The translations under genes and the position numbers were made by a program. From Ideonella sp. A 288 (lineage in GTDB: Bacteria > Pseudomonadota > Gammaproteobacteria > Burkholderiales > Burkholderiaceae_C): 64,000 bases of DNA. Every line of letters begins with the position of its first letter. Within the stretch, counting starts at the first letter, position 1. The stretch covers positions 74,085 through 138,084 of the forward strand of contig NZ_MWLO01000145.1 of assembly GCF_002198735.1 (NCBI RefSeq), given 5' to 3'. Below the pieces are notes generated by a model that made no database searches, was not told the DNA's origin, and saw nothing but the letters and a program-made list of their open reading frames with translations. This document shows, one piece after another, positions 1 to 64,000 of this stretch.

Positions 1-67
1 GCCCGCACCGCCGGCCGAGGATGTGCTGCTGTTGCGCGAGATCCGCGACGCCTTGAAACACAAGTAA
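1..67 (+). CDS. mscL: Large-conductance mechanosensitive channel MscL, C-terminal end (partial)
   Basis: Only the last 21 codons are in the window, ending in TAA at 65-67. They read PAPPAEDVLLLREIRDALKHK. In MscL the channel ends in a cytoplasmic helix with the pattern E-[ED]-V-L-L-x-E-I-R-D-x-L-K after a Pro/Ala-rich linker, and this tail matches it closely. MscL is an inner-membrane homopentamer that opens under membrane tension during osmotic downshock. The identification rests on this short tail alone, so it is likely but not certain. Confidence 0.7.
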   Translation, partial: PAPPAEDVLLLREIRDALKHK

Positions 68-92
68 CGGGTTCTCGCCCCCTCGAACGGAT

Positions 93-114
93 GGCCCGAC
101 GCTCAAGTCGGGCC
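93..114 (+). terminator. Hairpin downstream of mscL
   Basis: GGCCCGAC (93-100) and GTCGGGCC (107-114) form a perfect 8-bp stem with a 6-base loop, 25 bases after the mscL stop. There is no proper T tract, so it is a terminator-like hairpin rather than a textbook terminator. Confidence 0.5.
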
Positions 115-197
115 GCCATTCGGTCGATACTGAGGCAGTGACGAGGACTCCGCAGGCATCGGCGGCGGCATCGTGCCGCCCCCCTTGCCTCGCTGCG

Positions 198-2585
198 ATG
201 AACACGACCCTGCCCGCCCGCCTGCCCGCCAACCTCGAAAGCGCCGTCCAGCGCGTTCGGATGGCTGCGCGCACCGCGGCAGAGCGAACCGTCGACAGCC
301 TCGGTCTGGCGGCACTGTCGTCCAACAACGTCTTCCACCGCGACGGCCTTCTCGGGGCGCAGTTCGAGCTCAACCGCAAGCTGGCGATCTTTGCCCTCAC
401 CTTCAACGAGACGCTGGACGGCAGGGTGGCGCGCGAGGTGGGCGCGCTCGACGGATCGTCCTCCCACGGCGGACTGACGAGCTGGGACGCGCTCAGCCTG
501 GTCGACGACCACGAGGTCGAGATCCAGGTCTCGGCCGACCGCTTCGCGCTCGAGATCGCCCACAACTGCGAGTGGGAGATCCGGGAGCTGGATGCCTACA
601 TCGGCACGCTGCTGCGCCTGGGCCGCGCCGACCCGGAACACAATCCGCTGCGCGCCGAGGTGGTCGGGCAGGCGATGATCCGTGCCGTCGAATCGGTGTC
701 CGATCGGCACGAGGTGCGCAAGGTGCTGAGCACCGAGATCGGCCGCTCGCTCGCCCAGGCGATGCGGGAGACCTATGTCGACATCGTCAACGACCTGCGC
801 CAGTCCGGCATCAAGCCTGTGGGCCTGTCGGTTCGCCAACGGCCCAGCGACAGTGGCCGGGGCACCGGCGCAGGAAGCCTGCACGGCGGGCTCGACGACA
901 GCAGCGGCCATGGCCTGACGGCCTCGGGCCGCCTGACCCAGCGCTTCGGCACGGGCGGTACGTCCGGCCGCGGCGGATTCCCGTCGTCGGGCCACGGTGG
1001 CATGGGCCACGGCCACGGCGGCGGCACTCCGATGGGCCATGTCGACGGCCAGATGATGTCGCTGATCAGGCGGCTGTCGCACTCGTCGGCGGCCATCCAC
1101 GACATGGCAGGCGACGCCTACGGCGGCGACTGGAGCGACGGGGGCGAAGGCGTCGGCATGGGCGTGATGATGGCGCCCAACGTGATCATGGCGCACCGCG
1201 ACGAGCTGCGCCAGGCAGCCACCGGCGCCATCGACCACATGGTGATCGACGTCATCGCCGGGCTGTTCGACCAGATCCTGTCCGACCCCAAGGTGCCGCC
1301 GCAGATGGCGCGGCAGATCGGCCGCTTGCAGTTGCCGGTGTTGCGCGCAGCACTGGGCGACACCAGCTTCTTCTCGTCGCGCCGGCACCCGGTGCGGCGC
1401 TTCGTCAACCGCATCGCCACGCTCGGGTCGGCGGTGGACGATTTCGACAGCGACGAGGGCCAGGCCCTGCTCACACGGGTGCGCGAGCTAGTGCAGGAGA
1501 TCGTCGAGGGCGACTTCGAGCAGATCGAGGTCTACGAGCACAAGCTCAATGCCCTCGAGTCCTTCATCGCCGAGCAGGCCAAGGCCCAGGTGCAGGCCGA
1601 CGGCGGCACCGACCAGTTGCTGGCCCGCAAGGAAGACCACCTTCGCGTGGCCCAGCGCTTCGCGCAGCAACTCGATGGCGCGCTGCAGCCGCTGCCGGTT
1701 CCTGAATTCTTGCGCCAGTTCCTGGGCCAGGTCTGGAGCCGCGCGATGGCCAGTGCCGAGCTCGAGACCGGCACCGACAGCGCCCTGACCCGCCGCATGC
1801 GCGAGATCGGCCGCGAACTCGTCATGAGCGTGCAGCCCAAGAGCCTGCCAGCCCAGCGTGCGGCCTTCCTGCGGCAGTTGCCGCAATTGATGAAGGACCT
1901 CAACGCCGGTCTCGACCGCATCCGCTGTGCCGAGACGGTGCGCCGCGACTTCTTCGCCCAGTTGCTGCCGGCCCATGCCGAGTCGCTGAAGGGCCAGTCG
2001 CTGTCCACGCTCGAACACAATCTGCTGGCCAAGCAGGTCGACGGCGTGCTGGCCACGCCGGTGCCCAAGCCGGCCGAACTGCCGCCGCTGTCCTCCACCG
2101 GGTTGCCGGTGCTGCGCGATGCGGTGCAGGCTTCCGACTTCACCGCCGAGGAAGCCAAGGCCGTCGGCCTGGTCGACGAGGCCTCGGTCGACTGGAACGG
2201 CAAGGTCGACATCGACCTGACCGCCGAGCCCGAGCTCACCTCGGCCGACATCGACATCGCCGGGCTGCCGCCGCCGGAGCCGGTGGAACCGATGCGCGGC
2301 AAGTCGCTGGCCGACCACGTGCAGATCGGCTTCGCCTACCAGATGCACGTCGAGGGCGCCTGGGAGAAGGTGCGGCTCGCGCATGTCAGCTCGGCGCGCA
2401 CCTTCTTCGTCTTCAAGCACGGTGCCAAGCAGCGCAAGACCATCTCGATGACCTACCGCATGCTCGCCCGCATGTGCGAGACAGGCCGCATGCGCGCCTT
2501 CGAGAACGCCTACCTCATCGAGCGTGCCACGGCGCGGGCACGCCGCCAACTGGCGCAGGTCAGCCCGGGCGCACCGTCGGCATGA
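198..2585 (+). CDS. DUF1631 family protein
   Basis: This 795-residue protein has the layout of the DUF1631 family, which is common in Beta- and Gammaproteobacteria and has no established function. The N-terminal part carries the family pattern of a long helical region (LLGAQFELNRKLAIFALTF). A low-complexity Gly/His/Ser stretch follows at about residues 235-320. The C-terminal region (residues about 705-790) ends in the conserved block WEKVRLAHVSSARTFFVF...TISMTYRMLARM. I chose ATG 198; a GTG at 138 would add 20 Pro/Ala/Cys-rich residues unlike the family. It has no signal peptide or membrane helix. Its last 26 bases overlap the convergent pdxA. Confidence 0.8.
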   Translation: MNTTLPARLPANLESAVQRVRMAARTAAERTVDSLGLAALSSNNVFHRDGLLGAQFELNRKLAIFALTFNETLDGRVAREVGALDGSSSHGGLTSWDALSLVDDHEVEIQVSADRFALEIAHNCEWEIRELDAYIGTLLRLGRADPEHNPLRAEVVGQAMIRAVESVSDRHEVRKVLSTEIGRSLAQAMRETYVDIVNDLRQSGIKPVGLSVRQRPSDSGRGTGAGSLHGGLDDSSGHGLTASGRLTQRFGTGGTSGRGGFPSSGHGGMGHGHGGGTPMGHVDGQMMSLIRRLSHSSAAIHDMAGDAYGGDWSDGGEGVGMGVMMAPNVIMAHRDELRQAATGAIDHMVIDVIAGLFDQILSDPKVPPQMARQIGRLQLPVLRAALGDTSFFSSRRHPVRRFVNRIATLGSAVDDFDSDEGQALLTRVRELVQEIVEGDFEQIEVYEHKLNALESFIAEQAKAQVQADGGTDQLLARKEDHLRVAQRFAQQLDGALQPLPVPEFLRQFLGQVWSRAMASAELETGTDSALTRRMREIGRELVMSVQPKSLPAQRAAFLRQLPQLMKDLNAGLDRIRCAETVRRDFFAQLLPAHAESLKGQSLSTLEHNLLAKQVDGVLATPVPKPAELPPLSSTGLPVLRDAVQASDFTAEEAKAVGLVDEASVDWNGKVDIDLTAEPELTSADIDIAGLPPPEPVEPMRGKSLADHVQIGFAYQMHVEGAWEKVRLAHVSSARTFFVFKHGAKQRKTISMTYRMLARMCETGRMRAFENAYLIERATARARRQLAQVSPGAPSA

Positions 2586-3588
2586 GCCGCCGCGCCATCG
2601 CGATCGCCGCCTGAAGGCTGGCCGGGTCGGCCCGGCCGGTGCCGGCGATGTCGAAGGCGGTGCCGTGGTCGGGGCTGGTGCGCACGAAGGGCAGGCCCAG
2701 CGTGACATTGACGCCCTGCTCCACCCCCAGGTACTTCACCGGGATCAGGCCGTGGTCGTGGGTCATCGCCACCACCAGGTCGAACTCGCCGGGGTGACCG
2801 GGGGCGTGGCGCGCCCGCATGAACACCGTGTCGGGCGCGAACGGCCCACGCGCATCGATGCCCTCGGCACGGGCCGCCTCGATGGCCGGGCCGATGATGC
2901 GAACTTCCTCGTCGCCAAACAGGCCGCCCTCCCCGGCGTGCGGGTTGAGCCCGGCCACGGCGATGCGGGGCGCTGCCTGGCCCCAGGCCGCCGCGGCCAG
3001 GTGGGCGATGCGCACCGTCTGCAGCACGCCGTCGACATCCAGCATCTCGATGGCCCGCCGCAGCGCCACGTGGATGGTCACCAGCACGACACGCAGCTGG
3101 TCGTTGGCCAGCATCATGCGCACCGGAGCGCCGCCGGCGGCGGCCTGCAGCATCTCGGTGTGGCCCGGGAAAGGCACGCCGGCGGCCGACAAGGCCTCCT
3201 TGTGGATCGGCGCCGTGACCAGGCCGGCCACGACGCCGTCCAGCGCCAGGCGGGCGCCAGCCTCGATGCAGCAGGCGGCCGCCGCCCCGGCCCGTGCGTC
3301 GATGCGCCCCATCGGCAGCTCGGCCAGGCCAAGGGCCAGGCCAGGCGGCTGCCAAACCGGCAGGCAGCCCGGCGGCACAGAGCTCGCCTGGGCCGGCGCG
3401 TCGATGCGCGCCATCGGCAGCGTCAGCCCGCATTGGGCCGCCGCACGGCGCAGCACCCGCACGTCGCCCAACACCAAGCAGGCGCCGCAGTCGCCTTGCG
3501 CAAACGCCCGCACCAGGATCTCGGGTCCGATGCCGGCGGGGTCGCCCATCGTCAGGGCCAGCAGGCGCGTGTCGGGGCGGTCGGTCAT
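2560..3588 (-). CDS. pdxA: 4-hydroxythreonine-4-phosphate dehydrogenase PdxA
   Basis: PdxA oxidises 4-phosphooxy-threonine with NAD+ in the DXP-dependent pathway to pyridoxal phosphate. The 342-residue product has the family landmarks: the N-terminal LTMGDPAGIGPEI, the metal-binding TxxIHVAL region (VLVTIHVALRRAI), the AGLNPHAGEGG loop, and the C-terminal FVRTSPDHGTAFDIAGTG. The length is normal (about 330-340). The ATG overlaps the stop of the upstream Nif3-like gene by 4 bases (ATGA), so the two are probably translationally coupled. The 3' end runs 26 bases into the convergent DUF1631 gene. Confidence 0.95.
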   Translation of the reverse strand: MTDRPDTRLLALTMGDPAGIGPEILVRAFAQGDCGACLVLGDVRVLRRAAAQCGLTLPMARIDAPAQASSVPPGCLPVWQPPGLALGLAELPMGRIDARAGAAAACCIEAGARLALDGVVAGLVTAPIHKEALSAAGVPFPGHTEMLQAAAGGAPVRMMLANDQLRVVLVTIHVALRRAIEMLDVDGVLQTVRIAHLAAAAWGQAAPRIAVAGLNPHAGEGGLFGDEEVRIIGPAIEAARAEGIDARGPFAPDTVFMRARHAPGHPGEFDLVVAMTHDHGLIPVKYLGVEQGVNVTLGLPFVRTSPDHGTAFDIAGTGRADPASLQAAIAMARRLMPTVRPG

Positions 3589-4334
3589 GCGGGGTTGTCC
3601 AGGTCGATGAAGTGGTGTTCGATGCCAAAGGCGGCGGCCAGGTGGGTGCCCAGGGCCTGTGCCCCGTAGCGCTCGGTGGCATGGTGGCCGCAGGCGAGGT
3701 AGGCCACGCCCGTCTCGCGCGCCAGGTGAGCCTGCGGCTCCGACACCTCGCCAGTGAGGAAGGCATCGGCGCCCGCGGCCATCGCCGCCTCGAAGAACCC
3801 CTGGGCGCCGCCGGTGCACCAGGCCACGCGCCGCAGCGGGCGGCCGTCGCCCGGCAGCAGCAGCGGCTGGCGCCCCAGGGCCACGGTGACGCGCGCGGCC
3901 AATGCCGTGGCTTCCAGGCCGGCCGGTGCCGGGCCGATGCAGCCGATGTCCTGGTCGCCGAAGCGACCATCGGCCGCCAGGCCCAGGCGCAGGCCGAGCT
4001 GGGCGTTGTTGCCGAGTTCGGCATGCGCGTCGAGCGGCAGGTGGTAGGCGAACAGGCTGATGTCGTGAGCAAGCAGGCGTGCCACGCGCTGGCGCAGCCA
4101 ACCGGTCAGGCGACCGTCCTGTCCGCGCCAGAACAGGCCGTGGTGCACCACCAGCGCATCGGCGCCGTCGGCGATGGCCGCGTCGATCAGGGCCAGGCTG
4201 GCCGTCACGCCACTGACCAGCCGATGCACCGATGCGCGGCCCTCGACCTGCAGGCCGTTCGGCCCATAATCCTTGAAACGGTCCACCGACAGCAGCGCTG
4301 CAAGGTGCGATTCCATCTCCGAGCGCTGGGCCAT
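3585..4334 (-). CDS. Nif3-like (DUF34) dinuclear metal-centre protein
   Basis: The 249-residue protein has the Nif3/YbgI signatures: the early YGPNGLQVEG, the metal-binding VVHHGLFW, the FAYHLPLDAH motif, and the second-half HHATERYG block that brings further metal ligands. Family members form toroidal hexamers with a two-metal site; a GTP cyclohydrolase-like or metallochaperone role has been proposed but is not settled. It is the upstream partner of pdxA (4-base overlap) and is divergent from the HtrA-type protease, 23 bases away. A second in-frame ATG six codons in (4316) is also possible. Confidence 0.9.
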   Translation of the reverse strand: MAQRSEMESHLAALLSVDRFKDYGPNGLQVEGRASVHRLVSGVTASLALIDAAIADGADALVVHHGLFWRGQDGRLTGWLRQRVARLLAHDISLFAYHLPLDAHAELGNNAQLGLRLGLAADGRFGDQDIGCIGPAPAGLEATALAARVTVALGRQPLLLPGDGRPLRRVAWCTGGAQGFFEAAMAAGADAFLTGEVSEPQAHLARETGVAYLACGHHATERYGAQALGTHLAAAFGIEHHFIDLDNPA

Positions 4335-4357
4335 GGCGGCCTCCCCTTCACTGTCCG

Positions 4358-5557
4358 ATGCGCAGACTCTGGCTCATTTTCTCGCAGGCCGTCACCGTGG
4401 CGATGGCGATGCTGTTCGTCGTCGCCACGCTGAAGCCGCAATGGCTGTCGTTGGAAGGGCGTGGCCCGCCGATCCTGTCCGAATCGGTGTCGGTGCGCAT
4501 GGCGCCGCTGCCGGCCTCGGCCGCCAGCAGTCCGCAAGCGACCACCGCCGCGGCCCCGGCCACCCTGCCGGTGGCGTTCACCGGGTACCACGCCGCCGCG
4601 CAGACCGCCTCGCCCGCCGTCGTCAGCGTCACGGCCCGCAAGTCCGGCGGCCGCCGGCCGTCGGCAGGCGATCCGGGCATGCGGCCCTTCTTCGACCGCG
4701 ATCCGCACCAGCTGCAGATCGGCGTCGGCTCCGGCGTCATCGTCTCGCCCGAGGGCGTGCTGCTGACCAACAACCACGTGGTCGAAGGCGCCACCGAGAT
4801 CGATGTGCGCCTGTCGGACGGGCGCGAGGCGCGCGCCACCGTGGTCGGCACCGACCCCGAGACCGACCTGGCGGTGCTGCGCATCACGCTCGACAAGCTG
4901 CCCTCGGTCACCCTGGGCCGCAGCGAGCTGTTGCGCGTGGGGGACGTGGTGCTGGCCATCGGCAATCCCTTCAACGTGGGGCAGACCGTCACCTCGGGCA
5001 TCGTCAGCGCGCTCGGCCGCCAGGGCCTGGGCCTGTCGACCTTCGAGAGCTTCATCCAGACCGACGCGGCCATCAACCCCGGCAATTCGGGCGGTGCACT
5101 GGTCGACGTGAACGGCCACCTGGTGGGCATCAACACGGCCATCTTCTCGCGCTCGGGCGGCAGCCAGGGCATCGGCTTCGCGATCCCGGTGGACCTGGCG
5201 CAATCGGTGATGGAGGGCCTGCTGCGCGACGGCCAGGTGCGCCGCGGCTGGCTCGGCGTGGAGCCTCGGGAACTCACCCCCGATCTGGTCGAAAACCTCA
5301 AGCTGCCGATCCGCAGCGGCGTGCTGATCACCGCCGTGCTGCAGGACGGGCCGGCCAGCCGCGGTGGCCTGCGGCCCGGCGACGTGGTGGTCTCGGTGGC
5401 CGGCCAGTCGGTCGCGACCACGTCGGAGCTGCTCAACAGCGTGGCCGCGCTCACCCCGGGCGAGGTCGCCCGCATCGGCGTGCAACGCGGCGACCGGGCC
5501 CTCGAGCTGTCGCTCGAGGTGGTGCAGCGTCCGCGGCAACTGCGACGGCCGCGCTGA
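4358..5557 (+). CDS. Trypsin-like periplasmic serine protease, DegS/DegQ type (one PDZ domain)
   Basis: This 399-residue S1C protease has an N-terminal membrane anchor (residues about 5-28) and a Ser/Ala/Pro-rich linker. The protease domain carries the triad His140 (NNHVV), Asp170 (TDLAVL) and Ser244 (GNSGGAL). A single PDZ domain (about 285-385) follows. One anchor plus one PDZ is the DegS/AlgW architecture, which senses misfolded outer-membrane proteins; DegP/DegQ usually have two PDZ domains. No RseA-type anti-sigma factor is nearby to confirm a DegS role. It is divergent from the Nif3-like gene and convergent with tatC, only 15 bases apart, as is common in related genomes. Confidence 0.9.
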   Translation: MRRLWLIFSQAVTVAMAMLFVVATLKPQWLSLEGRGPPILSESVSVRMAPLPASAASSPQATTAAAPATLPVAFTGYHAAAQTASPAVVSVTARKSGGRRPSAGDPGMRPFFDRDPHQLQIGVGSGVIVSPEGVLLTNNHVVEGATEIDVRLSDGREARATVVGTDPETDLAVLRITLDKLPSVTLGRSELLRVGDVVLAIGNPFNVGQTVTSGIVSALGRQGLGLSTFESFIQTDAAINPGNSGGALVDVNGHLVGINTAIFSRSGGSQGIGFAIPVDLAQSVMEGLLRDGQVRRGWLGVEPRELTPDLVENLKLPIRSGVLITAVLQDGPASRGGLRPGDVVVSVAGQSVATTSELLNSVAALTPGEVARIGVQRGDRALELSLEVVQRPRQLRRPR

Positions 5558-5572
5558 AGGGCGCGAAGCCGG

Positions 5573-6367
5573 TCAGGTCTTGCTGGAGTCGGCCGGCTCG
5601 GCGTCGGGCGCCTGGGTGTGCTTGACGAACACCTGGGCTGCCCAGATGCCGGCCTCGTAGAGGATGCACATGGGCACCGCCAGCGCCAATTGCGAAATCA
5701 CGTCGGGCGGCGTCACCACCGCGGCGATGATGAAGGCGGCGACGATGAAGTAGCCGCGGAAGGTCTTGAGTTGCTCGACCGTGACGAAGCCGATGCGCAC
5801 CAGCACGATCACCGCCACCGGCACCTCGAATGAGATGCCGAAGACCAGGAACAGCGTGAGCACGAAGCCGAAGTACTGCTCGATGTCTGGCGCCGCCGTG
5901 ATGCTGGCGGGAGCGAAGGCCTGGATGAACTTCGACATGCCCGGGATGACCAGGAAGTAGCAGAACGCCACCCCGACGACGAACAGCACCGTGCTGGTGA
6001 CCACCAGCGGCAGCACCATCTTCTTCTCGTGCGAATACAGGCCCGGCGCGACGAAGGCCCAGAGCTGGTACAGCACCACCGGCAGCGCCAGCATGAAGGC
6101 GGCCATCAGGGTGATCTTCAGCGGCACCAGGATGGGCGAGATGACGTTGGTGGCGATCAGAGTGGCGCCCTTGGGCAGGTGGGCCACCAGCGGCGCGGCC
6201 AACAGGTCGTACAGGCCCGACGGCCCGGGATAGACGGCCAGCGCGACAAAGGCCACCGCCACGGCGATGAGGGCGCGCACCAGGCGGTCGCGCAGTTCGA
6301 CCAGGTGCGAAACGAACGGCTGCTCGGTGCCTTCGAGTTCGTCGCGCGGTTCGCCGCCAGTGCTCAT
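5573..6367 (-). CDS. tatC: Sec-independent protein translocase subunit TatC
   Basis: TatC is the polytopic inner-membrane receptor for twin-arginine signal peptides. The 264-residue product begins with an acidic cytoplasmic tail and the family motif [16 protein letters not shown], then six predicted membrane segments. The conserved FxPxx-type loop and the ELK/SYEVP-like region ([11 protein letters not shown]) are visible. It follows tatB with a 4-base ATGA overlap and ends the hisI-hisE-HIT-tatA-tatB-tatC run. Confidence 0.96.
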
Positions 6368-6858
6368 TTCTTCAGCCCCGGCGGGCGAAAACGCGCGACG
6401 CGCGCGGCACCCGACTGGGTGTGCGTGCGCACGCCGGCTCGCTGCTTGTACCAGCGAGGCACGGCGCTGCGCTTGAGCCGCCAGTGCTTGTCGGGGCGCT
6501 TGTACTGCGGCGCGGTCGCGGCCAGCGGGTCGTATATCGGGCTGTCGAGCAGGTTGCCATGGAGTCCGGACGTCGCATCCTGGAAGGTCTGGTTGAAGGC
6601 CGCACTGGCCTCGTTGACTTCTCGGGTGACCGAGCTTTCGACGTCGCGCGCCGCGTCCTCGAACTGCGTCTTCATCTTCTGCAGTTCCTCGAGCTCGATC
6701 GAGCGATTGACCTCGGCCTTGACGTCGGCCACGTAGCGCCGCGCCTTGCCCAGCAGCGCACCCACCGTGCGGGCCACGCGCGGCAGCTTCTCGGGCCCGA
6801 TGACGATGAGGGCCACGGCGCCGATCAGCGCAATCTTGTCGAAGCCGAAATCGATCAT
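6364..6858 (-). CDS. tatB: Sec-independent protein translocase subunit TatB
   Basis: TatB forms the receptor complex with TatC. The 164-residue protein starts with the membrane helix and hinge of the family ([19 protein letters not shown] ending in [10 protein letters not shown]), followed by an amphipathic helix and a long charged helix with [17 protein letters not shown]. The C-terminal third is Pro/Arg-rich and poorly conserved, as usual. It overlaps tatC by 4 bases and lies 46 bases after tatA. Confidence 0.95.
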
Positions 6859-6904
6859 CGAGGCAGGTCTTGCGGCCGGGCCGGCCCGGCAGCTTTGCTC
6901 ACGG

Positions 6905-7153
6905 TCAGGACTTGGTCTTGGCCTCGACGTCGACGGTGTTGGGGTCCGCGGCGGCCTTCTGCGCGGTGGTGACCTGCTGCGGCGCCTGCGCCGCCGCGGC
7001 GTCGGCCGACGTGGTGCCGTCCTTCACGCCATCCTTGAAGCCCTTGACAGCGGCACCGAGATCGGAGCCCACGTTCTTGAGCTTTTTGGTGCCGAAGATC
7101 AGCACCACCACCACCAGCACGATGAGCCAGTGCCAGATGCTGAATGAACCCAT
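6905..7153 (-). CDS. tatA: Sec-independent protein translocase subunit TatA
   Basis: TatA is the pore-forming subunit of the twin-arginine translocase. The 82-residue product has the short N-terminal membrane helix ([14 protein letters not shown]), then the GTKKLKN hinge and an amphipathic helix ([15 protein letters not shown]), and an Ala/Gln-rich tail. A clear AGGAG ribosome binding site precedes the ATG by about 7 bases. A small hairpin lies between it and the upstream HIT gene, so tatA may also be transcribed on its own. Confidence 0.95.
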
Positions 7154-7218
7154 GTCGGTCTCCTGAAGACGAATGCCTGGATTCTAGGTGACCCGACCTG
7201 TCCGGGTCGGCGGACGGG

Positions 7219-7566
7219 TCAGCCCTTCGACCAGGGCCGCGGGCCACCCATCACATGCAGGTGCACGTGCGGCACTTCCTGGCGGCCGTCGGCGCCGGTG
7301 TTGATGAGGTGGCGGTAACCGTTGGTGACGCCCAGCTCCTTCATCAGCCGCGGCGACAGGGTCATCATCTTGCCCAGCAGGGCCTGGTGCTCGGGGCCGA
7401 CGTCGACCATGCTGGCGATGTGCAGCTTGGGGATGACCAGGATGTGCACGGGCGCCCACGGGTGGATGTCGTGGAAGGCCAGCAGATCGTCGTCTTCATA
7501 GACCTTCTTCGACGGGATCTGCCCGGCGACGATCTTGCAGAAGATGCAGTTGGGGTCCTGGCTCAT
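7219..7566 (-). CDS. HIT-family nucleotide-binding hydrolase (HinT-like)
   Basis: The 115-residue protein carries the zinc-binding-like CIFCKIVAGQIPS start and the catalytic histidine triad HVHLHVMGG at the C-terminus. These are the marks of the HinT branch of HIT proteins, which hydrolyse purine nucleoside phosphoramidates and adenylated lysine. It lies between hisE and tatA, its usual place in many Burkholderiales. Confidence 0.93.
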   Translation of the reverse strand: MSQDPNCIFCKIVAGQIPSKKVYEDDDLLAFHDIHPWAPVHILVIPKLHIASMVDVGPEHQALLGKMMTLSPRLMKELGVTNGYRHLINTGADGRQEVPHVHLHVMGGPRPWSKG

Positions 7567-7593
7567 GGGCGTGATGTCTCCGTTCGAGGCACC

Positions 7594-7965
7594 TCAGGTG
7601 CCGTCCTTGTCGCGCTGGGCCACCTTGCGCAGCGCAAATTCTTCCAGGCCCGACAGGCCCTCGCGCCGCGCCAGTTCGGCCAGCACGTCGGCCGGCTTCA
7701 GGCCGAAGGCGGCCAGCGCGATCATCGAGTGGAACCACAGGTCGGCCACCTCGTAGACGATCTTCTCGGGCACGCCGTCCTTGGCGGCCATCACGGTCTC
7801 GGTGGCCTCCTCGCCGATCTTCTTGAGGATGGCGTCGGTGCCCTTGGCAAACAGGCGCGCCACGTAGCTGGTGGCGGGGTCGCCGCCGGCCTCGGGCTTG
7901 CGCGATTCGATGACCTCGGCCAGGCGCGCCAGCAGGTCCTGCGAGGTGATGGGGGCGGGGGTCAT
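7594..7965 (-). CDS. hisE: Phosphoribosyl-ATP pyrophosphatase HisE
   Basis: HisE removes pyrophosphate from phosphoribosyl-ATP, the second step of histidine synthesis. The 123-residue product has the MazG-like metal site ([14 protein letters not shown]) and the E-x-x-D-L-W-F-H helix ([14 protein letters not shown]). The ATG overlaps the hisI stop by 4 bases, so hisI and hisE are coupled. Confidence 0.96.
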
Positions 7966-8354
7966 CGGCGGTAGATGCGTTCAGGGTCTTCGAGCACCGG
8001 CTCCACCGCCTGCCAGTCGCCGCCCTCGAGCCGGCGGAAGAAGCAGGAATGGCGGCCGGTGTGGCAGGCGATGCCGGGCTCGTGGCCGAGCTGGGTGACC
8101 TTCAGCAGCACCACGTCGGCGTCGCAGTCGATGCGCAGCTCGTGCACCTGCTGGAAGTGCCCGCTCTCCTCGCCCTTGTGCCACAGGCGCTGGCGCGATC
8201 GGCTCCAGTACACCGCCTGGCCGCGCTCGGCGGTGAGCGCCAGGGCCTCGCGGTTCATGAAGGCGAACATCAGCACGTCGCCGCTGCCGGCCTCCTGCGC
8301 GATGACGGGCACCAGGCCGTCGCGGTCCCACTTGATGCTGTCGAGCCAGTCCAT
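7962..8354 (-). CDS. hisI: Phosphoribosyl-AMP cyclohydrolase HisI
   Basis: HisI opens the purine ring of phosphoribosyl-AMP, the third step of histidine synthesis, with zinc and magnesium. The 130-residue product has [12 protein letters not shown], the [10 protein letters not shown] metal-binding strand and the terminal [13 protein letters not shown] motif. I chose ATG 8354 for the family's usual MDWLDxIKWD start; an ATG at 8378 would add eight residues and overlap the Nudix gene by 11 bases. The usual hisA-hisF upstream partners are absent here. Confidence 0.94.
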
Positions 8355-8367
8355 GGCCAAAGTGTAG

Positions 8368-8850
8368 TCACTCGACATGCGTCGGCCCGGCATGGCCACG
8401 CTCGGCGGCGAACCAGCGCAGCACCGGCAGCGTGCCCGGCAGCACCGGCGCCGACCGCACCGGCAGCGATTCCCAGGCCATGCGCTGGCCCTCGCGCATC
8501 TCGAAGTTGCCCTGCCAGTCGTAGACCTTGCAGAAGTGCAGCCGCACGCGCGCATGCGGGTAGTCGAACACCTCCTGCTGCCAGGGATGCACCGCCCCGA
8601 TGGTGATGCCGATCTCCTCGTGCAGTTCGCGGCGCAGCGCCTGCTCCAGCGTCTCGCCGGCCTCGAACTTGCCGCCCGGGAACTCCCAGTAGCCGGCGTA
8701 GACCTTGCCCTCGGGGCGGCTGGTGAGCAGGAAGCGGCCTTCGCGGCCCTGCGCATCGCGCTCGATCAGCACGCCGACGGCCACGTCGACCGCCTCGCGC
8801 GCGGCACGCACGACGCCGTCGACCGAGGTGACCGCGCCGGACTCAGACAC
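8368..8850 (-). CDS. Nudix hydrolase, MutT-like
   Basis: The 160-residue protein has a complete Nudix box: [24 protein letters not shown] matches Gx5Ex7REUxEExGU, and it sits in a MutT-like domain opening [12 protein letters not shown]. MutT enzymes hydrolyse 8-oxo-dGTP, but substrate cannot be read from sequence. I chose GTG 8850, which overlaps the stop of the upstream ATPase by 8 bases; no suitable ATG lies nearby. The pairing with the DUF815 ATPase is common in Burkholderiales. Confidence 0.88.
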
Positions 8851-9775
8851 GGTCCAGGCCGTCCGGTCCCGGCGTGTCCGACGCCTGCGCCAGCGCCTCG
8901 TCGGCGGCGTGGTCGCGTCCGGCCCAGTCGCGCGCAAACTGGTAGGCCACGCGGCCCGAGCGCGAGCCGCGCTCCAGCGCCCACACCAGCGACGGCTGGC
9001 GTGCCGTCTCGATGGTCGCCTCGCCGACGCCGAAATGACGCAGCCACTGCGCGACGATGGCCAGGTACTCGGGCTGGCTGAACGGGTAGAAGCTGATCCA
9101 CAGGCCGAAGCGCTCGGACAGCGAGATCTTCTCTTCCACCACCTCGCCCGGGTGCACCTCGCCATCGTCGGTGTGGGTGTAGGAGAGGTTCTCCTTCATG
9201 TACTCGGGCAGCAGGTGGCGGCGGTTGCTGGTGGCGTAGATCAGCACGTTGTCGCTGGCCGCCGAGATGCTGCCGTCGAGGATGGACTTCAGCGCCTTGT
9301 AGCCGGGCTCGCCCTCGTCGAAGCTGAGGTCGTCGCAGAAGACGATGAAGCGCTCGGGCCGGTCGGACACCAGGTCCACCAGGTCGGGCAGGTCCACCAG
9401 GTCGGCCTTGTCGACCTCGATCAGGCGCAGGCCGCGCGGTGCGTACTCGTTCAGGCAGGCCTTGATCAGCGAGCTCTTGCCGGTGCCGCGTGCGCCGGTG
9501 AGCAGCACGTTGTTGGCCGGCAGGCCGGCCACGAACTGCGCGGTGTTGCGCAGCAGCCGGTCTTTCTGGCCGTCGACCTCCTTCAGGTCGGACAGCCCGA
9601 TCGGCGCCACCTGCCGCACCGGCTGCAGCCAGCCCGACGCGCCGCGCTTGCGGTAGCGGAAGGCGATCGACGCGCCCCAGTCGGGCGGCGCCAGCGGATG
9701 GGGCAGCACGCCTTCGAGGCGGACCAGCAGGCGCTCGGCACGGGCGAGCAGCGATTCGAGCGATGACGACGACAT
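8843..9775 (-). CDS. DUF815 family AAA-type ATP-binding protein
   Basis: The 310-residue protein has a Walker A motif (LLTGARGTGKSSLIKA) and a Walker B-like strand (FIVFCDDLSFDEGE), then sensor-like residues in YATSNRRHLLPE. This is the DUF815 pattern of predicted AAA ATPases, whose function is not established. I chose the ATG at 9775 (MSSSSLESLL) because the segment before it is Pro/Arg-rich and not conserved. It is the first gene of a coupled pair with the Nudix hydrolase. Confidence 0.85.
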   Translation of the reverse strand: MSSSSLESLLARAERLLVRLEGVLPHPLAPPDWGASIAFRYRKRGASGWLQPVRQVAPIGLSDLKEVDGQKDRLLRNTAQFVAGLPANNVLLTGARGTGKSSLIKACLNEYAPRGLRLIEVDKADLVDLPDLVDLVSDRPERFIVFCDDLSFDEGEPGYKALKSILDGSISAASDNVLIYATSNRRHLLPEYMKENLSYTHTDDGEVHPGEVVEEKISLSERFGLWISFYPFSQPEYLAIVAQWLRHFGVGEATIETARQPSLVWALERGSRSGRVAYQFARDWAGRDHAADEALAQASDTPGPDGLDRV

Positions 9776-9826
9776 GGGCGGCAGTTTACGGGGGGCCGCG
9801 CAGGCGCCGGCCACCCGGCCCCGGGC

Positions 9827-10477
9827 TCAGACGAGCACGACGCGGTCGTCGGCCACCGCCGCCACCCGGTCGCCCGGCTGTCGGCGCACCGCGTGCATGC
9901 CGGTGAAGGCGCCGAAGGCCGGCAGCACGCCCACGCGGTCGCCGAAGTGGAAGCACGGCAGGCGCAGCCGGCCGTGCGCCCGACCGCCCAGCGTGATGCA
10001 GGGGTGCTGGTGGCCGGCGAGCACGTAGCCGTCGTCGTGCGGCTGCGGGTGGTGGCACAGGCGCCAGGGCCCCAGGCTCAGTGGTTCGTCGACGGCGTCG
10101 ATCCGCCACTCGGCCGGTGGATCGCCGGCACGGTCGTCGTGGTTGCCGCGCACCAGCACCACCGCCACGCCAGCGTGGCGGTGGCGCCAGCGGGCCACCG
10201 CCTCGAAGGTGTGCGGTGCGTTCGAGCGCGCCGAGTGCAGCAGGTCGCCGAGGAACACGAGGCGCTGCGCCCCGGTGGCCGCGATGGCCTCGTCCAGCCG
10301 CTGCAGCGTGTCGTCGGTGGTGGCCTCGGGCACCGGCACGCCCATGCGCCGGTACGACACGGCCTTGCCGACGTGCGCATCGGCCACCAGCAGGCAGCCC
10401 CGCGCGGGGTCGAAGGCCGCGCGCTGGGGCAGCAGGTGCAGCCACTCGCCGGGCCGCACCTCCAGCGGCAGGATCAC
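9827..10477 (-). CDS. pdeM: Ligase-associated metallophosphoesterase PdeM-like
   Basis: The 216-residue calcineurin-like phosphoesterase has the metal motifs in order: LLVADAHVGK, VFLGDLLHS, VLVRGNHDD and VLAGHQHP. This arrangement is that of PdeM, a putative DNA-repair endonuclease usually encoded with a DNA ligase and an Lhr-type helicase. Neither is present in this window. The start is GTG 10477, overlapping the slmA stop by 4 bases (GTGA), so it should be translated from the slmA transcript. Confidence 0.85.
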   Translation of the reverse strand: MILPLEVRPGEWLHLLPQRAAFDPARGCLLVADAHVGKAVSYRRMGVPVPEATTDDTLQRLDEAIAATGAQRLVFLGDLLHSARSNAPHTFEAVARWRHRHAGVAVVLVRGNHDDRAGDPPAEWRIDAVDEPLSLGPWRLCHHPQPHDDGYVLAGHQHPCITLGGRAHGRLRLPCFHFGDRVGVLPAFGAFTGMHAVRRQPGDRVAAVADDRVVLV

Positions 10478-11148
10478 GCCGTCAGGCGCGCCAGCACCGG
10501 CTCGAGCTGGTCGGTCGGGTTGCGCTTGAAGCCGCTGCGCGCATAGCGCTGCAGGCGCCCGACGATCAGCGCCGTGAGCCCCGAGGCCAGCGCCTGGGCC
10601 TCGACCGTCGGGGTGACCGACCCCGCGGCATCGAAGGCCGCACGCAGGCTGATGCGCAGCTGCGACTCGACGCGGTCGAAGAACTGGTTCATGCGGGCGA
10701 TGAGCCGCTCGTGCTCGAAGACCAGCGCGTCGCCCACCATCACGCGCACCATGCCCGGGTTCTTCTCGCCGAACTGCAGCAGCACGGTGGTGATGCGCTG
10801 GGCCTGCACGGTGCCCGAGGTCTCGCGCTCGACGATCTGGTTGACCAGCGTGAACACGCTCGACTCGATGAACTCGATGAGGCCCTCGAACATCTGCGCC
10901 TTGCTGGCGAAGTGGCGATAGAGCGCGGCCTCGCTGACCTCGAGCCGGGCCGCCAGCGCGGCCGTGGTGATGCGCTCGGCGCCGGGCTGCTCGAGCATCG
11001 CGGCCAACGTCTGCAGGATCTGCACGCGCCGTTCGCCGGGCCGGGGCCGCTTGCGGCCCGGCGCCGCCGGGGCCGCGGAAGCCGGTTCATCGGCCTCGGG
11101 CGCGGCGGGCTCGGCGGTGGCGCCGGATGGCTCGGGCAGATCGGACAT
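10474..11148 (-). CDS. slmA: Nucleoid occlusion factor SlmA (TetR-like)
   Basis: SlmA binds specific DNA sites over the nucleoid and blocks FtsZ assembly there. The 224-residue product has a disordered Pro/Ala/Glu-rich start, then the TetR-type helix-turn-helix (ITTAALAARLEVSEAALYRHF, residues about 55-75) followed by SKAQMFEGLIEFIE, typical of SlmA. I chose ATG 11148; a TTG at 11181 is possible. The neighbours argB and a HAD nucleotidase are its usual companions in Betaproteobacteria. FtsZ, its target, is encoded 50 kb away in this window. Confidence 0.88.
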   Translation of the reverse strand: MSDLPEPSGATAEPAAPEADEPASAAPAAPGRKRPRPGERRVQILQTLAAMLEQPGAERITTAALAARLEVSEAALYRHFASKAQMFEGLIEFIESSVFTLVNQIVERETSGTVQAQRITTVLLQFGEKNPGMVRVMVGDALVFEHERLIARMNQFFDRVESQLRISLRAAFDAAGSVTPTVEAQALASGLTALIVGRLQRYARSGFKRNPTDQLEPVLARLTA

Positions 11149-11298
11149 CACGGCGGCGAACTCATCTGGGGCGGGTTTCAAATCATTCTGGCACAGCGGT
11201 CACCGGCCCTTGGGAGCAGGTAAACACCGACTCGCCACCCATTCCACCGTCGGGTTGACCCCAGGGTGGGCGGGTTTCCGACGGTGCCTTGCGCCCGC

Positions 11299-12027
11299 TC
11301 AAACCCGGCGGCACAAGGGCCGCAGGCTGCGCACCACCCGGTCGACGTAGGCCGGCCGCATGGACCAGCGCGCCACCGTCGGGCCGCTGTGCGTGCCGCG
11401 GCGGGCGTAGCGCTGCATCCACACGGTCTGCATGCCGACGCGGCGGGCTGACTTCTGGTGCACCAGCGTGTCTTCCACCAGGATGCACTGGCTGGGATGC
11501 ACCCGCAGCTTCACGGCCAGGCGGCGCAGCATGCGCGCGTCGGGCTTGGGCCGCAGCTGGCCGAACATGGCCATGTCCTCGATCGACAGGACCGCATCGA
11601 ACAGGTGCTCGATGCGCAGCAGGCGCAGCACGCGCAGCGCGTAGTCGCGCGGCGCGTTGGTCAGCACCAGCTTGCGGCCTGGCAGCCGGCGCAGCGCCTC
11701 GACATCGTGCCGGTGCGTGCTGACCTGCTGCTCCAGGTGCGGCAGCCGGTGCGTCTCGTGCAGGAAGTGCGCCGCCTTGACGCCATGGTGGCGCACCAGG
11801 CCCAGCAGCGTCGCGCCGTATCGCTGGTAGTAGTGGCGCTGCAGCCGGCTGGCCTCCTGCGCCTCGAGCTTCAACTCGCGCTGGACAAAGGCGGCCATCG
11901 ACCGGTTGAGCTCGCCGAACACATGCGCGCCGGCGTCGTGCAGCGTGTTGTCGAGGTCGAACAGCCAGGTGGGCTTCACGGGCAGGCCCGGGGACCGCAG
12001 GGTCGCGGCGTCATGATGGCCCGGCAC
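11299..12027 (-). CDS. HAD-superfamily pyrimidine 5'-nucleotidase
   Basis: The product (242 residues from GTG 12027, or 226 from GTG 11979) has the HAD nucleophile motif WLFDLDNTLHD, motif II LVLTNAP and motif III/IV KPDARMLRR...ILVEDT. The pattern DLDNTLH with NRSM shortly after is that of the Sdt1-like pyrimidine nucleotidases that dephosphorylate UMP/CMP. The GTG at 12027 abuts the argB stop directly, so coupling to argB is plausible. Neither candidate start has a convincing ribosome binding site. Confidence 0.82.
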   Translation of the reverse strand: MPGHHDAATLRSPGLPVKPTWLFDLDNTLHDAGAHVFGELNRSMAAFVQRELKLEAQEASRLQRHYYQRYGATLLGLVRHHGVKAAHFLHETHRLPHLEQQVSTHRHDVEALRRLPGRKLVLTNAPRDYALRVLRLLRIEHLFDAVLSIEDMAMFGQLRPKPDARMLRRLAVKLRVHPSQCILVEDTLVHQKSARRVGMQTVWMQRYARRGTHSGPTVARWSMRPAYVDRVVRSLRPLCRRV

Positions 12028-12942
12028 TCAATGCGAGCGGATCATCGTGCCGTAGGCCTGATCGGTGAGGATCTCCAGCAGCATGGCGTGCGGCACGCGG
12101 CCATCGACCACGTGCACCGCATTGACCCCGCTCTTGGCCGCGTCGATCGCACCGGCCAGCTTGGGCAGCATGCCGCCGCTGATGGTGCCGTCGGCGATCA
12201 GATCGTCGATCTGGCGCGGCGTGAGTTCGGTGATCAGGTCGCCCGTCTTGTCGAGCACGCCGCGGATGTTGGTCAGCATGATCAGCTTCTCGGCCTTCAG
12301 CACCGTGGCCAGCTTGGCGGCGACCAGGTCGGCGTTGATGTTGTAGCTCTCGTTGTGCTCGCCGAAGCCGATCGGGCTGATGACCGGGATGAACTGGTCG
12401 TCCTGCAGCGCCTTGACCACGCTCGGGTCGATGGCGGTGATCTCGCCCACCTGGCCGATGTCGTGTTCCTTGCTCGGGTCGTCCTTGTCGGCGAGCTTCA
12501 TCTTGCGGGCGCGGATCAGCCCGCCATCGCGGCCGGTCAGGCCCACGGCCTTGCCGCCGGCTGCGTTGATCAGGCCGACGATGTCCTGCTGCACCTCGCC
12601 GGCCAGCACCCACTCGACGACTTCCATCGTCTCTTCGTCGGTGACGCGCATGCCCTGGATGAAGGTGCCCTTCTTGCCCAGCTTGTTCAGCGCATCGTCG
12701 ATCTGCGGGCCGCCGCCGTGCACCACGATCGGGTTCATGCCCACCAGCTTGAGCAGCACGATGTCCTCGGCGAAATCCTGCTGCAGCGCCGGATCGGTCA
12801 TCGCGTTGCCGCCGTACTTGATGACCAGCGTCTTGCCATGGAAGCGGCGGATGTAGGGCAGCGCCTGCGCCAGGATCTCGGCCTGGTCGCGCGGGGTGAT
12901 GTGGTCGAGGCTGTGCTCGGGGGCGGTGGAGGGGTTGGGCAT
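12028..12942 (-). CDS. argB: Acetylglutamate kinase ArgB
   Basis: ArgB phosphorylates N-acetylglutamate in arginine synthesis. The 304-residue product has the amino-acid kinase landmarks: [43 protein letters not shown] and [10 protein letters not shown]. It lacks an N-terminal extension beyond the short [14 protein letters not shown] segment. It heads an argB-nucleotidase-slmA-pdeM series on the minus strand. Confidence 0.97.
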
Positions 12943-13087
12943 GCGCGCGCCGTGGGTAGTGGGCAGACCGCGCAGATTGTAGGCACCGGCCTGCGCGCGC
13001 CGGCGGCCAGAGGCCACGGCGGCGCTCACCCGCCGGCGCGGCGGCTCTCGAAGCAGTGTGGCTCTGCCGCCTTCAGTGATCCCCACG

Positions 13088-13112
13088 GGGGGCGCCGCGA
13101 GGCGGCGCCCCC
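13088..13112 (-). terminator. Strong hairpin after the fatty acyl-CoA reductase gene
   Basis: GGGGGCGCCGC (13088-13098) pairs perfectly with GCGGCGCCCCC (13102-13112) around a 3-base loop, 9 bases past the reductase stop. There is no T tract, so this may be an unusual terminator or an RNA-stabilising hairpin. Confidence 0.5.
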
Positions 13113-13120
13113 GGGTCCGC

Positions 13121-15118
13121 TCAGAAGTGGATGCCGCGCATCATCTGCGCCATGGCGATGGCCTCGGGCGAGAGCTTGGCCTTCTCACCCTTCTCGCCCT
13201 TGGCCGCCGCGCTGTCGGGGAACATGCGGAACGTGGTGTTCATGATGATCTGCGTGACGCGCGGCGCGGCGGTGTGCAGAAGCGCGCCGAAGATGCCCAG
13301 GCGCGTGGCCACGCGCACCGGCTTGTCGATGCAGGCCTGGATGATCAGGTCGGCGGCCTCCTCGGGCTGCAGCAGCGGCATGCTGTCGTAGATCTTGGTC
13401 GGCGCGGTCATCGGCGTGCGCACCAGCGGCATGTTCACCGTGGTGAAGGTGATGCCCTGGTCGGCGAACTCGCTGGACGCGCAGCGCGTCCAGGCATCGA
13501 GCGCCGCCTTGCTGGCCACGTAGGCCGAGAAGCGCGGCGCATTGACCAGCACGCTGATCGAGCTGATGTTGACGACGTGGCCGCGCTTCTTGGCCACCAT
13601 GCCCGGCAGCAGGCCCATCGTGACGCGCAGGCTGCCGAAGTAGTTCAGCTGCATGGTGCGCTCGAAATCGTGGAAACGGTCGTAGCTGGCCTCGATGGCG
13701 CGGCGAATCGAACGGCCGGCGTTGTTGATCAGGAAGTCGACGCCGCCGTGCTCCTCCTGCAGCTTCCTGACGAACTCGGCACAGCCGGCCTCGTCGGCGA
13801 TGTCCACCGAGTAGCTGAAGACCTGGGCGTCCTTGCCGCCGGCTTCCTTGATCTCCTTCACGGCCGCGGCCAGCTTGTCCTCGCCGCGACCGCAGATGAT
13901 GGTGATGGCGCCGGCCTCGGCAAAGCGGCAGGCCACCGACAGCCCGATGCCCGACGAGCCGCCGGTGACCAGCACCACCTTGCCGCCGACGGTGCCGCGC
14001 AGGCTGCGGTCGATGAACAGCGCCGGGTCGAGGTGGCGCTCCCAGTAGTCCCACAGCCGCCAGGCGTAGTCGTGCAGGTTGGGGCAGGCGATGCCGCTGC
14101 CCTTCAGCGCGTCCAGCGTCTCGCGGCAATCGAAGCGCGTGGGGTAGTTGACGAAGGTGAGCATGTCCTCGGGCAGGCCCAGGTCCTTCATCACCGCGTG
14201 GTAGACCCGGCGCACCGGGGCCAGCGCCATCAGCCCCTTGCGCACGCTCTTCGGGATGAAGCCCAGCAGCGCCGCGTTGACGAACACGTTCATCTTGGGC
14301 GCGTGCGCGGCCTTGCTGAAGATGTCGAGCACGTCGCCGACGCGGTAGCCCACCGGGTCGACCAGGTGGAAGCACTTGCCCTTGATGGCGTGGCGCGAAT
14401 GCGAGATGTGGTCGAGCGCGGACACGACGAAGTCCACCGGCACGATGTTGATGCGCCCGCCCTCCAGGCCGATGGCCGGCATCCACGGCGGCAGCATCTG
14501 CCGCATGCGCTGGATCAGCTTGAAGAAGTAGTAGGGGCCGTCGATCTTGTCCATCTCGCCGGTGGACGAGTCGCCCACCACCATGGCCGGGCGGTACACC
14601 GTCCAGGGCACCTTGCACTCCTTGCGCACGATCTTCTCGCTCTCGTGCTTGGTCATGAAGTAAGGGTGGTCCAGGCCCTCGGCCTCGTCGAACATGTCCT
14701 CGCGGAACACGCCCTCGTACAGGCCCGCCGCGGCGATGCTGCTGACGTGGTGCACGTGCTTGGCATCGACGGCCTTGGCGAACTCCACCATGTTGCGCGT
14801 GCCCTCCACGTTGACGCGCACCTGGCTCTCCTCGTCGGCCTGGAGGTCGTACACCGCCGCCAGGTGGTACACGCCGGCGATCTGGCCCTTCAGCGCCTTG
14901 AGGTCCTCTGCGCTCACGCCCAGCTTGCGCGAGGTGAGGTCGCCGGTCACAGGCACGGCACGGGCCTTGGACACGCCCCAGAACTCGTACAGGTCGGCCA
15001 GCTTGCCCTCGCTGCCCGGGCGCACCAGGAAGTGGACCGTCGTGCCGCGGCGGGCCAGCAGGGCCTTGACCAGTCGCTTGCCGATGAAGCCGGTGGCGCC
15101 GGTGACGAAGTAATGCAT
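13121..15118 (-). CDS. Alcohol-forming fatty acyl-CoA reductase (two-domain SDR protein)
   Basis: The 665-residue protein fuses two Rossmann reductase domains. Residues 1-about 370 are an extended SDR of the male-sterility type with [22 protein letters not shown], and the YFMTK catalytic pair. Residues about 385-650 are a classical SDR with [17 protein letters not shown] and YVASK. Order, length and motifs such as [11 protein letters not shown] and [10 protein letters not shown] match the bacterial reductases that turn fatty acyl-CoA into fatty alcohol in two NADPH steps (Marinobacter Maqu_2220 type). That points to fatty-alcohol or wax-ester synthesis, but no wax-ester synthase is in the window. 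A GAGGAG site precedes ATG 15118. It is divergent from the PEP-CTERM gene. Confidence 0.85.
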
Positions 15119-15395
15119 GCGGGATCTCCTCAGGGGGAATCGGATGGCCGCGCACGAGACCCGACGCCGCCTGGCAGCTCGGGCGACGCCCGACGCGTCG
15201 GCCCGGCGGGCGCTCGTTCGCTGGAAAGGCGGATTCTTGACGATGCGCGCCGGGCGCCCCTTGCGCGCTAACCCCAAGCCCGGCACCCCCCCGGGGCGCG
15301 GGGGTAGACGCCGAAACCACGGGAGAAAACCCTCGGACCACGTATTTACGCGCGGCCAGCCTGCTCTTGCAGCCTCGTCCCCCCAGAAAGCGCCC

Positions 15396-16613
15396 ATGAA
15401 GTCCGCCTCCACGCTCGTCCCCCTGGCCGCCCTGCTGGCCCTGGCCGCCGCCGGCCCCGGCCATGCCCAGGTGTTCGGCAGCCTGGCCAACTTCGACGTC
15501 GTCAACAACACGCCGCACCCGGCCTATGGCTTCGAGATCGAGATCGAGGATTCCCACACCTACAAGGATTCCTCCAGCGCCTATGCCCACGGCAGCAGCA
15601 ACTACGTCAACAGCATCTTCGGCTACGACCGCTCGTTCGGCGGCATCGCCGGCGGCGACCCGTTCGGCGTGGTGCGCTTCGGCACGGTCAACGTGGTCGA
15701 CTACAACGACGCCAACGGCCAGCACGCCGGCGTGCGCATCCAGTACGGCTTCGCGCCCGGCGCGGCCACGCCGGTAGGCGTGCCAGCCAGCAAGATCACC
15801 CCGTCCTCGGCAGGCGGCTTCAGCACCCCGGGCGAGAGCTGCTGGCCGGGCGCCAACATCAACTGGACGCAGAACCCGTGCGACCACTTCGGGGTCACCA
15901 CCACCGGCAGCCCGGCGCTCACGCGCTACCACTGGGTGCTCGACACCGGCGGCACGCTGGCCCGGCAGCCCATCGGCATCCCGGCGGTCAACCTGAACCC
16001 GATCCAGATCGTGGCGCAGCCCGGCCTGCCCGCCCAGCCGGCCCTGCGCGCCGAGATCCGCGCCGTGGCCGAGCCCGAGAACGGCGCCGCCAACCAGTGG
16101 GGCGAGGCGATGTGGATCAAGACCTACATCACCCGCGTCAAGGACAAGGGCCGCGGCGGCGACGAAGGCAACATCGACCTGGGCAACCTGCTGCTCGACA
16201 ACGGCCAGATCGAAGGCCGCGTCGAGGACATCAAGACCGACCTGCGCATCTTCCAGAAGGCCCCGGCCAACCGGGCGCCGGATGCGGCGCCCGACCCGTT
16301 CGAGCTCGAGGTCGACGAGGTGGCGCTGGCCGACGACGACAAGTCGGTGATCATCCGCTACGAGTTCTTCAAGTTCGTCGCCGTCGACGGCAAGGATTTC
16401 GGCAACGACGGCAAGGTCAGCTGCGGCAACTGCGAGCGCGAGGCCGAGCGCAGCGGCCTGCGCGTGGGCGAGTTCGTCGGCCGCCAGATCGCCGGCTTCA
16501 ATGCGGTGCAGCCGCTGGCCGCGCCGATCCCCGAGCCGCAGACCTGGGCCATGATGCTGGCCGGCCTGATGGGCATGGGCTTCGTCGTGCGCCGCAAAAA
16601 GCCGATGGCCTGA
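15396..16613 (+). CDS. PEP-CTERM sorting domain protein
   Basis: This 405-residue protein has a Sec signal peptide (residues 1-24, ending GPGHA). Its secreted domain is rich in Asn/Gly/Asp and has no recognisable catalytic motif. The C-terminal sorting signal is complete: PEPQTWAMMLAGL, a hydrophobic stretch, and RRKK. PEP-CTERM proteins are processed by exosortase and displayed or secreted with exopolysaccharide in biofilm-forming Proteobacteria. No exosortase gene is in the window. The body contains the Cys pair in SCGNCE, perhaps a disulfide. Confidence 0.85.
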   Translation: MKSASTLVPLAALLALAAAGPGHAQVFGSLANFDVVNNTPHPAYGFEIEIEDSHTYKDSSSAYAHGSSNYVNSIFGYDRSFGGIAGGDPFGVVRFGTVNVVDYNDANGQHAGVRIQYGFAPGAATPVGVPASKITPSSAGGFSTPGESCWPGANINWTQNPCDHFGVTTTGSPALTRYHWVLDTGGTLARQPIGIPAVNLNPIQIVAQPGLPAQPALRAEIRAVAEPENGAANQWGEAMWIKTYITRVKDKGRGGDEGNIDLGNLLLDNGQIEGRVEDIKTDLRIFQKAPANRAPDAAPDPFELEVDEVALADDDKSVIIRYEFFKFVAVDGKDFGNDGKVSCGNCEREAERSGLRVGEFVGRQIAGFNAVQPLAAPIPEPQTWAMMLAGLMGMGFVVRRKKPMA

Positions 16614-16638
16614 TCGACCGTTTTTTGGGAGGGCGCGC

Positions 16639-16667
16639 AGCCCCGGTGGCCAGCGGCCGCCGGGGCT
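16639..16667 (+). terminator. Hairpin downstream of the PEP-CTERM gene
   Basis: AGCCCCGG (16639-16646) pairs with CCGGGGCT (16660-16667), and a nested GGCC/GGCC pair extends the stem. It lies 25 bases past the stop and lacks a T tract. Confidence 0.4.
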
Positions 16668-16811
16668 CCGCCGCTTGGTCGGTACAAACCCCGTGCTCCG
16701 GCCTCGCCGATTAGGCTGACGGCTCGACTGCCGCTGCCTACACTTCCGGTCGCACGGCGCGAAGCGCGTGGCCGGTGCACCGTCCCCCTCATTCCCCAGG
16801 AGTCGCTCCCC

Positions 16812-17453
16812 ATGGTCAAGAAGCTTCAGAAGATGGCCGAGAAGAAGGCCGCGTCACCGGCCGGGTTGCTGGACAGCCAGCTCGCCCAGACCGTCAAGGA
16901 TTCGGCGCAGCAGATCTGGCTGGCCGGCCTGGGCGCGTTCTCCAAGGCCCAGGGCGAGGGCACCAAGGTCTTCGAGACCCTGATGAAAGAGGGCGCCAGC
17001 CTGCACCGCAAGACCCAGGCGGCGGCCGAAGAGAAGCTGGGCGACGTGGCCGGCAAGATGTCGGCGATGGCCGGCGGCGTCGGCCAGAAGGCCAACGTGC
17101 AGTGGGACAAGCTCGAATCGATCTTCGAGGAGCGCACCGCCCGCGCGATGAGCAAACTGGGCGTGCCCACCGCCAAGGACGTCGCGGCGCTGGCCGACCG
17201 CGTGGACGCGCTGGCCGCCGCGGTGGCCGCGCTGGGCAAGGGCGCGGCGGCCGACAAGCCGGTGGCCAAGGCCAGGCCGGCCGCCCGCAAGACCGCAAAG
17301 CCAGCCAAAGCTGCCGAGCCGATCGCCGCGGCGGTCGACGCGCCGGTCGAGGCCAAGCCCGCCGCCAAACCCGCCGCGAAGCGCGCCGCCAAGTCGGCTG
17401 CCCAGCCCGCGGCCAAGGCCCGCACCCCTCGCAAGGCCGCCACCGCCGGCTGA
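16812..17453 (+). CDS. Phasin-type polyhydroxyalkanoate granule protein (PhaF/PhaI-like)
   Basis: The 213-residue protein has the phasin helix region (residues about 20-125) with the family core QIWLAGLGAFSKAQGEGTKVFETLMKEG broken here as QQIWLAGLGAFSKAQ and FETLMKEGASL. A Lys/Ala/Pro-rich tail (about 150-213) follows, with repeats of the type AKPAAK resembling histone H1 and PhaF. Such phasins coat storage granules, and the basic tail binds DNA to help granule segregation. A strong hairpin terminator starts 23 bases downstream. Confidence 0.85.
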   Translation: MVKKLQKMAEKKAASPAGLLDSQLAQTVKDSAQQIWLAGLGAFSKAQGEGTKVFETLMKEGASLHRKTQAAAEEKLGDVAGKMSAMAGGVGQKANVQWDKLESIFEERTARAMSKLGVPTAKDVAALADRVDALAAAVAALGKGAAADKPVAKARPAARKTAKPAKAAEPIAAAVDAPVEAKPAAKPAAKRAAKSAAQPAAKARTPRKAATAG

Positions 17454-17456
17454 TCG

Positions 17457-18743
17457 ATGGCCACCAGCCATGTCACAAGGGGCGCTGCGGCGCCCCTTTT
17501 GCCGGGCGCAGGGCCGCGGGCGCCGCGCCGCCGCCAGGCCCGTGTCGGGCTGGCGCTGGCCGGCGGCGGCCCGCTGGGCGCCACCTGGGAGATCGGTGCG
17601 CTGTGCGCGCTCGGCGAGGCCCTGCCCGGGCTCGACTTCACCGCGCTCGACGGCTACGTGGGCGTGTCGGCCGGCGGCTTCGTGGCCGCGGCGCTGGCCA
17701 ACGGCATGCGCCCGCGCCAGCTCTTCGACGCCTTCATCGACAGCGGCAGGGCCGCCGCGGCCGACCGCATCAGCCCGCTGCTGTTCGTGCGGCCGGCGCT
17801 GGCCGCGGGCCTCGGCCGGCTGTTGTCCCTGCCGGTGCTGGCCGGCCAGGCGGCGGCCGACCTGCTGCTGCGGCGGCGCAGCGTGCTGTCTGCCGTCGAG
17901 CGGCTCGGCCGCGCCCTGCCCGCCAGCGTGTTCGACAACCGGGCCTTCGAGGCGCGCATGCACAAGGTGTTCGAGGCGCCTGGCCGCACCGATGATTTCC
18001 GCCGCCTCGGCCACCGCCTGGTGCTGGTGGCCACCGACCTGGACAGCGGCGAGGCCGCGCCCTTCGGCATGCCCGGCTGGGACCACGTGCCGATCTCGCG
18101 CGCGGTGGCCGCCAGTGCGGCGCTGCCGGGGCTGTTCCCGCCGGTGACGATCGGCGGGCGCTCGTACGTGGACGGCGCGCTCAAGAAGACGCTGCACGCC
18201 AGCGTGCTGCTCGACCAGGGCCTCGACCTGCTGCTGTGCCTGAACCCGCTGGTGCCCTTCGACGCCACGCACGCGCAGCGCCACCGGGTGATGGCCGACG
18301 GCGCACCGCGCATCCACCGCATCGTCGAGGGCGGGCTGCCGCTGGTGCTGAGCCAGACCTTCCGCTCGCTGATCCACTCGCGGCTCGAGCTCGGCCTGAA
18401 GGGCTACGAGCGCTCGCACCCTGGCACCGACATCGAGCTGTTCGAGCCCGACCAGCGCGACCCGCAGATGTTCCTGGCCAACATCTTCAGCTACTCGCAG
18501 CGCCGGGCGCTGGCCGAGCACGCCTACCAGAAGACCCGCGCCGATCTGCGCTCGCGCCGCAGCACGCTGGCCGCACGGCTGGCCACGCACGGCCTTGCGC
18601 TGGACGACGCGGTGCTGGACGACCCGCGCCGCCGGCTCGTCTCACGCCGCCCGCCCGCACCGCAGCGCGCGCTGGCCCGGCCGATGACGCGGCTGGAGGA
18701 GGTGCTGGACGACCTGGAACTGGCGCTGGCTCAGGCCGCCTGA
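17457..18743 (+). CDS. Patatin-like phospholipase family protein
   Basis: The lipase domain begins at about residue 30 with VGLALAGGGPLG (oxyanion loop). The nucleophile elbow is GVSAGG and the catalytic Asp is in YVDGALKK. These are the Ser-Asp dyad motifs of patatin lipases. The C-terminal 170 residues are helical and charged. The start is uncertain: ATG 17457 (428 residues) lies before the phasin terminator, while an in-frame TTG at 17499 starts just after the stem and gives 414 residues. Its neighbour the phasin suggests granule or lipid metabolism, but the substrate is unknown. Confidence 0.85.
   Translation: MATSHVTRGAAAPLLPGAGPRAPRRRQARVGLALAGGGPLGATWEIGALCALGEALPGLDFTALDGYVGVSAGGFVAAALANGMRPRQLFDAFIDSGRAAAADRISPLLFVRPALAAGLGRLLSLPVLAGQAAADLLLRRRSVLSAVERLGRALPASVFDNRAFEARMHKVFEAPGRTDDFRRLGHRLVLVATDLDSGEAAPFGMPGWDHVPISRAVAASAALPGLFPPVTIGGRSYVDGALKKTLHASVLLDQGLDLLLCLNPLVPFDATHAQRHRVMADGAPRIHRIVEGGLPLVLSQTFRSLIHSRLELGLKGYERSHPGTDIELFEPDQRDPQMFLANIFSYSQRRALAEHAYQKTRADLRSRRSTLAARLATHGLALDDAVLDDPRRRLVSRRPPAPQRALARPMTRLEEVLDDLELALAQAA
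17477..17500 (+). terminator. Intrinsic terminator after the phasin gene
   Basis: AAGGGGCGC (17477-17485) pairs with GCGCCCCTT (17490-17498) around the loop TGCG, followed by TT. It is the clearest intrinsic terminator in the window. It falls inside the first codons of the patatin gene if that gene starts at ATG 17457. Confidence 0.75.
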
Positions 18744-18800
18744 GGTGAGCCGACGCACGCCGACCGACGGCCAGGCCGGCGGTCAGCCGGGTCAGCTCGG

Positions 18801-20321
18801 TCAGCCGAGGTAACGCGACTCCAGGTGCGCCTTGAAGTGCGCCGGGTTCAACGTCTCGCCGGTGGCCTGCACCGACAGTTCGTCGGTGGTCCAGCGGCTG
18901 GCCTTGCGCCAGATGTTCTCGCGCAGCCAGTCGAACAGCGGCGCCAGTTCGCCACGCGCGATGTCGGTGTCGAGCGTCGGGTGCTGGCGGCGCATCGTGG
19001 CGAACCACTGCGCCGCGTACATCGCGCCCAGCGAATAGCTGGGGAAGTAGCCGAACAGCGCCGCGGGCCAGTGCACGTCCTGCATCGGGCCGTCCTTGAA
19101 GTTGCCGCGCGTGTCCAGGCCCAGCAGCTCCTTCATCTTCTCGTCCCAAAGGGCGGGTACGTCGTCGAGCTGCAGCTCGCCTTCGATCAGCGGCCGCTCG
19201 ATCTCGTAGCGCAGGATCACGTGGGCGGGGTAGGTCACCTCGTCGGCATCGACGCGGATCAGGCCGCGCCGGACGCGGGTGAACAGCCGATGCAGGTTGG
19301 CCGGCTCGAAGGCCGGCTGGTCGCCGAAGGCGCGGCGCACCAGCGGCGCCAGCAGCGTCGCGAAGCCGACGTGGCTGCCCAGCTGCATCTCGAAGGCCAG
19401 ACTCTGGCTCTCGTGGATGGCCATCGAGCGGGCCGAGGCCACCGGCTGGCCCAGCCAGTCGCGCGGCAGGTTCTGCTCGTAGCGGCCATGGCCGGTCTCG
19501 TGCACCGTGCCCAGCAGGCTGGTGACGAAGTCGTCGTCGCGGAAGCGGGTGGTCAGCCGCACGTCCTCGGGCACGCCGCCCGAGAATGGGTGGGCGCTCA
19601 CGTCCAGCCGGCCGGCCTCGAAATCGAAGCCGAGCAGGCGCATCACCTGCTCGCACAGCACATGCTGCGCCGCCTGCGGGAACGGCCCCACCGGCTCGAT
19701 CACCGGCTGGTTGGCCTGGTGGTCGATCACGCGCTGGATCAGGCCGGGCAGCCATTGCCGCACCTCGCCGAACACGCGGTCGAGCTGGGCGCAGGTCATG
19801 CCGGGCTCGTAGCGGTCGATCATCGCGTCGTAGGGGCGCAGGCCGGCCGGCTGCGACAGCAGCGCGGCCTCCTCGCGCGACACCGCCAGCACGTCGCGCA
19901 GGTTGCCGACGAAGCCTTTCCAATCATTGGCCGGGCGCTGCTGGCGCCAGGCGTGCTCGCAGCGGGCCACCGCCAGTTCGCGGCGCTGCACCAGCGACTC
20001 GGGCAGCGCGTTGCTGCGCGACCACTCGCGGTGCATCTCGCGCAGGTTGGCGCGCTGCAGGTCGTCCAGCGGCTCCTGCTCGGCGCGCTGCAGGCCGTCG
20101 CGCAGCGCGGGGTCGGTGCGCAGGCGGTGCATCAACGCGGCCATCTCGGCCATCGCGGCGGCGCGCGCGTCGTTGCCGCGCGGTGGCATCTTGGCCGACT
20201 GGTCCCAGCCGACGATGGCCTGCAGGTGGTCGAAGCGGTAAAGGCGCTGGAAGGCTTCGGCCAGCGCGTTGTACGCCGGGGTGGCCGGAGACGTCGTGGC
20301 CACGGGCTGCACGGTGGTCAT
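18801..20321 (-). CDS. M32 family carboxypeptidase (Taq type)
   Basis: The 506-residue metallopeptidase carries the HEXXH zinc motif as VHETGHGRYEQN, preceded by the DDDFVTSLLGT strand and followed by ESQSLAFEMQLG, which supplies the third ligand (Glu in HESQS). Length and motif order match the M32 carboxypeptidases that cleave a broad range of C-terminal residues in the cytoplasm. No signal peptide is seen. It is convergent with the patatin gene. Confidence 0.93.
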   Translation of the reverse strand: MTTVQPVATTSPATPAYNALAEAFQRLYRFDHLQAIVGWDQSAKMPPRGNDARAAAMAEMAALMHRLRTDPALRDGLQRAEQEPLDDLQRANLREMHREWSRSNALPESLVQRRELAVARCEHAWRQQRPANDWKGFVGNLRDVLAVSREEAALLSQPAGLRPYDAMIDRYEPGMTCAQLDRVFGEVRQWLPGLIQRVIDHQANQPVIEPVGPFPQAAQHVLCEQVMRLLGFDFEAGRLDVSAHPFSGGVPEDVRLTTRFRDDDFVTSLLGTVHETGHGRYEQNLPRDWLGQPVASARSMAIHESQSLAFEMQLGSHVGFATLLAPLVRRAFGDQPAFEPANLHRLFTRVRRGLIRVDADEVTYPAHVILRYEIERPLIEGELQLDDVPALWDEKMKELLGLDTRGNFKDGPMQDVHWPAALFGYFPSYSLGAMYAAQWFATMRRQHPTLDTDIARGELAPLFDWLRENIWRKASRWTTDELSVQATGETLNPAHFKAHLESRYLG

Positions 20322-20375
20322 GTCGAGGTTCGGGGTGGAAGGTGGGTGATTCTCGCGCCGCCGCGGGCGACGTGC

Positions 20376-20861
20376 TCAGCCCGGCGTGAACTGCCCGGGA
20401 AACCACCACAGCAGCGCCGCCGTCATCGTGACGTAGCGCGCGAACTTGCCGATGGCCATGTAGAACAGGCTGGGCCAGAACGGCATCTTCAGCCAGCCGG
20501 CCAGCGCGCAAAGCGGGTCGCCCACCAGCGGCAGCCACGACAGCAGGCAGGCCTTGGGACCGAAGCGCTCGAGCCAGCGCAGCGCATGCGCCTCGGCGCG
20601 GCGATGCGTCACCCGCTCGTAGGCGCGCTCGGCACCATAGCCCATCCACCAGCTGATGCCGCCGCCGAGCGTGTTGCCCAGCGTGGCCACCAGCACCGCC
20701 GGCCAGAACATCGACGGGTTGAGCTTGACCAGGCCGAACACCGCCGGCTCCGACCCCAGCGGCACCAGGGTGGCCGACACCAGCGAGACGACGAACACCG
20801 TGCTCAGGCCGAACTTCGGCAGGGCCAGCGCAGTCAGCAGCGATTCGAACCAGGCGTCCAT
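20376..20861 (-). CDS. YqaA-like inner-membrane protein (DedA/VTT superfamily)
   Basis: The 161-residue protein has about four membrane segments. It carries the YqaA pattern with LVSATLVPLGSEP, the glycine-rich LGNTLGGGISWWMGY, and the SWLPLVGDPLCALAGWL re-entrant region. DedA-superfamily proteins are linked to lipid transport and membrane potential, but YqaA itself has no assigned function. It is divergent from dusB. Confidence 0.87.
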   Translation of the reverse strand: MDAWFESLLTALALPKFGLSTVFVVSLVSATLVPLGSEPAVFGLVKLNPSMFWPAVLVATLGNTLGGGISWWMGYGAERAYERVTHRRAEAHALRWLERFGPKACLLSWLPLVGDPLCALAGWLKMPFWPSLFYMAIGKFARYVTMTAALLWWFPGQFTPG

Positions 20862-20914
20862 GGCGGCGCATCATAGGCAGCCCGCAGGGGCCCGGGCGGC
20901 GTGGGGCCGGCCGC

Positions 20915-20920
20915 TATACT
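20915..20920 (+). promoter_or_regulatory. Possible -10 element before dusB
   Basis: TATACT lies 36 bases before the dusB ATG in an otherwise GC-rich gap. I see no good -35 hexamer at 16-18 bases, so this is only a candidate. Confidence 0.3.
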
Positions 20921-20955
20921 GCTGCCTCCTTTTTAAGCACCCCCGCCCGCCCGCC

Positions 20956-21990
20956 ATGCGCCTCGGCCCCTTCGAGCTGCCGAACACCCTGTTCGTCGCC
21001 CCCATGGCGGGCGTCACCGACCGGCCTTTCCGGCAGCTCTGCCGCCGCCTGGGCGCGGGCCATGCGGTCAGCGAGATGATCACCTCGCGGCGCGACCTGT
21101 GGAACTCGCTGAAGACCTCGCGCCGGGCCGACCACGCCGGCGAGCCCGGCCCGATCGCGGTGCAGATCGCCGGCACCGACGCCGCGATGATGGCCGAGGC
21201 CGCCGCCTACAACATCGACCGTGGCGCGCAGATCATCGACATCAACATGGGCTGCCCGGCCAAGAAGGTGTGCACCAAGTGGGCCGGCTCGGCGCTGATG
21301 CGCGACGAGCCGCTGGCGCTGGCCATCGTCGAAGCGGTGGTGGCCACCTGCGCACCGCGCGGCGTGCCGGTGACGCTGAAGATGCGCACCGGCTGGTGCG
21401 CCGCCGAGCGCAACGCGGTGGCCCTGGCGCGCGCGGCCGAATCCGCCGGCGTGGCCATGCTGACCGTGCACGGCCGCACGCGCGAGCAGGGCTACCGCGG
21501 CGAGGCCGAGTACGACACCATCGCCGCCGTGAAGGCCGCGGTGCGCGTGCCGGTGGTGGCCAACGGCGACATCGATTCGCCCGAGAAGGCCCGCGAGGTG
21601 CTGCGCCGCACCGGCGCCGATGCGCTGATGATCGGCCGCGCGGCCCAGGGCCGGCCCTGGATCTTCCGCGAGGTGGGCCACTTCCTGGCCACCGGCGAGC
21701 GGCTGGCGCCACCGGCCACCCGCGAGGTGCAGCAGTGGCTGGTCGAGCACCTGCACGAGCACTATGCGCTTTATGGCGAGTACGCCGGCGTGCGCACCGC
21801 CCGCAAGCACATCGGCTGGGCCGTGCGCGCCCTGCCCGGCGGCGAGGCCTTCCGCGCCGCGATGAACACGCTCGACAGCGTCGACGCCCAGGTGGCCGCG
21901 GTCGGCACCTTCTTCGACGAGCTGGCCCAGGCCCACCCGCTGCTGCCGGTGGATGCGGCCAACGACGACCAGCTGGCAAGATCGGCATGA
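20956..21990 (+). CDS. dusB: tRNA-dihydrouridine synthase DusB
   Basis: DusB reduces specific uridines in the tRNA D-loop with FMN and NADPH. The 344-residue product has the family motifs VAPMAGVTDRPFR, the catalytic Cys motif NMGCPAKKV, KMRTGW, LTVHGRTREQGY and NGDI. The gene precedes fis, the classical dusB-fis arrangement. A C-terminal helical domain with YGEYAGVRTARKHIGW is complete. Confidence 0.96.
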   Translation: MRLGPFELPNTLFVAPMAGVTDRPFRQLCRRLGAGHAVSEMITSRRDLWNSLKTSRRADHAGEPGPIAVQIAGTDAAMMAEAAAYNIDRGAQIIDINMGCPAKKVCTKWAGSALMRDEPLALAIVEAVVATCAPRGVPVTLKMRTGWCAAERNAVALARAAESAGVAMLTVHGRTREQGYRGEAEYDTIAAVKAAVRVPVVANGDIDSPEKAREVLRRTGADALMIGRAAQGRPWIFREVGHFLATGERLAPPATREVQQWLVEHLHEHYALYGEYAGVRTARKHIGWAVRALPGGEAFRAAMNTLDSVDAQVAAVGTFFDELAQAHPLLPVDAANDDQLARSA

Positions 21991-22063
21991 ACACGGTGCC
22001 TGGCCGCCAAAGGACGCGACCGTCCGCGACGGGCCGCGCCGCGCGCCGCACGAGGGCGCCGCG

Positions 22064-22300
22064 ATGAGCCGCCCCGGCATCGAGGACTGCATCCGCGACA
22101 GCCTGGAGCAGTACTTCCGCGACCTCGACGGCAGCGAGCCGCATTCGGTGCACGCGATGATCGTCGACGCGGTGGAGAAACCGATGCTCGAGGTGGTGAT
22201 GCGTCACGCCGACGGCAACCAGAGCAAGGCCGCCGACTGGCTGGGCATCAACCGCAACACGTTGCGCCGCAAGCTGCTCGACCACAAGCTGATCTCGTGA
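22064..22300 (+). CDS. fis: DNA-binding protein Fis
   Basis: The 78-residue protein is a short Fis-family member. Its C-terminal helix-turn-helix reads [21 protein letters not shown], nearly identical to the Fis consensus. Fis bends DNA and activates stable-RNA promoters during fast growth. It starts 73 bases after the dusB stop, and the two are probably cotranscribed. The N-terminal beta-hairpin of enteric Fis is shortened, as usual in Betaproteobacteria. Confidence 0.95.
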
Positions 22301-22355
22301 CCGCGCGCCGCCGGCCGGTCGCCCAACCCCGAATCCTTTTCCACTGGCCCCGCCC

Positions 22356-23936
22356 ATGACCACTGCCCTGCTCTCGGTCTCCGACAAGACCGGCATCGTC
22401 GACTTCGCCCGCGCCCTGCACCAGCGCGGCGTCAAACTGCTGTCCACCGGCGGCACCGCCAAGCTGCTGGCCGGCAGCGGCCTGCCGGTCACCGAGGTGG
22501 CCGAGGTGACCGGCTTCCCCGAGATGCTGGACGGCCGCGTCAAGACGCTGCACCCGCGCATCCACGGCGGCCTGCTGGCCCGTCGCGACCTGCCCGAGCA
22601 CATGGCCGCGCTGAAGGAACACGGCATCGGCACCATCGACCTGCTGGTGATCAACCTCTACCCGTTCGAGCAAGCCACGTCGCGCGCCGACTGCACGCTG
22701 GAAGACGCCATCGAGAACATCGACATCGGCGGCCCGGCCATGCTGCGCGCGGCAGCCAAGAACTGGCAGGACGTCGGCGTGGTGATCGACCCGGCCGACT
22801 ACCCCGCGGTGCTGGCCGAGCTGGACGCCGGCGGCCTGACGCGCAAGACCAAGTTCGGCCTGGCGCGCAAGGTGTACGCTCACACGGCGGCATATGACGG
22901 CATGATCACCAACTACCTAAGCGCCATCGAGGACGGTGCCGAAGACCGCCCGGCCGAGGTGCCGCCCCGCGCCGAGTACCCGGCCGTCTACACGCTGCAG
23001 CTGCACCGCACGCAAGGCATGCGCTACGGCGAGAACCCGCACCAGAGCGCCGCCTTCTACCGCGAGGCCCGCCCCGCGCCCGGCACGCTGGCCCAGTGGC
23101 GCCAGCTGCAGGGCAAGGAGCTGTCGTACAACAACATCGCCGACACCGACGCGGCCTGGGAATGCGTCAAGGCCTTCGACGTGCCGGCCTGCGTCATCGT
23201 CAAGCACGCCAACCCCTGCGGCGTGGCCGTGGGCGCCACCGCGCTCGAGGCCTACCTCAAAGCGCTGAAGACCGACCCCACCAGCGCCTTCGGCGGCATC
23301 ATCGCCTTCAACCGGCCACTCGACGCGTCGGTGGTGGAGGCCATCAACGCCGCCAAGCAGTTCGTCGAGGTGGCCATCGCACCGTCGATCACGCCCGAGG
23401 CGCTGGCGCTCTACGCCGCCAAGCAGAACGTGCGCCTGCTCGAGGTGCCGCTGGAATCCGCCCGATCCAACGCGCTCGACTTCAAGCGCGTCGGTGGCGG
23501 CATGCTGCTGCAGTCGGCCGACACGCTGGACATGGTCGAGGGCGGCCTCAAGGTGGTCACCCGCCGCCAACCCACCGAGGCGCAGATGGCCGACCTGCTG
23601 TTCGCCTGGAAGGTGGCGCGCTTCGTCAAGAGCAACGCCATCGTCTTCTGCGGCGGGGGCATGACGCTGGGCGTGGGGGCCGGGCAGATGAGCCGGGTCG
23701 ACTCGGCGCGCATCGCCGGCATCAAGGCCACGAACGCGGGCCTGTCGCTGGCCGGCAGCGCGGTGGCCAGCGACGCCTTCTTCCCGTTCCGCGACGGCCT
23801 CGATGTGGTGATCGACGCCGGTGCCGGCTGCGTCATCCAGCCGGGGGGCTCGATGCGCGACGCCGAGGTCATCGCCGCCGCCGACGAGCGCGACATCGCG
23901 ATGGTCTTCACCGGCACGCGGCACTTCCGCCACTGA
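22356..23936 (+). CDS. purH: Bifunctional AICAR formyltransferase/IMP cyclohydrolase PurH
   Basis: PurH performs the last two steps of IMP synthesis. The 526-residue product has the N-terminal MGS-like cyclohydrolase domain ([25 protein letters not shown]) and the C-terminal transformylase domain with [13 protein letters not shown], the [11 protein letters not shown] active-site strand and [12 protein letters not shown]. The length is normal. It follows fis by 55 bases on the same strand and is followed by a hairpin. Confidence 0.97.
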
Positions 23937-23945
23937 ACGTCGGCC

Positions 23946-23967
23946 GGTGCGGCCCACGGGCCGCACC
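23946..23967 (+). terminator. Hairpin after purH
   Basis: GGTGCGGCC (23946-23954) pairs perfectly with GGCCGCACC (23959-23967) around the loop CACG, 9 bases past the purH stop. There is no T tract. Confidence 0.45.
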
Positions 23968-24007
23968 GCCACGATCGGTCGTCACAACCCGCCGTTACCA
24001 TGGCCGC

Positions 24008-24628
24008 ATGACCCGCGCCGACGCCATGGGCATGCTGCTCGCCTTCATCGCCCGGTTGATCACCGGCGCGCAGGGCCACTGGAAGGGCTGCCCGCCGAAG
24101 GCCGAGCAGCGCATCTACTTCGCCAACCACCAGAGCCACCTCGACTGGGTGCTGATCTGGGCCGCGCTGCCCAGCGAGCTGCGCGCCTCCACGCGCCCGA
24201 TCGCCGCGCGCGACTACTGGACGGCCGGCCGCTTCAAGCACTGGCTCACGCGCGAGGTGTTCCATGCCGTCTACGTGAGCCGCACGCGCACCGACGACCA
24301 GGACCCGCTCGAACCGCTGGCCGAGGCCCTGGGCCATGGCGACTCGCTGGTGATCTTTCCAGAGGGCACGCGCAGCAACAAGGGCCTGCCGCAGGCCTTC
24401 AAGAGCGGCCTGTACCACCTGGCCGAGCAGTTTCCGCAGGTGCAGCTGATCCCGGCCTGGATCGACAACGTGCAGCGCGTGATGCCCAAGGGCGAGGTGG
24501 TGCCGGTGCCGATCCTGTGCACCGTCACCTTCGGCGCGCCGCTCACCCTGGCCGAGGGCGAGGACAAGCGCGCCTTCCTCGAGCGCGCCCGCGACGCCGT
24601 CGTGGCCCTGAAGCCCACGGTGAACTGA
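24008..24628 (+). CDS. 1-acyl-glycerol-3-phosphate acyltransferase-like protein
   Basis: The 206-residue protein has the PlsC-type HX4D motif in FANHQSHLDWVLIW and the second motif FPEGTRSNKG. The product would be a membrane-associated acyltransferase that acylates lysophosphatidic acid or a similar acceptor. It is followed after 12 bases by a CdsA-like gene, forming a two-gene phospholipid operon. It is probably an accessory paralogue, since pairs of this kind exist next to the housekeeping plsC and cdsA in other Proteobacteria. Confidence 0.87.
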   Translation: MTRADAMGMLLAFIARLITGAQGHWKGCPPKAEQRIYFANHQSHLDWVLIWAALPSELRASTRPIAARDYWTAGRFKHWLTREVFHAVYVSRTRTDDQDPLEPLAEALGHGDSLVIFPEGTRSNKGLPQAFKSGLYHLAEQFPQVQLIPAWIDNVQRVMPKGEVVPVPILCTVTFGAPLTLAEGEDKRAFLERARDAVVALKPTVN

Positions 24629-24640
24629 GGGGCACGCACG

Positions 24641-25615
24641 ATGGGCGCACTCAGAGACCTCGACGCCGGCCAGCAGGTGGCCCTGCTCTTCGTCATCCTG
24701 TTCGGCGTGCTCGGGCTGGTGACGGCCGTGGCGGCCCTGCTGGCGGTGCGCGAGCGCGACGCCGCCGGCGGCGACCGGCACACCCGCTTCAAGCGCGACC
24801 TGCGCGCGGTGTGGATCGGCACCGTGGCCTTCTGGGTGGCCTGGATGTCGGGGCCGGTGGGCGCCACGCTGCTGAGCGGGCTGGTGTCCTTCCTGGCGCT
24901 GCGCGAGTACATCACGCTGCTGCGCACGCGCCGCAGCGACCACCGCAGCCTGATCCTGGCCTTCTTCGTGGTGCTGCCGCTGCAGTACGTGCTGGTGGGC
25001 AACCGGAACTTCGACCTGTTCTCGGTGTTCATCCCGGTGTACGTGTTCCTGGCCATCCCGGTGGTCAGCGCACTGGCCGGAGACCCCGAGCGCTTCCTCG
25101 AGCGCAACGCCAAGATCCAGTGGGGCATCATGGTCTGCGTGTTCGGCCTGTCGCATGCCCCGGCGCTGCTGCTGCTGGAGTTCCCGCGCTACGCCGGGCG
25201 CGGCGCGTTCCTGCTGTTCTTCCTGGTGATGGTGGCCGCCGCGGCGCAGATCGCGCAGGAGGCCGCCAGCCGCCACCTGCGCCAGCGGCCGGTGGCGCGG
25301 CACATCGACCGCTCGTTCTCGTACCGCGCCTTCGGCCTGGGCGTGCTGGCCGGCGGGCTGCTGGGCGCGGCGCTGTACTGGATCACGCCGTTCAAGCCGC
25401 CGCAGGCGCTGGCCATGGGGATGATCGCCAGTGCCTCGGGCGCGCTGGGCGACTTCGTCATGCGCGCGCTGAAGAAGGACGCCGGCGTGTCCAACTGGGG
25501 CAATGCGCCGGCCGTCACCGGCGCGGTGGGCCTGCTCGACCGCGTGGCCGCGCTGTGCTTCGCCGCACCGGTGTTCTTCCACTCGGTGCGCTGGTACTTC
25601 CAGCTGCGCGTCTGA
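24641..25615 (+). CDS. CdsA-like phosphatidate cytidylyltransferase with altered active site
   Basis: The 324-residue protein has about eight membrane segments and a CdsA-like C-terminus: GDFVMRALKKDAGVSNWG (Lys278-Lys279-Asp280), then LLDRVAALCFAAPVFFH. In functional CdsA this region reads with a His-Gly-Gly and a D-R-[LV]-D metal site. Here the HGG is replaced by GAVG and the second Asp by Ala303, while the first Asp (Asp300) is kept. The enzyme may therefore be inactive, have a changed substrate, or act as a partner of the upstream acyltransferase. Confidence 0.78.
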   Translation: MGALRDLDAGQQVALLFVILFGVLGLVTAVAALLAVRERDAAGGDRHTRFKRDLRAVWIGTVAFWVAWMSGPVGATLLSGLVSFLALREYITLLRTRRSDHRSLILAFFVVLPLQYVLVGNRNFDLFSVFIPVYVFLAIPVVSALAGDPERFLERNAKIQWGIMVCVFGLSHAPALLLLEFPRYAGRGAFLLFFLVMVAAAAQIAQEAASRHLRQRPVARHIDRSFSYRAFGLGVLAGGLLGAALYWITPFKPPQALAMGMIASASGALGDFVMRALKKDAGVSNWGNAPAVTGAVGLLDRVAALCFAAPVFFHSVRWYFQLRV

Positions 25616-25655
25616 GCGGGTTCGGTGCCATGGAGGGCGCACGCGCCGGCCAACG

Positions 25656-26411
25656 ATGACCGAGCCCCTGGCCCTGCTCGTCGTGATCGCCGGGGCGATG
25701 GTGGCGGGCTTCGTGCAGGGCCTGTCGGGCTTCGCCTTCGGCATGGTGGCCATGTCGATCTGGGTCTGGACCATCGACCCGCGCACCGCCGCCGTGCTGA
25801 CCATCTTCGGCTCGCTCACCGGCCAGGTGGTGGCCGCCGTGTCGGTGCGCCGGGTGTGGCGCTGGCCGGTGCTGCTGCCCTTCCTGGCCGGCGGCCTGCT
25901 CGGCATCCCGGTGGGCGGCTGGCTGCTGCCGCGCATCGACCCGACCCTGTTCAAGGCGCTGTTCGGGCTGATGCTGGTCACCTGGTGCCCGGTGATGCTG
26001 TTCTCCGACCGCGTGCCGCGCATCAGCCATGGCGGCCGCCTCGCCGACGCCGTGGTCGGCTGGATCGGCGGCGTGATGGGCGGGCTGGGCGGCTTCACCG
26101 GCGTGGCGCCCACGCTGTGGTGCACGCTGCGCGGCATGGACCGCGACCTGCAGCGCAGCGTGGTGCAGAACTTCAACCTCGCCACGCTGGCCGTCACGAT
26201 GGCCATGGTGGTGGCCCGCGGCGGCGTGACGCGCCCGCTGCTGCCGCTGCTGGCCGTGATGGTGCCTGCCGTGCTGCTGCCCAGCCTGCTGGGCGCGAGG
26301 GTGTACACCGGTCTCAGCGATACTGCCTTCCGGCGCCTCGTGCTCGGCCTGCTCACCGCGTCCGGCGTGGCGATGCTGGCCTCGTCGCTGCCGAGCCTGC
26401 TGGCCCGCTGA
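25656..26411 (+). CDS. TSUP (TauE/SafE) family membrane transporter
   Basis: The 251-residue protein has about eight membrane helices in two related halves. The TauE/SafE signature is visible in the N-terminal half (FVQGLSGFAFGMVAM) and the C-terminal repeat (GGVMGGLGGFTGVAPTL). This family exports or imports sulfite, sulfoacetate or other organic anions; the substrate cannot be read here. It lies 40 bases after the CdsA-like gene and may be part of the same transcript. Confidence 0.86.
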   Translation: MTEPLALLVVIAGAMVAGFVQGLSGFAFGMVAMSIWVWTIDPRTAAVLTIFGSLTGQVVAAVSVRRVWRWPVLLPFLAGGLLGIPVGGWLLPRIDPTLFKALFGLMLVTWCPVMLFSDRVPRISHGGRLADAVVGWIGGVMGGLGGFTGVAPTLWCTLRGMDRDLQRSVVQNFNLATLAVTMAMVVARGGVTRPLLPLLAVMVPAVLLPSLLGARVYTGLSDTAFRRLVLGLLTASGVAMLASSLPSLLAR

Positions 26412-26462
26412 GCCACAGCGGCCCTCCCCTGCCACCCCTCGCGAAAGAGCCCCGGCGCCCCC

Positions 26463-27011
26463 ATGCGCATCCTCGGCATCGACCCCGGCCTGCAACGCAC
26501 CGGCTTCGGCGTCATCGACGCCGAGGGCCCGCGCCTGCGCTACGTGGCCAGCGGCACGATCAGCACGCTCGAGGTGGCGCGCGGCAACCTGCCGGCACGG
26601 CTGAAGGTCATCTTCGACGGGGTGCGCGAGGTGACGCAGCGCTACCAGCCGCAGTCGGCCTCGGTGGAGATCGTCTTCGTCAACGTCAACCCGCAGAGCA
26701 CGCTGCTGCTGGGCCAGGCCCGTGGCGCCGCACTGGCGGCACTGGTCTCGGGCGATCTGGCGGTGGCCGAATACACCGCGCTGCAGATGAAGAAGGCCAT
26801 CGTCGGCCAGGGCCTGGCCAGCAAGTCGCAGGTGCAGGAGATGGTGATGCGCCTGCTGGCCCTGCCCGGCCTGCCCGGCAAGGACGCCGCCGACGCGCTG
26901 GGCCTGGCCATCACCCATGCGCACGCCGCCGGCAGCTTCGCCGCGCTGGCCAACGCCACCTCGCTGGCCCCGCGCAGCCACGCGCAGTACCGGCGTGGAC
27001 GCACCTATTGA
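26463..27011 (+). CDS. ruvC: Crossover junction endodeoxyribonuclease RuvC
   Basis: RuvC cuts Holliday junctions. The 182-residue product has the RNase H-like catalytic residues: Asp7 in [12 protein letters not shown], the Glu in [14 protein letters not shown], and the Asp pair in [14 protein letters not shown]. The N-terminal half is close to family consensus. ruvA and ruvB, frequent partners, do not follow; a glycosyltransferase of different base composition does. Confidence 0.96.
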
Positions 27012-27023
27012 ACGCTATGCATC

Positions 27024-27740
27024 ATGCGGCCAGTTCTGTCTGTCGCGATACCGGCACACAACGAGGAGCGCTTCATTGGCCGATGCATCGACAGCATTCA
27101 CGAGTCTGCCCGCCAAGCATCGGTACCCGTCGAAGTCGTCGTTGCTCTGAATCGATGCTCCGACCAAACGAGGTCGGTCGCCGAGTCACTTGGCGCCCGG
27201 TGCGTTGTGGAAGACCGCAGGTGCATTGCCGCAGTCAGGAACGCAGCCGTCAGGGCGGCTTCTTCACTGGCCATTGCCACGCTCGATGCGGACAGTTGGA
27301 TGGGTTCCCGCACGGTGGCCGCGATCCTGGACCACGTTCGAGACGCGCGCTACATCGGCGGCGGAACCGCCATCTGGCCCGAGAGAGTTTCGGTTGGCAT
27401 AGTCTTCAGCCTCCTGGCGGTGGCGCCGTACGTCGTCAAACGAGGCGTTTCCGCCGGAATGTTCTGGTTCTCTCGTGAGGCATTCGATGCGGTCGGCGGG
27501 TTCGACGAAGGTCTCGTGAGCGCGGAAGACATCGACTTTGGGCAGCGCCTGAAGGCCTTCGGCCGTACCAGGGGGCAGCGGTACGGCACCATTCGACGCA
27601 ACGGCATCACCACGTCGTGCCGAAAATTCGACCGGTTCGGAGATTGGTATCTCTTTCGAAATCCTCGTCTGGTCAAAGCCATCTTCACCGGCACGGACCG
27701 GCAGGCGACAGATCACTTCTACTACGACGCGGAGCGCTGA
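27024..27740 (+). CDS. Family 2 glycosyltransferase
   Basis: The 238-residue protein has a GT-A fold start (LSVAIPAHNEERFIGRCIDS), the DxD nucleotide-sugar site in ATLDADSW and the acceptor/base motif EDIDFGQRLKAFG. A hydrophobic segment (VGIVFSLLAVAPYVV) suggests membrane association. The sugar and acceptor are unknown. Its GC content by eye is about 60% against over 70% in ruvC, and it uses more AT-ending codons, which suggests recent acquisition. It starts 12 bases after ruvC and is convergent with the next gene. Confidence 0.83.
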   Translation: MRPVLSVAIPAHNEERFIGRCIDSIHESARQASVPVEVVVALNRCSDQTRSVAESLGARCVVEDRRCIAAVRNAAVRAASSLAIATLDADSWMGSRTVAAILDHVRDARYIGGGTAIWPERVSVGIVFSLLAVAPYVVKRGVSAGMFWFSREAFDAVGGFDEGLVSAEDIDFGQRLKAFGRTRGQRYGTIRRNGITTSCRKFDRFGDWYLFRNPRLVKAIFTGTDRQATDHFYYDAER

Positions 27741-27811
27741 TGGTCCGTTGCGGCGCTGAACCGCTGCGGCACGGACGCTCGCCAATGACGATAGGCTCAC
27801 GGGCCTTGTGG

Positions 27812-28249
27812 TCAGACGCTGCGCTGCAGCTCGGCGCGCAACCGCGGGCTGATGCCCGGCGCCGAGGCCAGGTCGGCCCAGTACAGGCTGTTGCGCTGGC
27901 GCATCAGGTGGTTCAGCTGCAGCAGCATCGGCATGCCGGCGGTGGGCCGCCGCACCGGTGACACCTTGCCGTCCTTGGGCTCGATGCGGAAGGTGAACTG
28001 CAGCCGGTAGACCCAGAAGGCCAGGGTCTGGTCGAATTCCCCGTTCAGCACCAGCGGCGGGTTGTCTTCGTAGCCATCGCCCTGTTGTCCGCCGCCGCGG
28101 CCGAACTCCAGTGCCGACTTGACCAGCAGTTTCATCAGTTCGACATCGGTGGGCCGGTTCTCCCTGCTCTGGTCGCCGACATGCGCGTCGACATTCCACA
28201 CAAAAGGCAGGCCAAGGGGCTGGTGGGGCAGCATCAGGCGGTGGGCCAT
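27812..28249 (-). CDS. Conserved small protein, paralogue 1 of the WNVDAHVG family
   Basis: This 145-residue protein is of no family I can name with certainty. It opens with MAHRLMLP, GLPFVWNVDAHVG and NRPTDVELMKLLV, and ends with PGISPRLRAELQRSV; the same blocks occur in the protein at 49975-50421. The pattern NRPTDVELM, then LNGEFDQTL, then a Trp/Tyr-rich helix recalls peptidoglycan-binding-like domains, but this is inference. It has no signal peptide. A GAGGA site precedes the ATG, and element A lies 36 bases upstream, the same distance as in paralogue 2. Confidence 0.7.
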   Translation of the reverse strand: MAHRLMLPHQPLGLPFVWNVDAHVGDQSRENRPTDVELMKLLVKSALEFGRGGGQQGDGYEDNPPLVLNGEFDQTLAFWVYRLQFTFRIEPKDGKVSPVRRPTAGMPMLLQLNHLMRQRNSLYWADLASAPGISPRLRAELQRSV

Positions 28250-28284
28250 GGGTCGAATCCTCGATCGTGGGTCTTGCCTGGGAA

Positions 28285-28311
28285 CACGCAATGCGGCGCC
28301 TGCATCCGCCA
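28285..28311 (-). promoter_or_regulatory. Element A: TGGCGGAT-N13-TGCGTG upstream of paralogue 1
   Basis: On the plus strand it reads CACGCA (28285-28290), 13 bases, then ATCCGCCA (28304-28311). On the coding strand of the downstream gene this is TGGCGGAT as a -35-like block and TGCGTG as a -10-like block. Four exact copies and one with a single mismatch are in the window, each shortly before a minus-strand start. The form is that of an ECF-sigma promoter. Confidence 0.6.
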
Positions 28312-28329
28312 CGGCGCCGTTGGGAGCGC

Positions 28330-29043
28330 TCAGGGCGCGCCCTTGAGCAAGGCCTGCAGTTGGGCCAGCGCGGCGCCGTCGACCGCGCCTTTGGCACCGG
28401 GCGGCTTGACGGCGTCGCCGTACAGGTAGGCATGGGTGCCGATCACACGCTTGCCGTTGGGCCGTTCCGTGACTTCGAACCTGGAGGCGCTCCCCTTGCC
28501 CGGCTTGGTGAAGCCTGTGCTCACGTCCACGTCGGGCTCGTCGCTGACGGCGCGCACCGGCAGGCCGCTGGCGCTGTCGACCCAGACCTTGATGCGCGCC
28601 TCGCCGCGGCCCAGGTCGACGCTGAAGGACCACACCTGCGTGGCGCGACCGGCCAGGCGCTCGCCGCCCTTCAGCGTGCACCTGGCCTCGGCCTCGAACG
28701 CGGCCAGGTCGGTGGCCAGGTCGCGCTCGGCGGGCGAGTTCAGCGCCACGCGTCGAAAGGTCGGCGAGAAGGCATTGCTGTGCTGCACCGAGCCGATGAC
28801 GATGCTGTGCACCAGCGTCGGCGCCAGGCCCGCCTTCAGCGCGGCGGCGTCCAGCGGCAGGTCGATCGCGGCGTGCACGCGCGGCTGCGCCAGCCCGGCG
28901 CGCACGGCCTTGGCCAAGCCCGCACAGGACGTGTCGGCCGCGTGGCCGTGGCCCGTTGCTGCGGCGAGCGCGACGGCCACCAGCAGGTGACTCAGCCGCC
29001 GCGGATCGGCGACGCGACAGGGGCGGGAAGAGATCGAGGCCAT
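28330..29043 (-). CDS. Exported protein, LolA-like pattern
   Basis: The 237-residue protein has a Sec signal peptide (n-region RPCRVADPRRLSH, hydrophobic core LLVAVALAAAT, cleavage after GHGHA). The mature part is mostly beta in pattern. The segment ARIKVWVDSASGLPVRA resembles the strand-turn of LolA/LolB-like lipoprotein-carrier folds, but the similarity is weak. Two cysteines (TSCAGL and ARCTLK) could form a disulfide. AGGAG precedes the ATG at 29043. It is followed by paralogue 1 after 80 bases, and element D lies 49 bases upstream. Confidence 0.65.
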   Translation of the reverse strand: MASISSRPCRVADPRRLSHLLVAVALAAATGHGHAADTSCAGLAKAVRAGLAQPRVHAAIDLPLDAAALKAGLAPTLVHSIVIGSVQHSNAFSPTFRRVALNSPAERDLATDLAAFEAEARCTLKGGERLAGRATQVWSFSVDLGRGEARIKVWVDSASGLPVRAVSDEPDVDVSTGFTKPGKGSASRFEVTERPNGKRVIGTHAYLYGDAVKPPGAKGAVDGAALAQLQALLKGAP

Positions 29044-29091
29044 GGCGCACTCCTGGAGATGGGCACGGGGACGATTCCCCTGGTCCCGGCT

Positions 29092-29118
29092 CACGCAGTC
29101 CCGGCGCCCGATCCGCCA
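29092..29118 (-). promoter_or_regulatory. Element D: TGGCGGAT-N13-TGCGTG upstream of the exported protein
   Basis: Plus strand CACGCA at 29092-29097, 13 bases, ATCCGCCA at 29111-29118: an exact copy of the shared element. The -10-like block is 49 bases before the ATG at 29043. Confidence 0.6.
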
Positions 29119-29205
29119 TCGGCCCCGCAAAACCCCGCGCGAAGCGATGCTGCGCGCCCGTGCTCGGCCCTTGCCGCCCTGCCTGCCTGGCAGGGCCATC
29201 CCGCG

Positions 29206-29694
29206 TCAGCGGGCCGCTTGCCAGAAACCGATGTGCAACGCGGTGATCTCGTCCTCGAGCGCGGGGACGGGGCCGACGACCGCGATGGCCTTCTGCCCTG
29301 CGGCGAAGACGCTGCGGCACGGCAGGTCGAGCGTGGGGTTCTCGGCATGGTTGCCGGTGAGTTGCAGCAGGCGCTGCTCGCTCATGCCATAGACCAACGC
29401 GCCGATGTGCGCCCAATACTGCGTGCCGGCGCACATGGCACAGGGCTCGACCGTGGTCACCAGGGTACAGTGCCATAAGGTCGCGGCATCGAAACGCCGG
29501 GCCGCCTCGCGCGCCAACACCGCCTCGGCATGGTTGACGGCGTCCACGTTGCCCTGCTCCAGCAGCACGGTCTGGCCATCGGCCGCCACCAGCACGGCAC
29601 CGAAGGGGTGGTGGCCCTGCGCCATCGCGGCGCGCGCCACGGCATTGGCGCGGCGCAGGTGGGCTGCTTGCTGGGCGGGCGTGAGGCTGGCCAT
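29206..29694 (-). CDS. Nucleoside/nucleobase deaminase (CDA superfamily)
   Basis: The 162-residue protein has the zinc site of cytidine-deaminase-like enzymes: NHAEAVLARE (His and catalytic Glu) and VEPCAMCAGTQYWA (two Cys). The HPFGAVLVAADG start and a C-terminal FWQAAR helix resemble guanine deaminases and TadA-like nucleobase deaminases. The real TadA usually has a different C-terminus, so this is more likely a guanine or other base deaminase. It lies alone between the histidine kinase and the exported protein. Confidence 0.82.
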   Translation of the reverse strand: MASLTPAQQAAHLRRANAVARAAMAQGHHPFGAVLVAADGQTVLLEQGNVDAVNHAEAVLAREAARRFDAATLWHCTLVTTVEPCAMCAGTQYWAHIGALVYGMSEQRLLQLTGNHAENPTLDLPCRSVFAAGQKAIAVVGPVPALEDEITALHIGFWQAAR

Positions 29695-29776
29695 GACGAT
29701 CGGATCTGGTTCGGCCCGAGTGTGCCAGCCCTCGCGCCGCCATGTCGACGGCGGCGCGCCGATCGCGGACGGGGCG

Positions 29777-31555
29777 CTACAGCCCTGACTGCCTGATGCG
29801 CGCGGCGTCGGGGCCGGCCATCACCACCGAGCCCGTCACCTGGAAACCCCGGTCGGGCCGCGATTGCATGGCCAGGTGCCCACCCACGGCGGCAATGCGT
29901 TCGCGCATGTTGGCCAATCCCTGCCCGCCGGTGGCACGCGCGGTGCCTGCAGACACGACACCGTCGTCCTCGACGCTGAAGTGCAGCGTGTCGGCAATGC
30001 GCTGCAGCGTGACCTGCGCCGTCGCCGCCGGGCCGCCATGCTTGGCGGCGTTCTGCAGGGCCTCCAGGCAGCAGAAGTAGACGGCGCGCTCGATCGCGGG
30101 ATCGCAGCGGCCGATGTCGCCGAACGACGTTCGCGTCGGTATCGGCGAGCGCTGCGCCACTTCGGCCAGCGCGAAGGCCAGACCACGTTCCAGCAGCAAT
30201 GGCGGCACCACGCCGTGGGCATAGGCCCGCAGATCGGCGATCGCGGCCTCGACGTCGCCGCCCATCTCGTCGACCAGCGCGGCCACGCGCCGGGGGTCCT
30301 GCTGAAGCAGGCGGGAGGTCACGCTGAGCTTCATGCGCAGCGCGATGAGGCGTTGCTGCGCGCCGTCGTGAAGGTCTCGTTCGATGCGGTGGCGCTCAGC
30401 CTCGACGGCCGACGCGGTGCGGGCACTCGAGGCCTTCAGTTCGGCCTCGAGCCGGTGGCTCTCCAGCGCCACCAGCATGGTGCTGGCGACCGATTCCACC
30501 AGGGTCGGCTCTTCGAGCAACGCGACGTCGTGCACCAACGCGGCCACGGGTTGCCCCGCGCTGTCGCGCACCAACGTCGCCGCGCGACCTTGCTCCGAGG
30601 ACGGGTACGGCAGGGCGAGCGGCAGGCCTTCGGCGTCGACCCACTGGTCGCGGTCCTTGATCCAGTAGGCGATCTTCAAGGAATCGTCGCCCAGCGCGTC
30701 GGCCATGACGCGCCGCAGTTCGTGCATGTCGGGCCGTTCGCGCAGCCCGCTCACCAGTCTCTGCAACGCACGCGCGGTGTAGAGGCGCCCGCGCAGCAAG
30801 CCCAGTGCAATGGCCAGCGGAACGGCGAAGAAGGTTGCCGTGAAGGCGAGCCGGCTGCCGGCGCCGCTGCCGACGAGGAAGATGGCCGTCACCGAGGCGC
30901 GGGCAATGGAGGCCAGAAGCAAGGGCGCAAGCGCACGGCGCATCAGGGGCGTGGCCCGTCGCAGGCGGTTGAACAGCACGGCCGCCGTGGCCATCAGCAC
31001 CGCGGCGCCGACGACCCGCAACGACAGGCTCAGGGCGCGTGCGAGCTCGGGCATCTCGGCCACGAACAGCACGTTGCGCGGGCAATCGTCGCGGCACAAC
31101 AGCATGGGCCCCGCAATGGGGAACTGCGCCGACAGCATCGCGCTGGGCACCCACAACAGCAGCACGGCCAGCGCCGCCGAGATGACCAGCGTGCGCTCCA
31201 ACCGTCCCGACAGGCGGCCACTCGGAAACGACAGCATGATCCACACCAGAAGCACCTCTGCCGCCGGACGTGACGCTCGCGCCAGGGTGAACAACACGGG
31301 GTTGCGCGAGGCCTGGAACGCCAGCAGCACGTAGATCGTGGCCAGAGCGAACAGCAGCCGGCCCATCGGTCGGTCGGGATAGCGCACCTGCACGGCCACG
31401 GCCACACCCCACACGATCAGCAACCCGAGACCCGCCTGCGCGGCGTTGAGCAAGCGCTCGGCGTCGTGTCCCTCCAGGATCACGGTCACGACAACGGTCG
31501 CGAGCGCCAGACCTGGCAGGCCCAGCAGCAGCCGATCGCGCAGGTTCGATGTCAC
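29777..31555 (-). CDS. Sensor histidine kinase, NarX/DesK type (HisKA_3)
   Basis: The 592-residue protein has about eight N-terminal membrane segments (residues 10-260) with short loops. A linker follows, then the HisKA_3 phospho-acceptor motif RHRIERDLHDGAQQRL, then an HATPase domain with EALQNAAKHG (N box), VEDDGVV and GGQGLANMRERI. It is a membrane-sensing kinase of the NarL-partner class. I chose GTG 31555, which follows an AGGAGG site by 8 bases; the TTG at 31597 has none. It lies 139 bases downstream of its probable partner response regulator. Confidence 0.88.
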   Translation of the reverse strand: MTSNLRDRLLLGLPGLALATVVVTVILEGHDAERLLNAAQAGLGLLIVWGVAVAVQVRYPDRPMGRLLFALATIYVLLAFQASRNPVLFTLARASRPAAEVLLVWIMLSFPSGRLSGRLERTLVISAALAVLLLWVPSAMLSAQFPIAGPMLLCRDDCPRNVLFVAEMPELARALSLSLRVVGAAVLMATAAVLFNRLRRATPLMRRALAPLLLASIARASVTAIFLVGSGAGSRLAFTATFFAVPLAIALGLLRGRLYTARALQRLVSGLRERPDMHELRRVMADALGDDSLKIAYWIKDRDQWVDAEGLPLALPYPSSEQGRAATLVRDSAGQPVAALVHDVALLEEPTLVESVASTMLVALESHRLEAELKASSARTASAVEAERHRIERDLHDGAQQRLIALRMKLSVTSRLLQQDPRRVAALVDEMGGDVEAAIADLRAYAHGVVPPLLLERGLAFALAEVAQRSPIPTRTSFGDIGRCDPAIERAVYFCCLEALQNAAKHGGPAATAQVTLQRIADTLHFSVEDDGVVSAGTARATGGQGLANMRERIAAVGGHLAMQSRPDRGFQVTGSVVMAGPDAARIRQSGL

Positions 31556-31694
31556 CGGTCCATCCTCCTGCGGCGCACCTCGGAGCTCTCCGTCCAAGGG
31601 TCACCGACGCCAAGTCGTCGGCGCCTCGGCTGCCTCACCGGACTGACGTCCGCGCTGCGAGCTTCGAGAGCCGCGCCCGGCGCGCCGAGGCCGC

Positions 31695-32468
31695 TCATGC
31701 CTCGCGCTGCGCGAGGAACAGCAGCGTGGCGTGCACACGGCGGCTGATGGTCTCGTCGTTCGCCAGCCCGAGCCGGCCGAAGATCTCGCTGACGTGCTTC
31801 TCCACCGCCCGCAGCGTGAGCTGGCGATCGAGGGAGATCGCCAGGTTGCTCTTGCCCTGCGCGACGTCGGCCAGGATCTCGCGCTGACGCGGGGTCAGGT
31901 CCTGCAGCGGCGAATGCTGTCGCTGTCGGCGGCGTGACACCAGTTCGTCGATCAGGCGCGTGTCGATGCGGCATTCGCCGGCGGCCACGGCAGTGATCGT
32001 CGAGACGATGTGATCGAGGTCGTGGATGCGGTCCTTGAGCAGGTAGCCTCGGCCGGCGGCGCCGCTGGCGAGCAGTTCGGCGGCGTACTGCGCACTTTCG
32101 TGCTGGCTGAGCACGACCACCCCCAGGCGCGGGTGCGTGCGGCGCAATCGCTCGGCGATCTGCATGCCTTCGTCGGTCTGCGTCGGCGGCATGCGGATGT
32201 CGGTGACCACGACATCGGGCGGGTCGGCATCCACGGCCGCCAGCAGCGACGGGGCGTCGGCATGCGCCCCCACCACATGGACGGCAGGTGCCAGCGCAAG
32301 CACCTGCTGCAGGCCTTCCCGGATGAGGAAGCTGTCGTCGGCGATGAGCACGCGAACCCGATTCCCGGCTGCGCTTGCTGCGGCGGCCGGCGTGGGGCCG
32401 GTGGATCGTGCGTGGTTCAAGCGATGGCCTCCGATCATGGCGCGCCGCCGCACCGGCGAAGGGCCCAT
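31695..32468 (-). CDS. Response regulator, NarL/FixJ family
   Basis: The 257-residue protein has a receiver domain (VRVLIADDSFLIREGLQ, phospho-acceptor Asp in VVVTDIRMP, Lys in GYLLKDR) and a C-terminal LuxR helix-turn-helix (LTPRQREILADVAQGKSNLAIS...TLRAVEKHVSEIFGRLGL). All receiver key residues are present. I chose ATG 32468 because GAAGG lies 8 bases before it; ATG 32438 and further upstream starts are possible, and the first 30 residues look disordered. It is the probable partner of the kinase downstream. Confidence 0.88.
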   Translation of the reverse strand: MGPSPVRRRAMIGGHRLNHARSTGPTPAAAASAAGNRVRVLIADDSFLIREGLQQVLALAPAVHVVGAHADAPSLLAAVDADPPDVVVTDIRMPPTQTDEGMQIAERLRRTHPRLGVVVLSQHESAQYAAELLASGAAGRGYLLKDRIHDLDHIVSTITAVAAGECRIDTRLIDELVSRRRQRQHSPLQDLTPRQREILADVAQGKSNLAISLDRQLTLRAVEKHVSEIFGRLGLANDETISRRVHATLLFLAQREA

Positions 32469-32573
32469 GCACGGCACCTTCGAGGCCAGTCTACCCGGCG
32501 ACGGCGCAGCCCGATTGACCTGATTCATGGCCTCCGCCACGCGACCAGGCCGGACAAGTCGAGGCGGGGCGCC

Positions 32574-33995
32574 TCACCGGGTCAGATGGGCCAGCACGCG
32601 ATCGGCCAGCCTGCGGTACGGTGGCCACAGGACCTGCAGCGGGCTGAATCGCGCCTGGTAGAAGACGGGACGCATCTTGGAGAAGGTCTCGAACCCTTCG
32701 CGACCGTGGTAGTGCCCCATGCCGGAGGCACCCACCCCGCCAAAAGGCAGGTCGTGCTGCCCGACGTGGAACAGCGCGTCGTTGACGGACACGCCGCCGG
32801 ACATCACCCGATCCAGCAGCATCTGCACGGTGTGGCGATCGTGGCTGAACGGGTACAGCGCCAGCGGGCGCGGACCGGCGTTGATGCTGGCCGCCACCTC
32901 GTCGAGCCGGGCATAGCCACGCAGCGGCAGGATCGGACCGAAGATCTCCTGCTGCATCAGCGCGCAATCCTCGGGCGCGTGCAGCACCACGTGCGGCGCG
33001 ATCTTGCGCGTGTCAGCGTCCCAGGCCGGGCCGGGCAGCAGCGGCACCAGCGTGGCGCCACGCGAGCGGGCTTCCTCCAGCGCGGCGACGAGTCGGTCGA
33101 AGGCGCTGCGATCGATGATCGACGTGTAGTCCGGACTGTCGAGCCGCGGGTAGCGCCGGGCCACGATCTCGCGCGCCAGCTGCACGAACTCGTCGATGCG
33201 CCCGTGGGGCAGCCACGCGTGATCGACCGTGGTGCAGATCTGGCCGGCATTCAGGCACTTCACGAACAGGATGCGTTCGGCCGCCACCTTCAGAGGGAAG
33301 CCCTCGCAGACGATGGCCGGGGACTTGCCGCCGAGTTCCAATGTCACCGGACACAGGTTCCGGGCGGCGGCAGCCATCACGGCACGCCCGGTGCGGCCCG
33401 AACCGGTGAGCAGCAGGTGGTCGAACAGCAGCTTGGAGAACTCGACGCCGACGCCGCCGCTTTCGTCGAAGAAGCGAAGCTTCTCGGGTGGAAAGTAGCC
33501 CGGCATGCGCTCGATCAGCAGCGCGGCAAGGTGGCGCGAGTGCTCGCTCATCTTGACCATCGCGCGGTTGCCGGCGGCGAAGATGCTGGACAGCGGGACC
33601 AGGCTCAGGTTGACCGGGAGGTTCCACGGCACGATGACCCCCACGACGCCCAGCGGCTGCGGGATCACGCGGTTGCACGCACCGAAGAAGTGGCGCCAGT
33701 CGACACTTCGGCGCTGCGGCGTCATCCATCCACGCAGGTGCCCGATGGCATGGTCGATGCCGTCGATGGCCGGAGCGATCTCGGCCAGCAGGGTCTCGTG
33801 GCGCGAGCGATGGCCGTAGTCGGCACTGACGGCGTCGCACAGCGCGGCCTTGTTCTCGCGGATGAACCGCTGCAAGGTGCGCAGGTCCGTCGTGCGCTCG
33901 CGCAGGCCGGGCACGGGTGCGCCAAGGCAAGCCTGGCGCTGCGCGGCGAGTGCGGCGTGCAGGGGGCCCGCCAGGCGAAGGTCGGTCAGGTCCAT
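32574..33995 (-). CDS. Coniferyl-aldehyde dehydrogenase-like NAD(P)-dependent aldehyde dehydrogenase
   Basis: The 473-residue enzyme lacks the long N-terminus of ordinary ALDHs, as in the coniferyl-aldehyde/long-chain ALDH branch. Seen are VGVIVPWNLPVNLSL, the NAD-binding LTGSGRTGRAV, the general base in LELGGKSP, and the catalytic Cys in NAGQICTTVDHAW. GGVGASGMGHYHGREGF near the end is typical of this branch, and the last 20 residues (LWPPYRRLADRVLAHLTR) may bind membrane. Substrates in this branch range from aromatic aldehydes to fatty aldehydes. The gene follows the frameshifted exported-protein gene by 55 bases. Confidence 0.87.
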   Translation of the reverse strand: MDLTDLRLAGPLHAALAAQRQACLGAPVPGLRERTTDLRTLQRFIRENKAALCDAVSADYGHRSRHETLLAEIAPAIDGIDHAIGHLRGWMTPQRRSVDWRHFFGACNRVIPQPLGVVGVIVPWNLPVNLSLVPLSSIFAAGNRAMVKMSEHSRHLAALLIERMPGYFPPEKLRFFDESGGVGVEFSKLLFDHLLLTGSGRTGRAVMAAAARNLCPVTLELGGKSPAIVCEGFPLKVAAERILFVKCLNAGQICTTVDHAWLPHGRIDEFVQLAREIVARRYPRLDSPDYTSIIDRSAFDRLVAALEEARSRGATLVPLLPGPAWDADTRKIAPHVVLHAPEDCALMQQEIFGPILPLRGYARLDEVAASINAGPRPLALYPFSHDRHTVQMLLDRVMSGGVSVNDALFHVGQHDLPFGGVGASGMGHYHGREGFETFSKMRPVFYQARFSPLQVLWPPYRRLADRVLAHLTR

Positions 33996-34050
33996 GGCGT
34001 GTCCCGAGGGGTGCCCGGTACCCGTGTCGCGACACGCGCCACCGGGGTGG

Positions 34051-35475
34051 TCAACGCTTCTCCAACTGGCAGGGCACGGCGATCTCGAAGGCCGAAGGGC
34101 TGATGTAGCGGCCCTGCGGAAAGTAAGCCCCCATGTCCTTCGCCTCATCGCCCACCTGCCGGATGTTCTGCACGGCGTGCTTGAACTCGCCGATCCCCCC
34201 CCCAGCATGTGGCGCAGCTGCAGCACGGTCACGTCCGCGTCCACGGCCCCGTCGCCGTCGTCGGCCATCGGCAGCCAGGCGATGCCGCACTGGGGGATGG
34301 CGTTGCGCGGGCGATCGGCGGCACGGCTCACCACGATGGTGTAGAAGCCGTCGGGGCCGACCGGCACGTGCTCGTCGTGCGCGCACTGGTTGACGCGTGT
34401 GTTGGCGAAGCCCTGGTTCGAGCAGAACGACCAGTAGCGCAGGTCGCCGCTGCCCATCGTCGGCTCGCCGTTGACGGTCCTGGGTGTGGTCGGTGCCTTG
34501 CCGCGCACCACGAACACCTTGCCCAGCTTGCGGTTCAGGATGGCGCGGATGTACTGGTTGTCCAGGTTCGGGTAGAAGCCGCCTTCGCTGCGGCGCGCGC
34601 CGGCCTTGGGTGGCGTCCCGGTGTAGATGCCGTACAGCGCGTCGCGATCGAGCTGCTGGTGCCAGGTGGGCGGGTTCGTCGCCGGATGGACCGGCGAGAA
34701 CCTGGCCGCCGCGGCCAGCAGTTCGTGGTACTTGTTCATCGGCACGGCCATCGCCGCCGGGTCGAGCTGCAGGGGCTGGCGCGTGCGCAGCGCGGTGCAC
34801 GTCTCGGCCCCCCTCAGCACCTTGCCATCGGGCATCGTCAACACCGGCACGGGCAGGCCGGCGCCAGCGGTCTCGTCGGTGCCCTTGTCGGCCACGTAGA
34901 TGCGGTACAGGATGACCTGCTGCCCCGGGGCAGTACCGTACCGTGGGGTGTGGAGTCGGTCGCGCGTCTGGCCGACGAGGTTCATGCCCGTGGTCTGCTT
35001 AGGGTCGGGACGGCCGTCGACGACGTCGAGGCTGTAGTCCCGCCGGGCCGCACTGCGGTCGGCCCCCGGGCAGGAAGGGATTCACCGAGCCGGCCAGCGG
35101 CTTGATCAGGTAGTCGGCCACGGACTCGATCGGGCGGCCCGCTTCGTCGTAGCTGATGAACGACATGTAGCGCGAGTGCGCGAACCGGCCCTCGATGCTG
35201 AGCCTGGCACCCTGCGGCACGGTGAAGGTGGCCGCCCAGTAGAACGTGGCGGTGTCGGGGTAGGCGATGTTGAGGTAGGGGTCGCCACTGGCCGGGCCGC
35301 GCGACCAGAAGCAGCTGCGCGGACCGGGGATCGGGTCCTTGCCGGCGGAGACGGCCTGCACGGCGTCTGCCGCCAGCCGATCCGGCGCGATGATCTGGGC
35401 CGAGACCGGCGGCGCGAGCGTCGCCACGCAGGCCGCCAGGGTGCCCGCCAGCCGGGCGATCGGGGACGAGGTCAT
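34051..35475 (-). pseudogene. Exported protein of unknown family, broken by two frameshifts
   Basis: The reading frame starts at ATG 35475 (AAGGAAA upstream) with a signal peptide ending in PPVSA. It continues to FLPGG near 35070, where a G5 run (coding strand) shifts the frame; removing one G restores ADRSAARRDYSLDVVDG. The next frame runs to HMLGG, where a G9 run (34195-34203) shifts it again; with one more G it continues as GIGEFKHAVQNIRQVG to the stop at 34051. Corrected, the protein would be about 474 residues and related to the protein at 35535-37196. The shifts could be sequencing errors, phase variation or real decay. Confidence 0.75.
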
Positions 35476-35534
35476 GGGTGTTTCCTTGTTGCGGGGATGG
35501 TGTGCATGGGTCCGGCGGGAGTCGCGCGGCGCCG

Positions 35535-37196
35535 CTACGGTCTGGCCATCGCTGCCAGCCGCTCGGTGTCCACGGGACACCCCAGGGCCTCGAAGCGCGC
35601 CCTGTCGCGCAGGTTGATGACATGCGGCAAGTAGGGCCCCATGGCCTCGGCTTCGCCATGTCCCTGCCTGACGTCGAACCAGCTGTGGCTGAACCCCGGG
35701 TTCACTTGGGTGTGGCGGTTGATGACGACGCCGAAATCCTGCGAACCGCCCGGGATGCCGTCACCGTTGCCGTACTCCATCCACACCACGCCACAGTGCT
35801 CGGTGGCATTGGCCGGACGGTCGGGGGCACGCGAGACGACCACGTTGAAGGCGCCACGCCGGTCGATGACGGGCCGAACGTTCTCGTCGGTGACGCAGTC
35901 CACCGTGTTGCCCACGGGCGGCGCCGTCGACGTGCACAGCGACCAGTAGCGCATGTCGGCGTCGTGCGCCATCGGTGCGCCGTCACCATGCCACGTGCTC
36001 GGGGTGCTGGGCATCCTGCCGTGCACCACGTACACCTTGCCGTAGGCCTGGCTCAGGTAGGTGAACCCGTAGCGGGTCGCCGGGTTGCTCCAGAAGCCCC
36101 CTTTCTCCACGGCCAGGGCGTCGCTGGGCAGGGCCGGAAAGAAGGTCTGCAGGATGAGGTGCTCGCGGTTGTAGAACTTCACCATCGGCGCCACGTCGAA
36201 ATCACGCGCCGGTGTGCGATCGGCCGGCCGCCAGGGCAGCCTGTTCAGCGCCATCCACAGGCCCTTGGACACCGTCAGCGGCACCTGCTTGCCGCGCAGC
36301 GGTGCATGGGTGGCGGCACAGGCCTGCGCGTCCTTCAGCACCGTGCCGTCGGCCAGGTGAAGCTCGACCTCGGGCACGCCGACGCCCCCGGTCCAGTCGA
36401 TGCTGCGGTCGGGCACGTAGTTGCGCATGTGCATGCCGATGGCGTCGCCGGGCTCGGCCAGCGTGTAGATCGTGTTCCGCGGCCTGCGGTCAGGGGGATT
36501 CCCGTTGACGATCGACAGGGTGTAGCGGCGCAGGTCGACGTCGCGCCGCACGCCGCGTCGGTAGGGGTTGGACGAGCCCGGGTCGGGATGGATCTCGACG
36601 TCGGCCAGGCCGTCGCGCGGCACGCCGTCTGCCGTGTAGGTGACGAAGCTCCAGTGCCGCAGGTGCGGGAACTCGCCCTTCATCACGATCCTGCCGCCCG
36701 CCGGAATCCGGAACCAGGCCGTGCTGAAGGTGTTGCCGATGTCCGGGAACTGGTTCTCCAGCCCGTAGTCGTCCGGGTCGGTCGTGTAGTAGCCGGTGCG
36801 CAGCTTGGGTCCGGGCCAGAAGCAGTTCCTGATGGCGTTGTTGGCGAACACGTTGTCGCGGCGCGCGATGTCGGTCGATCGCTCGGGCGGCATCGGCGGC
36901 AGGATGAAATCGTTGCCCAGGCTGCCCATCACGTAGCCGTCGGCACGTGGCACGGGCCCGCCGCGCGGGGTTTGCGGCAGCGCGCGTGCGCGGGGATCGT
37001 CGTCGGACCGCTCGCCGATGGCACCGCCGGCGCCCGGTTCGCCGGACGCCGGCGCAGGCCAGGTGTAGGCGCCATGGGTCGGGCGGCCGACGCCGCCGTC
37101 GTCGCGCGCCAGGCGCTCGACCCACAGGCTGAGTGCCAGGCCCAAGGCGAGGCCCAGGCCCGCGACCCAGGCCAGGGCTCGCATGGTGGTGCTCAT
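35535..37196 (-). CDS. Exported or membrane-anchored protein of unknown family, intact paralogue
   Basis: The 553-residue protein has an N-terminal hydrophobic segment (MRALAWVAGLGLALGLALSL), either a signal anchor or signal peptide. The body has the blocks NCFWPGPKLRTGYY, GEFPHLRHWSFVTYTADG, DPGSSNPYRRG, YLSQAYGKVYVVHGRMP, MRYWSLCTS and CGVVWMEYG. The frameshifted gene next to it shows the matching blocks (SCFWSRGP, GRFAHSRYMSFISY, LRYWSFCSN, CGIAWLP), so the two are paralogues. I do not recognise a family with known function. It lies between the DUF1302 gene and its paralogue, suggesting an outer-membrane/periplasmic system. Confidence 0.75.
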   Translation of the reverse strand: MSTTMRALAWVAGLGLALGLALSLWVERLARDDGGVGRPTHGAYTWPAPASGEPGAGGAIGERSDDDPRARALPQTPRGGPVPRADGYVMGSLGNDFILPPMPPERSTDIARRDNVFANNAIRNCFWPGPKLRTGYYTTDPDDYGLENQFPDIGNTFSTAWFRIPAGGRIVMKGEFPHLRHWSFVTYTADGVPRDGLADVEIHPDPGSSNPYRRGVRRDVDLRRYTLSIVNGNPPDRRPRNTIYTLAEPGDAIGMHMRNYVPDRSIDWTGGVGVPEVELHLADGTVLKDAQACAATHAPLRGKQVPLTVSKGLWMALNRLPWRPADRTPARDFDVAPMVKFYNREHLILQTFFPALPSDALAVEKGGFWSNPATRYGFTYLSQAYGKVYVVHGRMPSTPSTWHGDGAPMAHDADMRYWSLCTSTAPPVGNTVDCVTDENVRPVIDRRGAFNVVVSRAPDRPANATEHCGVVWMEYGNGDGIPGGSQDFGVVINRHTQVNPGFSHSWFDVRQGHGEAEAMGPYLPHVINLRDRARFEALGCPVDTERLAAMARP

Positions 37197-37255
37197 GTGC
37201 AGGTGTCCCGGCGCGTGCTCGGTGGTGGCATGGGTCCGTCGACCGCCTGGCGCCC

Positions 37256-39136
37256 TCAGAACCGGTAGCCCAGGCACAGCGACGCCGTGCTGCGGTCCTT
37301 GGTGTTGTTGTAGGCGCCGCCCCAGGTGGGCTGCCAGGCCAACTCGGCAACGAAGGCCTTGCGGTACTCGGCCTTCAACGACAGCACCGCGAACTGGCGG
37401 CCTTCGTTGATCGACCCGTCCTCGGACCAGCCACTGAGGTCGTGCCCGAAGCTCAGGCTCGGCGTGACGTCGAGCCCGGCCAGCGTCCCGGGATAGCGGA
37501 GTCCGGCGCGCAGGCGGTAGGCAACGGCGTTGGCCGACACGTAGCCGTCGAGGGCGCAAGTCTTGGCGCCAGCCGTGGCCGGGCATGCCGACGCGCCCAC
37601 CGGCGCCTGCCCGTAGACGTCGGACCGGCGAAAGCGCATGACCGCTGGGTCGGGCAGATCGGGCACGTTCTTGATGGCCAGTTCGGCGGCCACGTTGCCC
37701 CCGGCCGCGCCCAGGAGGGCCGGCAGGCCATGCACGACCGCGAGGTTCAGTTGCACGGCCTTGTGACGCTCGTAGGCGTCGAACCGGGCTCCTGCGGCCA
37801 GTGCGGTGACGGCGGCGCGCAATGGCGTGGGACCAGCGGCGGACGCGAAGGCGTTCAGCAGGTCGATCGTGTTGTACTGGTAGGGCTGGTTCGGACGGTA
37901 GGTCAGTTCGGCCAGGACCGTGCCGGCCGGCAGCTTCCGCTCGAGCGTGACGCCCAGCACCCGGATGCGCTCGGGGTAGGACACGAAGTACTGCGGATTC
38001 AGGCCCCCGGGATCCCTGGGCACGAAGGGCGCCCCAGTGCGCAGCGATTTGATCGCGGCGAGGTAAGGCACCCGCGAGTGGAACTGCACCACGTACACGC
38101 CCAGTTCGGCCCCGATGGCGTCGACCGTCTGGCGCAGGCCCAGGCCGTACTGACCCGAATCCGAGGCCATGACGTCGCCAGCCCGCTTGAGGAAGGTGCC
38201 TGCCGCGATCGACGCCGGATCGGAACCCACCCCCAGAAGCCCCTTGTCGCAGCCGCCGGCCACGAAATCGTTGGCGGAGTAGAACGTTCCGCAGCCAGGC
38301 AGCGCCGAGGCGCGGAAGCCGGCCTGCACGAAGGCATCGACGGTGGTCGACGGCGTGACGGCGACCCGCGCGCTCACCGCCGGGACGGGGATCCGCCCCT
38401 CTTCGGGCAAGGCGCCGGCACGGCGGGCGGCGTTCTGATCGCGCGGTGACAGGTCGCCCAGGCCGCCCGGGGTGGTGAAACGGCTGCCCCAGTCGAGCTT
38501 CTGCAGCCCGGCCTTCCAGTCCAGCGAGCGGCCGCCCAACTCGGCGTGGCCGAAGGCGTACACGTCGCCCGCCACGACGCCGGAAAACCTGGATCGGGAG
38601 GCGAAGCCACCGTCGTTCAGCGGTGCACCCGCGGCGTAGCCATTGGGCAGGTGGCCGAACGGGCGACCTCCGTCACTCAGGGCGACGTCATGCCAGGCCT
38701 GTGCCTGGGCCACGGCCCCGAGGCCGTCACGCCGGTAGGCGAACTCGATCAGGCCCTTGAGCGCTCGCGATACCGCATCACCATGGCCGAAATTGAGGTT
38801 CCCATCGTCCTGGTTCTTGCCACCCACGCCAGCACCGGTGATGCCGACCAGAGCCGCATTGGGCGCCGGGATCAGTTCCGCGTCCCGGTGGTCGGCGCGG
38901 ATCACGGTGCCGGCAAAGACCGACCCGGTGACGGTGAGGCGACCCCCGGCGATGTCGACGTCAGCGGCCAATGCGGGCCCTGCGGCGACGACGAGGGCTG
39001 CTGCAGCGTCGCGGTGGGCATTGGAGAAGGGCGTGCGGTACCCGGTGGCTCCGGGTGGGCTGGATGGCCTGGACGCGTGCGGGCGGCCTCGGTCGATCGA
39101 TGCGCCTCTGTGGGTCGCCGGCCTGGCCGGGACCAT
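37256..39136 (-). CDS. DUF1302 family outer-membrane protein
   Basis: The product (up to 626 residues) has the DUF1302 pattern: an N-terminal ADVDIAGGRLTVTGSVFAGT strand split here as LTVTGSVFAG, many alternating strands, LDWGSRFTTPGGLGD, and the outer-membrane-type end LCLGYRF with terminal Phe. DUF1302 proteins occur in loci for steroid, terpene and alkane use and are thought to be uptake channels. The N-terminus is unclear: ATG 39136 leaves about 40 residues before the hydrophobic AAAALVVAAGPALA, unlike a normal signal peptide. It is the first gene of a run of four on the minus strand. Confidence 0.82.
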   Translation of the reverse strand: MVPARPATHRGASIDRGRPHASRPSSPPGATGYRTPFSNAHRDAAAALVVAAGPALAADVDIAGGRLTVTGSVFAGTVIRADHRDAELIPAPNAALVGITGAGVGGKNQDDGNLNFGHGDAVSRALKGLIEFAYRRDGLGAVAQAQAWHDVALSDGGRPFGHLPNGYAAGAPLNDGGFASRSRFSGVVAGDVYAFGHAELGGRSLDWKAGLQKLDWGSRFTTPGGLGDLSPRDQNAARRAGALPEEGRIPVPAVSARVAVTPSTTVDAFVQAGFRASALPGCGTFYSANDFVAGGCDKGLLGVGSDPASIAAGTFLKRAGDVMASDSGQYGLGLRQTVDAIGAELGVYVVQFHSRVPYLAAIKSLRTGAPFVPRDPGGLNPQYFVSYPERIRVLGVTLERKLPAGTVLAELTYRPNQPYQYNTIDLLNAFASAAGPTPLRAAVTALAAGARFDAYERHKAVQLNLAVVHGLPALLGAAGGNVAAELAIKNVPDLPDPAVMRFRRSDVYGQAPVGASACPATAGAKTCALDGYVSANAVAYRLRAGLRYPGTLAGLDVTPSLSFGHDLSGWSEDGSINEGRQFAVLSLKAEYRKAFVAELAWQPTWGGAYNNTKDRSTASLCLGYRF

Positions 39137-39181
39137 GTCCGCAGGGCCTGGCGTCCGAAATGGGGCCTCCTCCTCCGCGAC

Positions 39182-39196
39182 GGTTCGGGTTTCTGG
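39182..39196 (-). promoter_or_regulatory. 15-base repeat, copy 1, upstream of the DUF1302 gene
   Basis: GGTTCGGGTTTCTGG (plus strand) lies 46 bases before the DUF1302 start. The identical 15 bases recur at 40032-40046 upstream of the neighbouring response-regulator gene. It may be a regulator-binding site shared by the two promoters. Confidence 0.4.
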
Positions 39197-39250
39197 CGCG
39201 CAGGACCTGCGATGCGGCGACGCTCCGTTGGCACGGCACGAGGCCGGTCG

Positions 39251-39895
39251 CTACTCGAGGCAGACGAGGTTGTTGCGCAACGCCGCGAGCACGGCGCCGG
39301 TGCGGTTGTCCGTCCCCAGCTTCGACAGGACGTTGCCAATGTGGTACTTGACGGTGGGGATGGCGATGCCGAGTCGGCCAGAGATGTCCTTGTTGGACAA
39401 GCCCAGGGCCATCAACCGGAGAAGATCACGCTCGCGCGCGGTGAGGTCGGAACCCATCTCGCAACTGTCGATGGCAGGGCGCGCGCTGGGACCCGACCGC
39501 GGCGCGGCGCCCGACAGGTCGTGCCAGGAGACCATCGCGGCCAGCATCACGTCCCGAGGCGACGCAGCGCGCGTCAGGAACATGGCGACACCGGCGACGC
39601 GCGCGCGCAGCAGCGTGTCCATGTCCAGCGAGTCGGCCACGACGACCACCTGAGCTTGCGGCAGCTGCGTCCTCAGGGTACGCACCTGGGTGACCAGTTC
39701 CTCGCCGGAATGGCCCGTCGAGCACAGGAAGACGACGTTGGGCGACAGCGCGGGCGCGAGTTGAAGCGCGTCGTGGAAGTCGTCGCATTCACCGGCCACG
39801 GCCAAGCCGGTGCATGCCGACAGGGTGCCGATGAGCCCGACGCGGAACATCGGCTGCTTGTCGATCACGAAGACGCGAATGGGGGGTGCTGGCAC
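39251..39895 (-). CDS. LuxR/NarL-type regulator with atypical receiver
   Basis: The 214-residue protein has a receiver-like domain and a clear LuxR helix-turn-helix (LTARERDLLRLMALGLSNKDISGRLGIAIPTVKYHIGNVLSKLG). The receiver lacks its key residues: the phospho-acceptor Asp position is Cys58 (NVVFLCSTG), the acidic pair after strand 1 is Asp12-Lys13, and the conserved Lys is lost (FLTRAAS). It is thus probably not controlled by phosphorylation. The start is GTG 39895. It precedes the DUF1302 gene by 114 bases and probably regulates this locus. Confidence 0.85.
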   Translation of the reverse strand: MPAPPIRVFVIDKQPMFRVGLIGTLSACTGLAVAGECDDFHDALQLAPALSPNVVFLCSTGHSGEELVTQVRTLRTQLPQAQVVVVADSLDMDTLLRARVAGVAMFLTRAASPRDVMLAAMVSWHDLSGAAPRSGPSARPAIDSCEMGSDLTARERDLLRLMALGLSNKDISGRLGIAIPTVKYHIGNVLSKLGTDNRTGAVLAALRNNLVCLE

Positions 39896-40031
39896 TCTGA
39901 TGGCCCGTGCAGGTTTGGACCGCCTCTTTGTGAACCGTGCGGTGTGGCGGCCACGTCGGCGGCAGGAATCCGCCGAACTGCATCGTGCGGCACTGCGATG
40001 GACGCGGAAAGGGGGCTGGCACGAGCGCCAG

Positions 40032-40046
40032 GGTTCGGGTTTCTGG
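40032..40046 (-). promoter_or_regulatory. 15-base repeat, copy 2, upstream of the LuxR-type regulator
   Basis: GGTTCGGGTTTCTGG (plus strand), identical to the copy at 39182-39196, lies 136 bases before the regulator's GTG start. Outside these 15 bases the two regions do not match. Confidence 0.4.
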
Positions 40047-40108
40047 TGTGTCGCCCCACCGGGCGATCAATTCACCGAGGACGGGGCACGCGGCGGCCCG
40101 TCCCGCGT

Positions 40109-42397
40109 TCAGGCGTCCTCGGGCAACTGGTACCGCGTGCTGGGCCCCCGGCCCTCCTGCACCAGCAGGCCCCGCGCGGCCAGCTGACCCAGCAGCTTAG
40201 AGGCGGTGGCCAGGCCCACGCCGCACAGCGGCGCGCACAGGCTCTTGCTCAGCGCGCCGTCGGTCAGCAGGTGGGTCAGCAGCGCGGCGCGGGCCGGCGC
40301 CGCCAGCAGGTCGCCGGCCTGCTGGCGCCACCGCTCGGCCAGCCGTTGCTGCCGGCTCTGCGCGTGCGCGAAGGTCTGCTGCAACTGGCCGAACTCGGCG
40401 TTGAAGCGGTCGCCCAGGCCATGGCGCTCGATCAGCGCCACCGCAGCCTCGCGCTCCTTCACCGACACCGCCAGGTAGGCCCGGGCGATGGCCAGGTGGG
40501 CGGCCACCTGCTCCTCGGGCGGCAGCGGCAGCGCCAGCGCCGCGCGCTGCCGTTGCACGGCCAGCAGTTCCGGGAAGTGGGCGGCGAATTCACCGGGCAG
40601 CAGGCGATCCAGGTTGTCATCGTCGCGCGGGCCCAGGATGTCGCGCTTCAGGCGCCGGGCGGCCTCGGCGGGCGCCGCGTCGCCCTGGGCCGGCCACGCC
40701 GCCAGAGCGGCCGCGGTGTGGGCATCGCCCTGAAGCTCGTCGTCGGCACGGTCCAGCGCCTGGAAGCGCTTGTAGTAGGCCTCGGCCAGGTTGTAGTGGG
40801 CGCGCCAGACGAGCACGCCAAGCTGGGCCCGGCCGGCGAGCTGCAGCGTCTGCTCGTAGTGCGCGATGGCGGCATCCCAGCGGCTTTGCCAGAAGTAGGC
40901 GGCGCCCAGGTTGAGGTGCGTGGCGGCCACGGTCTCGGGCTCGACGGCGAAGTGCTCGGCCATTTCCAGCACGTGCTTCGAGCATTCGATGGCCCTGGCG
41001 AAGTCCTTGGCCTCGCCGTGGATGAGCGCCAGGTTGCCATGGGTCTTCAGGAGGCCCTGCTGGTCGCCCAACCGCTGGTAGAGATGGAGGGCGCGGTACT
41101 TGTGCTCCAACGCCCGGCTGAGCTGGCCGCTGCGGCGCCAGTATTCGCCCCAGGTCTGCGCCAGCAGCGCCTGGGCCTCCAGGGCCCGCGGGCTGTGGTC
41201 GTGCAGGGCCTGCGCACGCTCGAGCAGAGGACCGGCACGCGGGTCGTTGTGCAGCAGGTACCACCAGGCCAGGCGAACTAACGTGTTCGAGCATTCGTCG
41301 AGCAGCGCTCCGTCGGCCGGCGCGGCGGTGTCGGGCACGCCGGCCTCGCGCAGGTGGTCGGCGCTGTCCTGGAAGCAGGCGAACGCGCGGTCGGGGTCGC
41401 GCACCTCGTGATGGCGGCCCAACGCGCCAAAGGCGCGTCCCAGCAACAGCGCATCGCCGGCCGTGTGGGCCAGGCGCAGCGCACGCTCGCAGGCCTGGCA
41501 CTCGGCCGGGGCGTCGCCGCGCACGCGCCACAGCGCCGCCTCGGCCAGCGCCAGTTGCACCTGCTGTGCAGGATCGGCCGGCAGGGCGGCAGCCTCGTGG
41601 AGCAGGATGTCGGTGTCCGGGTGGCGTGCCAGCGGCACGGCGAAGCGCTGCAGGCACACGATGAAGCCGGCCGCGTCTGCGGCGTGCAAGGCATGCCACA
41701 GCGCCGCCACGCCGTCCTGCGCCGACATCGCACGCGCGGCCTGCCGGCGGTGCCAGGCCACCCGGGCGTCCGCACCGCCGTGGCCCAGCAGCGCGTGCAC
41801 CTCGTCCTGCAGCGCGCGCTGCCGCTTCAGCAGCCCCGGCCCGTGCAGCGGCCGCGCCAGGGCCTGGGCCAGCAGGCGCCGGCCGCGGTCCACGCTGCGG
41901 TAGAAGGTGCTCGGCGCCACGTCCCACAGGCCGCACAGCCGATCGGCCGGCGCGTCGGTGGGCTGGGCGCGGTAGTGGGCGGGCAGGGACGGCACCTCCA
42001 GCAGGCCCTGGTGGCTGGCCAGTGCCAACAGGGCCCGCCAGTCGGGCGTGGGTTGCAGCCAAAGGGCCTCGTCGATGCCGCCGAGACCGACCTGCCCGTC
42101 CGGGCGCAGCTCGGCCAGCAGCGCACGCAGCAGCAGTTGCCACGCCAGCGGCGCGTCGGCATCGGGCGGCACGGCGTCGCCGCCCACGCGCCACAAGGGC
42201 GGCAGCAGGCGGTGCGCGCAACGGCGCACCAGGCGCGGCCGTTGTTGCAGCAGCGCTGCCAGCGCGCCGTTGCGATGGGCGGCCAGGAACGCCGTCAACA
42301 GTGCCTCGGGCACCGCCATCCTCAGGTGGAGGGATGCCGGTTCAACGGCTGCTGCCAACAAGTTAGGGGGGCGGCGCGAGGCGGGTTCTTGCATCAT
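40109..42397 (-). CDS. TPR-repeat protein with C-terminal winged helix, probable regulator
   Basis: The 762-residue protein has a helical N-terminal half with the short motif LWDVAPSTFYRSVDRGRRLL (residues about 155-175), which looks like a DNA- or partner-binding helix pair. TPR-like repeats fill about residues 260-560 (for example THLNLGAAYFWQSRWDAAIAHYEQ in part: LNLGAAYFWQS). A winged helix-turn-helix closes it: LLTHLLTDGALSKSLCAPL...LLGQLAARGLLVQEGRGPSTRYQL. No signal peptide is seen. It is divergent from the clostripain-like peptidase, 176 bases away, and may control it. Confidence 0.72.
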   Translation of the reverse strand: MMQEPASRRPPNLLAAAVEPASLHLRMAVPEALLTAFLAAHRNGALAALLQQRPRLVRRCAHRLLPPLWRVGGDAVPPDADAPLAWQLLLRALLAELRPDGQVGLGGIDEALWLQPTPDWRALLALASHQGLLEVPSLPAHYRAQPTDAPADRLCGLWDVAPSTFYRSVDRGRRLLAQALARPLHGPGLLKRQRALQDEVHALLGHGGADARVAWHRRQAARAMSAQDGVAALWHALHAADAAGFIVCLQRFAVPLARHPDTDILLHEAAALPADPAQQVQLALAEAALWRVRGDAPAECQACERALRLAHTAGDALLLGRAFGALGRHHEVRDPDRAFACFQDSADHLREAGVPDTAAPADGALLDECSNTLVRLAWWYLLHNDPRAGPLLERAQALHDHSPRALEAQALLAQTWGEYWRRSGQLSRALEHKYRALHLYQRLGDQQGLLKTHGNLALIHGEAKDFARAIECSKHVLEMAEHFAVEPETVAATHLNLGAAYFWQSRWDAAIAHYEQTLQLAGRAQLGVLVWRAHYNLAEAYYKRFQALDRADDELQGDAHTAAALAAWPAQGDAAPAEAARRLKRDILGPRDDDNLDRLLPGEFAAHFPELLAVQRQRAALALPLPPEEQVAAHLAIARAYLAVSVKEREAAVALIERHGLGDRFNAEFGQLQQTFAHAQSRQQRLAERWRQQAGDLLAAPARAALLTHLLTDGALSKSLCAPLCGVGLATASKLLGQLAARGLLVQEGRGPSTRYQLPEDA

Positions 42398-42573
42398 CCA
42401 ACGATCGTCCAGCGTGGGAGACGATGCCCGGCGAAAACCTGCGTGTCAATGCAAGCCGTCGGCAACGTAGTGTGTCCTGGCGCCGACATGGCGCGGCCTG
42501 CAAGCCGACCGGGCGGACGGCGGGCGGGCAGCCGACCGGCCTCCACCACCGCCCGCTACCGGAGCACCACATC

Positions 42574-44067
42574 ATGCCCTTGGCCCGACTGACCTTTGCA
42601 CGACCCGGCACGAAACCCGCCCCGCGAGGCATCACGCTGGTGGTGTACGCGCCCTACGGCAGCGATGCCGACCTGAGCGGCTACCCCGACAGCGCCATCA
42701 GACCGCTCGACAGGCACCCGCTGCTGCGCCACCTGGCCGCCGTAGCGGCCTGCGGGGTGCACGTGTGCGCGCTGGTCGACCTGATCGACGACAGCACCTG
42801 GCTGGTGGAGTTCGAAGCCCACGCGGCGCGACCCACGATCACCTCGCGCTGGAAGCAGCAGATGGACGCGGCGGAACCGCTGCGCGGACTGATCCGTCAC
42901 GCCTGCGAGAAGCACCCGGGCACGGCGCTGGTGCTGGGCCTGGAAGGGCACGGCGCGGGCTACCTGCCCGAGATCGACCGGCGCGTGCTCACCGCCGCGC
43001 AGCTCACCGACAACGGCAGCTTCGAATGGCACCTGGGCAGCGAAGGCGGAGCACCCGTGCTGCCGACCGGATCACCGCTGCTGCCGACAGGCTCGCCCTT
43101 GCTGCCGACAGGCTCGCCGCTGCTGCCCACCAGCCACCTGCCCATGTCCACCTGGGCACTGGGCCAGGCCATCGCCTCCGGAATGAAGGGGCAGTCGAAC
43201 CGGCTGGGGGTGATCTACTTCAACAGCTGCTTCAACCTGTCGGTCGAGGTGTTGCACACCGTCTCGCCGCTGGCCGAGTTCGCCGCCGGCTACGCCAACT
43301 ACAACTTCTTCACCGCCGGCGAGGCCTACGCGCGGGCCTTCGCCGAGCTCAAGGCACATCGCCACAGCGCGACCACGCGGCAGCTGGCCACCTGGCTGGT
43401 CGAGGCCAACGGCCGCATCCTGCAGGAGAAGTCGCACCACCCCACCGTGGGCGGCGTGGTGGCGCTGGACCGCATGGCGCCGATCGCCCGTGGCGTCGAT
43501 GCGCTGGCCAAGGCAATGATCGATGCGCTCACCGCCGGCGGCCCCGACCAGCACCGCGAGGTGGCCGAGAAGATCCGCAGCGCCATCCGCCGCGCGCAGC
43601 AGTACGACACCCACACGCCCGTCCGGCTGGAGGCGCCGGACGAGCTCACCGACCTGGGCAGCCTGGCGCACGAGCTGACCGGCTTCGACGTCAACCCGAC
43701 GGCCGTGCAGGCGGCGGCGCGGCAGTTGCGCGAACTGCTGGACGGCATCAAGGTCTACGGCGAGGCTGGCGTGCCGTGGATCGCGCCCGGCGTGCACTGG
43801 GACTTCTCGCGCCGAGAGCTGTCGATGAACATCCTGTGCCCCGACCCCAATCTCACCGGCCTGTGGGACTGGCGCTCGCCGTTCTACCTGCAGCCCGACG
43901 CCGATCGCCTGAAGCCTGCGGTGCAGCCGCACGTGATCGACTTCCTGAAGCAGACGGCGTGGGTGCAGTTCATCATCGAGTACCACCGCCATCGGCCCTT
44001 CAAGGGCCTGCGGCCGGCGCTGATCCCGGCCTGCGTGCGCTTCAACCGCGCGCACGCCATGCCCTGA
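42574..44067 (+). CDS. Clostripain-like (C11-type) cysteine peptidase
   Basis: The 497-residue protein has the clan CD layout: an early strand GITLVVYAPYGSDADL, the catalytic His126 in LVLGLEGHGAGY, and the catalytic Cys219 in VIYFNSCFNLSVEV, followed by a strand like the YADY region of clostripains (GYANYNFFTAGE). Three LPTGSPL repeats lie between His and Cys. There is no signal peptide, so it is cytoplasmic or exported by another route. The assignment to the C11 family is by motif and order only. Confidence 0.7.
   Translation: MPLARLTFARPGTKPAPRGITLVVYAPYGSDADLSGYPDSAIRPLDRHPLLRHLAAVAACGVHVCALVDLIDDSTWLVEFEAHAARPTITSRWKQQMDAAEPLRGLIRHACEKHPGTALVLGLEGHGAGYLPEIDRRVLTAAQLTDNGSFEWHLGSEGGAPVLPTGSPLLPTGSPLLPTGSPLLPTSHLPMSTWALGQAIASGMKGQSNRLGVIYFNSCFNLSVEVLHTVSPLAEFAAGYANYNFFTAGEAYARAFAELKAHRHSATTRQLATWLVEANGRILQEKSHHPTVGGVVALDRMAPIARGVDALAKAMIDALTAGGPDQHREVAEKIRSAIRRAQQYDTHTPVRLEAPDELTDLGSLAHELTGFDVNPTAVQAAARQLRELLDGIKVYGEAGVPWIAPGVHWDFSRRELSMNILCPDPNLTGLWDWRSPFYLQPDADRLKPAVQPHVIDFLKQTAWVQFIIEYHRHRPFKGLRPALIPACVRFNRAHAMP
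43060..43143 (+). repeat. 21-base tandem repeat inside the peptidase gene
   Basis: Three units of 21 bases (43060-43080, 43081-43101, 43102-43122) encode LPTGSPL each, and a decayed fourth (43123-43143) encodes LPTSHLP. The unit keeps the reading frame, so gain or loss only changes linker length. Confidence 0.9.
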
Positions 44068-44084
44068 CGCGGCACCCCGCCGCC

Positions 44085-44116
44085 GCGCCGCGTCATCGAA
44101 CGGGATGACGCGGCGC
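44085..44116 (+). terminator. Long hairpin after the clostripain-like gene
   Basis: GCGCCGCGTCATC (44085-44097) pairs perfectly over 13 bp with GATGACGCGGCGC (44104-44116) around a 6-base loop, 17 bases past the stop. There is no T tract. Confidence 0.55.
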
Positions 44117-44156
44117 CCGCAGACCTGCCGCCGCCCCGGTCTGCCCATCGCCACCC

Positions 44157-44200
44157 CATCGTCTGCACATCGTCTGCACATCGTCTGCACATCGTCTGCA
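44157..44200 (+). repeat. Four direct 11-base repeats upstream of the type I secretion genes
   Basis: CATCGTCTGCA is repeated four times without gaps (44157-44167, 44168-44178, 44179-44189, 44190-44200), about 110 bases before the transporter ATG. An 11-base period is close to one helical turn, so a protein binding each unit would sit on the same face of the DNA. Confidence 0.85.
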
Positions 44201-44310
44201 TCGTGCAGGCGCACCGGCCGCCTGGCCGCGTCGCCGCGCAACCGTCGCTCCGCTGCAATGAGGCCACCTGACCGGCACCCGCCGCATCAGGCCCCACGCG
44301 GAGACCCGAC

Positions 44311-46062
44311 ATGCGCTGGCTGCTGACCCCGACGACACGACCCTTCATCGCGATGGCCGCGCTGGCCTCGCTGCTGCTGAACCTGGCGCTGCTGGTGCCG
44401 GCGCTGTACATGCTGCAGGTCTTCGACCGGGTGTTCAGCAGCCGCAGCCTCGAGACGCTGGTCATGCTGAGCCTGTTCGCGCTGCTGGCCCTGGGCCTGG
44501 CCTTTGCGATGGACCGGGCCCGCGGCCGGCTGCTGGCCCGCGCCAGCCAGGCGGTGGACGACGCGCTGGCCGGCCCGGCGCTGGCCACCGCGCTGGACGA
44601 CGCCGCCCACGGTCGCACGGCGCCTGCGCGGCTGTCCGGCATGTCCGACGTTGCCCGGCTGCGTCAGTTCCTGGCCGGGCCGGCGGTGCAGGCCCTGTTC
44701 GATGCGCCCTGGCTGCCGGTGCACCTGCTGGTGATCCATGCGCTGCACCCGGTGCTGGGCTGGGCCGCCGCCGGCAGCGCGATGCTGCTGTTCGCGCTGG
44801 GTTGGGCGTCCGACCGCCTGCTGCAGCAGCGCAGCGCGCAGGCCGGCCTCGACGCCGAACGCGCCAGCCGCCAGATCGACCGGCTGCTGCGCCACGCCGA
44901 AGCGCTGCAGGCCATGGCCATGCAGGCCCAGGCGCTGCTTGGCTGGCAGCAACTGCACCAGCAGGCGCAGGCCAGCCAGGCGCATCTCGGCGGCCTGGCC
45001 GGCACGCTGGCGGCGCTGGGCCGCGCGCTGCGACAGGCGGTGCAGGTGCTGATGCTGGGCCTGGGCGCCTGGCTGGTGGTGGCCGGCCACGCCTCGCCCG
45101 GCATCATGGTGGCCACCACGGTGCTGCTGGGCCGCGCGCTGCAACCGGTGGAGCACCTCATCGCCGGCTGGCGTGCCCTGCTGGACGTGCGCCGCGCCTG
45201 GCGCCGCCTGGGCGAGCAGCCGGTGGCGCCATCGACGCTGGCCGCGCCCCGGTTGCCCACGCCGCGCGGCGCGCTGCAGTTCGAGCGCGTGGGTCTGCTG
45301 GCCGAAGGTGCGCCGGCGCCGATCCTGAAGGCCTTGTCGCTGCAGGTGGCGCCAGGCGAGTGCCTGGGCCTGATCGGACCCAGCGGTGCCGGCAAGACCA
45401 CGCTGCTGCGCGCAGCGCTGGGCCTGCGGCGGCCGCAGACCGGCGCGGTGCGACTGGACGGACTGGAGGTCTCCCAGTGGCCAGACGCCTGCTGGGCCGA
45501 CAGCGTGGGCTACCTGCCGCAGGACGTGGCGCTGTTCGGCGGCACGGTGGCGCAGAACATCGCCCGCCTGGCGCCGGTGGACACCGACGAGGCCCTGGCC
45601 GCGGTGGTGGCCGCCGCGCGGCTGGCCGGCGTGCACGAGCTGATCATGCGTTTGCCGCAGGGCTACGACACGGTGCTGGACGACGAGGGCCACGCCCTGT
45701 CGGGCGGCCAGCGCCAGCGCATCGGCCTGGCCCGCGCGCTGCACGGCCAACCGCGGCTGGTGGTGCTGGACGAACCCAGTGCCCACCTCGACGCCGACGG
45801 CGAGCAGGCCCTGGCCACCGCCCTGGCCGCGCTGAAACGGGCCGGCACCACGGTGCTGCTGGTGTCGCACCGACCTGCCCTGATGCGCCACACCGACACG
45901 CTGGCGGTGCTGCGCGATGGCGCCCTGGTGCAGCACGGCCCCCGCGACGCGGTGCTGGCGCAGCTGGCCGGCCACAACGTGACGCCGCTGCGGCCCGGCG
46001 CGACGGCCTCCGCGACACCGGACTGGCCGGCCGGCACGGCGGACGCCGCCGCCCGCGCCTGA
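44311..46062 (+). CDS. Type I secretion ABC transporter (PrtD/HlyB-like ATPase-permease)
   Basis: The 583-residue protein has an N-terminal membrane domain (about six helices, starting LLNLALLVPALYMLQVFDRVF, the PrtD-family opening) and a C-terminal nucleotide-binding domain with Walker A GPSGAGKTTLL, signature LSGGQRQR and Walker B LVVLDEPSAHLD. There is no N-terminal C39-like domain. It exports unfolded proteins with a C-terminal signal together with an HlyD adaptor and a TolC channel; the TolC gene is not in the window. GGAG lies 9 bases before the ATG. Confidence 0.93.
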   Translation: MRWLLTPTTRPFIAMAALASLLLNLALLVPALYMLQVFDRVFSSRSLETLVMLSLFALLALGLAFAMDRARGRLLARASQAVDDALAGPALATALDDAAHGRTAPARLSGMSDVARLRQFLAGPAVQALFDAPWLPVHLLVIHALHPVLGWAAAGSAMLLFALGWASDRLLQQRSAQAGLDAERASRQIDRLLRHAEALQAMAMQAQALLGWQQLHQQAQASQAHLGGLAGTLAALGRALRQAVQVLMLGLGAWLVVAGHASPGIMVATTVLLGRALQPVEHLIAGWRALLDVRRAWRRLGEQPVAPSTLAAPRLPTPRGALQFERVGLLAEGAPAPILKALSLQVAPGECLGLIGPSGAGKTTLLRAALGLRRPQTGAVRLDGLEVSQWPDACWADSVGYLPQDVALFGGTVAQNIARLAPVDTDEALAAVVAAARLAGVHELIMRLPQGYDTVLDDEGHALSGGQRQRIGLARALHGQPRLVVLDEPSAHLDADGEQALATALAALKRAGTTVLLVSHRPALMRHTDTLAVLRDGALVQHGPRDAVLAQLAGHNVTPLRPGATASATPDWPAGTADAAARA

Positions 46063-46101
46063 GGCATCCCGATCCCACCCCACCCGACCCGGAGCCTCCC
46101 C

Positions 46102-47457
46102 ATGACGAACGCAACTTCTTCGATGTCGACCGCGACGCTGGCCGACCTGATGCGGCGGCCAGGGCCTGCCGCGGCGCCGGCCACGGGGCTGCGCCGCCTG
46201 CAGGCGCAGGTGCTGGTGCCATTGGCCCTGGCCGGTGCGCTGGTGGGTGCCTGGGCGGCCTGGGCACCGCTGTCCGGTGCCGTGGTGGCCTCTGGCCAGG
46301 TGCAGGCCACGCTGGGCCGCAAACCGGTGCAGCACCAGGAAGGCGGCATCGTGCGCGAGCTGCTGGTGCGGCCCGGGCAAGCGGTGCAGCGCGGCCAGGC
46401 GCTGCTGGTGGTGGGCGACGTGCGCACCGACGCCACGCTGGACCTGCAGCGCAAGGCCGCCGACGCCGAGCGCCTGCGCGTGGCCCGCAGCCGTGCCGAA
46501 CTGGCACTGGCCAGCAGCTTCGCCCCGCCGCCCGGGCTGGCCGATGGCGGCGACGCCCTGCGGCGCGAGCAGCCGCTGTTCGAGGCCCGGCGCCAGACCC
46601 TGGTGCACCAGTTGGCCGCCTTGCAGTCGCAGCAGCGCGATGCACACGCGCGCATCACCGCGCTGGAGGCCCAGCTGGCCAGCACCGACCGGGCCACCCA
46701 GCTGGCCGGCGACGAGCTGGGCGTGCAGCGCGAGCTGGTCGACGCCGGGTTCGTGCAACCCGCGCGGCTGCTGGGCATGCAGCGCGCGGTGGCCGATGCG
46801 CAGGGCCGCACCGAATCCATCCGCAGCCAGTTGGCCGAGGCCCGCATGCAGGTCGGCGCGCTGGAGCACTCGATGGCGCAGGCCCGCGGCGCCTACCAGC
46901 AACGCGCCGCCGACGAACTGAGGGACGCCACCGCCCGCCTGCGCGAACTGGACGACCGCTTGCGACCGGCACAGGACCAGGCCGACCGCCAGACCGTGCG
47001 CGCGCCGGTGGACGGCACGGTGATGGCGCTGCGCGTCGGTGCGGTCGGCACCGCGGTCGGGCCGCGCGAGACGCTGCTGGAGATCGCGCCCACCGACGAG
47101 CGGCTGGTGGTGGAACTGCGCATCGACCCGCACGACATCGACCACGTGCGCCTGGGCAGCGACGCCGAAGTGCGGCTGACGGCCTTCGACAGCCGCCGCA
47201 CACGCCTGCTGGCCGCCAACGTGAGCGCACTGTCGCCCGACACCAGTGTGGAGCCGGGTGCCGATCCGCGCGGCCGCGCACCCGGCTACGTCGCGCAGGT
47301 GACGGTGCGGCCCGAGGCGCTGGCCAGCCAGCCCGGCCTGCGGCTGCAGCCGGGCATGCCGGCCGAGGTGTTCATCACCACCGCGCCGCGCAGCCTGCTG
47401 GATTACCTGCTCGAGCCGCTGGGCCTGTTCGCCCGGCGCGCACTGCGCGAACCCTGA
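46102..47457 (+). CDS. HlyD-family periplasmic adaptor of type I secretion
   Basis: The 451-residue protein has an N-terminal membrane anchor (VLVPLALAGALVGAWAAW), a lipoyl-like half (VVASGQVQATLGRKPVQHQEGGI), a long coiled-coil hairpin (about residues 115-300), and the second lipoyl half and beta-barrel (VRAPVDGTVMAL, RVGAVGTAVG). The end MPAEVFITTAPRSLLDYLLEPL is typical of PrtE/HlyD adaptors. It bridges the ABC transporter and the outer-membrane channel. It starts 39 bases after the transporter gene. Confidence 0.92.
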   Translation: MTNATSSMSTATLADLMRRPGPAAAPATGLRRLQAQVLVPLALAGALVGAWAAWAPLSGAVVASGQVQATLGRKPVQHQEGGIVRELLVRPGQAVQRGQALLVVGDVRTDATLDLQRKAADAERLRVARSRAELALASSFAPPPGLADGGDALRREQPLFEARRQTLVHQLAALQSQQRDAHARITALEAQLASTDRATQLAGDELGVQRELVDAGFVQPARLLGMQRAVADAQGRTESIRSQLAEARMQVGALEHSMAQARGAYQQRAADELRDATARLRELDDRLRPAQDQADRQTVRAPVDGTVMALRVGAVGTAVGPRETLLEIAPTDERLVVELRIDPHDIDHVRLGSDAEVRLTAFDSRRTRLLAANVSALSPDTSVEPGADPRGRAPGYVAQVTVRPEALASQPGLRLQPGMPAEVFITTAPRSLLDYLLEPLGLFARRALREP

Positions 47458-47668
47458 GCCGGAGCACTGCGATGCACCGGTCGACCCATGCCACGCGCCG
47501 TTCCGCCGCCCCTGCGGCCGGATCCAGGCGCGTCCCCCGACACCCCCTGACACGGGGTGACCGGGTTGCCCGGACGGGCCAGGACGCGACCTCGTCCTGC
47601 CCGATCCCGGGCCACCCGGAATCCATGTCCTTTCATCGACACATCCACATGAATCAGGAGAGACCATC

Positions 47669-49705
47669 ATGACCATCACCATCACCGGCGACGGCTTCAA
47701 CAACGTCCTCGCCGCCGCGCCGGGCGACAACTACATCCTCCAGGGCCTGGGCGGCGACGACTCGCTGACCGGCAGCACCGGCAACGACACCCTCGAAGGA
47801 GGCGCCGGCAACGACACCCTCACCGGCGGCACCGGCGCCGACAGCATGACCGGCGGCAACGACAACGACCTCTACCGCGTCGACAACGTCGGCGACGCGG
47901 TCGTCGAAGGCATATTCGGCGGCACGGACACGGTCGAATCGACCATCTCCTTCACGCTGGGCAACTTCGTCGAGAACCTGACGCTCACCGGCATCGGGTC
48001 GACCAACGGCACCGGCAACGCGCTGAACAACGTCATCCTCGGCAACCTGGGCAACAACATCCTCGACGGCGGCACCGGCGCCGACACCTTGACCGGCGGC
48101 CTGGGCGACGACACCTACATCGTCGACAACACCGGCGACGTGGTGACGGAAAACCCGCTGGAAGGCAATGACACGGTGAAGTCCAGCATCACGTGGACGC
48201 TGGGCGCTAACCTCGAAGACCTGGTACTGACTGGCAATGCGGCGATCGACGGCACTGGCAACACGGCGGCGAACAAGATCACCGGCAACGGCGCGGCCAA
48301 TGTGCTGGCCGGTGGCGCCGGTGCCGACACCATGGACGGCGGCCTCGGCAACGACACCTACTACGCCGACAACCCCGGCGACGTGGTCAGCGAGCAGTTC
48401 TCGCTGGGCGGCACCGACCTGGTGTACTCCCGCGCGTCGAGCCTCACGCTCGGTGGGTGGATCGAGAACCTGGAGCTGCAGAACAGCCAGGTCGTCTTCG
48501 ACCCGGTGACCGGCAACTTCACGCTGCTGCCGGCAGGCGTCAACGGCACCGGCAACGGGCTGGGCAACCTCATCACCGGCAACCTCGTCGGCAACACCTT
48601 GTCGGGCATGGGCGGTGACGACACGCTGCTCGGCCTGATCGGTGCCGACACGCTGCTCGGCGGCGACGGCCACGACTTGCTGGACGGCGGCCTGGGCAAC
48701 GACAGCATGGACGGTGGCATCGGCAACGACGTGTTCGTGGTCGATTCGGCCAGCGACGTGGTGACCGAGGCCGCGGGCGGCGGCATCGACCGGGTGGACT
48801 CGTCGGTCGGCTGGACGCTGGGCGCCAGCGTGGAGAACCTGACGCTGACCGGCGCCGCCGCGATCGACGGCACCGGCAATGCGCTGGCCAACGTCATCAC
48901 CGGCAATGGCGCTGCCAACACCATCGACGGTGGCGGTGCGGGCGACATCCTGCAGGGCCTGGGCGGCAACGACACCTACCTCGTCGACAACGCCGCCGAC
49001 CAGGTGTTCGAGTTCGCTGGCGGCGGGCTGGACAAGGTCAAGTCCAGCGTCACCTACACGCTGACCGACAGCGACGTCGAGGACCTCGAGCTGACGACCG
49101 CGCTGCCGCTCGGCGGCACCGGCAACGTCAGCGACAACACCATCACCGGCAACGCGGCCGGCAACACGCTGCTCGGCCTGGCCGGCGCCGACGTGCTGCT
49201 GGGGATGGGGGGCAACGACCTGCTGCAGGGCGGCTTCGGCGCTGACACGCTGGCCGGCGGGCTGGGCGGCGACACGCTGCGTGCAGTGGACGCGGCGGCC
49301 GGCGTGAACGACTTCGCCCAGGACGTCTTCGTCTTCAACACCCCGTTGAACGCGGTGACCAACGTCGACGAGATCCAGATGGCCATCTTCGTGGCCGGCG
49401 CCGAAGGCGCGGGCGGCGATGACGACATCGCGCTGAACATCGGCATCTTCGGCGGCATGGTGGCGGTGGGCGGCTTCGCGGTCGGCGAACTGAGTCCGGC
49501 CTTCTACTTCGAAGGCGCCGGGTTCACCGGCAACGCCGCCAATGCGCCGGTGGGCATCTACAACAACACCACCACCGGCCAGCTGTTCTACAACGCGACC
49601 TTTGCGGCGGCAGGCGACAGCACGCTGTTCGCGGTGGTCAACGCCGGTGGCGTGCCGGGCGGATCGGCGATGTTGTCATCGGAGGAGTTCCAGCTGGTGG
49701 CCTGA
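47669..49705 (+). CDS. RTX-type calcium-binding secreted protein, probable cargo of the adjacent system
   Basis: The 678-residue protein is built from about five modules of the haemolysin-type kind. Each has GGxGxD nonapeptides (GGAGNDTLTGG, GGLGDDTYIVDN), then D-x-V-x-E and a beta segment ending SVENLTLTG with a GTGN loop. Calcium binds the nonapeptides after export. No signal peptide is present, and the C-terminus EEFQLVA fits a type I secretion signal of the hydrophobic-tail kind. No enzymatic domain is visible, so it may be structural or an S-layer/adhesin-like protein. AGGAG precedes the ATG by 10 bases. Confidence 0.88.
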   Translation: MTITITGDGFNNVLAAAPGDNYILQGLGGDDSLTGSTGNDTLEGGAGNDTLTGGTGADSMTGGNDNDLYRVDNVGDAVVEGIFGGTDTVESTISFTLGNFVENLTLTGIGSTNGTGNALNNVILGNLGNNILDGGTGADTLTGGLGDDTYIVDNTGDVVTENPLEGNDTVKSSITWTLGANLEDLVLTGNAAIDGTGNTAANKITGNGAANVLAGGAGADTMDGGLGNDTYYADNPGDVVSEQFSLGGTDLVYSRASSLTLGGWIENLELQNSQVVFDPVTGNFTLLPAGVNGTGNGLGNLITGNLVGNTLSGMGGDDTLLGLIGADTLLGGDGHDLLDGGLGNDSMDGGIGNDVFVVDSASDVVTEAAGGGIDRVDSSVGWTLGASVENLTLTGAAAIDGTGNALANVITGNGAANTIDGGGAGDILQGLGGNDTYLVDNAADQVFEFAGGGLDKVKSSVTYTLTDSDVEDLELTTALPLGGTGNVSDNTITGNAAGNTLLGLAGADVLLGMGGNDLLQGGFGADTLAGGLGGDTLRAVDAAAGVNDFAQDVFVFNTPLNAVTNVDEIQMAIFVAGAEGAGGDDDIALNIGIFGGMVAVGGFAVGELSPAFYFEGAGFTGNAANAPVGIYNNTTTGQLFYNATFAAAGDSTLFAVVNAGGVPGGSAMLSSEEFQLVA

Positions 49706-49720
49706 CCGGCGTCACCCGCA

Positions 49721-49751
49721 GCCAGGGCGGTGCACGCTGCGCCGCCCTGGC
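49721..49751 (+). terminator. Hairpin after the RTX gene
   Basis: GCCAGGGCGG (49721-49730) pairs with CCGCCCTGGC (49742-49751) over 10 bp with an 11-base loop, 15 bases past the RTX stop. There is no T tract. The rest of the 49706-49974 gap shows no further gene or site I can support. Confidence 0.5.
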
Positions 49752-49974
49752 GCTCGGTGAACGACCCCGCTCGATCCCGGCCCCCCGAACGGCCGAGCTC
49801 CCGCGGATGCACCGCGGCAGCCTGCACGCGCAGCGCCGATGCGCCGGGGGCCGCCGCCCTCGACGATCTCCTCGTTTGCGGCCAGCAGTTCCGCGCGCAG
49901 GCCATGCCGCCTGGGCTGCAGCACCAGCGCTGTGACGCTGCGGTCGTGCACATTGGCGTGCCCGTGGGCTGGCG

Positions 49975-50421
49975 CTAGACCGTGCGCTTCAACTCGGCCC
50001 GCAGCGCCGCGCTGAGGCCCGGCGCATCGGGCAGGTTCTGGAACAGCACGGGTTGCGCCTTGTGAAAGTGGTAGTTCCACTGTCCCAGCGTCCAGATGTA
50101 GGGCGAGCCGTGACCCCGGATGGGGCTGATGATGCCGTCGACCACCTTGCCCGGGTACTGCATGCCGGCTTGCGACGAGAAGATCCTGTACGCCAGCACC
50201 GCATCGAACTGGCCATTGAGTTCCAGGCGCACGTTGGCCACGCTGGCGTGCCGGGGGCGGCTCGGCTTGCCGAACGAATCGAGCATGGTGCGCAGGTACT
50301 TGATCAACTCGACATCGGTTGGTCGATTGGCACAGGAGGCCAAGTGGCCGACGTGCGCATCGACATTCCAGATGAACGGCAGGCCTTCCGGCTTGCCGGG
50401 CAACATCAAACGGTGGGCCAT
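49975..50421 (-). CDS. Conserved small protein, paralogue 2 of the WNVDAHVG family
   Basis: The 148-residue protein shares with the protein at 27812-28249 the blocks MAHRLMLP, GLPF[VI]WNVDAHVG, NRPTDVEL, LNG[EQ]FD and the end LRAEL[QK]R[ST]V. The middle differs, with IWTLGQWNYHFHKAQP here. The NRPTDVELI and LNGQFDAVL pattern again recalls peptidoglycan-binding-like domains. It has no signal peptide. GGAGGA lies 7 bases before the ATG, and element B lies 36 bases upstream. It is the last gene of the sigma/kinase locus. Confidence 0.7.
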   Translation of the reverse strand: MAHRLMLPGKPEGLPFIWNVDAHVGHLASCANRPTDVELIKYLRTMLDSFGKPSRPRHASVANVRLELNGQFDAVLAYRIFSSQAGMQYPGKVVDGIISPIRGHGSPYIWTLGQWNYHFHKAQPVLFQNLPDAPGLSAALRAELKRTV

Positions 50422-50456
50422 GGTCGATTCCTCCAGAGCTGTGACCTGCCCCTGAA

Positions 50457-50483
50457 CACGCAAAAGCCCGCCTGAATCCGCCA
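50457..50483 (-). promoter_or_regulatory. Element B: TGGCGGAT-N13-TGCGTG upstream of paralogue 2
   Basis: Plus strand CACGCA at 50457-50462, 13 bases, ATCCGCCA at 50476-50483. It is an exact copy, placed 36 bases before the ATG like element A. Confidence 0.6.
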
Positions 50484-50586
50484 CCACGGGCTGCGGGAAC
50501 GCTCGTCGGGCCTGACAGAGTGCTGCGATTGCAGGCCAGGCGGGGCCCAGCGCGTGCGATTCGCCAGGCGCCTGGCTCGAGCCGGC

Positions 50587-51375
50587 TCAGGCCGGATCGA
50601 CCGCTGCGACACCGGCCGGCGCGCGCGGGCTGGCGACGGCTTGCGTGGTCTGCATCAGTGCATGGCCCAGGCGCAGCAGGGCGGCCACTTCGTCCAGCGT
50701 GGGCTCGGTCTTGCCGTCGTCGCGCTTGAGGCTCAGGAAATGGTGCTGGGCATGGGCATGGATCTCGCCGTCGCGCAGCGCATGGGCCCGCAGCCAGAGG
50801 GCGTCGACCGCCGGCGTCCACACGGCCGCCCACAGCGGCTCGCTGGCCAGCAGCACCCAGCGTTCGCTGAAGGCGGCGCTGCCCACCTCCTGCGGGGTCC
50901 AGTTCACCCGGTCGTCATCGGGGTGTTCCAGGGAGGGTTCGAAGACCCTGCCGGTGGCCCGGTGCAGCAGATCCTCGATGGCCGCCTCGGCGCGGAACAG
51001 CATGTTGTCCGGCGCCGGCTGGCTCTGACGCTGGCGCCACTTGGCGCGCGAGCGCTGCCAGGACTTGCGCGACACGACGACGAAGCCGCCGGGCGACACG
51101 CCCGGCACGCCACCCTCGAAATCGGTCCAGCGCTGGCCATCGTCTTCATCCTGGTGCGGCCCGCCACGCCACTCCCGTTCGCCCAGCTTGCAGGTGAACT
51201 GATCGTGGCCCGCATACCGCCAGCCTTCGGCAGCGGCCAGGCGCCGGGCTTGGCCGCGCTGCCGCCATTGGACACGCAGGCCGCCCAGCACCCGCCAGGT
51301 GATCCACAGCGTCAGGCCGCCAAAGACCAGGATGAAAACGCCCAGGCCGAGCATCGTCAATTGGGGTGAGGTCAT
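50587..51375 (-). CDS. Membrane protein of unknown function in the sigma/kinase locus
   Basis: The 262-residue protein has one N-terminal membrane segment (LGLGVFILVFGGLTLWITW) and a cytoplasmic or periplasmic domain I do not recognise. The soluble part is rich in Arg/Trp/Glu, with no catalytic motif seen. It lies 111 bases downstream of the kinase gene and has its own copy of the shared element (E) 42 bases before the ATG, with one mismatch. The company suggests a part in the same response. Confidence 0.62.
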   Translation of the reverse strand: MTSPQLTMLGLGVFILVFGGLTLWITWRVLGGLRVQWRQRGQARRLAAAEGWRYAGHDQFTCKLGEREWRGGPHQDEDDGQRWTDFEGGVPGVSPGGFVVVSRKSWQRSRAKWRQRQSQPAPDNMLFRAEAAIEDLLHRATGRVFEPSLEHPDDDRVNWTPQEVGSAAFSERWVLLASEPLWAAVWTPAVDALWLRAHALRDGEIHAHAQHHFLSLKRDDGKTEPTLDEVAALLRLGHALMQTTQAVASPRAPAGVAAVDPA

Positions 51376-51416
51376 CGCGCGGGCTCCGTTGGCTGTGATT
51401 CATCCACGCTGATGCC

Positions 51417-51443
51417 CACGCAGACCCGGCGCGAAACCCGCCA
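51417..51443 (-). promoter_or_regulatory. Element E: shared element with one mismatch, upstream of the membrane protein
   Basis: Plus strand CACGCA at 51417-51422, 13 bases, then ACCCGCCA at 51436-51443 instead of ATCCGCCA. Spacing is the same as in the four exact copies. It lies in the 111-base gap between the kinase and the membrane-protein gene. Confidence 0.5.
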
Positions 51444-51486
51444 CGCACGCGAACCACGCCGACGGGCTTCGGCCCGGGCCCCAGGG

Positions 51487-54300
51487 TCAATGCAGCACCA
51501 GGAAACCGTCGGGCAAGGCTCCGCCGATGGCCTGGCCATACAACGCGTCGGCCTCGGCCCGGCGTGCGGCAGCGGCCAGCACCTGACCGTCTGCGCGCAG
51601 GATCTCGGCTTCCGCGCCCATCATCTCGGCACGAAACGGATGCAGCGCCGGCAGCGGCTGCAGCGCGGGGCCCAGCGCGACCCGGAAGCGCGCGCCGGCC
51701 TCCGCGCGCTGGGCCGCCGGGGTCTGCAGCGCGCCGAGCCAGGCCGCCACCGCCTGGCATTTCAGGCTGCGCGGGTTGGTCGGCCCCAGCGCGGCCGTCA
51801 GCGTGGCGCAGGCCTGGTCGGCGGCCGCCGCGGCCGCGGTGGCATCGGCCGTGCCCCGCGCGGCCACCGCCAGTTGCAGGCGCTTGGCCGCACGCTCCAG
51901 CGGGTTGTTGGCCTTGCCCATCTGCTCGGCGTTGGCCAGGCTGGCCCTCAGGGCCTGCAGGCCCTCGTCGCGCTGGCCTGCACCCAGCAGGGCATCGGCC
52001 AGGTACCAGCGCGCCGCCTCGCGATAGCGCGTGGGTTGCGCGTACTTGGCGTCGAGAAAAGCGCTCACTTCGCGCGCCATCGCCACGGCGTCCTCATGGC
52101 GGCCCCCCTGCGTTAGCAGGCGCACCAGTTGCAGTTCGGCGAGCTTCACGGCCTCGGGCTCCGGCGGCGTGCGGGCCGCGACGTTGGCCACATTGGCCCG
52201 CTGCACATCGACCGCTTCGCCATAGCGCCCCAGCTCGGCCAGCACGCGCGCATACAGCGCCCGCGTGACCGCCGTGCGGTCGTGGTGCGGGCCGATGTGG
52301 CGGTCGACCAGCGGCACGGTCTCGCGCAGGGCCTGCTCGGCCGCGGCGAACTCGCCGCGGTTGAACTGCAACTGCGCCAGCTGGGTGCGGGTGCCAATGC
52401 GGTCGGTCACCGGGTAGTCGCTCACCTGGGGTGCCAGCTGCTCGATGCGCTGCACCAGCGCCTGCGCCTCGGCGAGGCGGCCACCCGCGATGTGGTTGAC
52501 GGCCACGTTGTTGGCCACGGTGAAGTAGTCGGCCGTGGCCTCGCCGCTGAACCGGGCCTGCTCGCGCAGCGCCTCGTCGCCGAGGGCCAGGCTGCGGTCG
52601 AGCTGGCCCTGCTGCGAGGCCATGTAGGCCTGCCAGGCCAGCACGCGGCCGGTCCAGCGCTGCGGCCGCGGGCCCAGGCCGTCGGCCAGCGCGGTCACGC
52701 GGGCCAGCGTGGCCTCGGCCTTGGCAAAGTCGCGCAACTCCATCTGTGCCTGGCCGAGCCAAAAGAGCGTTTCCACGCTGCGCTCGTCGCCCGGCGAGGC
52801 CAGCCGCTCGCGCACGGCCAGGCTGCGCTGCAGGTGGGTGGCCGCCGCGGCCATGGCGCCCATCTCGAGGTAGATGCTGCCCACCACCTGATGCAGTTGC
52901 GCCTGCACGTCGGGCTGGCCGGCAAAGTCGCCGTCGATGCGCCCGGCGGTCAGGTCGAGCAGCTGGCGCGCGCTGAGCTCGCGGCCCTGCGACTGCTGGG
53001 GATCGTTGTAGGACAGCACCTTGGCCAGGAAAGCCTGCACCGCGTTCGAGCGCTGGGCCTCGGCACGGGCGCGGTCGGCCTGCCACCAGGCCACGCCGGC
53101 ACCGACCACCAGCGCCACCGCCACCAGGGCACCCGCCGCGATGGCCAGGCCCTGGCGCTCTAACAAGCGGCCCAGGCGGTAGCCCAGCGTGGCCGGGCGC
53201 GCCAGGATGGGCAGCGCCTGAAGATGGCGCTCGATGTCCTGCGCCAGCGCCTCGGCCGAGGCATAGCGGTCGGCCGGCCGCGGCGCCATGGCCTTGCCCA
53301 CGATGGTGTCGACATCGCCGCGCAGCGCGCGCTGGGTGGCCGGGTCGGTGGCGGCGGCGCTGGGCTTGCCGGTGTCGGCGGCCAGGATGGCCTCCTCCAG
53401 CGCGGCGGGAGTCGCTCGCTTCAGCGCATAGGGCAGGCGGCCGGTGAGCAGCTCATGCATGAGCACGCCCAGCGAATAGACGTCGCTGGCGGTGCCCAGC
53501 GGCGTGCCGGCGATCTGCTCGGGCGAGGCGTACTGCGGCGTCAGCGCGCGGCCACCCAGCTGGGTGAGCTCGGTGTCGGCGGTGACGCCGGTGTCGTCCA
53601 GCAGCTTGGCCACGCCGAAATCGAGCAGCTTGACCTGGCCATGGTGGTCGACCAGCACGTTGCCGGGCTTGAGGTCACGGTGGATCACCAGTTGGGCATG
53701 CGCATGCTGCACTGCCTGCAGCACCTGCCGCATCAGCCGCAGGCGGGCGGGCACGTCGAGCCGATGCTGCTCGGCCCAGCGGGTGATGGGCAGGCCGTCG
53801 ACGTACTCCATCGCCAGCCAGGGCTGCGCGCCGTGGGTGCCGGCGTCGAGCACGCTGGCGATGTGCGGGTGGCTCAGCGCCGACAGGATCTGCCGCTCGC
53901 GCGCAAAGCGCTCGCCGATCACCTGCGCCCGCGCGCCCAGCCAGGGCAGCTTCAGCGCCACCTCGCGGCCATGGGCCCCGTCGCCGCGCCGCGCCAGCCA
54001 CACACAGGCCATGCCGCCGACGCCCAGTTCGCGCAGCAGCACGTAAGGGCCGATGGCCTGGCCGGCCACGGAGTCCGACGAAGGCGCCGCGCCGCCGGCC
54101 GTCAGCGCCGGCAGCACACGCAGGAAATCGCTGCGGTCGAGCGCCTGGCGGTCCTCCAGCAGATGGCGCAGCGCCGGGATCAGTCGCTGCCGATCGGCCG
54201 GCAGCGCCGCCAGCCAGGCTTCGCGGTCGGTGGGCGGCCCGTCCAGTGCCTCGTCCAGCAGTTGGAAGAGGATGGCCCAGTCGGCGGGAGACGGTTGCAT
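51487..54300 (-). CDS. Transmembrane Ser/Thr protein kinase with C-terminal TPR domain
   Basis: The 937-residue protein has an N-terminal helical part (1-85), then a Hanks-type kinase: glycine loop LGVGGMACVWLA, lysine in REVALKLPW, HRDLKPGN near residue 205, DFGVAKLL and SPEQIAG. A membrane helix (about 393-412) separates it from a large TPR-like domain (about 420-930). Kinase-membrane-TPR proteins next to TIGR02999-type ECF sigma factors form a known class in which the kinase phosphorylates and switches on the sigma factor (EcfK/PknS and EcfP/PknT type). It lies 76 bases after the sigma gene, and element C is 31 bases before its ATG. Confidence 0.9.
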   Translation of the reverse strand: MQPSPADWAILFQLLDEALDGPPTDREAWLAALPADRQRLIPALRHLLEDRQALDRSDFLRVLPALTAGGAAPSSDSVAGQAIGPYVLLRELGVGGMACVWLARRGDGAHGREVALKLPWLGARAQVIGERFARERQILSALSHPHIASVLDAGTHGAQPWLAMEYVDGLPITRWAEQHRLDVPARLRLMRQVLQAVQHAHAQLVIHRDLKPGNVLVDHHGQVKLLDFGVAKLLDDTGVTADTELTQLGGRALTPQYASPEQIAGTPLGTASDVYSLGVLMHELLTGRLPYALKRATPAALEEAILAADTGKPSAAATDPATQRALRGDVDTIVGKAMAPRPADRYASAEALAQDIERHLQALPILARPATLGYRLGRLLERQGLAIAAGALVAVALVVGAGVAWWQADRARAEAQRSNAVQAFLAKVLSYNDPQQSQGRELSARQLLDLTAGRIDGDFAGQPDVQAQLHQVVGSIYLEMGAMAAAATHLQRSLAVRERLASPGDERSVETLFWLGQAQMELRDFAKAEATLARVTALADGLGPRPQRWTGRVLAWQAYMASQQGQLDRSLALGDEALREQARFSGEATADYFTVANNVAVNHIAGGRLAEAQALVQRIEQLAPQVSDYPVTDRIGTRTQLAQLQFNRGEFAAAEQALRETVPLVDRHIGPHHDRTAVTRALYARVLAELGRYGEAVDVQRANVANVAARTPPEPEAVKLAELQLVRLLTQGGRHEDAVAMAREVSAFLDAKYAQPTRYREAARWYLADALLGAGQRDEGLQALRASLANAEQMGKANNPLERAAKRLQLAVAARGTADATAAAAAADQACATLTAALGPTNPRSLKCQAVAAWLGALQTPAAQRAEAGARFRVALGPALQPLPALHPFRAEMMGAEAEILRADGQVLAAAARRAEADALYGQAIGGALPDGFLVLH

Positions 54301-54330
54301 GGCGTGCACGGGACCTCGGTCACCCGGGAT

Positions 54331-54357
54331 CACGCATTCCGGCGGCGGCATCCGCCA
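54331..54357 (-). promoter_or_regulatory. Element C: TGGCGGAT-N13-TGCGTG upstream of the Ser/Thr kinase
   Basis: Plus strand CACGCA at 54331-54336, 13 bases, ATCCGCCA at 54350-54357. The copy lies in the gap between the sigma gene and the kinase and is exact. A feedback loop from sigma factor to its kinase would follow. Confidence 0.6.
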
Positions 54358-54376
54358 TGGCACGTGCCCGGGTGCG

Positions 54377-54934
54377 TCATTCGCGCTTCAGCGCCGCGTA
54401 GAGGAAGCTGCGCGCCTTCTCCCAGTCGCGCTCGACGGTGCGCTTGCCCACGCCCAGCGCCTGCGCGATCTCGTCCATCTCCAGGCCGACGAAGTAGCGC
54501 ATCTCCACCACGCGCACCATGCGCTCGTCGATCGCGGCCAGCGCCTCCAGCGCCTCGTGCACCGCCAGGATCTGCTCGTCGCCGGCCGGCGTGGCGTCGG
54601 ACACCGCGGTGTCCAGCGTGACCCGCTGCAGGTCGCCGCCGCGGCGCTCGGCCCGCGATTCGCGCACCAGGTCGACGATGACCGAGCGCATCGCGCGCGC
54701 GGCATAGGCCATGAAATGCCCGCGGTCGTTGACGCTCAGCCGCTCGAGCTGTGCCAGGCGCAGGTAGCTCTCGTGCACCAGCGAGGTGGTGTCCAGCAGC
54801 GTGGGGCCAGGCCCGCGTCGCAGCTTGGCATGGGCCACCTGCCGCAGGTCGGCATAGAGCAGGCGGTAGAGCCGGTCGATGGCGCCGGCATCGCCGCGGC
54901 CTGCCGCCTGGATCCACTCGGTGATGTCGCTCAT
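54377..54934 (-). CDS. ECF-type RNA polymerase sigma factor (TIGR02999/ECF43-like)
   Basis: The 185-residue protein has sigma region 2 (LYRLLYADLRQVAHAKL, then HFMAYAARAMRSVIVDLVR) and region 4 (DERMVRVVEMRYFVGLEMDEIAQALGVGKRTVERDWEKAR, split: VVEMRYFVGLEMDEIA). The pattern LVHESYLRLAQLE and the RDW before the last helix are those of TIGR02999-family sigma factors, which usually have a Ser/Thr kinase and no anti-sigma factor. I chose ATG 54934. No shared element precedes it, so it may be transcribed constitutively and act on the five elements found. Confidence 0.9.
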   Translation of the reverse strand: MSDITEWIQAAGRGDAGAIDRLYRLLYADLRQVAHAKLRRGPGPTLLDTTSLVHESYLRLAQLERLSVNDRGHFMAYAARAMRSVIVDLVRESRAERRGGDLQRVTLDTAVSDATPAGDEQILAVHEALEALAAIDERMVRVVEMRYFVGLEMDEIAQALGVGKRTVERDWEKARSFLYAALKRE

Positions 54935-55133
54935 GCCCGTTGCGCCGCGCTGAAGTCGTCGCAGCATAGCCCAGCCCTGCGATGGCGACGACGGGCGGGC
55001 GCGGGCACGACGGCTGGCGCGGTGACGGTCGTGAGGGTCGTGAAGGTCGGCTTGCCCAGATGCTGGCCAGGGTGGCGGCCAGACGATCGACAATGGCCCC
55101 TCCATTGCCATCCCCACCCGCCAGGACTTCGAC

Positions 55134-55616
55134 ATGACGCTGTTCTCCTTCCTCCGCGCGCTGACGGCCGGCCTGCTGGCCCTGTCCCTCGGGGCCGCAC
55201 AGGCCGCCGACACGCCCGTGCCGGCGCCGCATGGCACCGATCGGCTGTCGCCGGTGCGCGGCTTCATCGCCCAGCGCAACTGGCCGGCGGCGATCGACGA
55301 ACTGACGCGCCAGAACGACACCGGCAACGCCGACTGGAACAACCTGATGGGCTTCAGCCTGCGCAAGGCCGCCAAGCCCGACCTGGCCGCGGCCGAACGC
55401 TTTTACGACGCCGCGCTGCGCATCGACCCGCGGCACGCCGGCGCGCTGGAGTATTCGGGCGAGCTGTACCTGATGACAGGCCGCCTGGACCGCGCCGAGA
55501 AGCGCCTGGCCGAACTGGACGACGCCTGCTTCCTGCAGTGCCCCGAGTACGTGGACCTGAAGAAGGCCATCGACCGCTACAAGGCCAACGGCAACCGCTA
55601 CGTGCCGACGCCCTGA
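55134..55616 (+). CDS. Exported TPR-like protein
   Basis: The 160-residue protein has a Sec signal peptide (LRALTAGLLALSLGAAQA, cleavage before ADTPVP) and two to three TPR-like helix pairs (AAERFYDAALRIDPRHAGALEYSGELY in part: YDAALRIDPRHAGAL). Two cysteines lie in DDACFLQCPE. It is divergent from the sigma gene, 199 bases away, and lacks the shared element. The function is unknown. Confidence 0.75.
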   Translation: MTLFSFLRALTAGLLALSLGAAQAADTPVPAPHGTDRLSPVRGFIAQRNWPAAIDELTRQNDTGNADWNNLMGFSLRKAAKPDLAAAERFYDAALRIDPRHAGALEYSGELYLMTGRLDRAEKRLAELDDACFLQCPEYVDLKKAIDRYKANGNRYVPTP

Positions 55617-55628
55617 TGGCAAGGCTTG

Positions 55629-55841
55629 CTAGTGGATCAGCGCCTTGATGCCGTCGATGACGCGGGCGAAGATCCAGATGTCGAAGGTGCCCAGCACCAC
55701 CACGACCGACCAGCGGTAGAGCGCCTTCGCGCGTTCCTTGGGCACCGGCTCGCCGGTGCTGAGGTACAGCACGAAAAAGAAGATGGATGAACCCGCGAGG
55801 GGGATGAGCAGCAGGCCGGAAATCCAGAACAACAACTTCAT
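55629..55841 (-). CDS. Small membrane protein, 70 residues
   Basis: The product has two membrane segments (LLFWISGLLLIPLAGSSIFFF and YRWSVVVVLGTFDIWIFA) and no motif I recognise. It is close (13 bases) to the next small membrane protein and may form a unit with it. Confidence 0.6.
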   Translation of the reverse strand: MKLLFWISGLLLIPLAGSSIFFFVLYLSTGEPVPKERAKALYRWSVVVVLGTFDIWIFARVIDGIKALIH

Positions 55842-55854
55842 GGTCGGTCCGACT

Positions 55855-56040
55855 CTACAGCAGCAGGGCCAGGCGCTCGAGGATGAGCACGGCGAAGAAG
55901 CCCAGCGCGGCGATCAGCGTCCACTTCAGCAGCAGCACGCCGCGCCTGCGCCACACCACCTGGCTGGTGCCCACGTACATCGCGAAGCACAGCAGGCTGG
56001 CCACCAGCAGCAGACCGAAGACGAGCCGGAAGGCGAGCAT
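55855..56040 (-). CDS. Small membrane protein, 61 residues
   Basis: The product has two membrane segments (VFGLLLVASLLCFAMYVG and LLLKWTLIAALGFFAVLIL) around a basic loop WRRRG. It lies 8 bases downstream of lpxC and is probably on the same transcript. No function is known to me. Confidence 0.6.
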   Translation of the reverse strand: MLAFRLVFGLLLVASLLCFAMYVGTSQVVWRRRGVLLLKWTLIAALGFFAVLILERLALLL

Positions 56041-56048
56041 CGCAGCGC

Positions 56049-56984
56049 CTACCAGGCCGGTGCCAGTTCGGCAAAGCCGGCCGGCGCCCGGGCGGCGTTG
56101 TCGAAGCTCACCAGTTCCCAGGCCGTGGGGTCGGTCAGCAGCTTGCGCAGCAGCAGGTTGTTGAGCGCGTGGCCACTCTTGAAGGCGGTGTAGCTGGCCA
56201 GCATCGGGTGACCGGCGTTGTACAGGTCGCCGATGGCGTCGAGGATCTTGTGCTTGGTGAACTCGTCGTCGTAGCGCAGCCCACCGGCATTGAGCACGCG
56301 GTCTTCGCCGACGACGATGGCGTTGTCCATGCTGCCGCCCAGCGTGAGGCCGCGCGAGCGCATCGCCTCCACGTCCTTGCTGAAGCCGAAGGTGCGGGCG
56401 CGCGCGATGTCGCGCTTGTAGCGGCCCGAGCCCATGTCGAAGGTGGTGCGCTGGCCGGTGGCGTCGACGGCCGGGTGGTCGAAATCGATCTCGAAGCTGA
56501 GCTTGAAGCCGTTGAAGGGTTCCAGCCGGGCCCACATCAGCCGCTGCCCTTCGCCCTGGCGCACCTCCACTGTGCGCAGCACCCGCAGGTAGCGCTTGGG
56601 CGCGTCCTGCAGCGCGATGCCGGCGCTTTGCAGCAGGAACACGAAGCTGGCCGCCGAGCCGTCGAGGATGGGCACCTCGTCGGCGGTGATGTCGACGTGC
56701 AGGTTGTCGATGCCCAGGCCGCAGCAGGCCGACATGAAGTGCTCGATGGTCTGCACCTTGGGCGCGCCGGGGTCGCCGCCGGCCGAGATGGTTGAGGCCA
56801 TGCGGGTGTCGCTGACCGAATCGAAGCGCACCGGGATGGCCACCGGCACGGCCAGGTCGACGCGGTGGAAGACGATGCCGGTGTCGGGCGCGGCGGGCCG
56901 CAGCGTGAGCTCGACCTTCTGGCCGCTGTGCATGCCGACGCCGACCGCACGGGTGATCGACTGGAGGGTGCGCTGGCGGATCAT
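56049..56984 (-). CDS. lpxC: UDP-3-O-acyl-N-acetylglucosamine deacetylase LpxC
   Basis: LpxC removes acetate from UDP-3-O-acyl-GlcNAc, the committed step of lipid A synthesis, with zinc. The 311-residue product starts with the usual MIRQRTLQ; an ATG at 57002 would add six residues. Zinc and catalytic motifs are present: [11 protein letters not shown] (His), [11 protein letters not shown], and the end [16 protein letters not shown]. In most Proteobacteria lpxC directly follows ftsZ; here a three-gene unit lies between them. Confidence 0.96.
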
Positions 56985-57099
56985 GGCGCCATTGTCGTGC
57001 ATCGGCAGCCAACGGCGTGGCAGCCCGCCGGATCAGGCTGGCTTCGCACGGACGGGCGGCAACCGCCGGCCCGGATCGGTGCCGCGCGCCGCATCGGCC

Positions 57100-58521
57100 T
57101 CACGCCAGACGCTGCAACTCGTCGATGAAGCGCTGGCGCTGGGTCGTGTCGGTGATGGCCTCGGCCAGCCGCGCCACGAACAGGTCGCGCTGCCCGGTGG
57201 CCGCGGCGGCCTTCTTGACCACGATGCGCGCGATCGGCCCCACCTGCTGGGCCAGCAGGCGCTCGGCACGTTCGCGCAGGGCGTCGTCGACCGCGCCGGC
57301 CGCGGCCGACCGGGTGCCCGCACCACCGCCTGCGGTGGTGAGCGCGGTGGCCTGCGAGGCCTGGCCCAGGAAGGCGCTGCGCGCCACCGGGTTGCTGACC
57401 TGCGCGGCCAGGCGGTTGTACAGCTCGGTGAGGTCGCCGCAGTCGCGCGCGGCGCGCCGCACCATCACGCCGGCCAGCGGCCCGACATGGCGCGCCAGCG
57501 TGTGCTCCACCTGCGACAGCACGGCGGCGTCCCAGTGCGTGGGCACGCCCCCGGCGGAGGCCGCGCTGGAGCGGCCCGCCGCGCCGCCGGCCGAACCCGC
57601 CGTCGGCGCGGCGGCGTCGCCATCGGTGCCCGTGCGCCGGGCGGCCAGGGCCGTCATCGTGGCGTCGGACACGGTGGCCGCGGCGGCCTTGCCGATGGCC
57701 ATGGCCACGGCGGCACGGAAGGCCTCGGCCGATGCGAAGCGCTGCGCCGGGTCCTTGGCCAGGGCCTTGGCGACGATGGCATCGTAGGCGCGTGGCCGGG
57801 CCGCGCCGCCTTCCACCTCCGACGGCACCGGCGCCGGATCGTGCACCACCTTGTACATCAGCGCCTCGGGCGTGCCAGTGAACGGCTGGCGGCCGGTGAG
57901 CAACTGGAACAGCACCACGCCGGCGCCGTAGATGTCGACCCGCTTGTCGATCGGCTTGCCCAGGAACTGCTCGGGCGCCATATAGGTGGGCGTGCCGACC
58001 ATCATGTTGGCCTGGGTCAGGCCACCGGCCTCGATGCGGGCGATGCCGAAGTCGGCGATCTTCAGGCGCCCGGCGCGGGTCATGATCAGGTTGGCGGGCT
58101 TGATGTCGCGGTGCCACACGCCCTGGCCGTGCGCGTGCTCGAGCGCGTCGAGCAGCTGGGTCATCACGCTCAGGATGTCTTCGTCGGTGAAGCGGATCTG
58201 GCTGGCCAGGAAATGCGACAGGTTGCTGCCGGCGACGAACTCCATCGCGATGAAGGCCGTGCGGCCGTCCTCGCCGTAGTCGTACACGCCGACGATGCCC
58301 GGGTGCTGCAGGCGGCCGGCGGCCTGCGCCTCGTTGCGGAAGCGCGCGGCGATGGACTCGGCGAAATCCGATCCGTCGTCGAGCTGCCGGCGGATGGTCT
58401 TGAGCGCCACGACGCGCCGGATGTCCGGGTCGAAGGCCTTGTAGACCACGCCCATGGCGCCCTCGCCGAGGACCTCGGTGATCTGGTACTTGCCGAGCTG
58501 TTCGGGAACGGGGGTGGGCAT
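57100..58521 (-). CDS. Cytoplasmic Ser/Thr protein kinase with duplicated C-terminal repeat
   Basis: The 473-residue protein has a Hanks-type kinase: LGEGAMGVVYKAF, VALKTIRR, HRDIKPANL near residue 137, ADFGIARIE and TPTYMAPEQF. After an Ala/Gly-rich linker there are two related repeats, marked by RHVGPLAGVMVRRAA and QQVGPIARIVVKKAA, each ending in a Leu/Arg-rich helix. No membrane helix is present. It is the third gene of a unit with the DUF3365 and FecR-like genes (40 bases from the former), so it may pass on a heme- or redox-linked signal. Confidence 0.87.
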   Translation of the reverse strand: MPTPVPEQLGKYQITEVLGEGAMGVVYKAFDPDIRRVVALKTIRRQLDDGSDFAESIAARFRNEAQAAGRLQHPGIVGVYDYGEDGRTAFIAMEFVAGSNLSHFLASQIRFTDEDILSVMTQLLDALEHAHGQGVWHRDIKPANLIMTRAGRLKIADFGIARIEAGGLTQANMMVGTPTYMAPEQFLGKPIDKRVDIYGAGVVLFQLLTGRQPFTGTPEALMYKVVHDPAPVPSEVEGGAARPRAYDAIVAKALAKDPAQRFASAEAFRAAVAMAIGKAAAATVSDATMTALAARRTGTDGDAAAPTAGSAGGAAGRSSAASAGGVPTHWDAAVLSQVEHTLARHVGPLAGVMVRRAARDCGDLTELYNRLAAQVSNPVARSAFLGQASQATALTTAGGGAGTRSAAAGAVDDALRERAERLLAQQVGPIARIVVKKAAAATGQRDLFVARLAEAITDTTQRQRFIDELQRLA

Positions 58522-58561
58522 CGCCGGGCGCTGCGGGTCAGGGGTGGCGTGTCACGGGACG

Positions 58562-59434
58562 TCAGGCTTCGAGCATCTTCATGGCCTGCACGACGCTGGC
58601 CCGCATTCGGGCGAACGACTGGGCGAGCACGCCGATTTCATCACGGCTGCCGGTGGCGAACTCGGGCGCGTCGAGATCGCCCTGGCTGACGCGGTCGGCC
58701 AGTTCCGACAGCCGGGTGACGGGCCGCACGACGACGAACCAGATCATCGCGTTGAGCAGCACGCCGACGGCGACGAACACGCCCACCAGCGCGCCGATGA
58801 AGACCTGGAACGAGCGGTCGGCACGCTCCAGCGGCAGCGTCATCGGCACCGACATGATCTGCGCGCCGATCACCTCGTTGAGGTTCCAGCCGAAGCCGTT
58901 GGCCGGGCCGTACTTGTCGACCATGGTCTTGGGCGCGGCCTCGACGCTGGAATGGCAGCGCAGGCAGGCCGGGTCGGTGATGCGCAGCGGCCGGGCGATG
59001 AAGAGCGACCGGCCCGCGGGCGTGTCGCGCTGGCCGACGAACTCCTTCAGGTCGGCGCTGTTGCGGAACTGGCTGACGATGTCGACCTCCCAGCCGGCGG
59101 CCCGGTCGCGCGGGTTGGTGGGGTTGAGCGTGGCCTCCTTGTAGGCGAACTCGGGGTGCTTGGCCTGCACCGCGGACAGCACCTCCACCGCCGAATAACT
59201 GGGCACCGACTGCGGCAGGAATTCGTACTTCATCTGCGTCTCGAGCAGCGGCGTGATCTGCTTGGACGTGTAGGCGCGCACCGCGACGGCCTTCTCCATC
59301 ATCAAGCGCGCGCTGTTGAGCACCTCGTCCTGCGCGTTGGCCTGCAGCAGGTTGCGGACGATCAGCCCGCTGGTGGCCACGCCCAGGGTCATGGCCAGCA
59401 CATACAGCAGGTTGAACTTGACGAGCAGCTTCAT
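58562..59434 (-). CDS. DUF3365/HAMP membrane protein with c-type heme motif
   Basis: The 290-residue protein has an N-terminal membrane helix, a periplasmic Tll0287-like DUF3365 domain with the heme-attachment motif CLRCH in ACLRCHSSVEAAP, a second membrane helix (VFIGALVGVFVAVGVLL) and a HAMP domain (VVRPVTRLSELADRVSQG). It ends soon after the HAMP, without a kinase or methyl-accepting domain, so an output partner is needed. The Ser/Thr kinase 40 bases downstream is the natural candidate. Its ATG overlaps the stop of the FecR-like gene by 4 bases. Confidence 0.85.
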   Translation of the reverse strand: MKLLVKFNLLYVLAMTLGVATSGLIVRNLLQANAQDEVLNSARLMMEKAVAVRAYTSKQITPLLETQMKYEFLPQSVPSYSAVEVLSAVQAKHPEFAYKEATLNPTNPRDRAAGWEVDIVSQFRNSADLKEFVGQRDTPAGRSLFIARPLRITDPACLRCHSSVEAAPKTMVDKYGPANGFGWNLNEVIGAQIMSVPMTLPLERADRSFQVFIGALVGVFVAVGVLLNAMIWFVVVRPVTRLSELADRVSQGDLDAPEFATGSRDEIGVLAQSFARMRASVVQAMKMLEA

Positions 59435-60327
59435 CGACGGACTCCGTAGGGGGTCGAGGCGGGTTTGACGAACAACTGGGGGTACAGCACCGTGTCCCAC
59501 TCGGGGTGCGCGGGGAGGCGGGCGGCCAGGCCGGAGCGGAACGCCACGTCGCGCGCCAGTGTCGCGAAGCGGCGGGGAAACTCACGGCGCAGCGCCGGCT
59601 CGGCCGTGAGCCAGGGCGCCAGCGCCTCGTAGGTGGGCACGGGCCGATCGACCGGCACCACGACCTTGCCTTCGAATCGGGCGGCTCGCGGACCGATGGT
59701 GTCGCGGAACCCGCGCGGCACGGTCTTCAGCAGGGCCGGGTCGGGCCGCGGCGAGACCTCACTGCCCAACGCGCCTTTCCGGAGGTAGCTGCCGCCCGCC
59801 GGCAAGGCATGCCGGCCCGCGGCGCCAGCCCGTTCGACGGCCGCGGCGCCGCCCGATTCGGCGAACAGCCAGGTGGTGCCGGGCTCGACCTGCGCCACCA
59901 CCACGCCTGGCGCCGGCAGCACATCGAGCTGAGGCGAGACATGGCCACGGTGGGGGTCGGTCGGACCGCTGCGCTGCTTGACCCAGCCGGACAGCAGGTA
60001 GCACACGGGCGCGGCGCCCTGACGGCGCCCCAGTGCCCCCGGCTGCAGCATCACGCGGGTGCCGGGACCGAGGTCGAGCAGGCTGCCGTCGGGCCACTCC
60101 AGCCGCAGCAGCGTGGTGCCGGGCGTGGTCTCGACGATCGTGCCGTCGGGCAGCCGCAGGCCTTCGGCGGCCGTCACGGCGCGCGCACCGATCAGGGCCA
60201 TCGCCTCGCCGTCCAGGATGGTCAACAGGGGCTGTGGCGCAGACGGCGGAGCCGCCCGCAGCGGGCCCGCGGAAAGCGCCGCCGCCGCGCCGACACAGAA
60301 CTGCCTGCGTCCGAATTCGAACGTCAT
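59431..60327 (-). CDS. FecR-like exported protein with twin-arginine signal
   Basis: The 298-residue protein begins with a Tat-type signal peptide (FGRRQFCVGAAAALSAG) followed by a FecR-like beta-rich domain (TIVETTPGTTLLRLEWPDGS, LDLGPGTRVML). FecR-type domains in stand-alone exported proteins are sensor or scaffold modules. It overlaps the DUF3365 gene by 4 bases. tatABC is in the same window, so export by Tat is possible. The function is not established. Confidence 0.75.
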   Translation of the reverse strand: MTFEFGRRQFCVGAAAALSAGPLRAAPPSAPQPLLTILDGEAMALIGARAVTAAEGLRLPDGTIVETTPGTTLLRLEWPDGSLLDLGPGTRVMLQPGALGRRQGAAPVCYLLSGWVKQRSGPTDPHRGHVSPQLDVLPAPGVVVAQVEPGTTWLFAESGGAAAVERAGAAGRHALPAGGSYLRKGALGSEVSPRPDPALLKTVPRGFRDTIGPRAARFEGKVVVPVDRPVPTYEALAPWLTAEPALRREFPRRFATLARDVAFRSGLAARLPAHPEWDTVLYPQLFVKPASTPYGVRR

Positions 60328-60550
60328 GCCCACGCCCACCCCGGTTGCCTCTGCCGCCGCGGAACCCAGGTGCGATGCGGCCAGGGCGCGATGGTAGCCC
60401 GTGCGTGCAAGGTCGGCACGGCCCGAGGGCGGCCGCGCCCTCGGTGCGGCCGGCACAGCGTGACGCGATGCGCACAAGGACGGCCGGGGCGCGCGCCCGG
60501 GCCGTCCTGTCCTTCGCAGATCGACGCCGGCCGGGGCCGGCATCGCCGGC

Positions 60551-61786
60551 TCAGTCCGCCTGCTTGCGCAGGAAGGCCGGGATCTCGATCTCGTCCATGC
60601 CGTTGGAGCTGAGCGCCTCCACCTTGGCCGCGGCCTGCGTGCGGGCGCTGCGCCACACGCTGGGCGTGGACAGCCCGCTGTAGTCGTGCTGCACCGGCCC
60701 ACCCGTGTGGCCGACGTTCATCGGCTGCGGCGCCACGTTGTTGAGGATCGGCAGGTTGTCGGTGCCGGTGCGCAGCGCCGGGGTCTGCTGGGCCGTCGGC
60801 GGCACCACCGTCAGCGGTTGCAGGGCCGGCCGCGTGCGCGACAGGCCGGTGGCGATGACGGTGACGCGCAACTGGTCGCCCAGGCCCTCGTCGTAGGCCG
60901 CGCCGAAGATGATGTGCGCGTCCTCCGCGGCATAGCGGCGGATGGTGTTCATCGCCGCCTTGCTCTCGCTGAGCTTGAAGTTGTTGCGGTTGGCCGCGAT
61001 CAGCACCAGCACGCCGCGCGCGCCCGACAGGTCGATGCCCTCGAGCAGCGGGCAGGCCACCGCCGCCTCGGCAGCCTTGGTGGCGCGGTCGGGGCCGCCG
61101 GCCTGCGCGGTTCCCATCATCGCCTTGCCGGGCTCGCTCATCACCGTCTTCACGTCCTCGAAGTCGACGTTGACGAGGCCGTGCATGTGGATGATGTCGC
61201 TGATGCCGCCGACGGCGTTCTTCAGCACGTCGTTGGCGTGCGCGAACGCCTGGTCCTGCGTGACGTCGTCGCCCAGCACCTCGAGCAGCTTTTCGTTGAG
61301 CACCACGATCAGGCTGTCGACGTTGGCCTCGAGCTCGGTGGTGCCGGCATCGGCCTGCTTCATGCGGCGCGGGCCTTCGAAGTCGAAGGGCTTGGTCACC
61401 ACACCGACGGTGAGGATGCCCATCTCCTTGGCCACGCGGGCCACGATGGGCGCCGCGCCGGTGCCGGTGCCGCCGCCCATGCCGGCGGTGATGAACACCA
61501 TGTGCGCGCCGTCCAGCGCCTGGCGCACGCGCGATTCGGCCTCTTCGGCCGCGGCCTTGCCCTTCTCGGGCTTGCCGCCGGCGCCCAGGCCGTTGTCGCC
61601 CAGCTGGATCAGCTGGTGCGCGCTGGACCGGTTGAGCGCCTGCGCATCCGTGTTGGCGCAGACAAACTCCACCCCTTGCACCCCCTGGCCGATCATGTGC
61701 TCGACGGCGTTGCCGCCGCCTCCGCCCACGCCCACCACCTTGATGCGGGTGCCCTGGTCGAACTCTTCGATCATCTCGATAGGCAT
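60551..61786 (-). CDS. ftsZ: Cell division protein FtsZ
   Basis: FtsZ is the tubulin-like GTPase that forms the division ring. The 411-residue product has the GTP-binding loop GMGGGTGTGAAP, the NTDAQAL and LNEKLLEVLG regions, the synergy loop NVDFEDVKTVM, a variable linker and the conserved C-terminal peptide IEIPAFLRKQAD that binds FtsA and other partners. A strong AAAGGAGAG site precedes ATG 61786. It follows ftsA by 95 bases. Confidence 0.98.
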   Translation of the reverse strand: MPIEMIEEFDQGTRIKVVGVGGGGGNAVEHMIGQGVQGVEFVCANTDAQALNRSSAHQLIQLGDNGLGAGGKPEKGKAAAEEAESRVRQALDGAHMVFITAGMGGGTGTGAAPIVARVAKEMGILTVGVVTKPFDFEGPRRMKQADAGTTELEANVDSLIVVLNEKLLEVLGDDVTQDQAFAHANDVLKNAVGGISDIIHMHGLVNVDFEDVKTVMSEPGKAMMGTAQAGGPDRATKAAEAAVACPLLEGIDLSGARGVLVLIAANRNNFKLSESKAAMNTIRRYAAEDAHIIFGAAYDEGLGDQLRVTVIATGLSRTRPALQPLTVVPPTAQQTPALRTGTDNLPILNNVAPQPMNVGHTGGPVQHDYSGLSTPSVWRSARTQAAAKVEALSSNGMDEIEIPAFLRKQAD

Positions 61787-61881
61787 GTGACTCTCCTTTG
61801 TACGTCTGTAGCAGTTGCCATGTGAATGCGGATAAAACCCAAAGAGCGTGGAACGTGGACCGTTCCTTGTGTTCGTGGTCG

Positions 61882-63114
61882 TCAGAAGTTGCCGAGAAAC
61901 CAGTCCTTGGCGCGGCCGAACAGCGTCTGCACCGAGCCGGCCTGCTGCGCCACCTTGAGGCCCCGCAGGCGGGCCATGCGGGCCTCCTCGAGCAGGCCCA
62001 TCACCGTGGCCGAGCGCGGGTTGGCCACCATGTCGAACAGCGGGCCGCTGTAGGTCGGCAGGCCCTTGCGCACCGGCTTGAGGAAGATGTCCTCGCCCAG
62101 TTCCACCATGCCCGGCATGACGGCCGAGCCCCCGGTGATCACGATGCCCGAGGACAGCAGTTCCTCGTAGCCCGATTCGCGGATGACCTGGTGCACCAGC
62201 GAATAGATCTCTTCCACGCGCGGCTCGATCACGCCGGCCAGCGCCTGGCGGCTGAGCATGCGCGGCGCGCGGTCGCCCAGGCCCGGCACCTCGAGGTTCT
62301 CGCTCGGGTCGGCCAGCAACTGCTTGGCCACGCCGTACTCGACCTTGATCTCCTCGGCGTCCTTGGTGGGCGTGCGCAGCGCCATCGCGATGTCGCTGGT
62401 GATCAGGTCGCCGGCGATCGGGATCACCGCGGTGTGGCGGATGGCGCCGTCGGTGAAGATGCTCACGTCGGTGGTGCCGGCGCCGATGTCGACCACGGCC
62501 ACGCCGAGGTCCTTCTCGTCGTCGGTCAGCACCGCCGCGGCGGCGGCGCTGGGGTTGAGCACCAGGCGCTCCACCTCGAGGCCGCAGCGGCGCACGCACT
62601 TCAGGATGTTCTCGGCCGCGCTCTGCGCGCCGGTGACGATGTGCACCTTCACCTCGAGCCGGCTGCCGCTCATGCCGATCGGCTCTTTCACCTCGTGGCC
62701 GTCGATCACGAATTCCTGCGGCTCGACCAGCAGCAGGCGCTGGTCGTTCGGGATGTTGATGGCCTTGGCCGTCTCGACGACGCGGCTCACGTCCACCGGT
62801 GTCACCTCGCGGTTGTCGCGCACGATGACCATGCCCGTGGAGTTCTGGCCGCGGATGTGGCTGCCGGTGATGCCGGTGTAGACCTTCTCGATCTTGCAGG
62901 CGGCCATCATCTCGGCCTCCTTCAGCGCCTGCTGGATGCTCTGCACGGTGGCGTCGATGTTGACGACCACGCCGCGCTTGAGCCCGTGCGTGGGCGCCAC
63001 GCCCAGCCCGGCCAGGCGAAGTTCTCCGCCGGGCATCACCTCGGCGGCCACCACCATCACCTTGGCGGTGCCGATGTCGAGCCCGACGACCAGATCGTTG
63101 TACTGTTTGGCCAT
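61882..63114 (-). CDS. ftsA: Cell division protein FtsA
   Basis: FtsA is the actin-like protein that tethers FtsZ to the membrane. The 410-residue product has the actin phosphate loops LVVGLDIGTAKVMVV and VVDIGAGTTDVSIF, the family's 1C domain, the ATP-site strand ITGGSAVMPGM, and a C-terminal amphipathic helix (SVQTLFGRAKDWFLGNF) for membrane binding. It follows ftsQ by 8 bases. Confidence 0.98.
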   Translation of the reverse strand: MAKQYNDLVVGLDIGTAKVMVVAAEVMPGGELRLAGLGVAPTHGLKRGVVVNIDATVQSIQQALKEAEMMAACKIEKVYTGITGSHIRGQNSTGMVIVRDNREVTPVDVSRVVETAKAINIPNDQRLLLVEPQEFVIDGHEVKEPIGMSGSRLEVKVHIVTGAQSAAENILKCVRRCGLEVERLVLNPSAAAAAVLTDDEKDLGVAVVDIGAGTTDVSIFTDGAIRHTAVIPIAGDLITSDIAMALRTPTKDAEEIKVEYGVAKQLLADPSENLEVPGLGDRAPRMLSRQALAGVIEPRVEEIYSLVHQVIRESGYEELLSSGIVITGGSAVMPGMVELGEDIFLKPVRKGLPTYSGPLFDMVANPRSATVMGLLEEARMARLRGLKVAQQAGSVQTLFGRAKDWFLGNF

Positions 63115-63122
63115 GTGGTGTC

Positions 63123-63926
63123 TTATCGCTTGCGCGCCGGGGCAGCCGGCAACTGGGTGATCACGCCCTTCAGACGCACGGCGTAGCCGTCGGTGTGTCG
63201 AAGGTCGGCGTATTCGAGGGGCCGTTGGTAGGTGCCGGTGACCTGCGACACCGTGCGCACGAAGCGCTCGGCCCGGGCAATCACTTCGTCGTCGCTGCCG
63301 CGGCCGAGTTCGAGCGTGGCGCCGCCTTCGAGCTCGGCGCGCCACGAGCCGCGGCCCGACAGGTGCAGCGCCTCGACGTCGCCGGCGTCCAGGCGCACCA
63401 GCACCGGCGACAGGCGGCGGTGCAAGGCCAGCATGCGCGCGGCGCTGGCATCGGGGCCGGCCAGTCGCGGCAGGGCTTCGTCCTCGACATCGCCGGTGTT
63501 GGCCTCGAAGACCTCGCCGAAGCTGTTGACCAGCCGGTCGTTGCCGTCGTCGGCCACCCACAATGCCGCAACGCGGTGTTCCTCGAGCCGAACCGCCAGC
63601 CGGTTGGGCCAGACGCGCCGCACCACCGCGTGACGCACCCAGGGCACCGACTCGAAGGCCGCGCGCGCCTGCTGCAGGTCGAGGCTGAAGAAGTTGCCCG
63701 CCAGCCGCGGCGCCGCATTGGCGCGGATGGTGCTGACGCTGTTGCGCGCGGTGTCGCCCTCGATCTGGATGGAGCGCAGCGCAAACAGCGGCAGCCTCGC
63801 CAGCCACAGCGCCGCGGTGGCCCCCAGCGCCAGCACCGCCAGCACGGCCACCCAACGCGCGGTGGCGTTGAGCAGGCGCACGTCGTGCGGCAACTCGATG
63901 GGGGGGCGGGCGGCGAGCGTGACCAT
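63123..63926 (-). CDS. ftsQ: Cell division protein FtsQ
   Basis: FtsQ is a single-pass inner-membrane protein linking early and late division proteins. The 267-residue product has a short cytoplasmic tail, one membrane helix (WVAVLAVLALGATAALWL), a POTRA domain starting LFALRSIQIEGD with FFSLDLQQARAAFESVPWV, and the beta domain ending in VRLKGVITQLP. It follows ddl by 4 bases. Confidence 0.95.
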   Translation of the reverse strand: MVTLAARPPIELPHDVRLLNATARWVAVLAVLALGATAALWLARLPLFALRSIQIEGDTARNSVSTIRANAAPRLAGNFFSLDLQQARAAFESVPWVRHAVVRRVWPNRLAVRLEEHRVAALWVADDGNDRLVNSFGEVFEANTGDVEDEALPRLAGPDASAARMLALHRRLSPVLVRLDAGDVEALHLSGRGSWRAELEGGATLELGRGSDDEVIARAERFVRTVSQVTGTYQRPLEYADLRHTDGYAVRLKGVITQLPAAPARKR

Positions 63927-63930
63927 GGGC

Positions 63931-64000
63931 TCAGGCGGGCGCCACCTCGCTGTCGAGCGTGGCCGCTGCCAGCAACTGCAGGCACAGCGCCTCGTAGGAC
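63931..64000 (-). CDS. ddl: D-alanine--D-alanine ligase, C-terminal end (partial)
   Basis: The last 22 codons read SYEALCLQLLAAATLDSEVAPA and end in TGA at 63931-63933. The SYE-x-L-C-L start of this segment is the conserved final helix of Ddl. Its position directly before ftsQ is the standard division-cluster arrangement. The start is beyond the window. Confidence 0.8.
   Translation of the reverse strand, partial: SYEALCLQLLAAATLDSEVAPA

Follow-up and report, generated by a model that had tools for sequence, protein, structure and literature searches.

A conserved two-block element as a candidate promoter for a kinase-linked ECF43-like sigma factor in Ideonella sp. A 288

The closest described systems, as presented in the parts of the cited papers available to us, are two ECF43 sigma factors that are activated by membrane kinases. 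In Xanthomonas citri the gene for EcfK adjoins that of a Hanks-type membrane kinase, PknS (PMC13147305, PMC8999054). PknS makes its sigma factor active by phosphorylating it and consists of an N-terminal segment of about 83 residues, a kinase domain, a transmembrane helix and periplasmic TPR repeats (PMC13147305). EcfK carries threonine in place of the acidic residues of region 2.2, and the same replacement of the acidic motif is found in EcfP, the sigma factor activated by the kinase PknT in Vibrio parahaemolyticus (PMC8999054, PMC8103513). In systems of this kind the kinase phosphorylates the second threonine of an STTA or QTTA motif in region 2.2, which has been proposed to restore the negative charge needed for binding RNA polymerase (PMC8999054, PMC13147305). 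The second threonine is the phosphorylated residue in EcfP (PMC13147305, PMC8999054), and EcfK has a second phosphosite, T106, in its linker (PMC13147305).

We analysed a 64-kb stretch of the Ideonella sp. A 288 genome, referred to here as the window, that encodes a sigma factor and kinase of comparable design. The sigma factor gene (54377-54934, minus strand) encodes an ECF43-like protein of 185 amino acids, assigned from alignments and from matches to the Sigma70_ECF / Sig-70_X6 family models PF07638 (E 1e-47, 163 bits) and TIGR02999 (184 bits against a cut-off of 126), the latter of which we take to correspond to ECF43. Its region 2.2 reads DTTS at residues 48-51, so that threonine replaces the acidic motif as in EcfK and EcfP, and one acidic residue, D48, remains. 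Residue E168 lies within GKRTVERDWE, which we presume to be the -35 recognition helix; this placement draws on general knowledge of sigma region 4.2, because a structural alignment gave only a weak match. The adjoining gene (51487-54300, minus strand) starts at an ATG (54300) located 76 nt past the sigma stop, a GTG at 54309 being also possible, and encodes a Hanks-type membrane Ser/Thr kinase of 937 amino acids. It contains an N-terminal segment, a kinase domain at residues 86-353 (Pkinase, E 1.6e-41), a hydrophobic segment and TPR repeats (TPR_12, E 2e-12), a layout that fits the PknS type of receptor kinase, with the transmembrane helix recognized by eye only. The best PDB match over residues 7-360 was 9eed (E 6.1e-48), which is PknS of Xanthomonas according to the available part of PMC13147305. 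An earlier, sequence-only reading of this DNA had placed the sigma factor in the class controlled by such kinases, and the PF07638 and TIGR02999 matches, the adjoining kinase and the threonine in region 2.2 all agree with that placement. A second Ser/Thr kinase gene (57100-58521, minus strand), with a 39% match to the first, is located near an LpxC-like gene (identified by eye) and a gene for a Tll0287/HAMP protein.

A two-block element is found five times on the minus strand. The pattern TGGCGGAT-N13-TGCGTG occurs exactly four times in the window and in none of 100 dinucleotide shuffles, and a fifth copy has a single mismatch, A to G, and reads TGGCGGGT. The exact copies precede the kinase gene, in the gap between sigma and kinase (54331-54357), two genes that we name after the motif WNVDAHVG (gene B, 50457-50483; gene A, 28285-28311), and a gene for an exported LolA-like protein (29092-29118), while the mismatched copy (51417-51443) precedes the gene for a predicted membrane protein. 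All five point toward their gene in one orientation, and the distance from element to start is 30 nt for the kinase (ATG 54300), 35 nt for both WNVDAHVG genes, 41 nt for the membrane protein and 48 nt for the LolA-like protein. Where longer starts exist the shorter ones were preferred, since the WNVDAHVG paralogue and the Rubrivivax genes described below begin there, as does the kinase in genome G296 and, by eye, the signal peptide of the LolA-like protein. The search thus recovers the five copies of the sequence-only reading at the same coordinates, each ahead of a minus-strand start at the distance given there. When up to three mismatches were permitted, the window contained 13 matches against 15.7 expected, so only the strict form is special. 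No RNA families were found in the window.

The element can be read as a putative -35 hexamer TGGCGG and a -10 block CGT separated by 17 nt. With two blocks about 17 nt apart, lying tens of nucleotides before gene starts and with the presumed cognate sigma factor encoded nearby, both its geometry and its position agree with the earlier suggestion of an ECF promoter. We consider it very probable, from sequence comparison, that all five copies act as ECF-type promoters and that their reader is the sigma factor at 54377-54934, under the control of the membrane kinase. There is no element upstream of the sigma gene itself, and the model therefore leaves the expression of that gene unexplained.

The genes behind the elements encode mostly proteins of no assigned family. 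The predicted membrane protein (50587-51375, minus strand; 262 amino acids) has one N-terminal hydrophobic segment, seen by eye, and had neither a Pfam match above the cut-off (Phage_holin_4_2 reached E 0.07) nor an NCBIfam match. WNVDAHVG proteins A (27812-28249, minus strand; 145 amino acids) and B (49975-50421, minus strand; 148 amino acids) are 44% identical to each other and gave no Pfam, NCBIfam or credible PDB match. Relatives of these two proteins were found in 2 of 299 family genomes, namely that of Ideonella sp. A 288 itself and G054 (32%). A mobile or viral origin was considered and set aside, as no relative was confirmed in IMG/VR (57 pattern stretches), plasmid or phage collections. 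The exported LolA-like protein (28330-29043, minus strand; 237 amino acids) had two Pfam matches, both below the cut-off, to DUF6094, a methyltransferase family (E 0.0018), and to MucB_RseB (E 0.026), and no credible PDB sequence match; the name LolA-like, taken from the sequence-only reading, is provisional. Assignment of the WNVDAHVG and LolA-like proteins to a known fold or family was likewise rejected, the Pfam, NCBIfam and PDB comparisons having returned nothing trustworthy. Many of the open reading frames behind such elements begin with an apparent signal peptide, as judged by eye, which suggests a role in the envelope.

The plus strand next to WNVDAHVG gene B carries a row of genes (44311-49705) for an ABC transporter, a membrane-fusion protein and a repeat protein rich in glycine and aspartate. 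By eye the row resembles a type I secretion system, the repeat protein being its RTX-like substrate, and it ends about 270 nt from gene B. Before it lies a gene whose product resembles, by eye, a clostripain/caspase-like peptidase (42424-44067, plus strand), and a large open reading frame (40109-42397) runs in the opposite direction to this gene.

In order to compare related loci, sigma-kinase loci were gathered by a kinase search together with sigma searches, giving 43 including that of the window and later 49. A contig scan returned two loci, one of which, L127, comes from a Rubrivivax metagenome-assembled genome (in G414). Here the lolA-like, WNVDAHVG B, WNVDAHVG A, sigma and kinase genes lie side by side, followed by a subtilase gene; no relative of the 262-amino acid membrane protein was found in the cluster. 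WNVDAHVG B is 82% identical to a protein of this locus, WNVDAHVG A shares 81% identity with the protein encoded at L127:8501-8935, and the LolA-like homologue (L127:7224-7961) matches at 68%. Counted over the 14 fixed positions, the element precedes the lolA-like gene with one mismatch (7147-7173), at a distance nearly identical to that in the window, and the kinase (9676-9702) and subtilase (12647-12673) genes with two mismatches each. The gaps before the two WNVDAHVG genes, 39 and 53 nt long, contain no element, which suggests a single operon. In the window the genes of this cluster are split about 21 kb apart and each WNVDAHVG gene has an element of its own; clustering without separate elements in one genome, set against separation with a copy for each gene in the other, strongly supports, at the level of sequence, the view that the element marks one regulon spanning both loci of the window.

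The element also recurs beside the three closest relatives found for the sigma factor, in G414/L127 (79%), G432/L156 (76%) and G296/L046 (69%), and beside a further one in G433/L159 (58%); a search of 298 genomes for further relatives of the L159 sigma returned only that protein itself. In all four loci TGGCGG-N17-CGT starts 3-33 nt past the sigma stop. Including the window, this form begins no more than 33 nt past the sigma stop at 5 of the 43 loci and at none on the other strand, compared with a mean of 0.14 and a maximum of 3 in 200 shuffles. The order of sigma followed by kinase is kept in L127, L046 and L159, and when the gaps of these five loci, that of the window among them, were aligned in pairs, the -35 block was the best shared ungapped stretch in 8 of 10. 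In the window, L127/L157, L046 and L159, such an element also stands ahead of the gene that follows the kinase. These genes differ in kind: besides the membrane protein and the subtilase they encode a PEP-CTERM-like protein, which matches floc_PepA below the threshold, and another protein with an apparent signal peptide. A comparison of orthologous loci had been proposed along with the original observation, and in it the element returns at matching genes in related genomes. In L156 the kinase gene matches only residues 119-183 and 451-711, so that most of the catalytic domain is missing; in this case (9443-11181) the sigma (76%) and the element are kept.

Sister loci carry different versions of the -35 block. 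In the 180 nt that follow the sigma stop, TGTCC(G/T)-N17/18-CGT was found on the coding strand at 13 of the 43 loci and at none on the other strand (200 shuffles gave a mean of 0.055 and at most 1). Four loci, of which three belong to these 13, have a site of the TGTCC type upstream of the sigma gene and pointing away from it. We then used a strict search for TG[TG]C[CG][GT]-N17-CGT, comprising eight -35 forms, on either strand up to 200 nt downstream and 350 nt upstream. A strict site was located beside the sigma gene at 27 of the 49 loci and was absent at 22, ten of which are of the arginine type described next. The version found corresponds to the residue X in the TVXRDW motif of the sigma factor's last helix: with arginine (23 loci) all 13 sites read TGTCC, with glutamine (8 loci) all seven read TGTCGG, with glutamate (8 loci) five of six read TGGCGG and one, at L182, reads TGTCGG, and with glycine the single site reads TGTCC, although these counts are not independent, since the 49 loci include orthologues, loci from shared genomes and five sister sigmas of the Ideonella genome. 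Nine loci with another residue or none at this place had no strict site, and the glutamate-type loci L047 and L048 had no clear one.

The -35 version goes with the clade of the sigma factor. On a tree comprising 45 of the 49 sigmas, built with the helix letters masked and without L059, L065, L188 and L191, in which the helix motif was not recognized, the -35 class changes three times, whereas 300 label shuffles needed at least seven changes (mean 11.3); the small number of changes indicates that the element tracks the clade. When descent is counted, the putative link between residue and base is underpowered, with one independent pair on supported branches and three in all; the rule has about three evolutionary changes behind it. 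Within 6 kb of the sigma genes, TGTCCG-N17-CGT occurs 31 times near arginine-type sigmas (5 in the reversed control) and TGTCGG seven times near glutamine-type sigmas (0 in the control), and the 13 occurrences of TGGCGG near glutamate-type sigmas hardly exceed the background of 6.

Several other features of these loci were recorded. Seven of the eight glutamine-type sigmas (L158, L162, L062, L063, L169, L170 and L171) are preceded by a TGTCGG-N17-CGT site that points away from the sigma gene, toward divergent genes. Four kinase-linked sigmas (L160, L161, L163 and L164) read DTGA, with glycine at the place of the second, phosphorylated threonine. Finally, TGTCCG-N17-CGT occurs at several places within 6 kb of the sigma gene in L052 and L181, which are candidates for larger regulons.

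Two conserved blocks with a long spacer, repeated as one pattern before all five genes, could also be the operator of another transcription factor. The blocks, however, are neither symmetric nor repeated, their orientation toward the gene is constant in the window, the spacer is 17 nt at 16 of 18 sites in a search that permitted 17 or 18, and the versions at sister loci change with the sigma clade. We regard an operator as improbable for these reasons, and a promoter read by a sigma factor as the better explanation.

The element could instead be the promoter of a different sigma factor, for example a sister encoded in the same genome, and adjoin the present sigma gene by chance. The genome encodes at least six such sigma genes, and ECF sigma factors can read one another's promoters. 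The sequence-only reading had called for a search of the whole genome, and in 6.98 Mb the exact pattern was found four times, always within the window and not scattered beyond it (reversed control, 0). Allowing one mismatch added 12 places, one of which is the fifth window copy. Among the other 11, eight lie inside open reading frames that are coding-like by GC3 and three (L008, L012 and L014) in long open reading frames that the GC3 rule did not flag, a rough rule that also flags three of the five window elements, as these are covered once their genes are extended in frame to the greatest length. One of the 11 (L013) is followed at 51 nt by an open reading frame start, and it also lies inside a coding frame of the opposite strand. 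A regulon extending beyond the window was therefore rejected, the fifth window copy being the only believable site among the 12. This confinement of the exact element to the window argues against a sister sigma, as does its association with the nearest relatives of this particular sigma in other genomes. Furthermore, among the five own-genome sister loci only L061 has a strict site beside its sigma gene, and it reads TGTCCT; L049, L051, L056 and L060 have none. Recognition by another sigma factor thus seems to us about as doubtful as the operator, and the sigma factor at 54377-54934 stays the favored reader.

Looser forms of the pattern carry little information. The relaxed pattern TGGCGGAT-N14-GCGTG has at least one match in 223 of 399 family genomes, and relaxed patterns at the genus level match in 17 of 21, both of which represent background; G296 has seven relaxed matches, two of them at the sigma-kinase locus. 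Several of the matching sequences recur across genomes, one example being coding sequence in the Ideonella genome. Chance, coding constraint or a dispersed repeat might account for such common and recurrent matches, but as an explanation of the strict element it is barely credible, being contradicted by conservation across genomes in intergenic gaps that otherwise share little and by the four exact copies, all before starts, against none in the reversed control.

The DTTS motif of the window sigma, together with activation by phosphothreonine in related systems, leads us to propose a path from signal through kinase and phosphorylated sigma to promoters. The membrane kinase would sense a periplasmic or envelope signal and phosphorylate the sigma factor, the probable site being T50 in region 2.2, a place occupied by acidic residues in most sigma factors, and the phosphorylated sigma might then be able to join RNA polymerase. 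It would turn on the kinase gene, giving positive feedback on the kinase, as well as the membrane protein gene, WNVDAHVG genes A and B and the gene for the exported LolA-like protein. We infer the reading of the element by the sigma, its phosphorylation by the kinase, the signal and the roles of the targets. The kinase-to-sigma regulon originally put forward is nonetheless strengthened by the ECF geometry, the recurrence at the same genes, the sister-locus variants and the Rubrivivax cluster.

A broader and more tentative idea, which we hold to be possible though somewhat less likely than its opposite, is that a single cell maintains parallel, insulated kinase-linked ECF channels, and that each channel uses a private -35 alphabet deducible from the sequence of its sigma factor. 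In the region 4.2 helix, the residue that follows TV (arginine, or glutamine/glutamate) would set the fifth -35 base (C or G, respectively), and a second position, perhaps that after the tryptophan together with glutamate, would set the third (T or G), with each channel feeding back on its kinase or on a neighboring exported protein. The present findings offer one sigma residue as a test point for a change of specificity. If the promoter reading is right, the targets of such systems could be predicted from DNA and the WNVDAHVG family, which has no assigned function, would gain a regulatory context.

The kinase-sigma pair itself is of a known kind. As far as the available parts of the sources go, it shares with EcfK/PknS and EcfP/PknT the features set out above, and differs from EcfK-type sigmas in having DTTS in place of their QTTA consensus. 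The outputs also differ, since EcfK turns on a type VI secretion system and EcfP/PknT controls polymyxin resistance (PMC8999054, PMC8103513), whereas the apparent targets in the window comprise the kinase itself, one exported and one membrane protein, and proteins without a family. A promoter sequence for EcfK was not found in the available parts of PMC13147305 or PMC8999054, nor was one for any ECF43-type sigma in the literature searched; the primary publications on EcfP and on the general ECF code may report one. That general code (Todor et al. 2020, as reported in the part of PMC8103513 available to us) relates residues of regions 2 and 4 to bases of the -10 and -35 elements, and the apparent correlation between sigma residues and -35 class seen here is of the same nature. 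What we regard as new beyond the described systems is the variant -35 block together with its conservation and the genes that it appears to serve, providing a candidate ECF43-type promoter with exact coordinates and a family-wide version of it beside many sigma genes.
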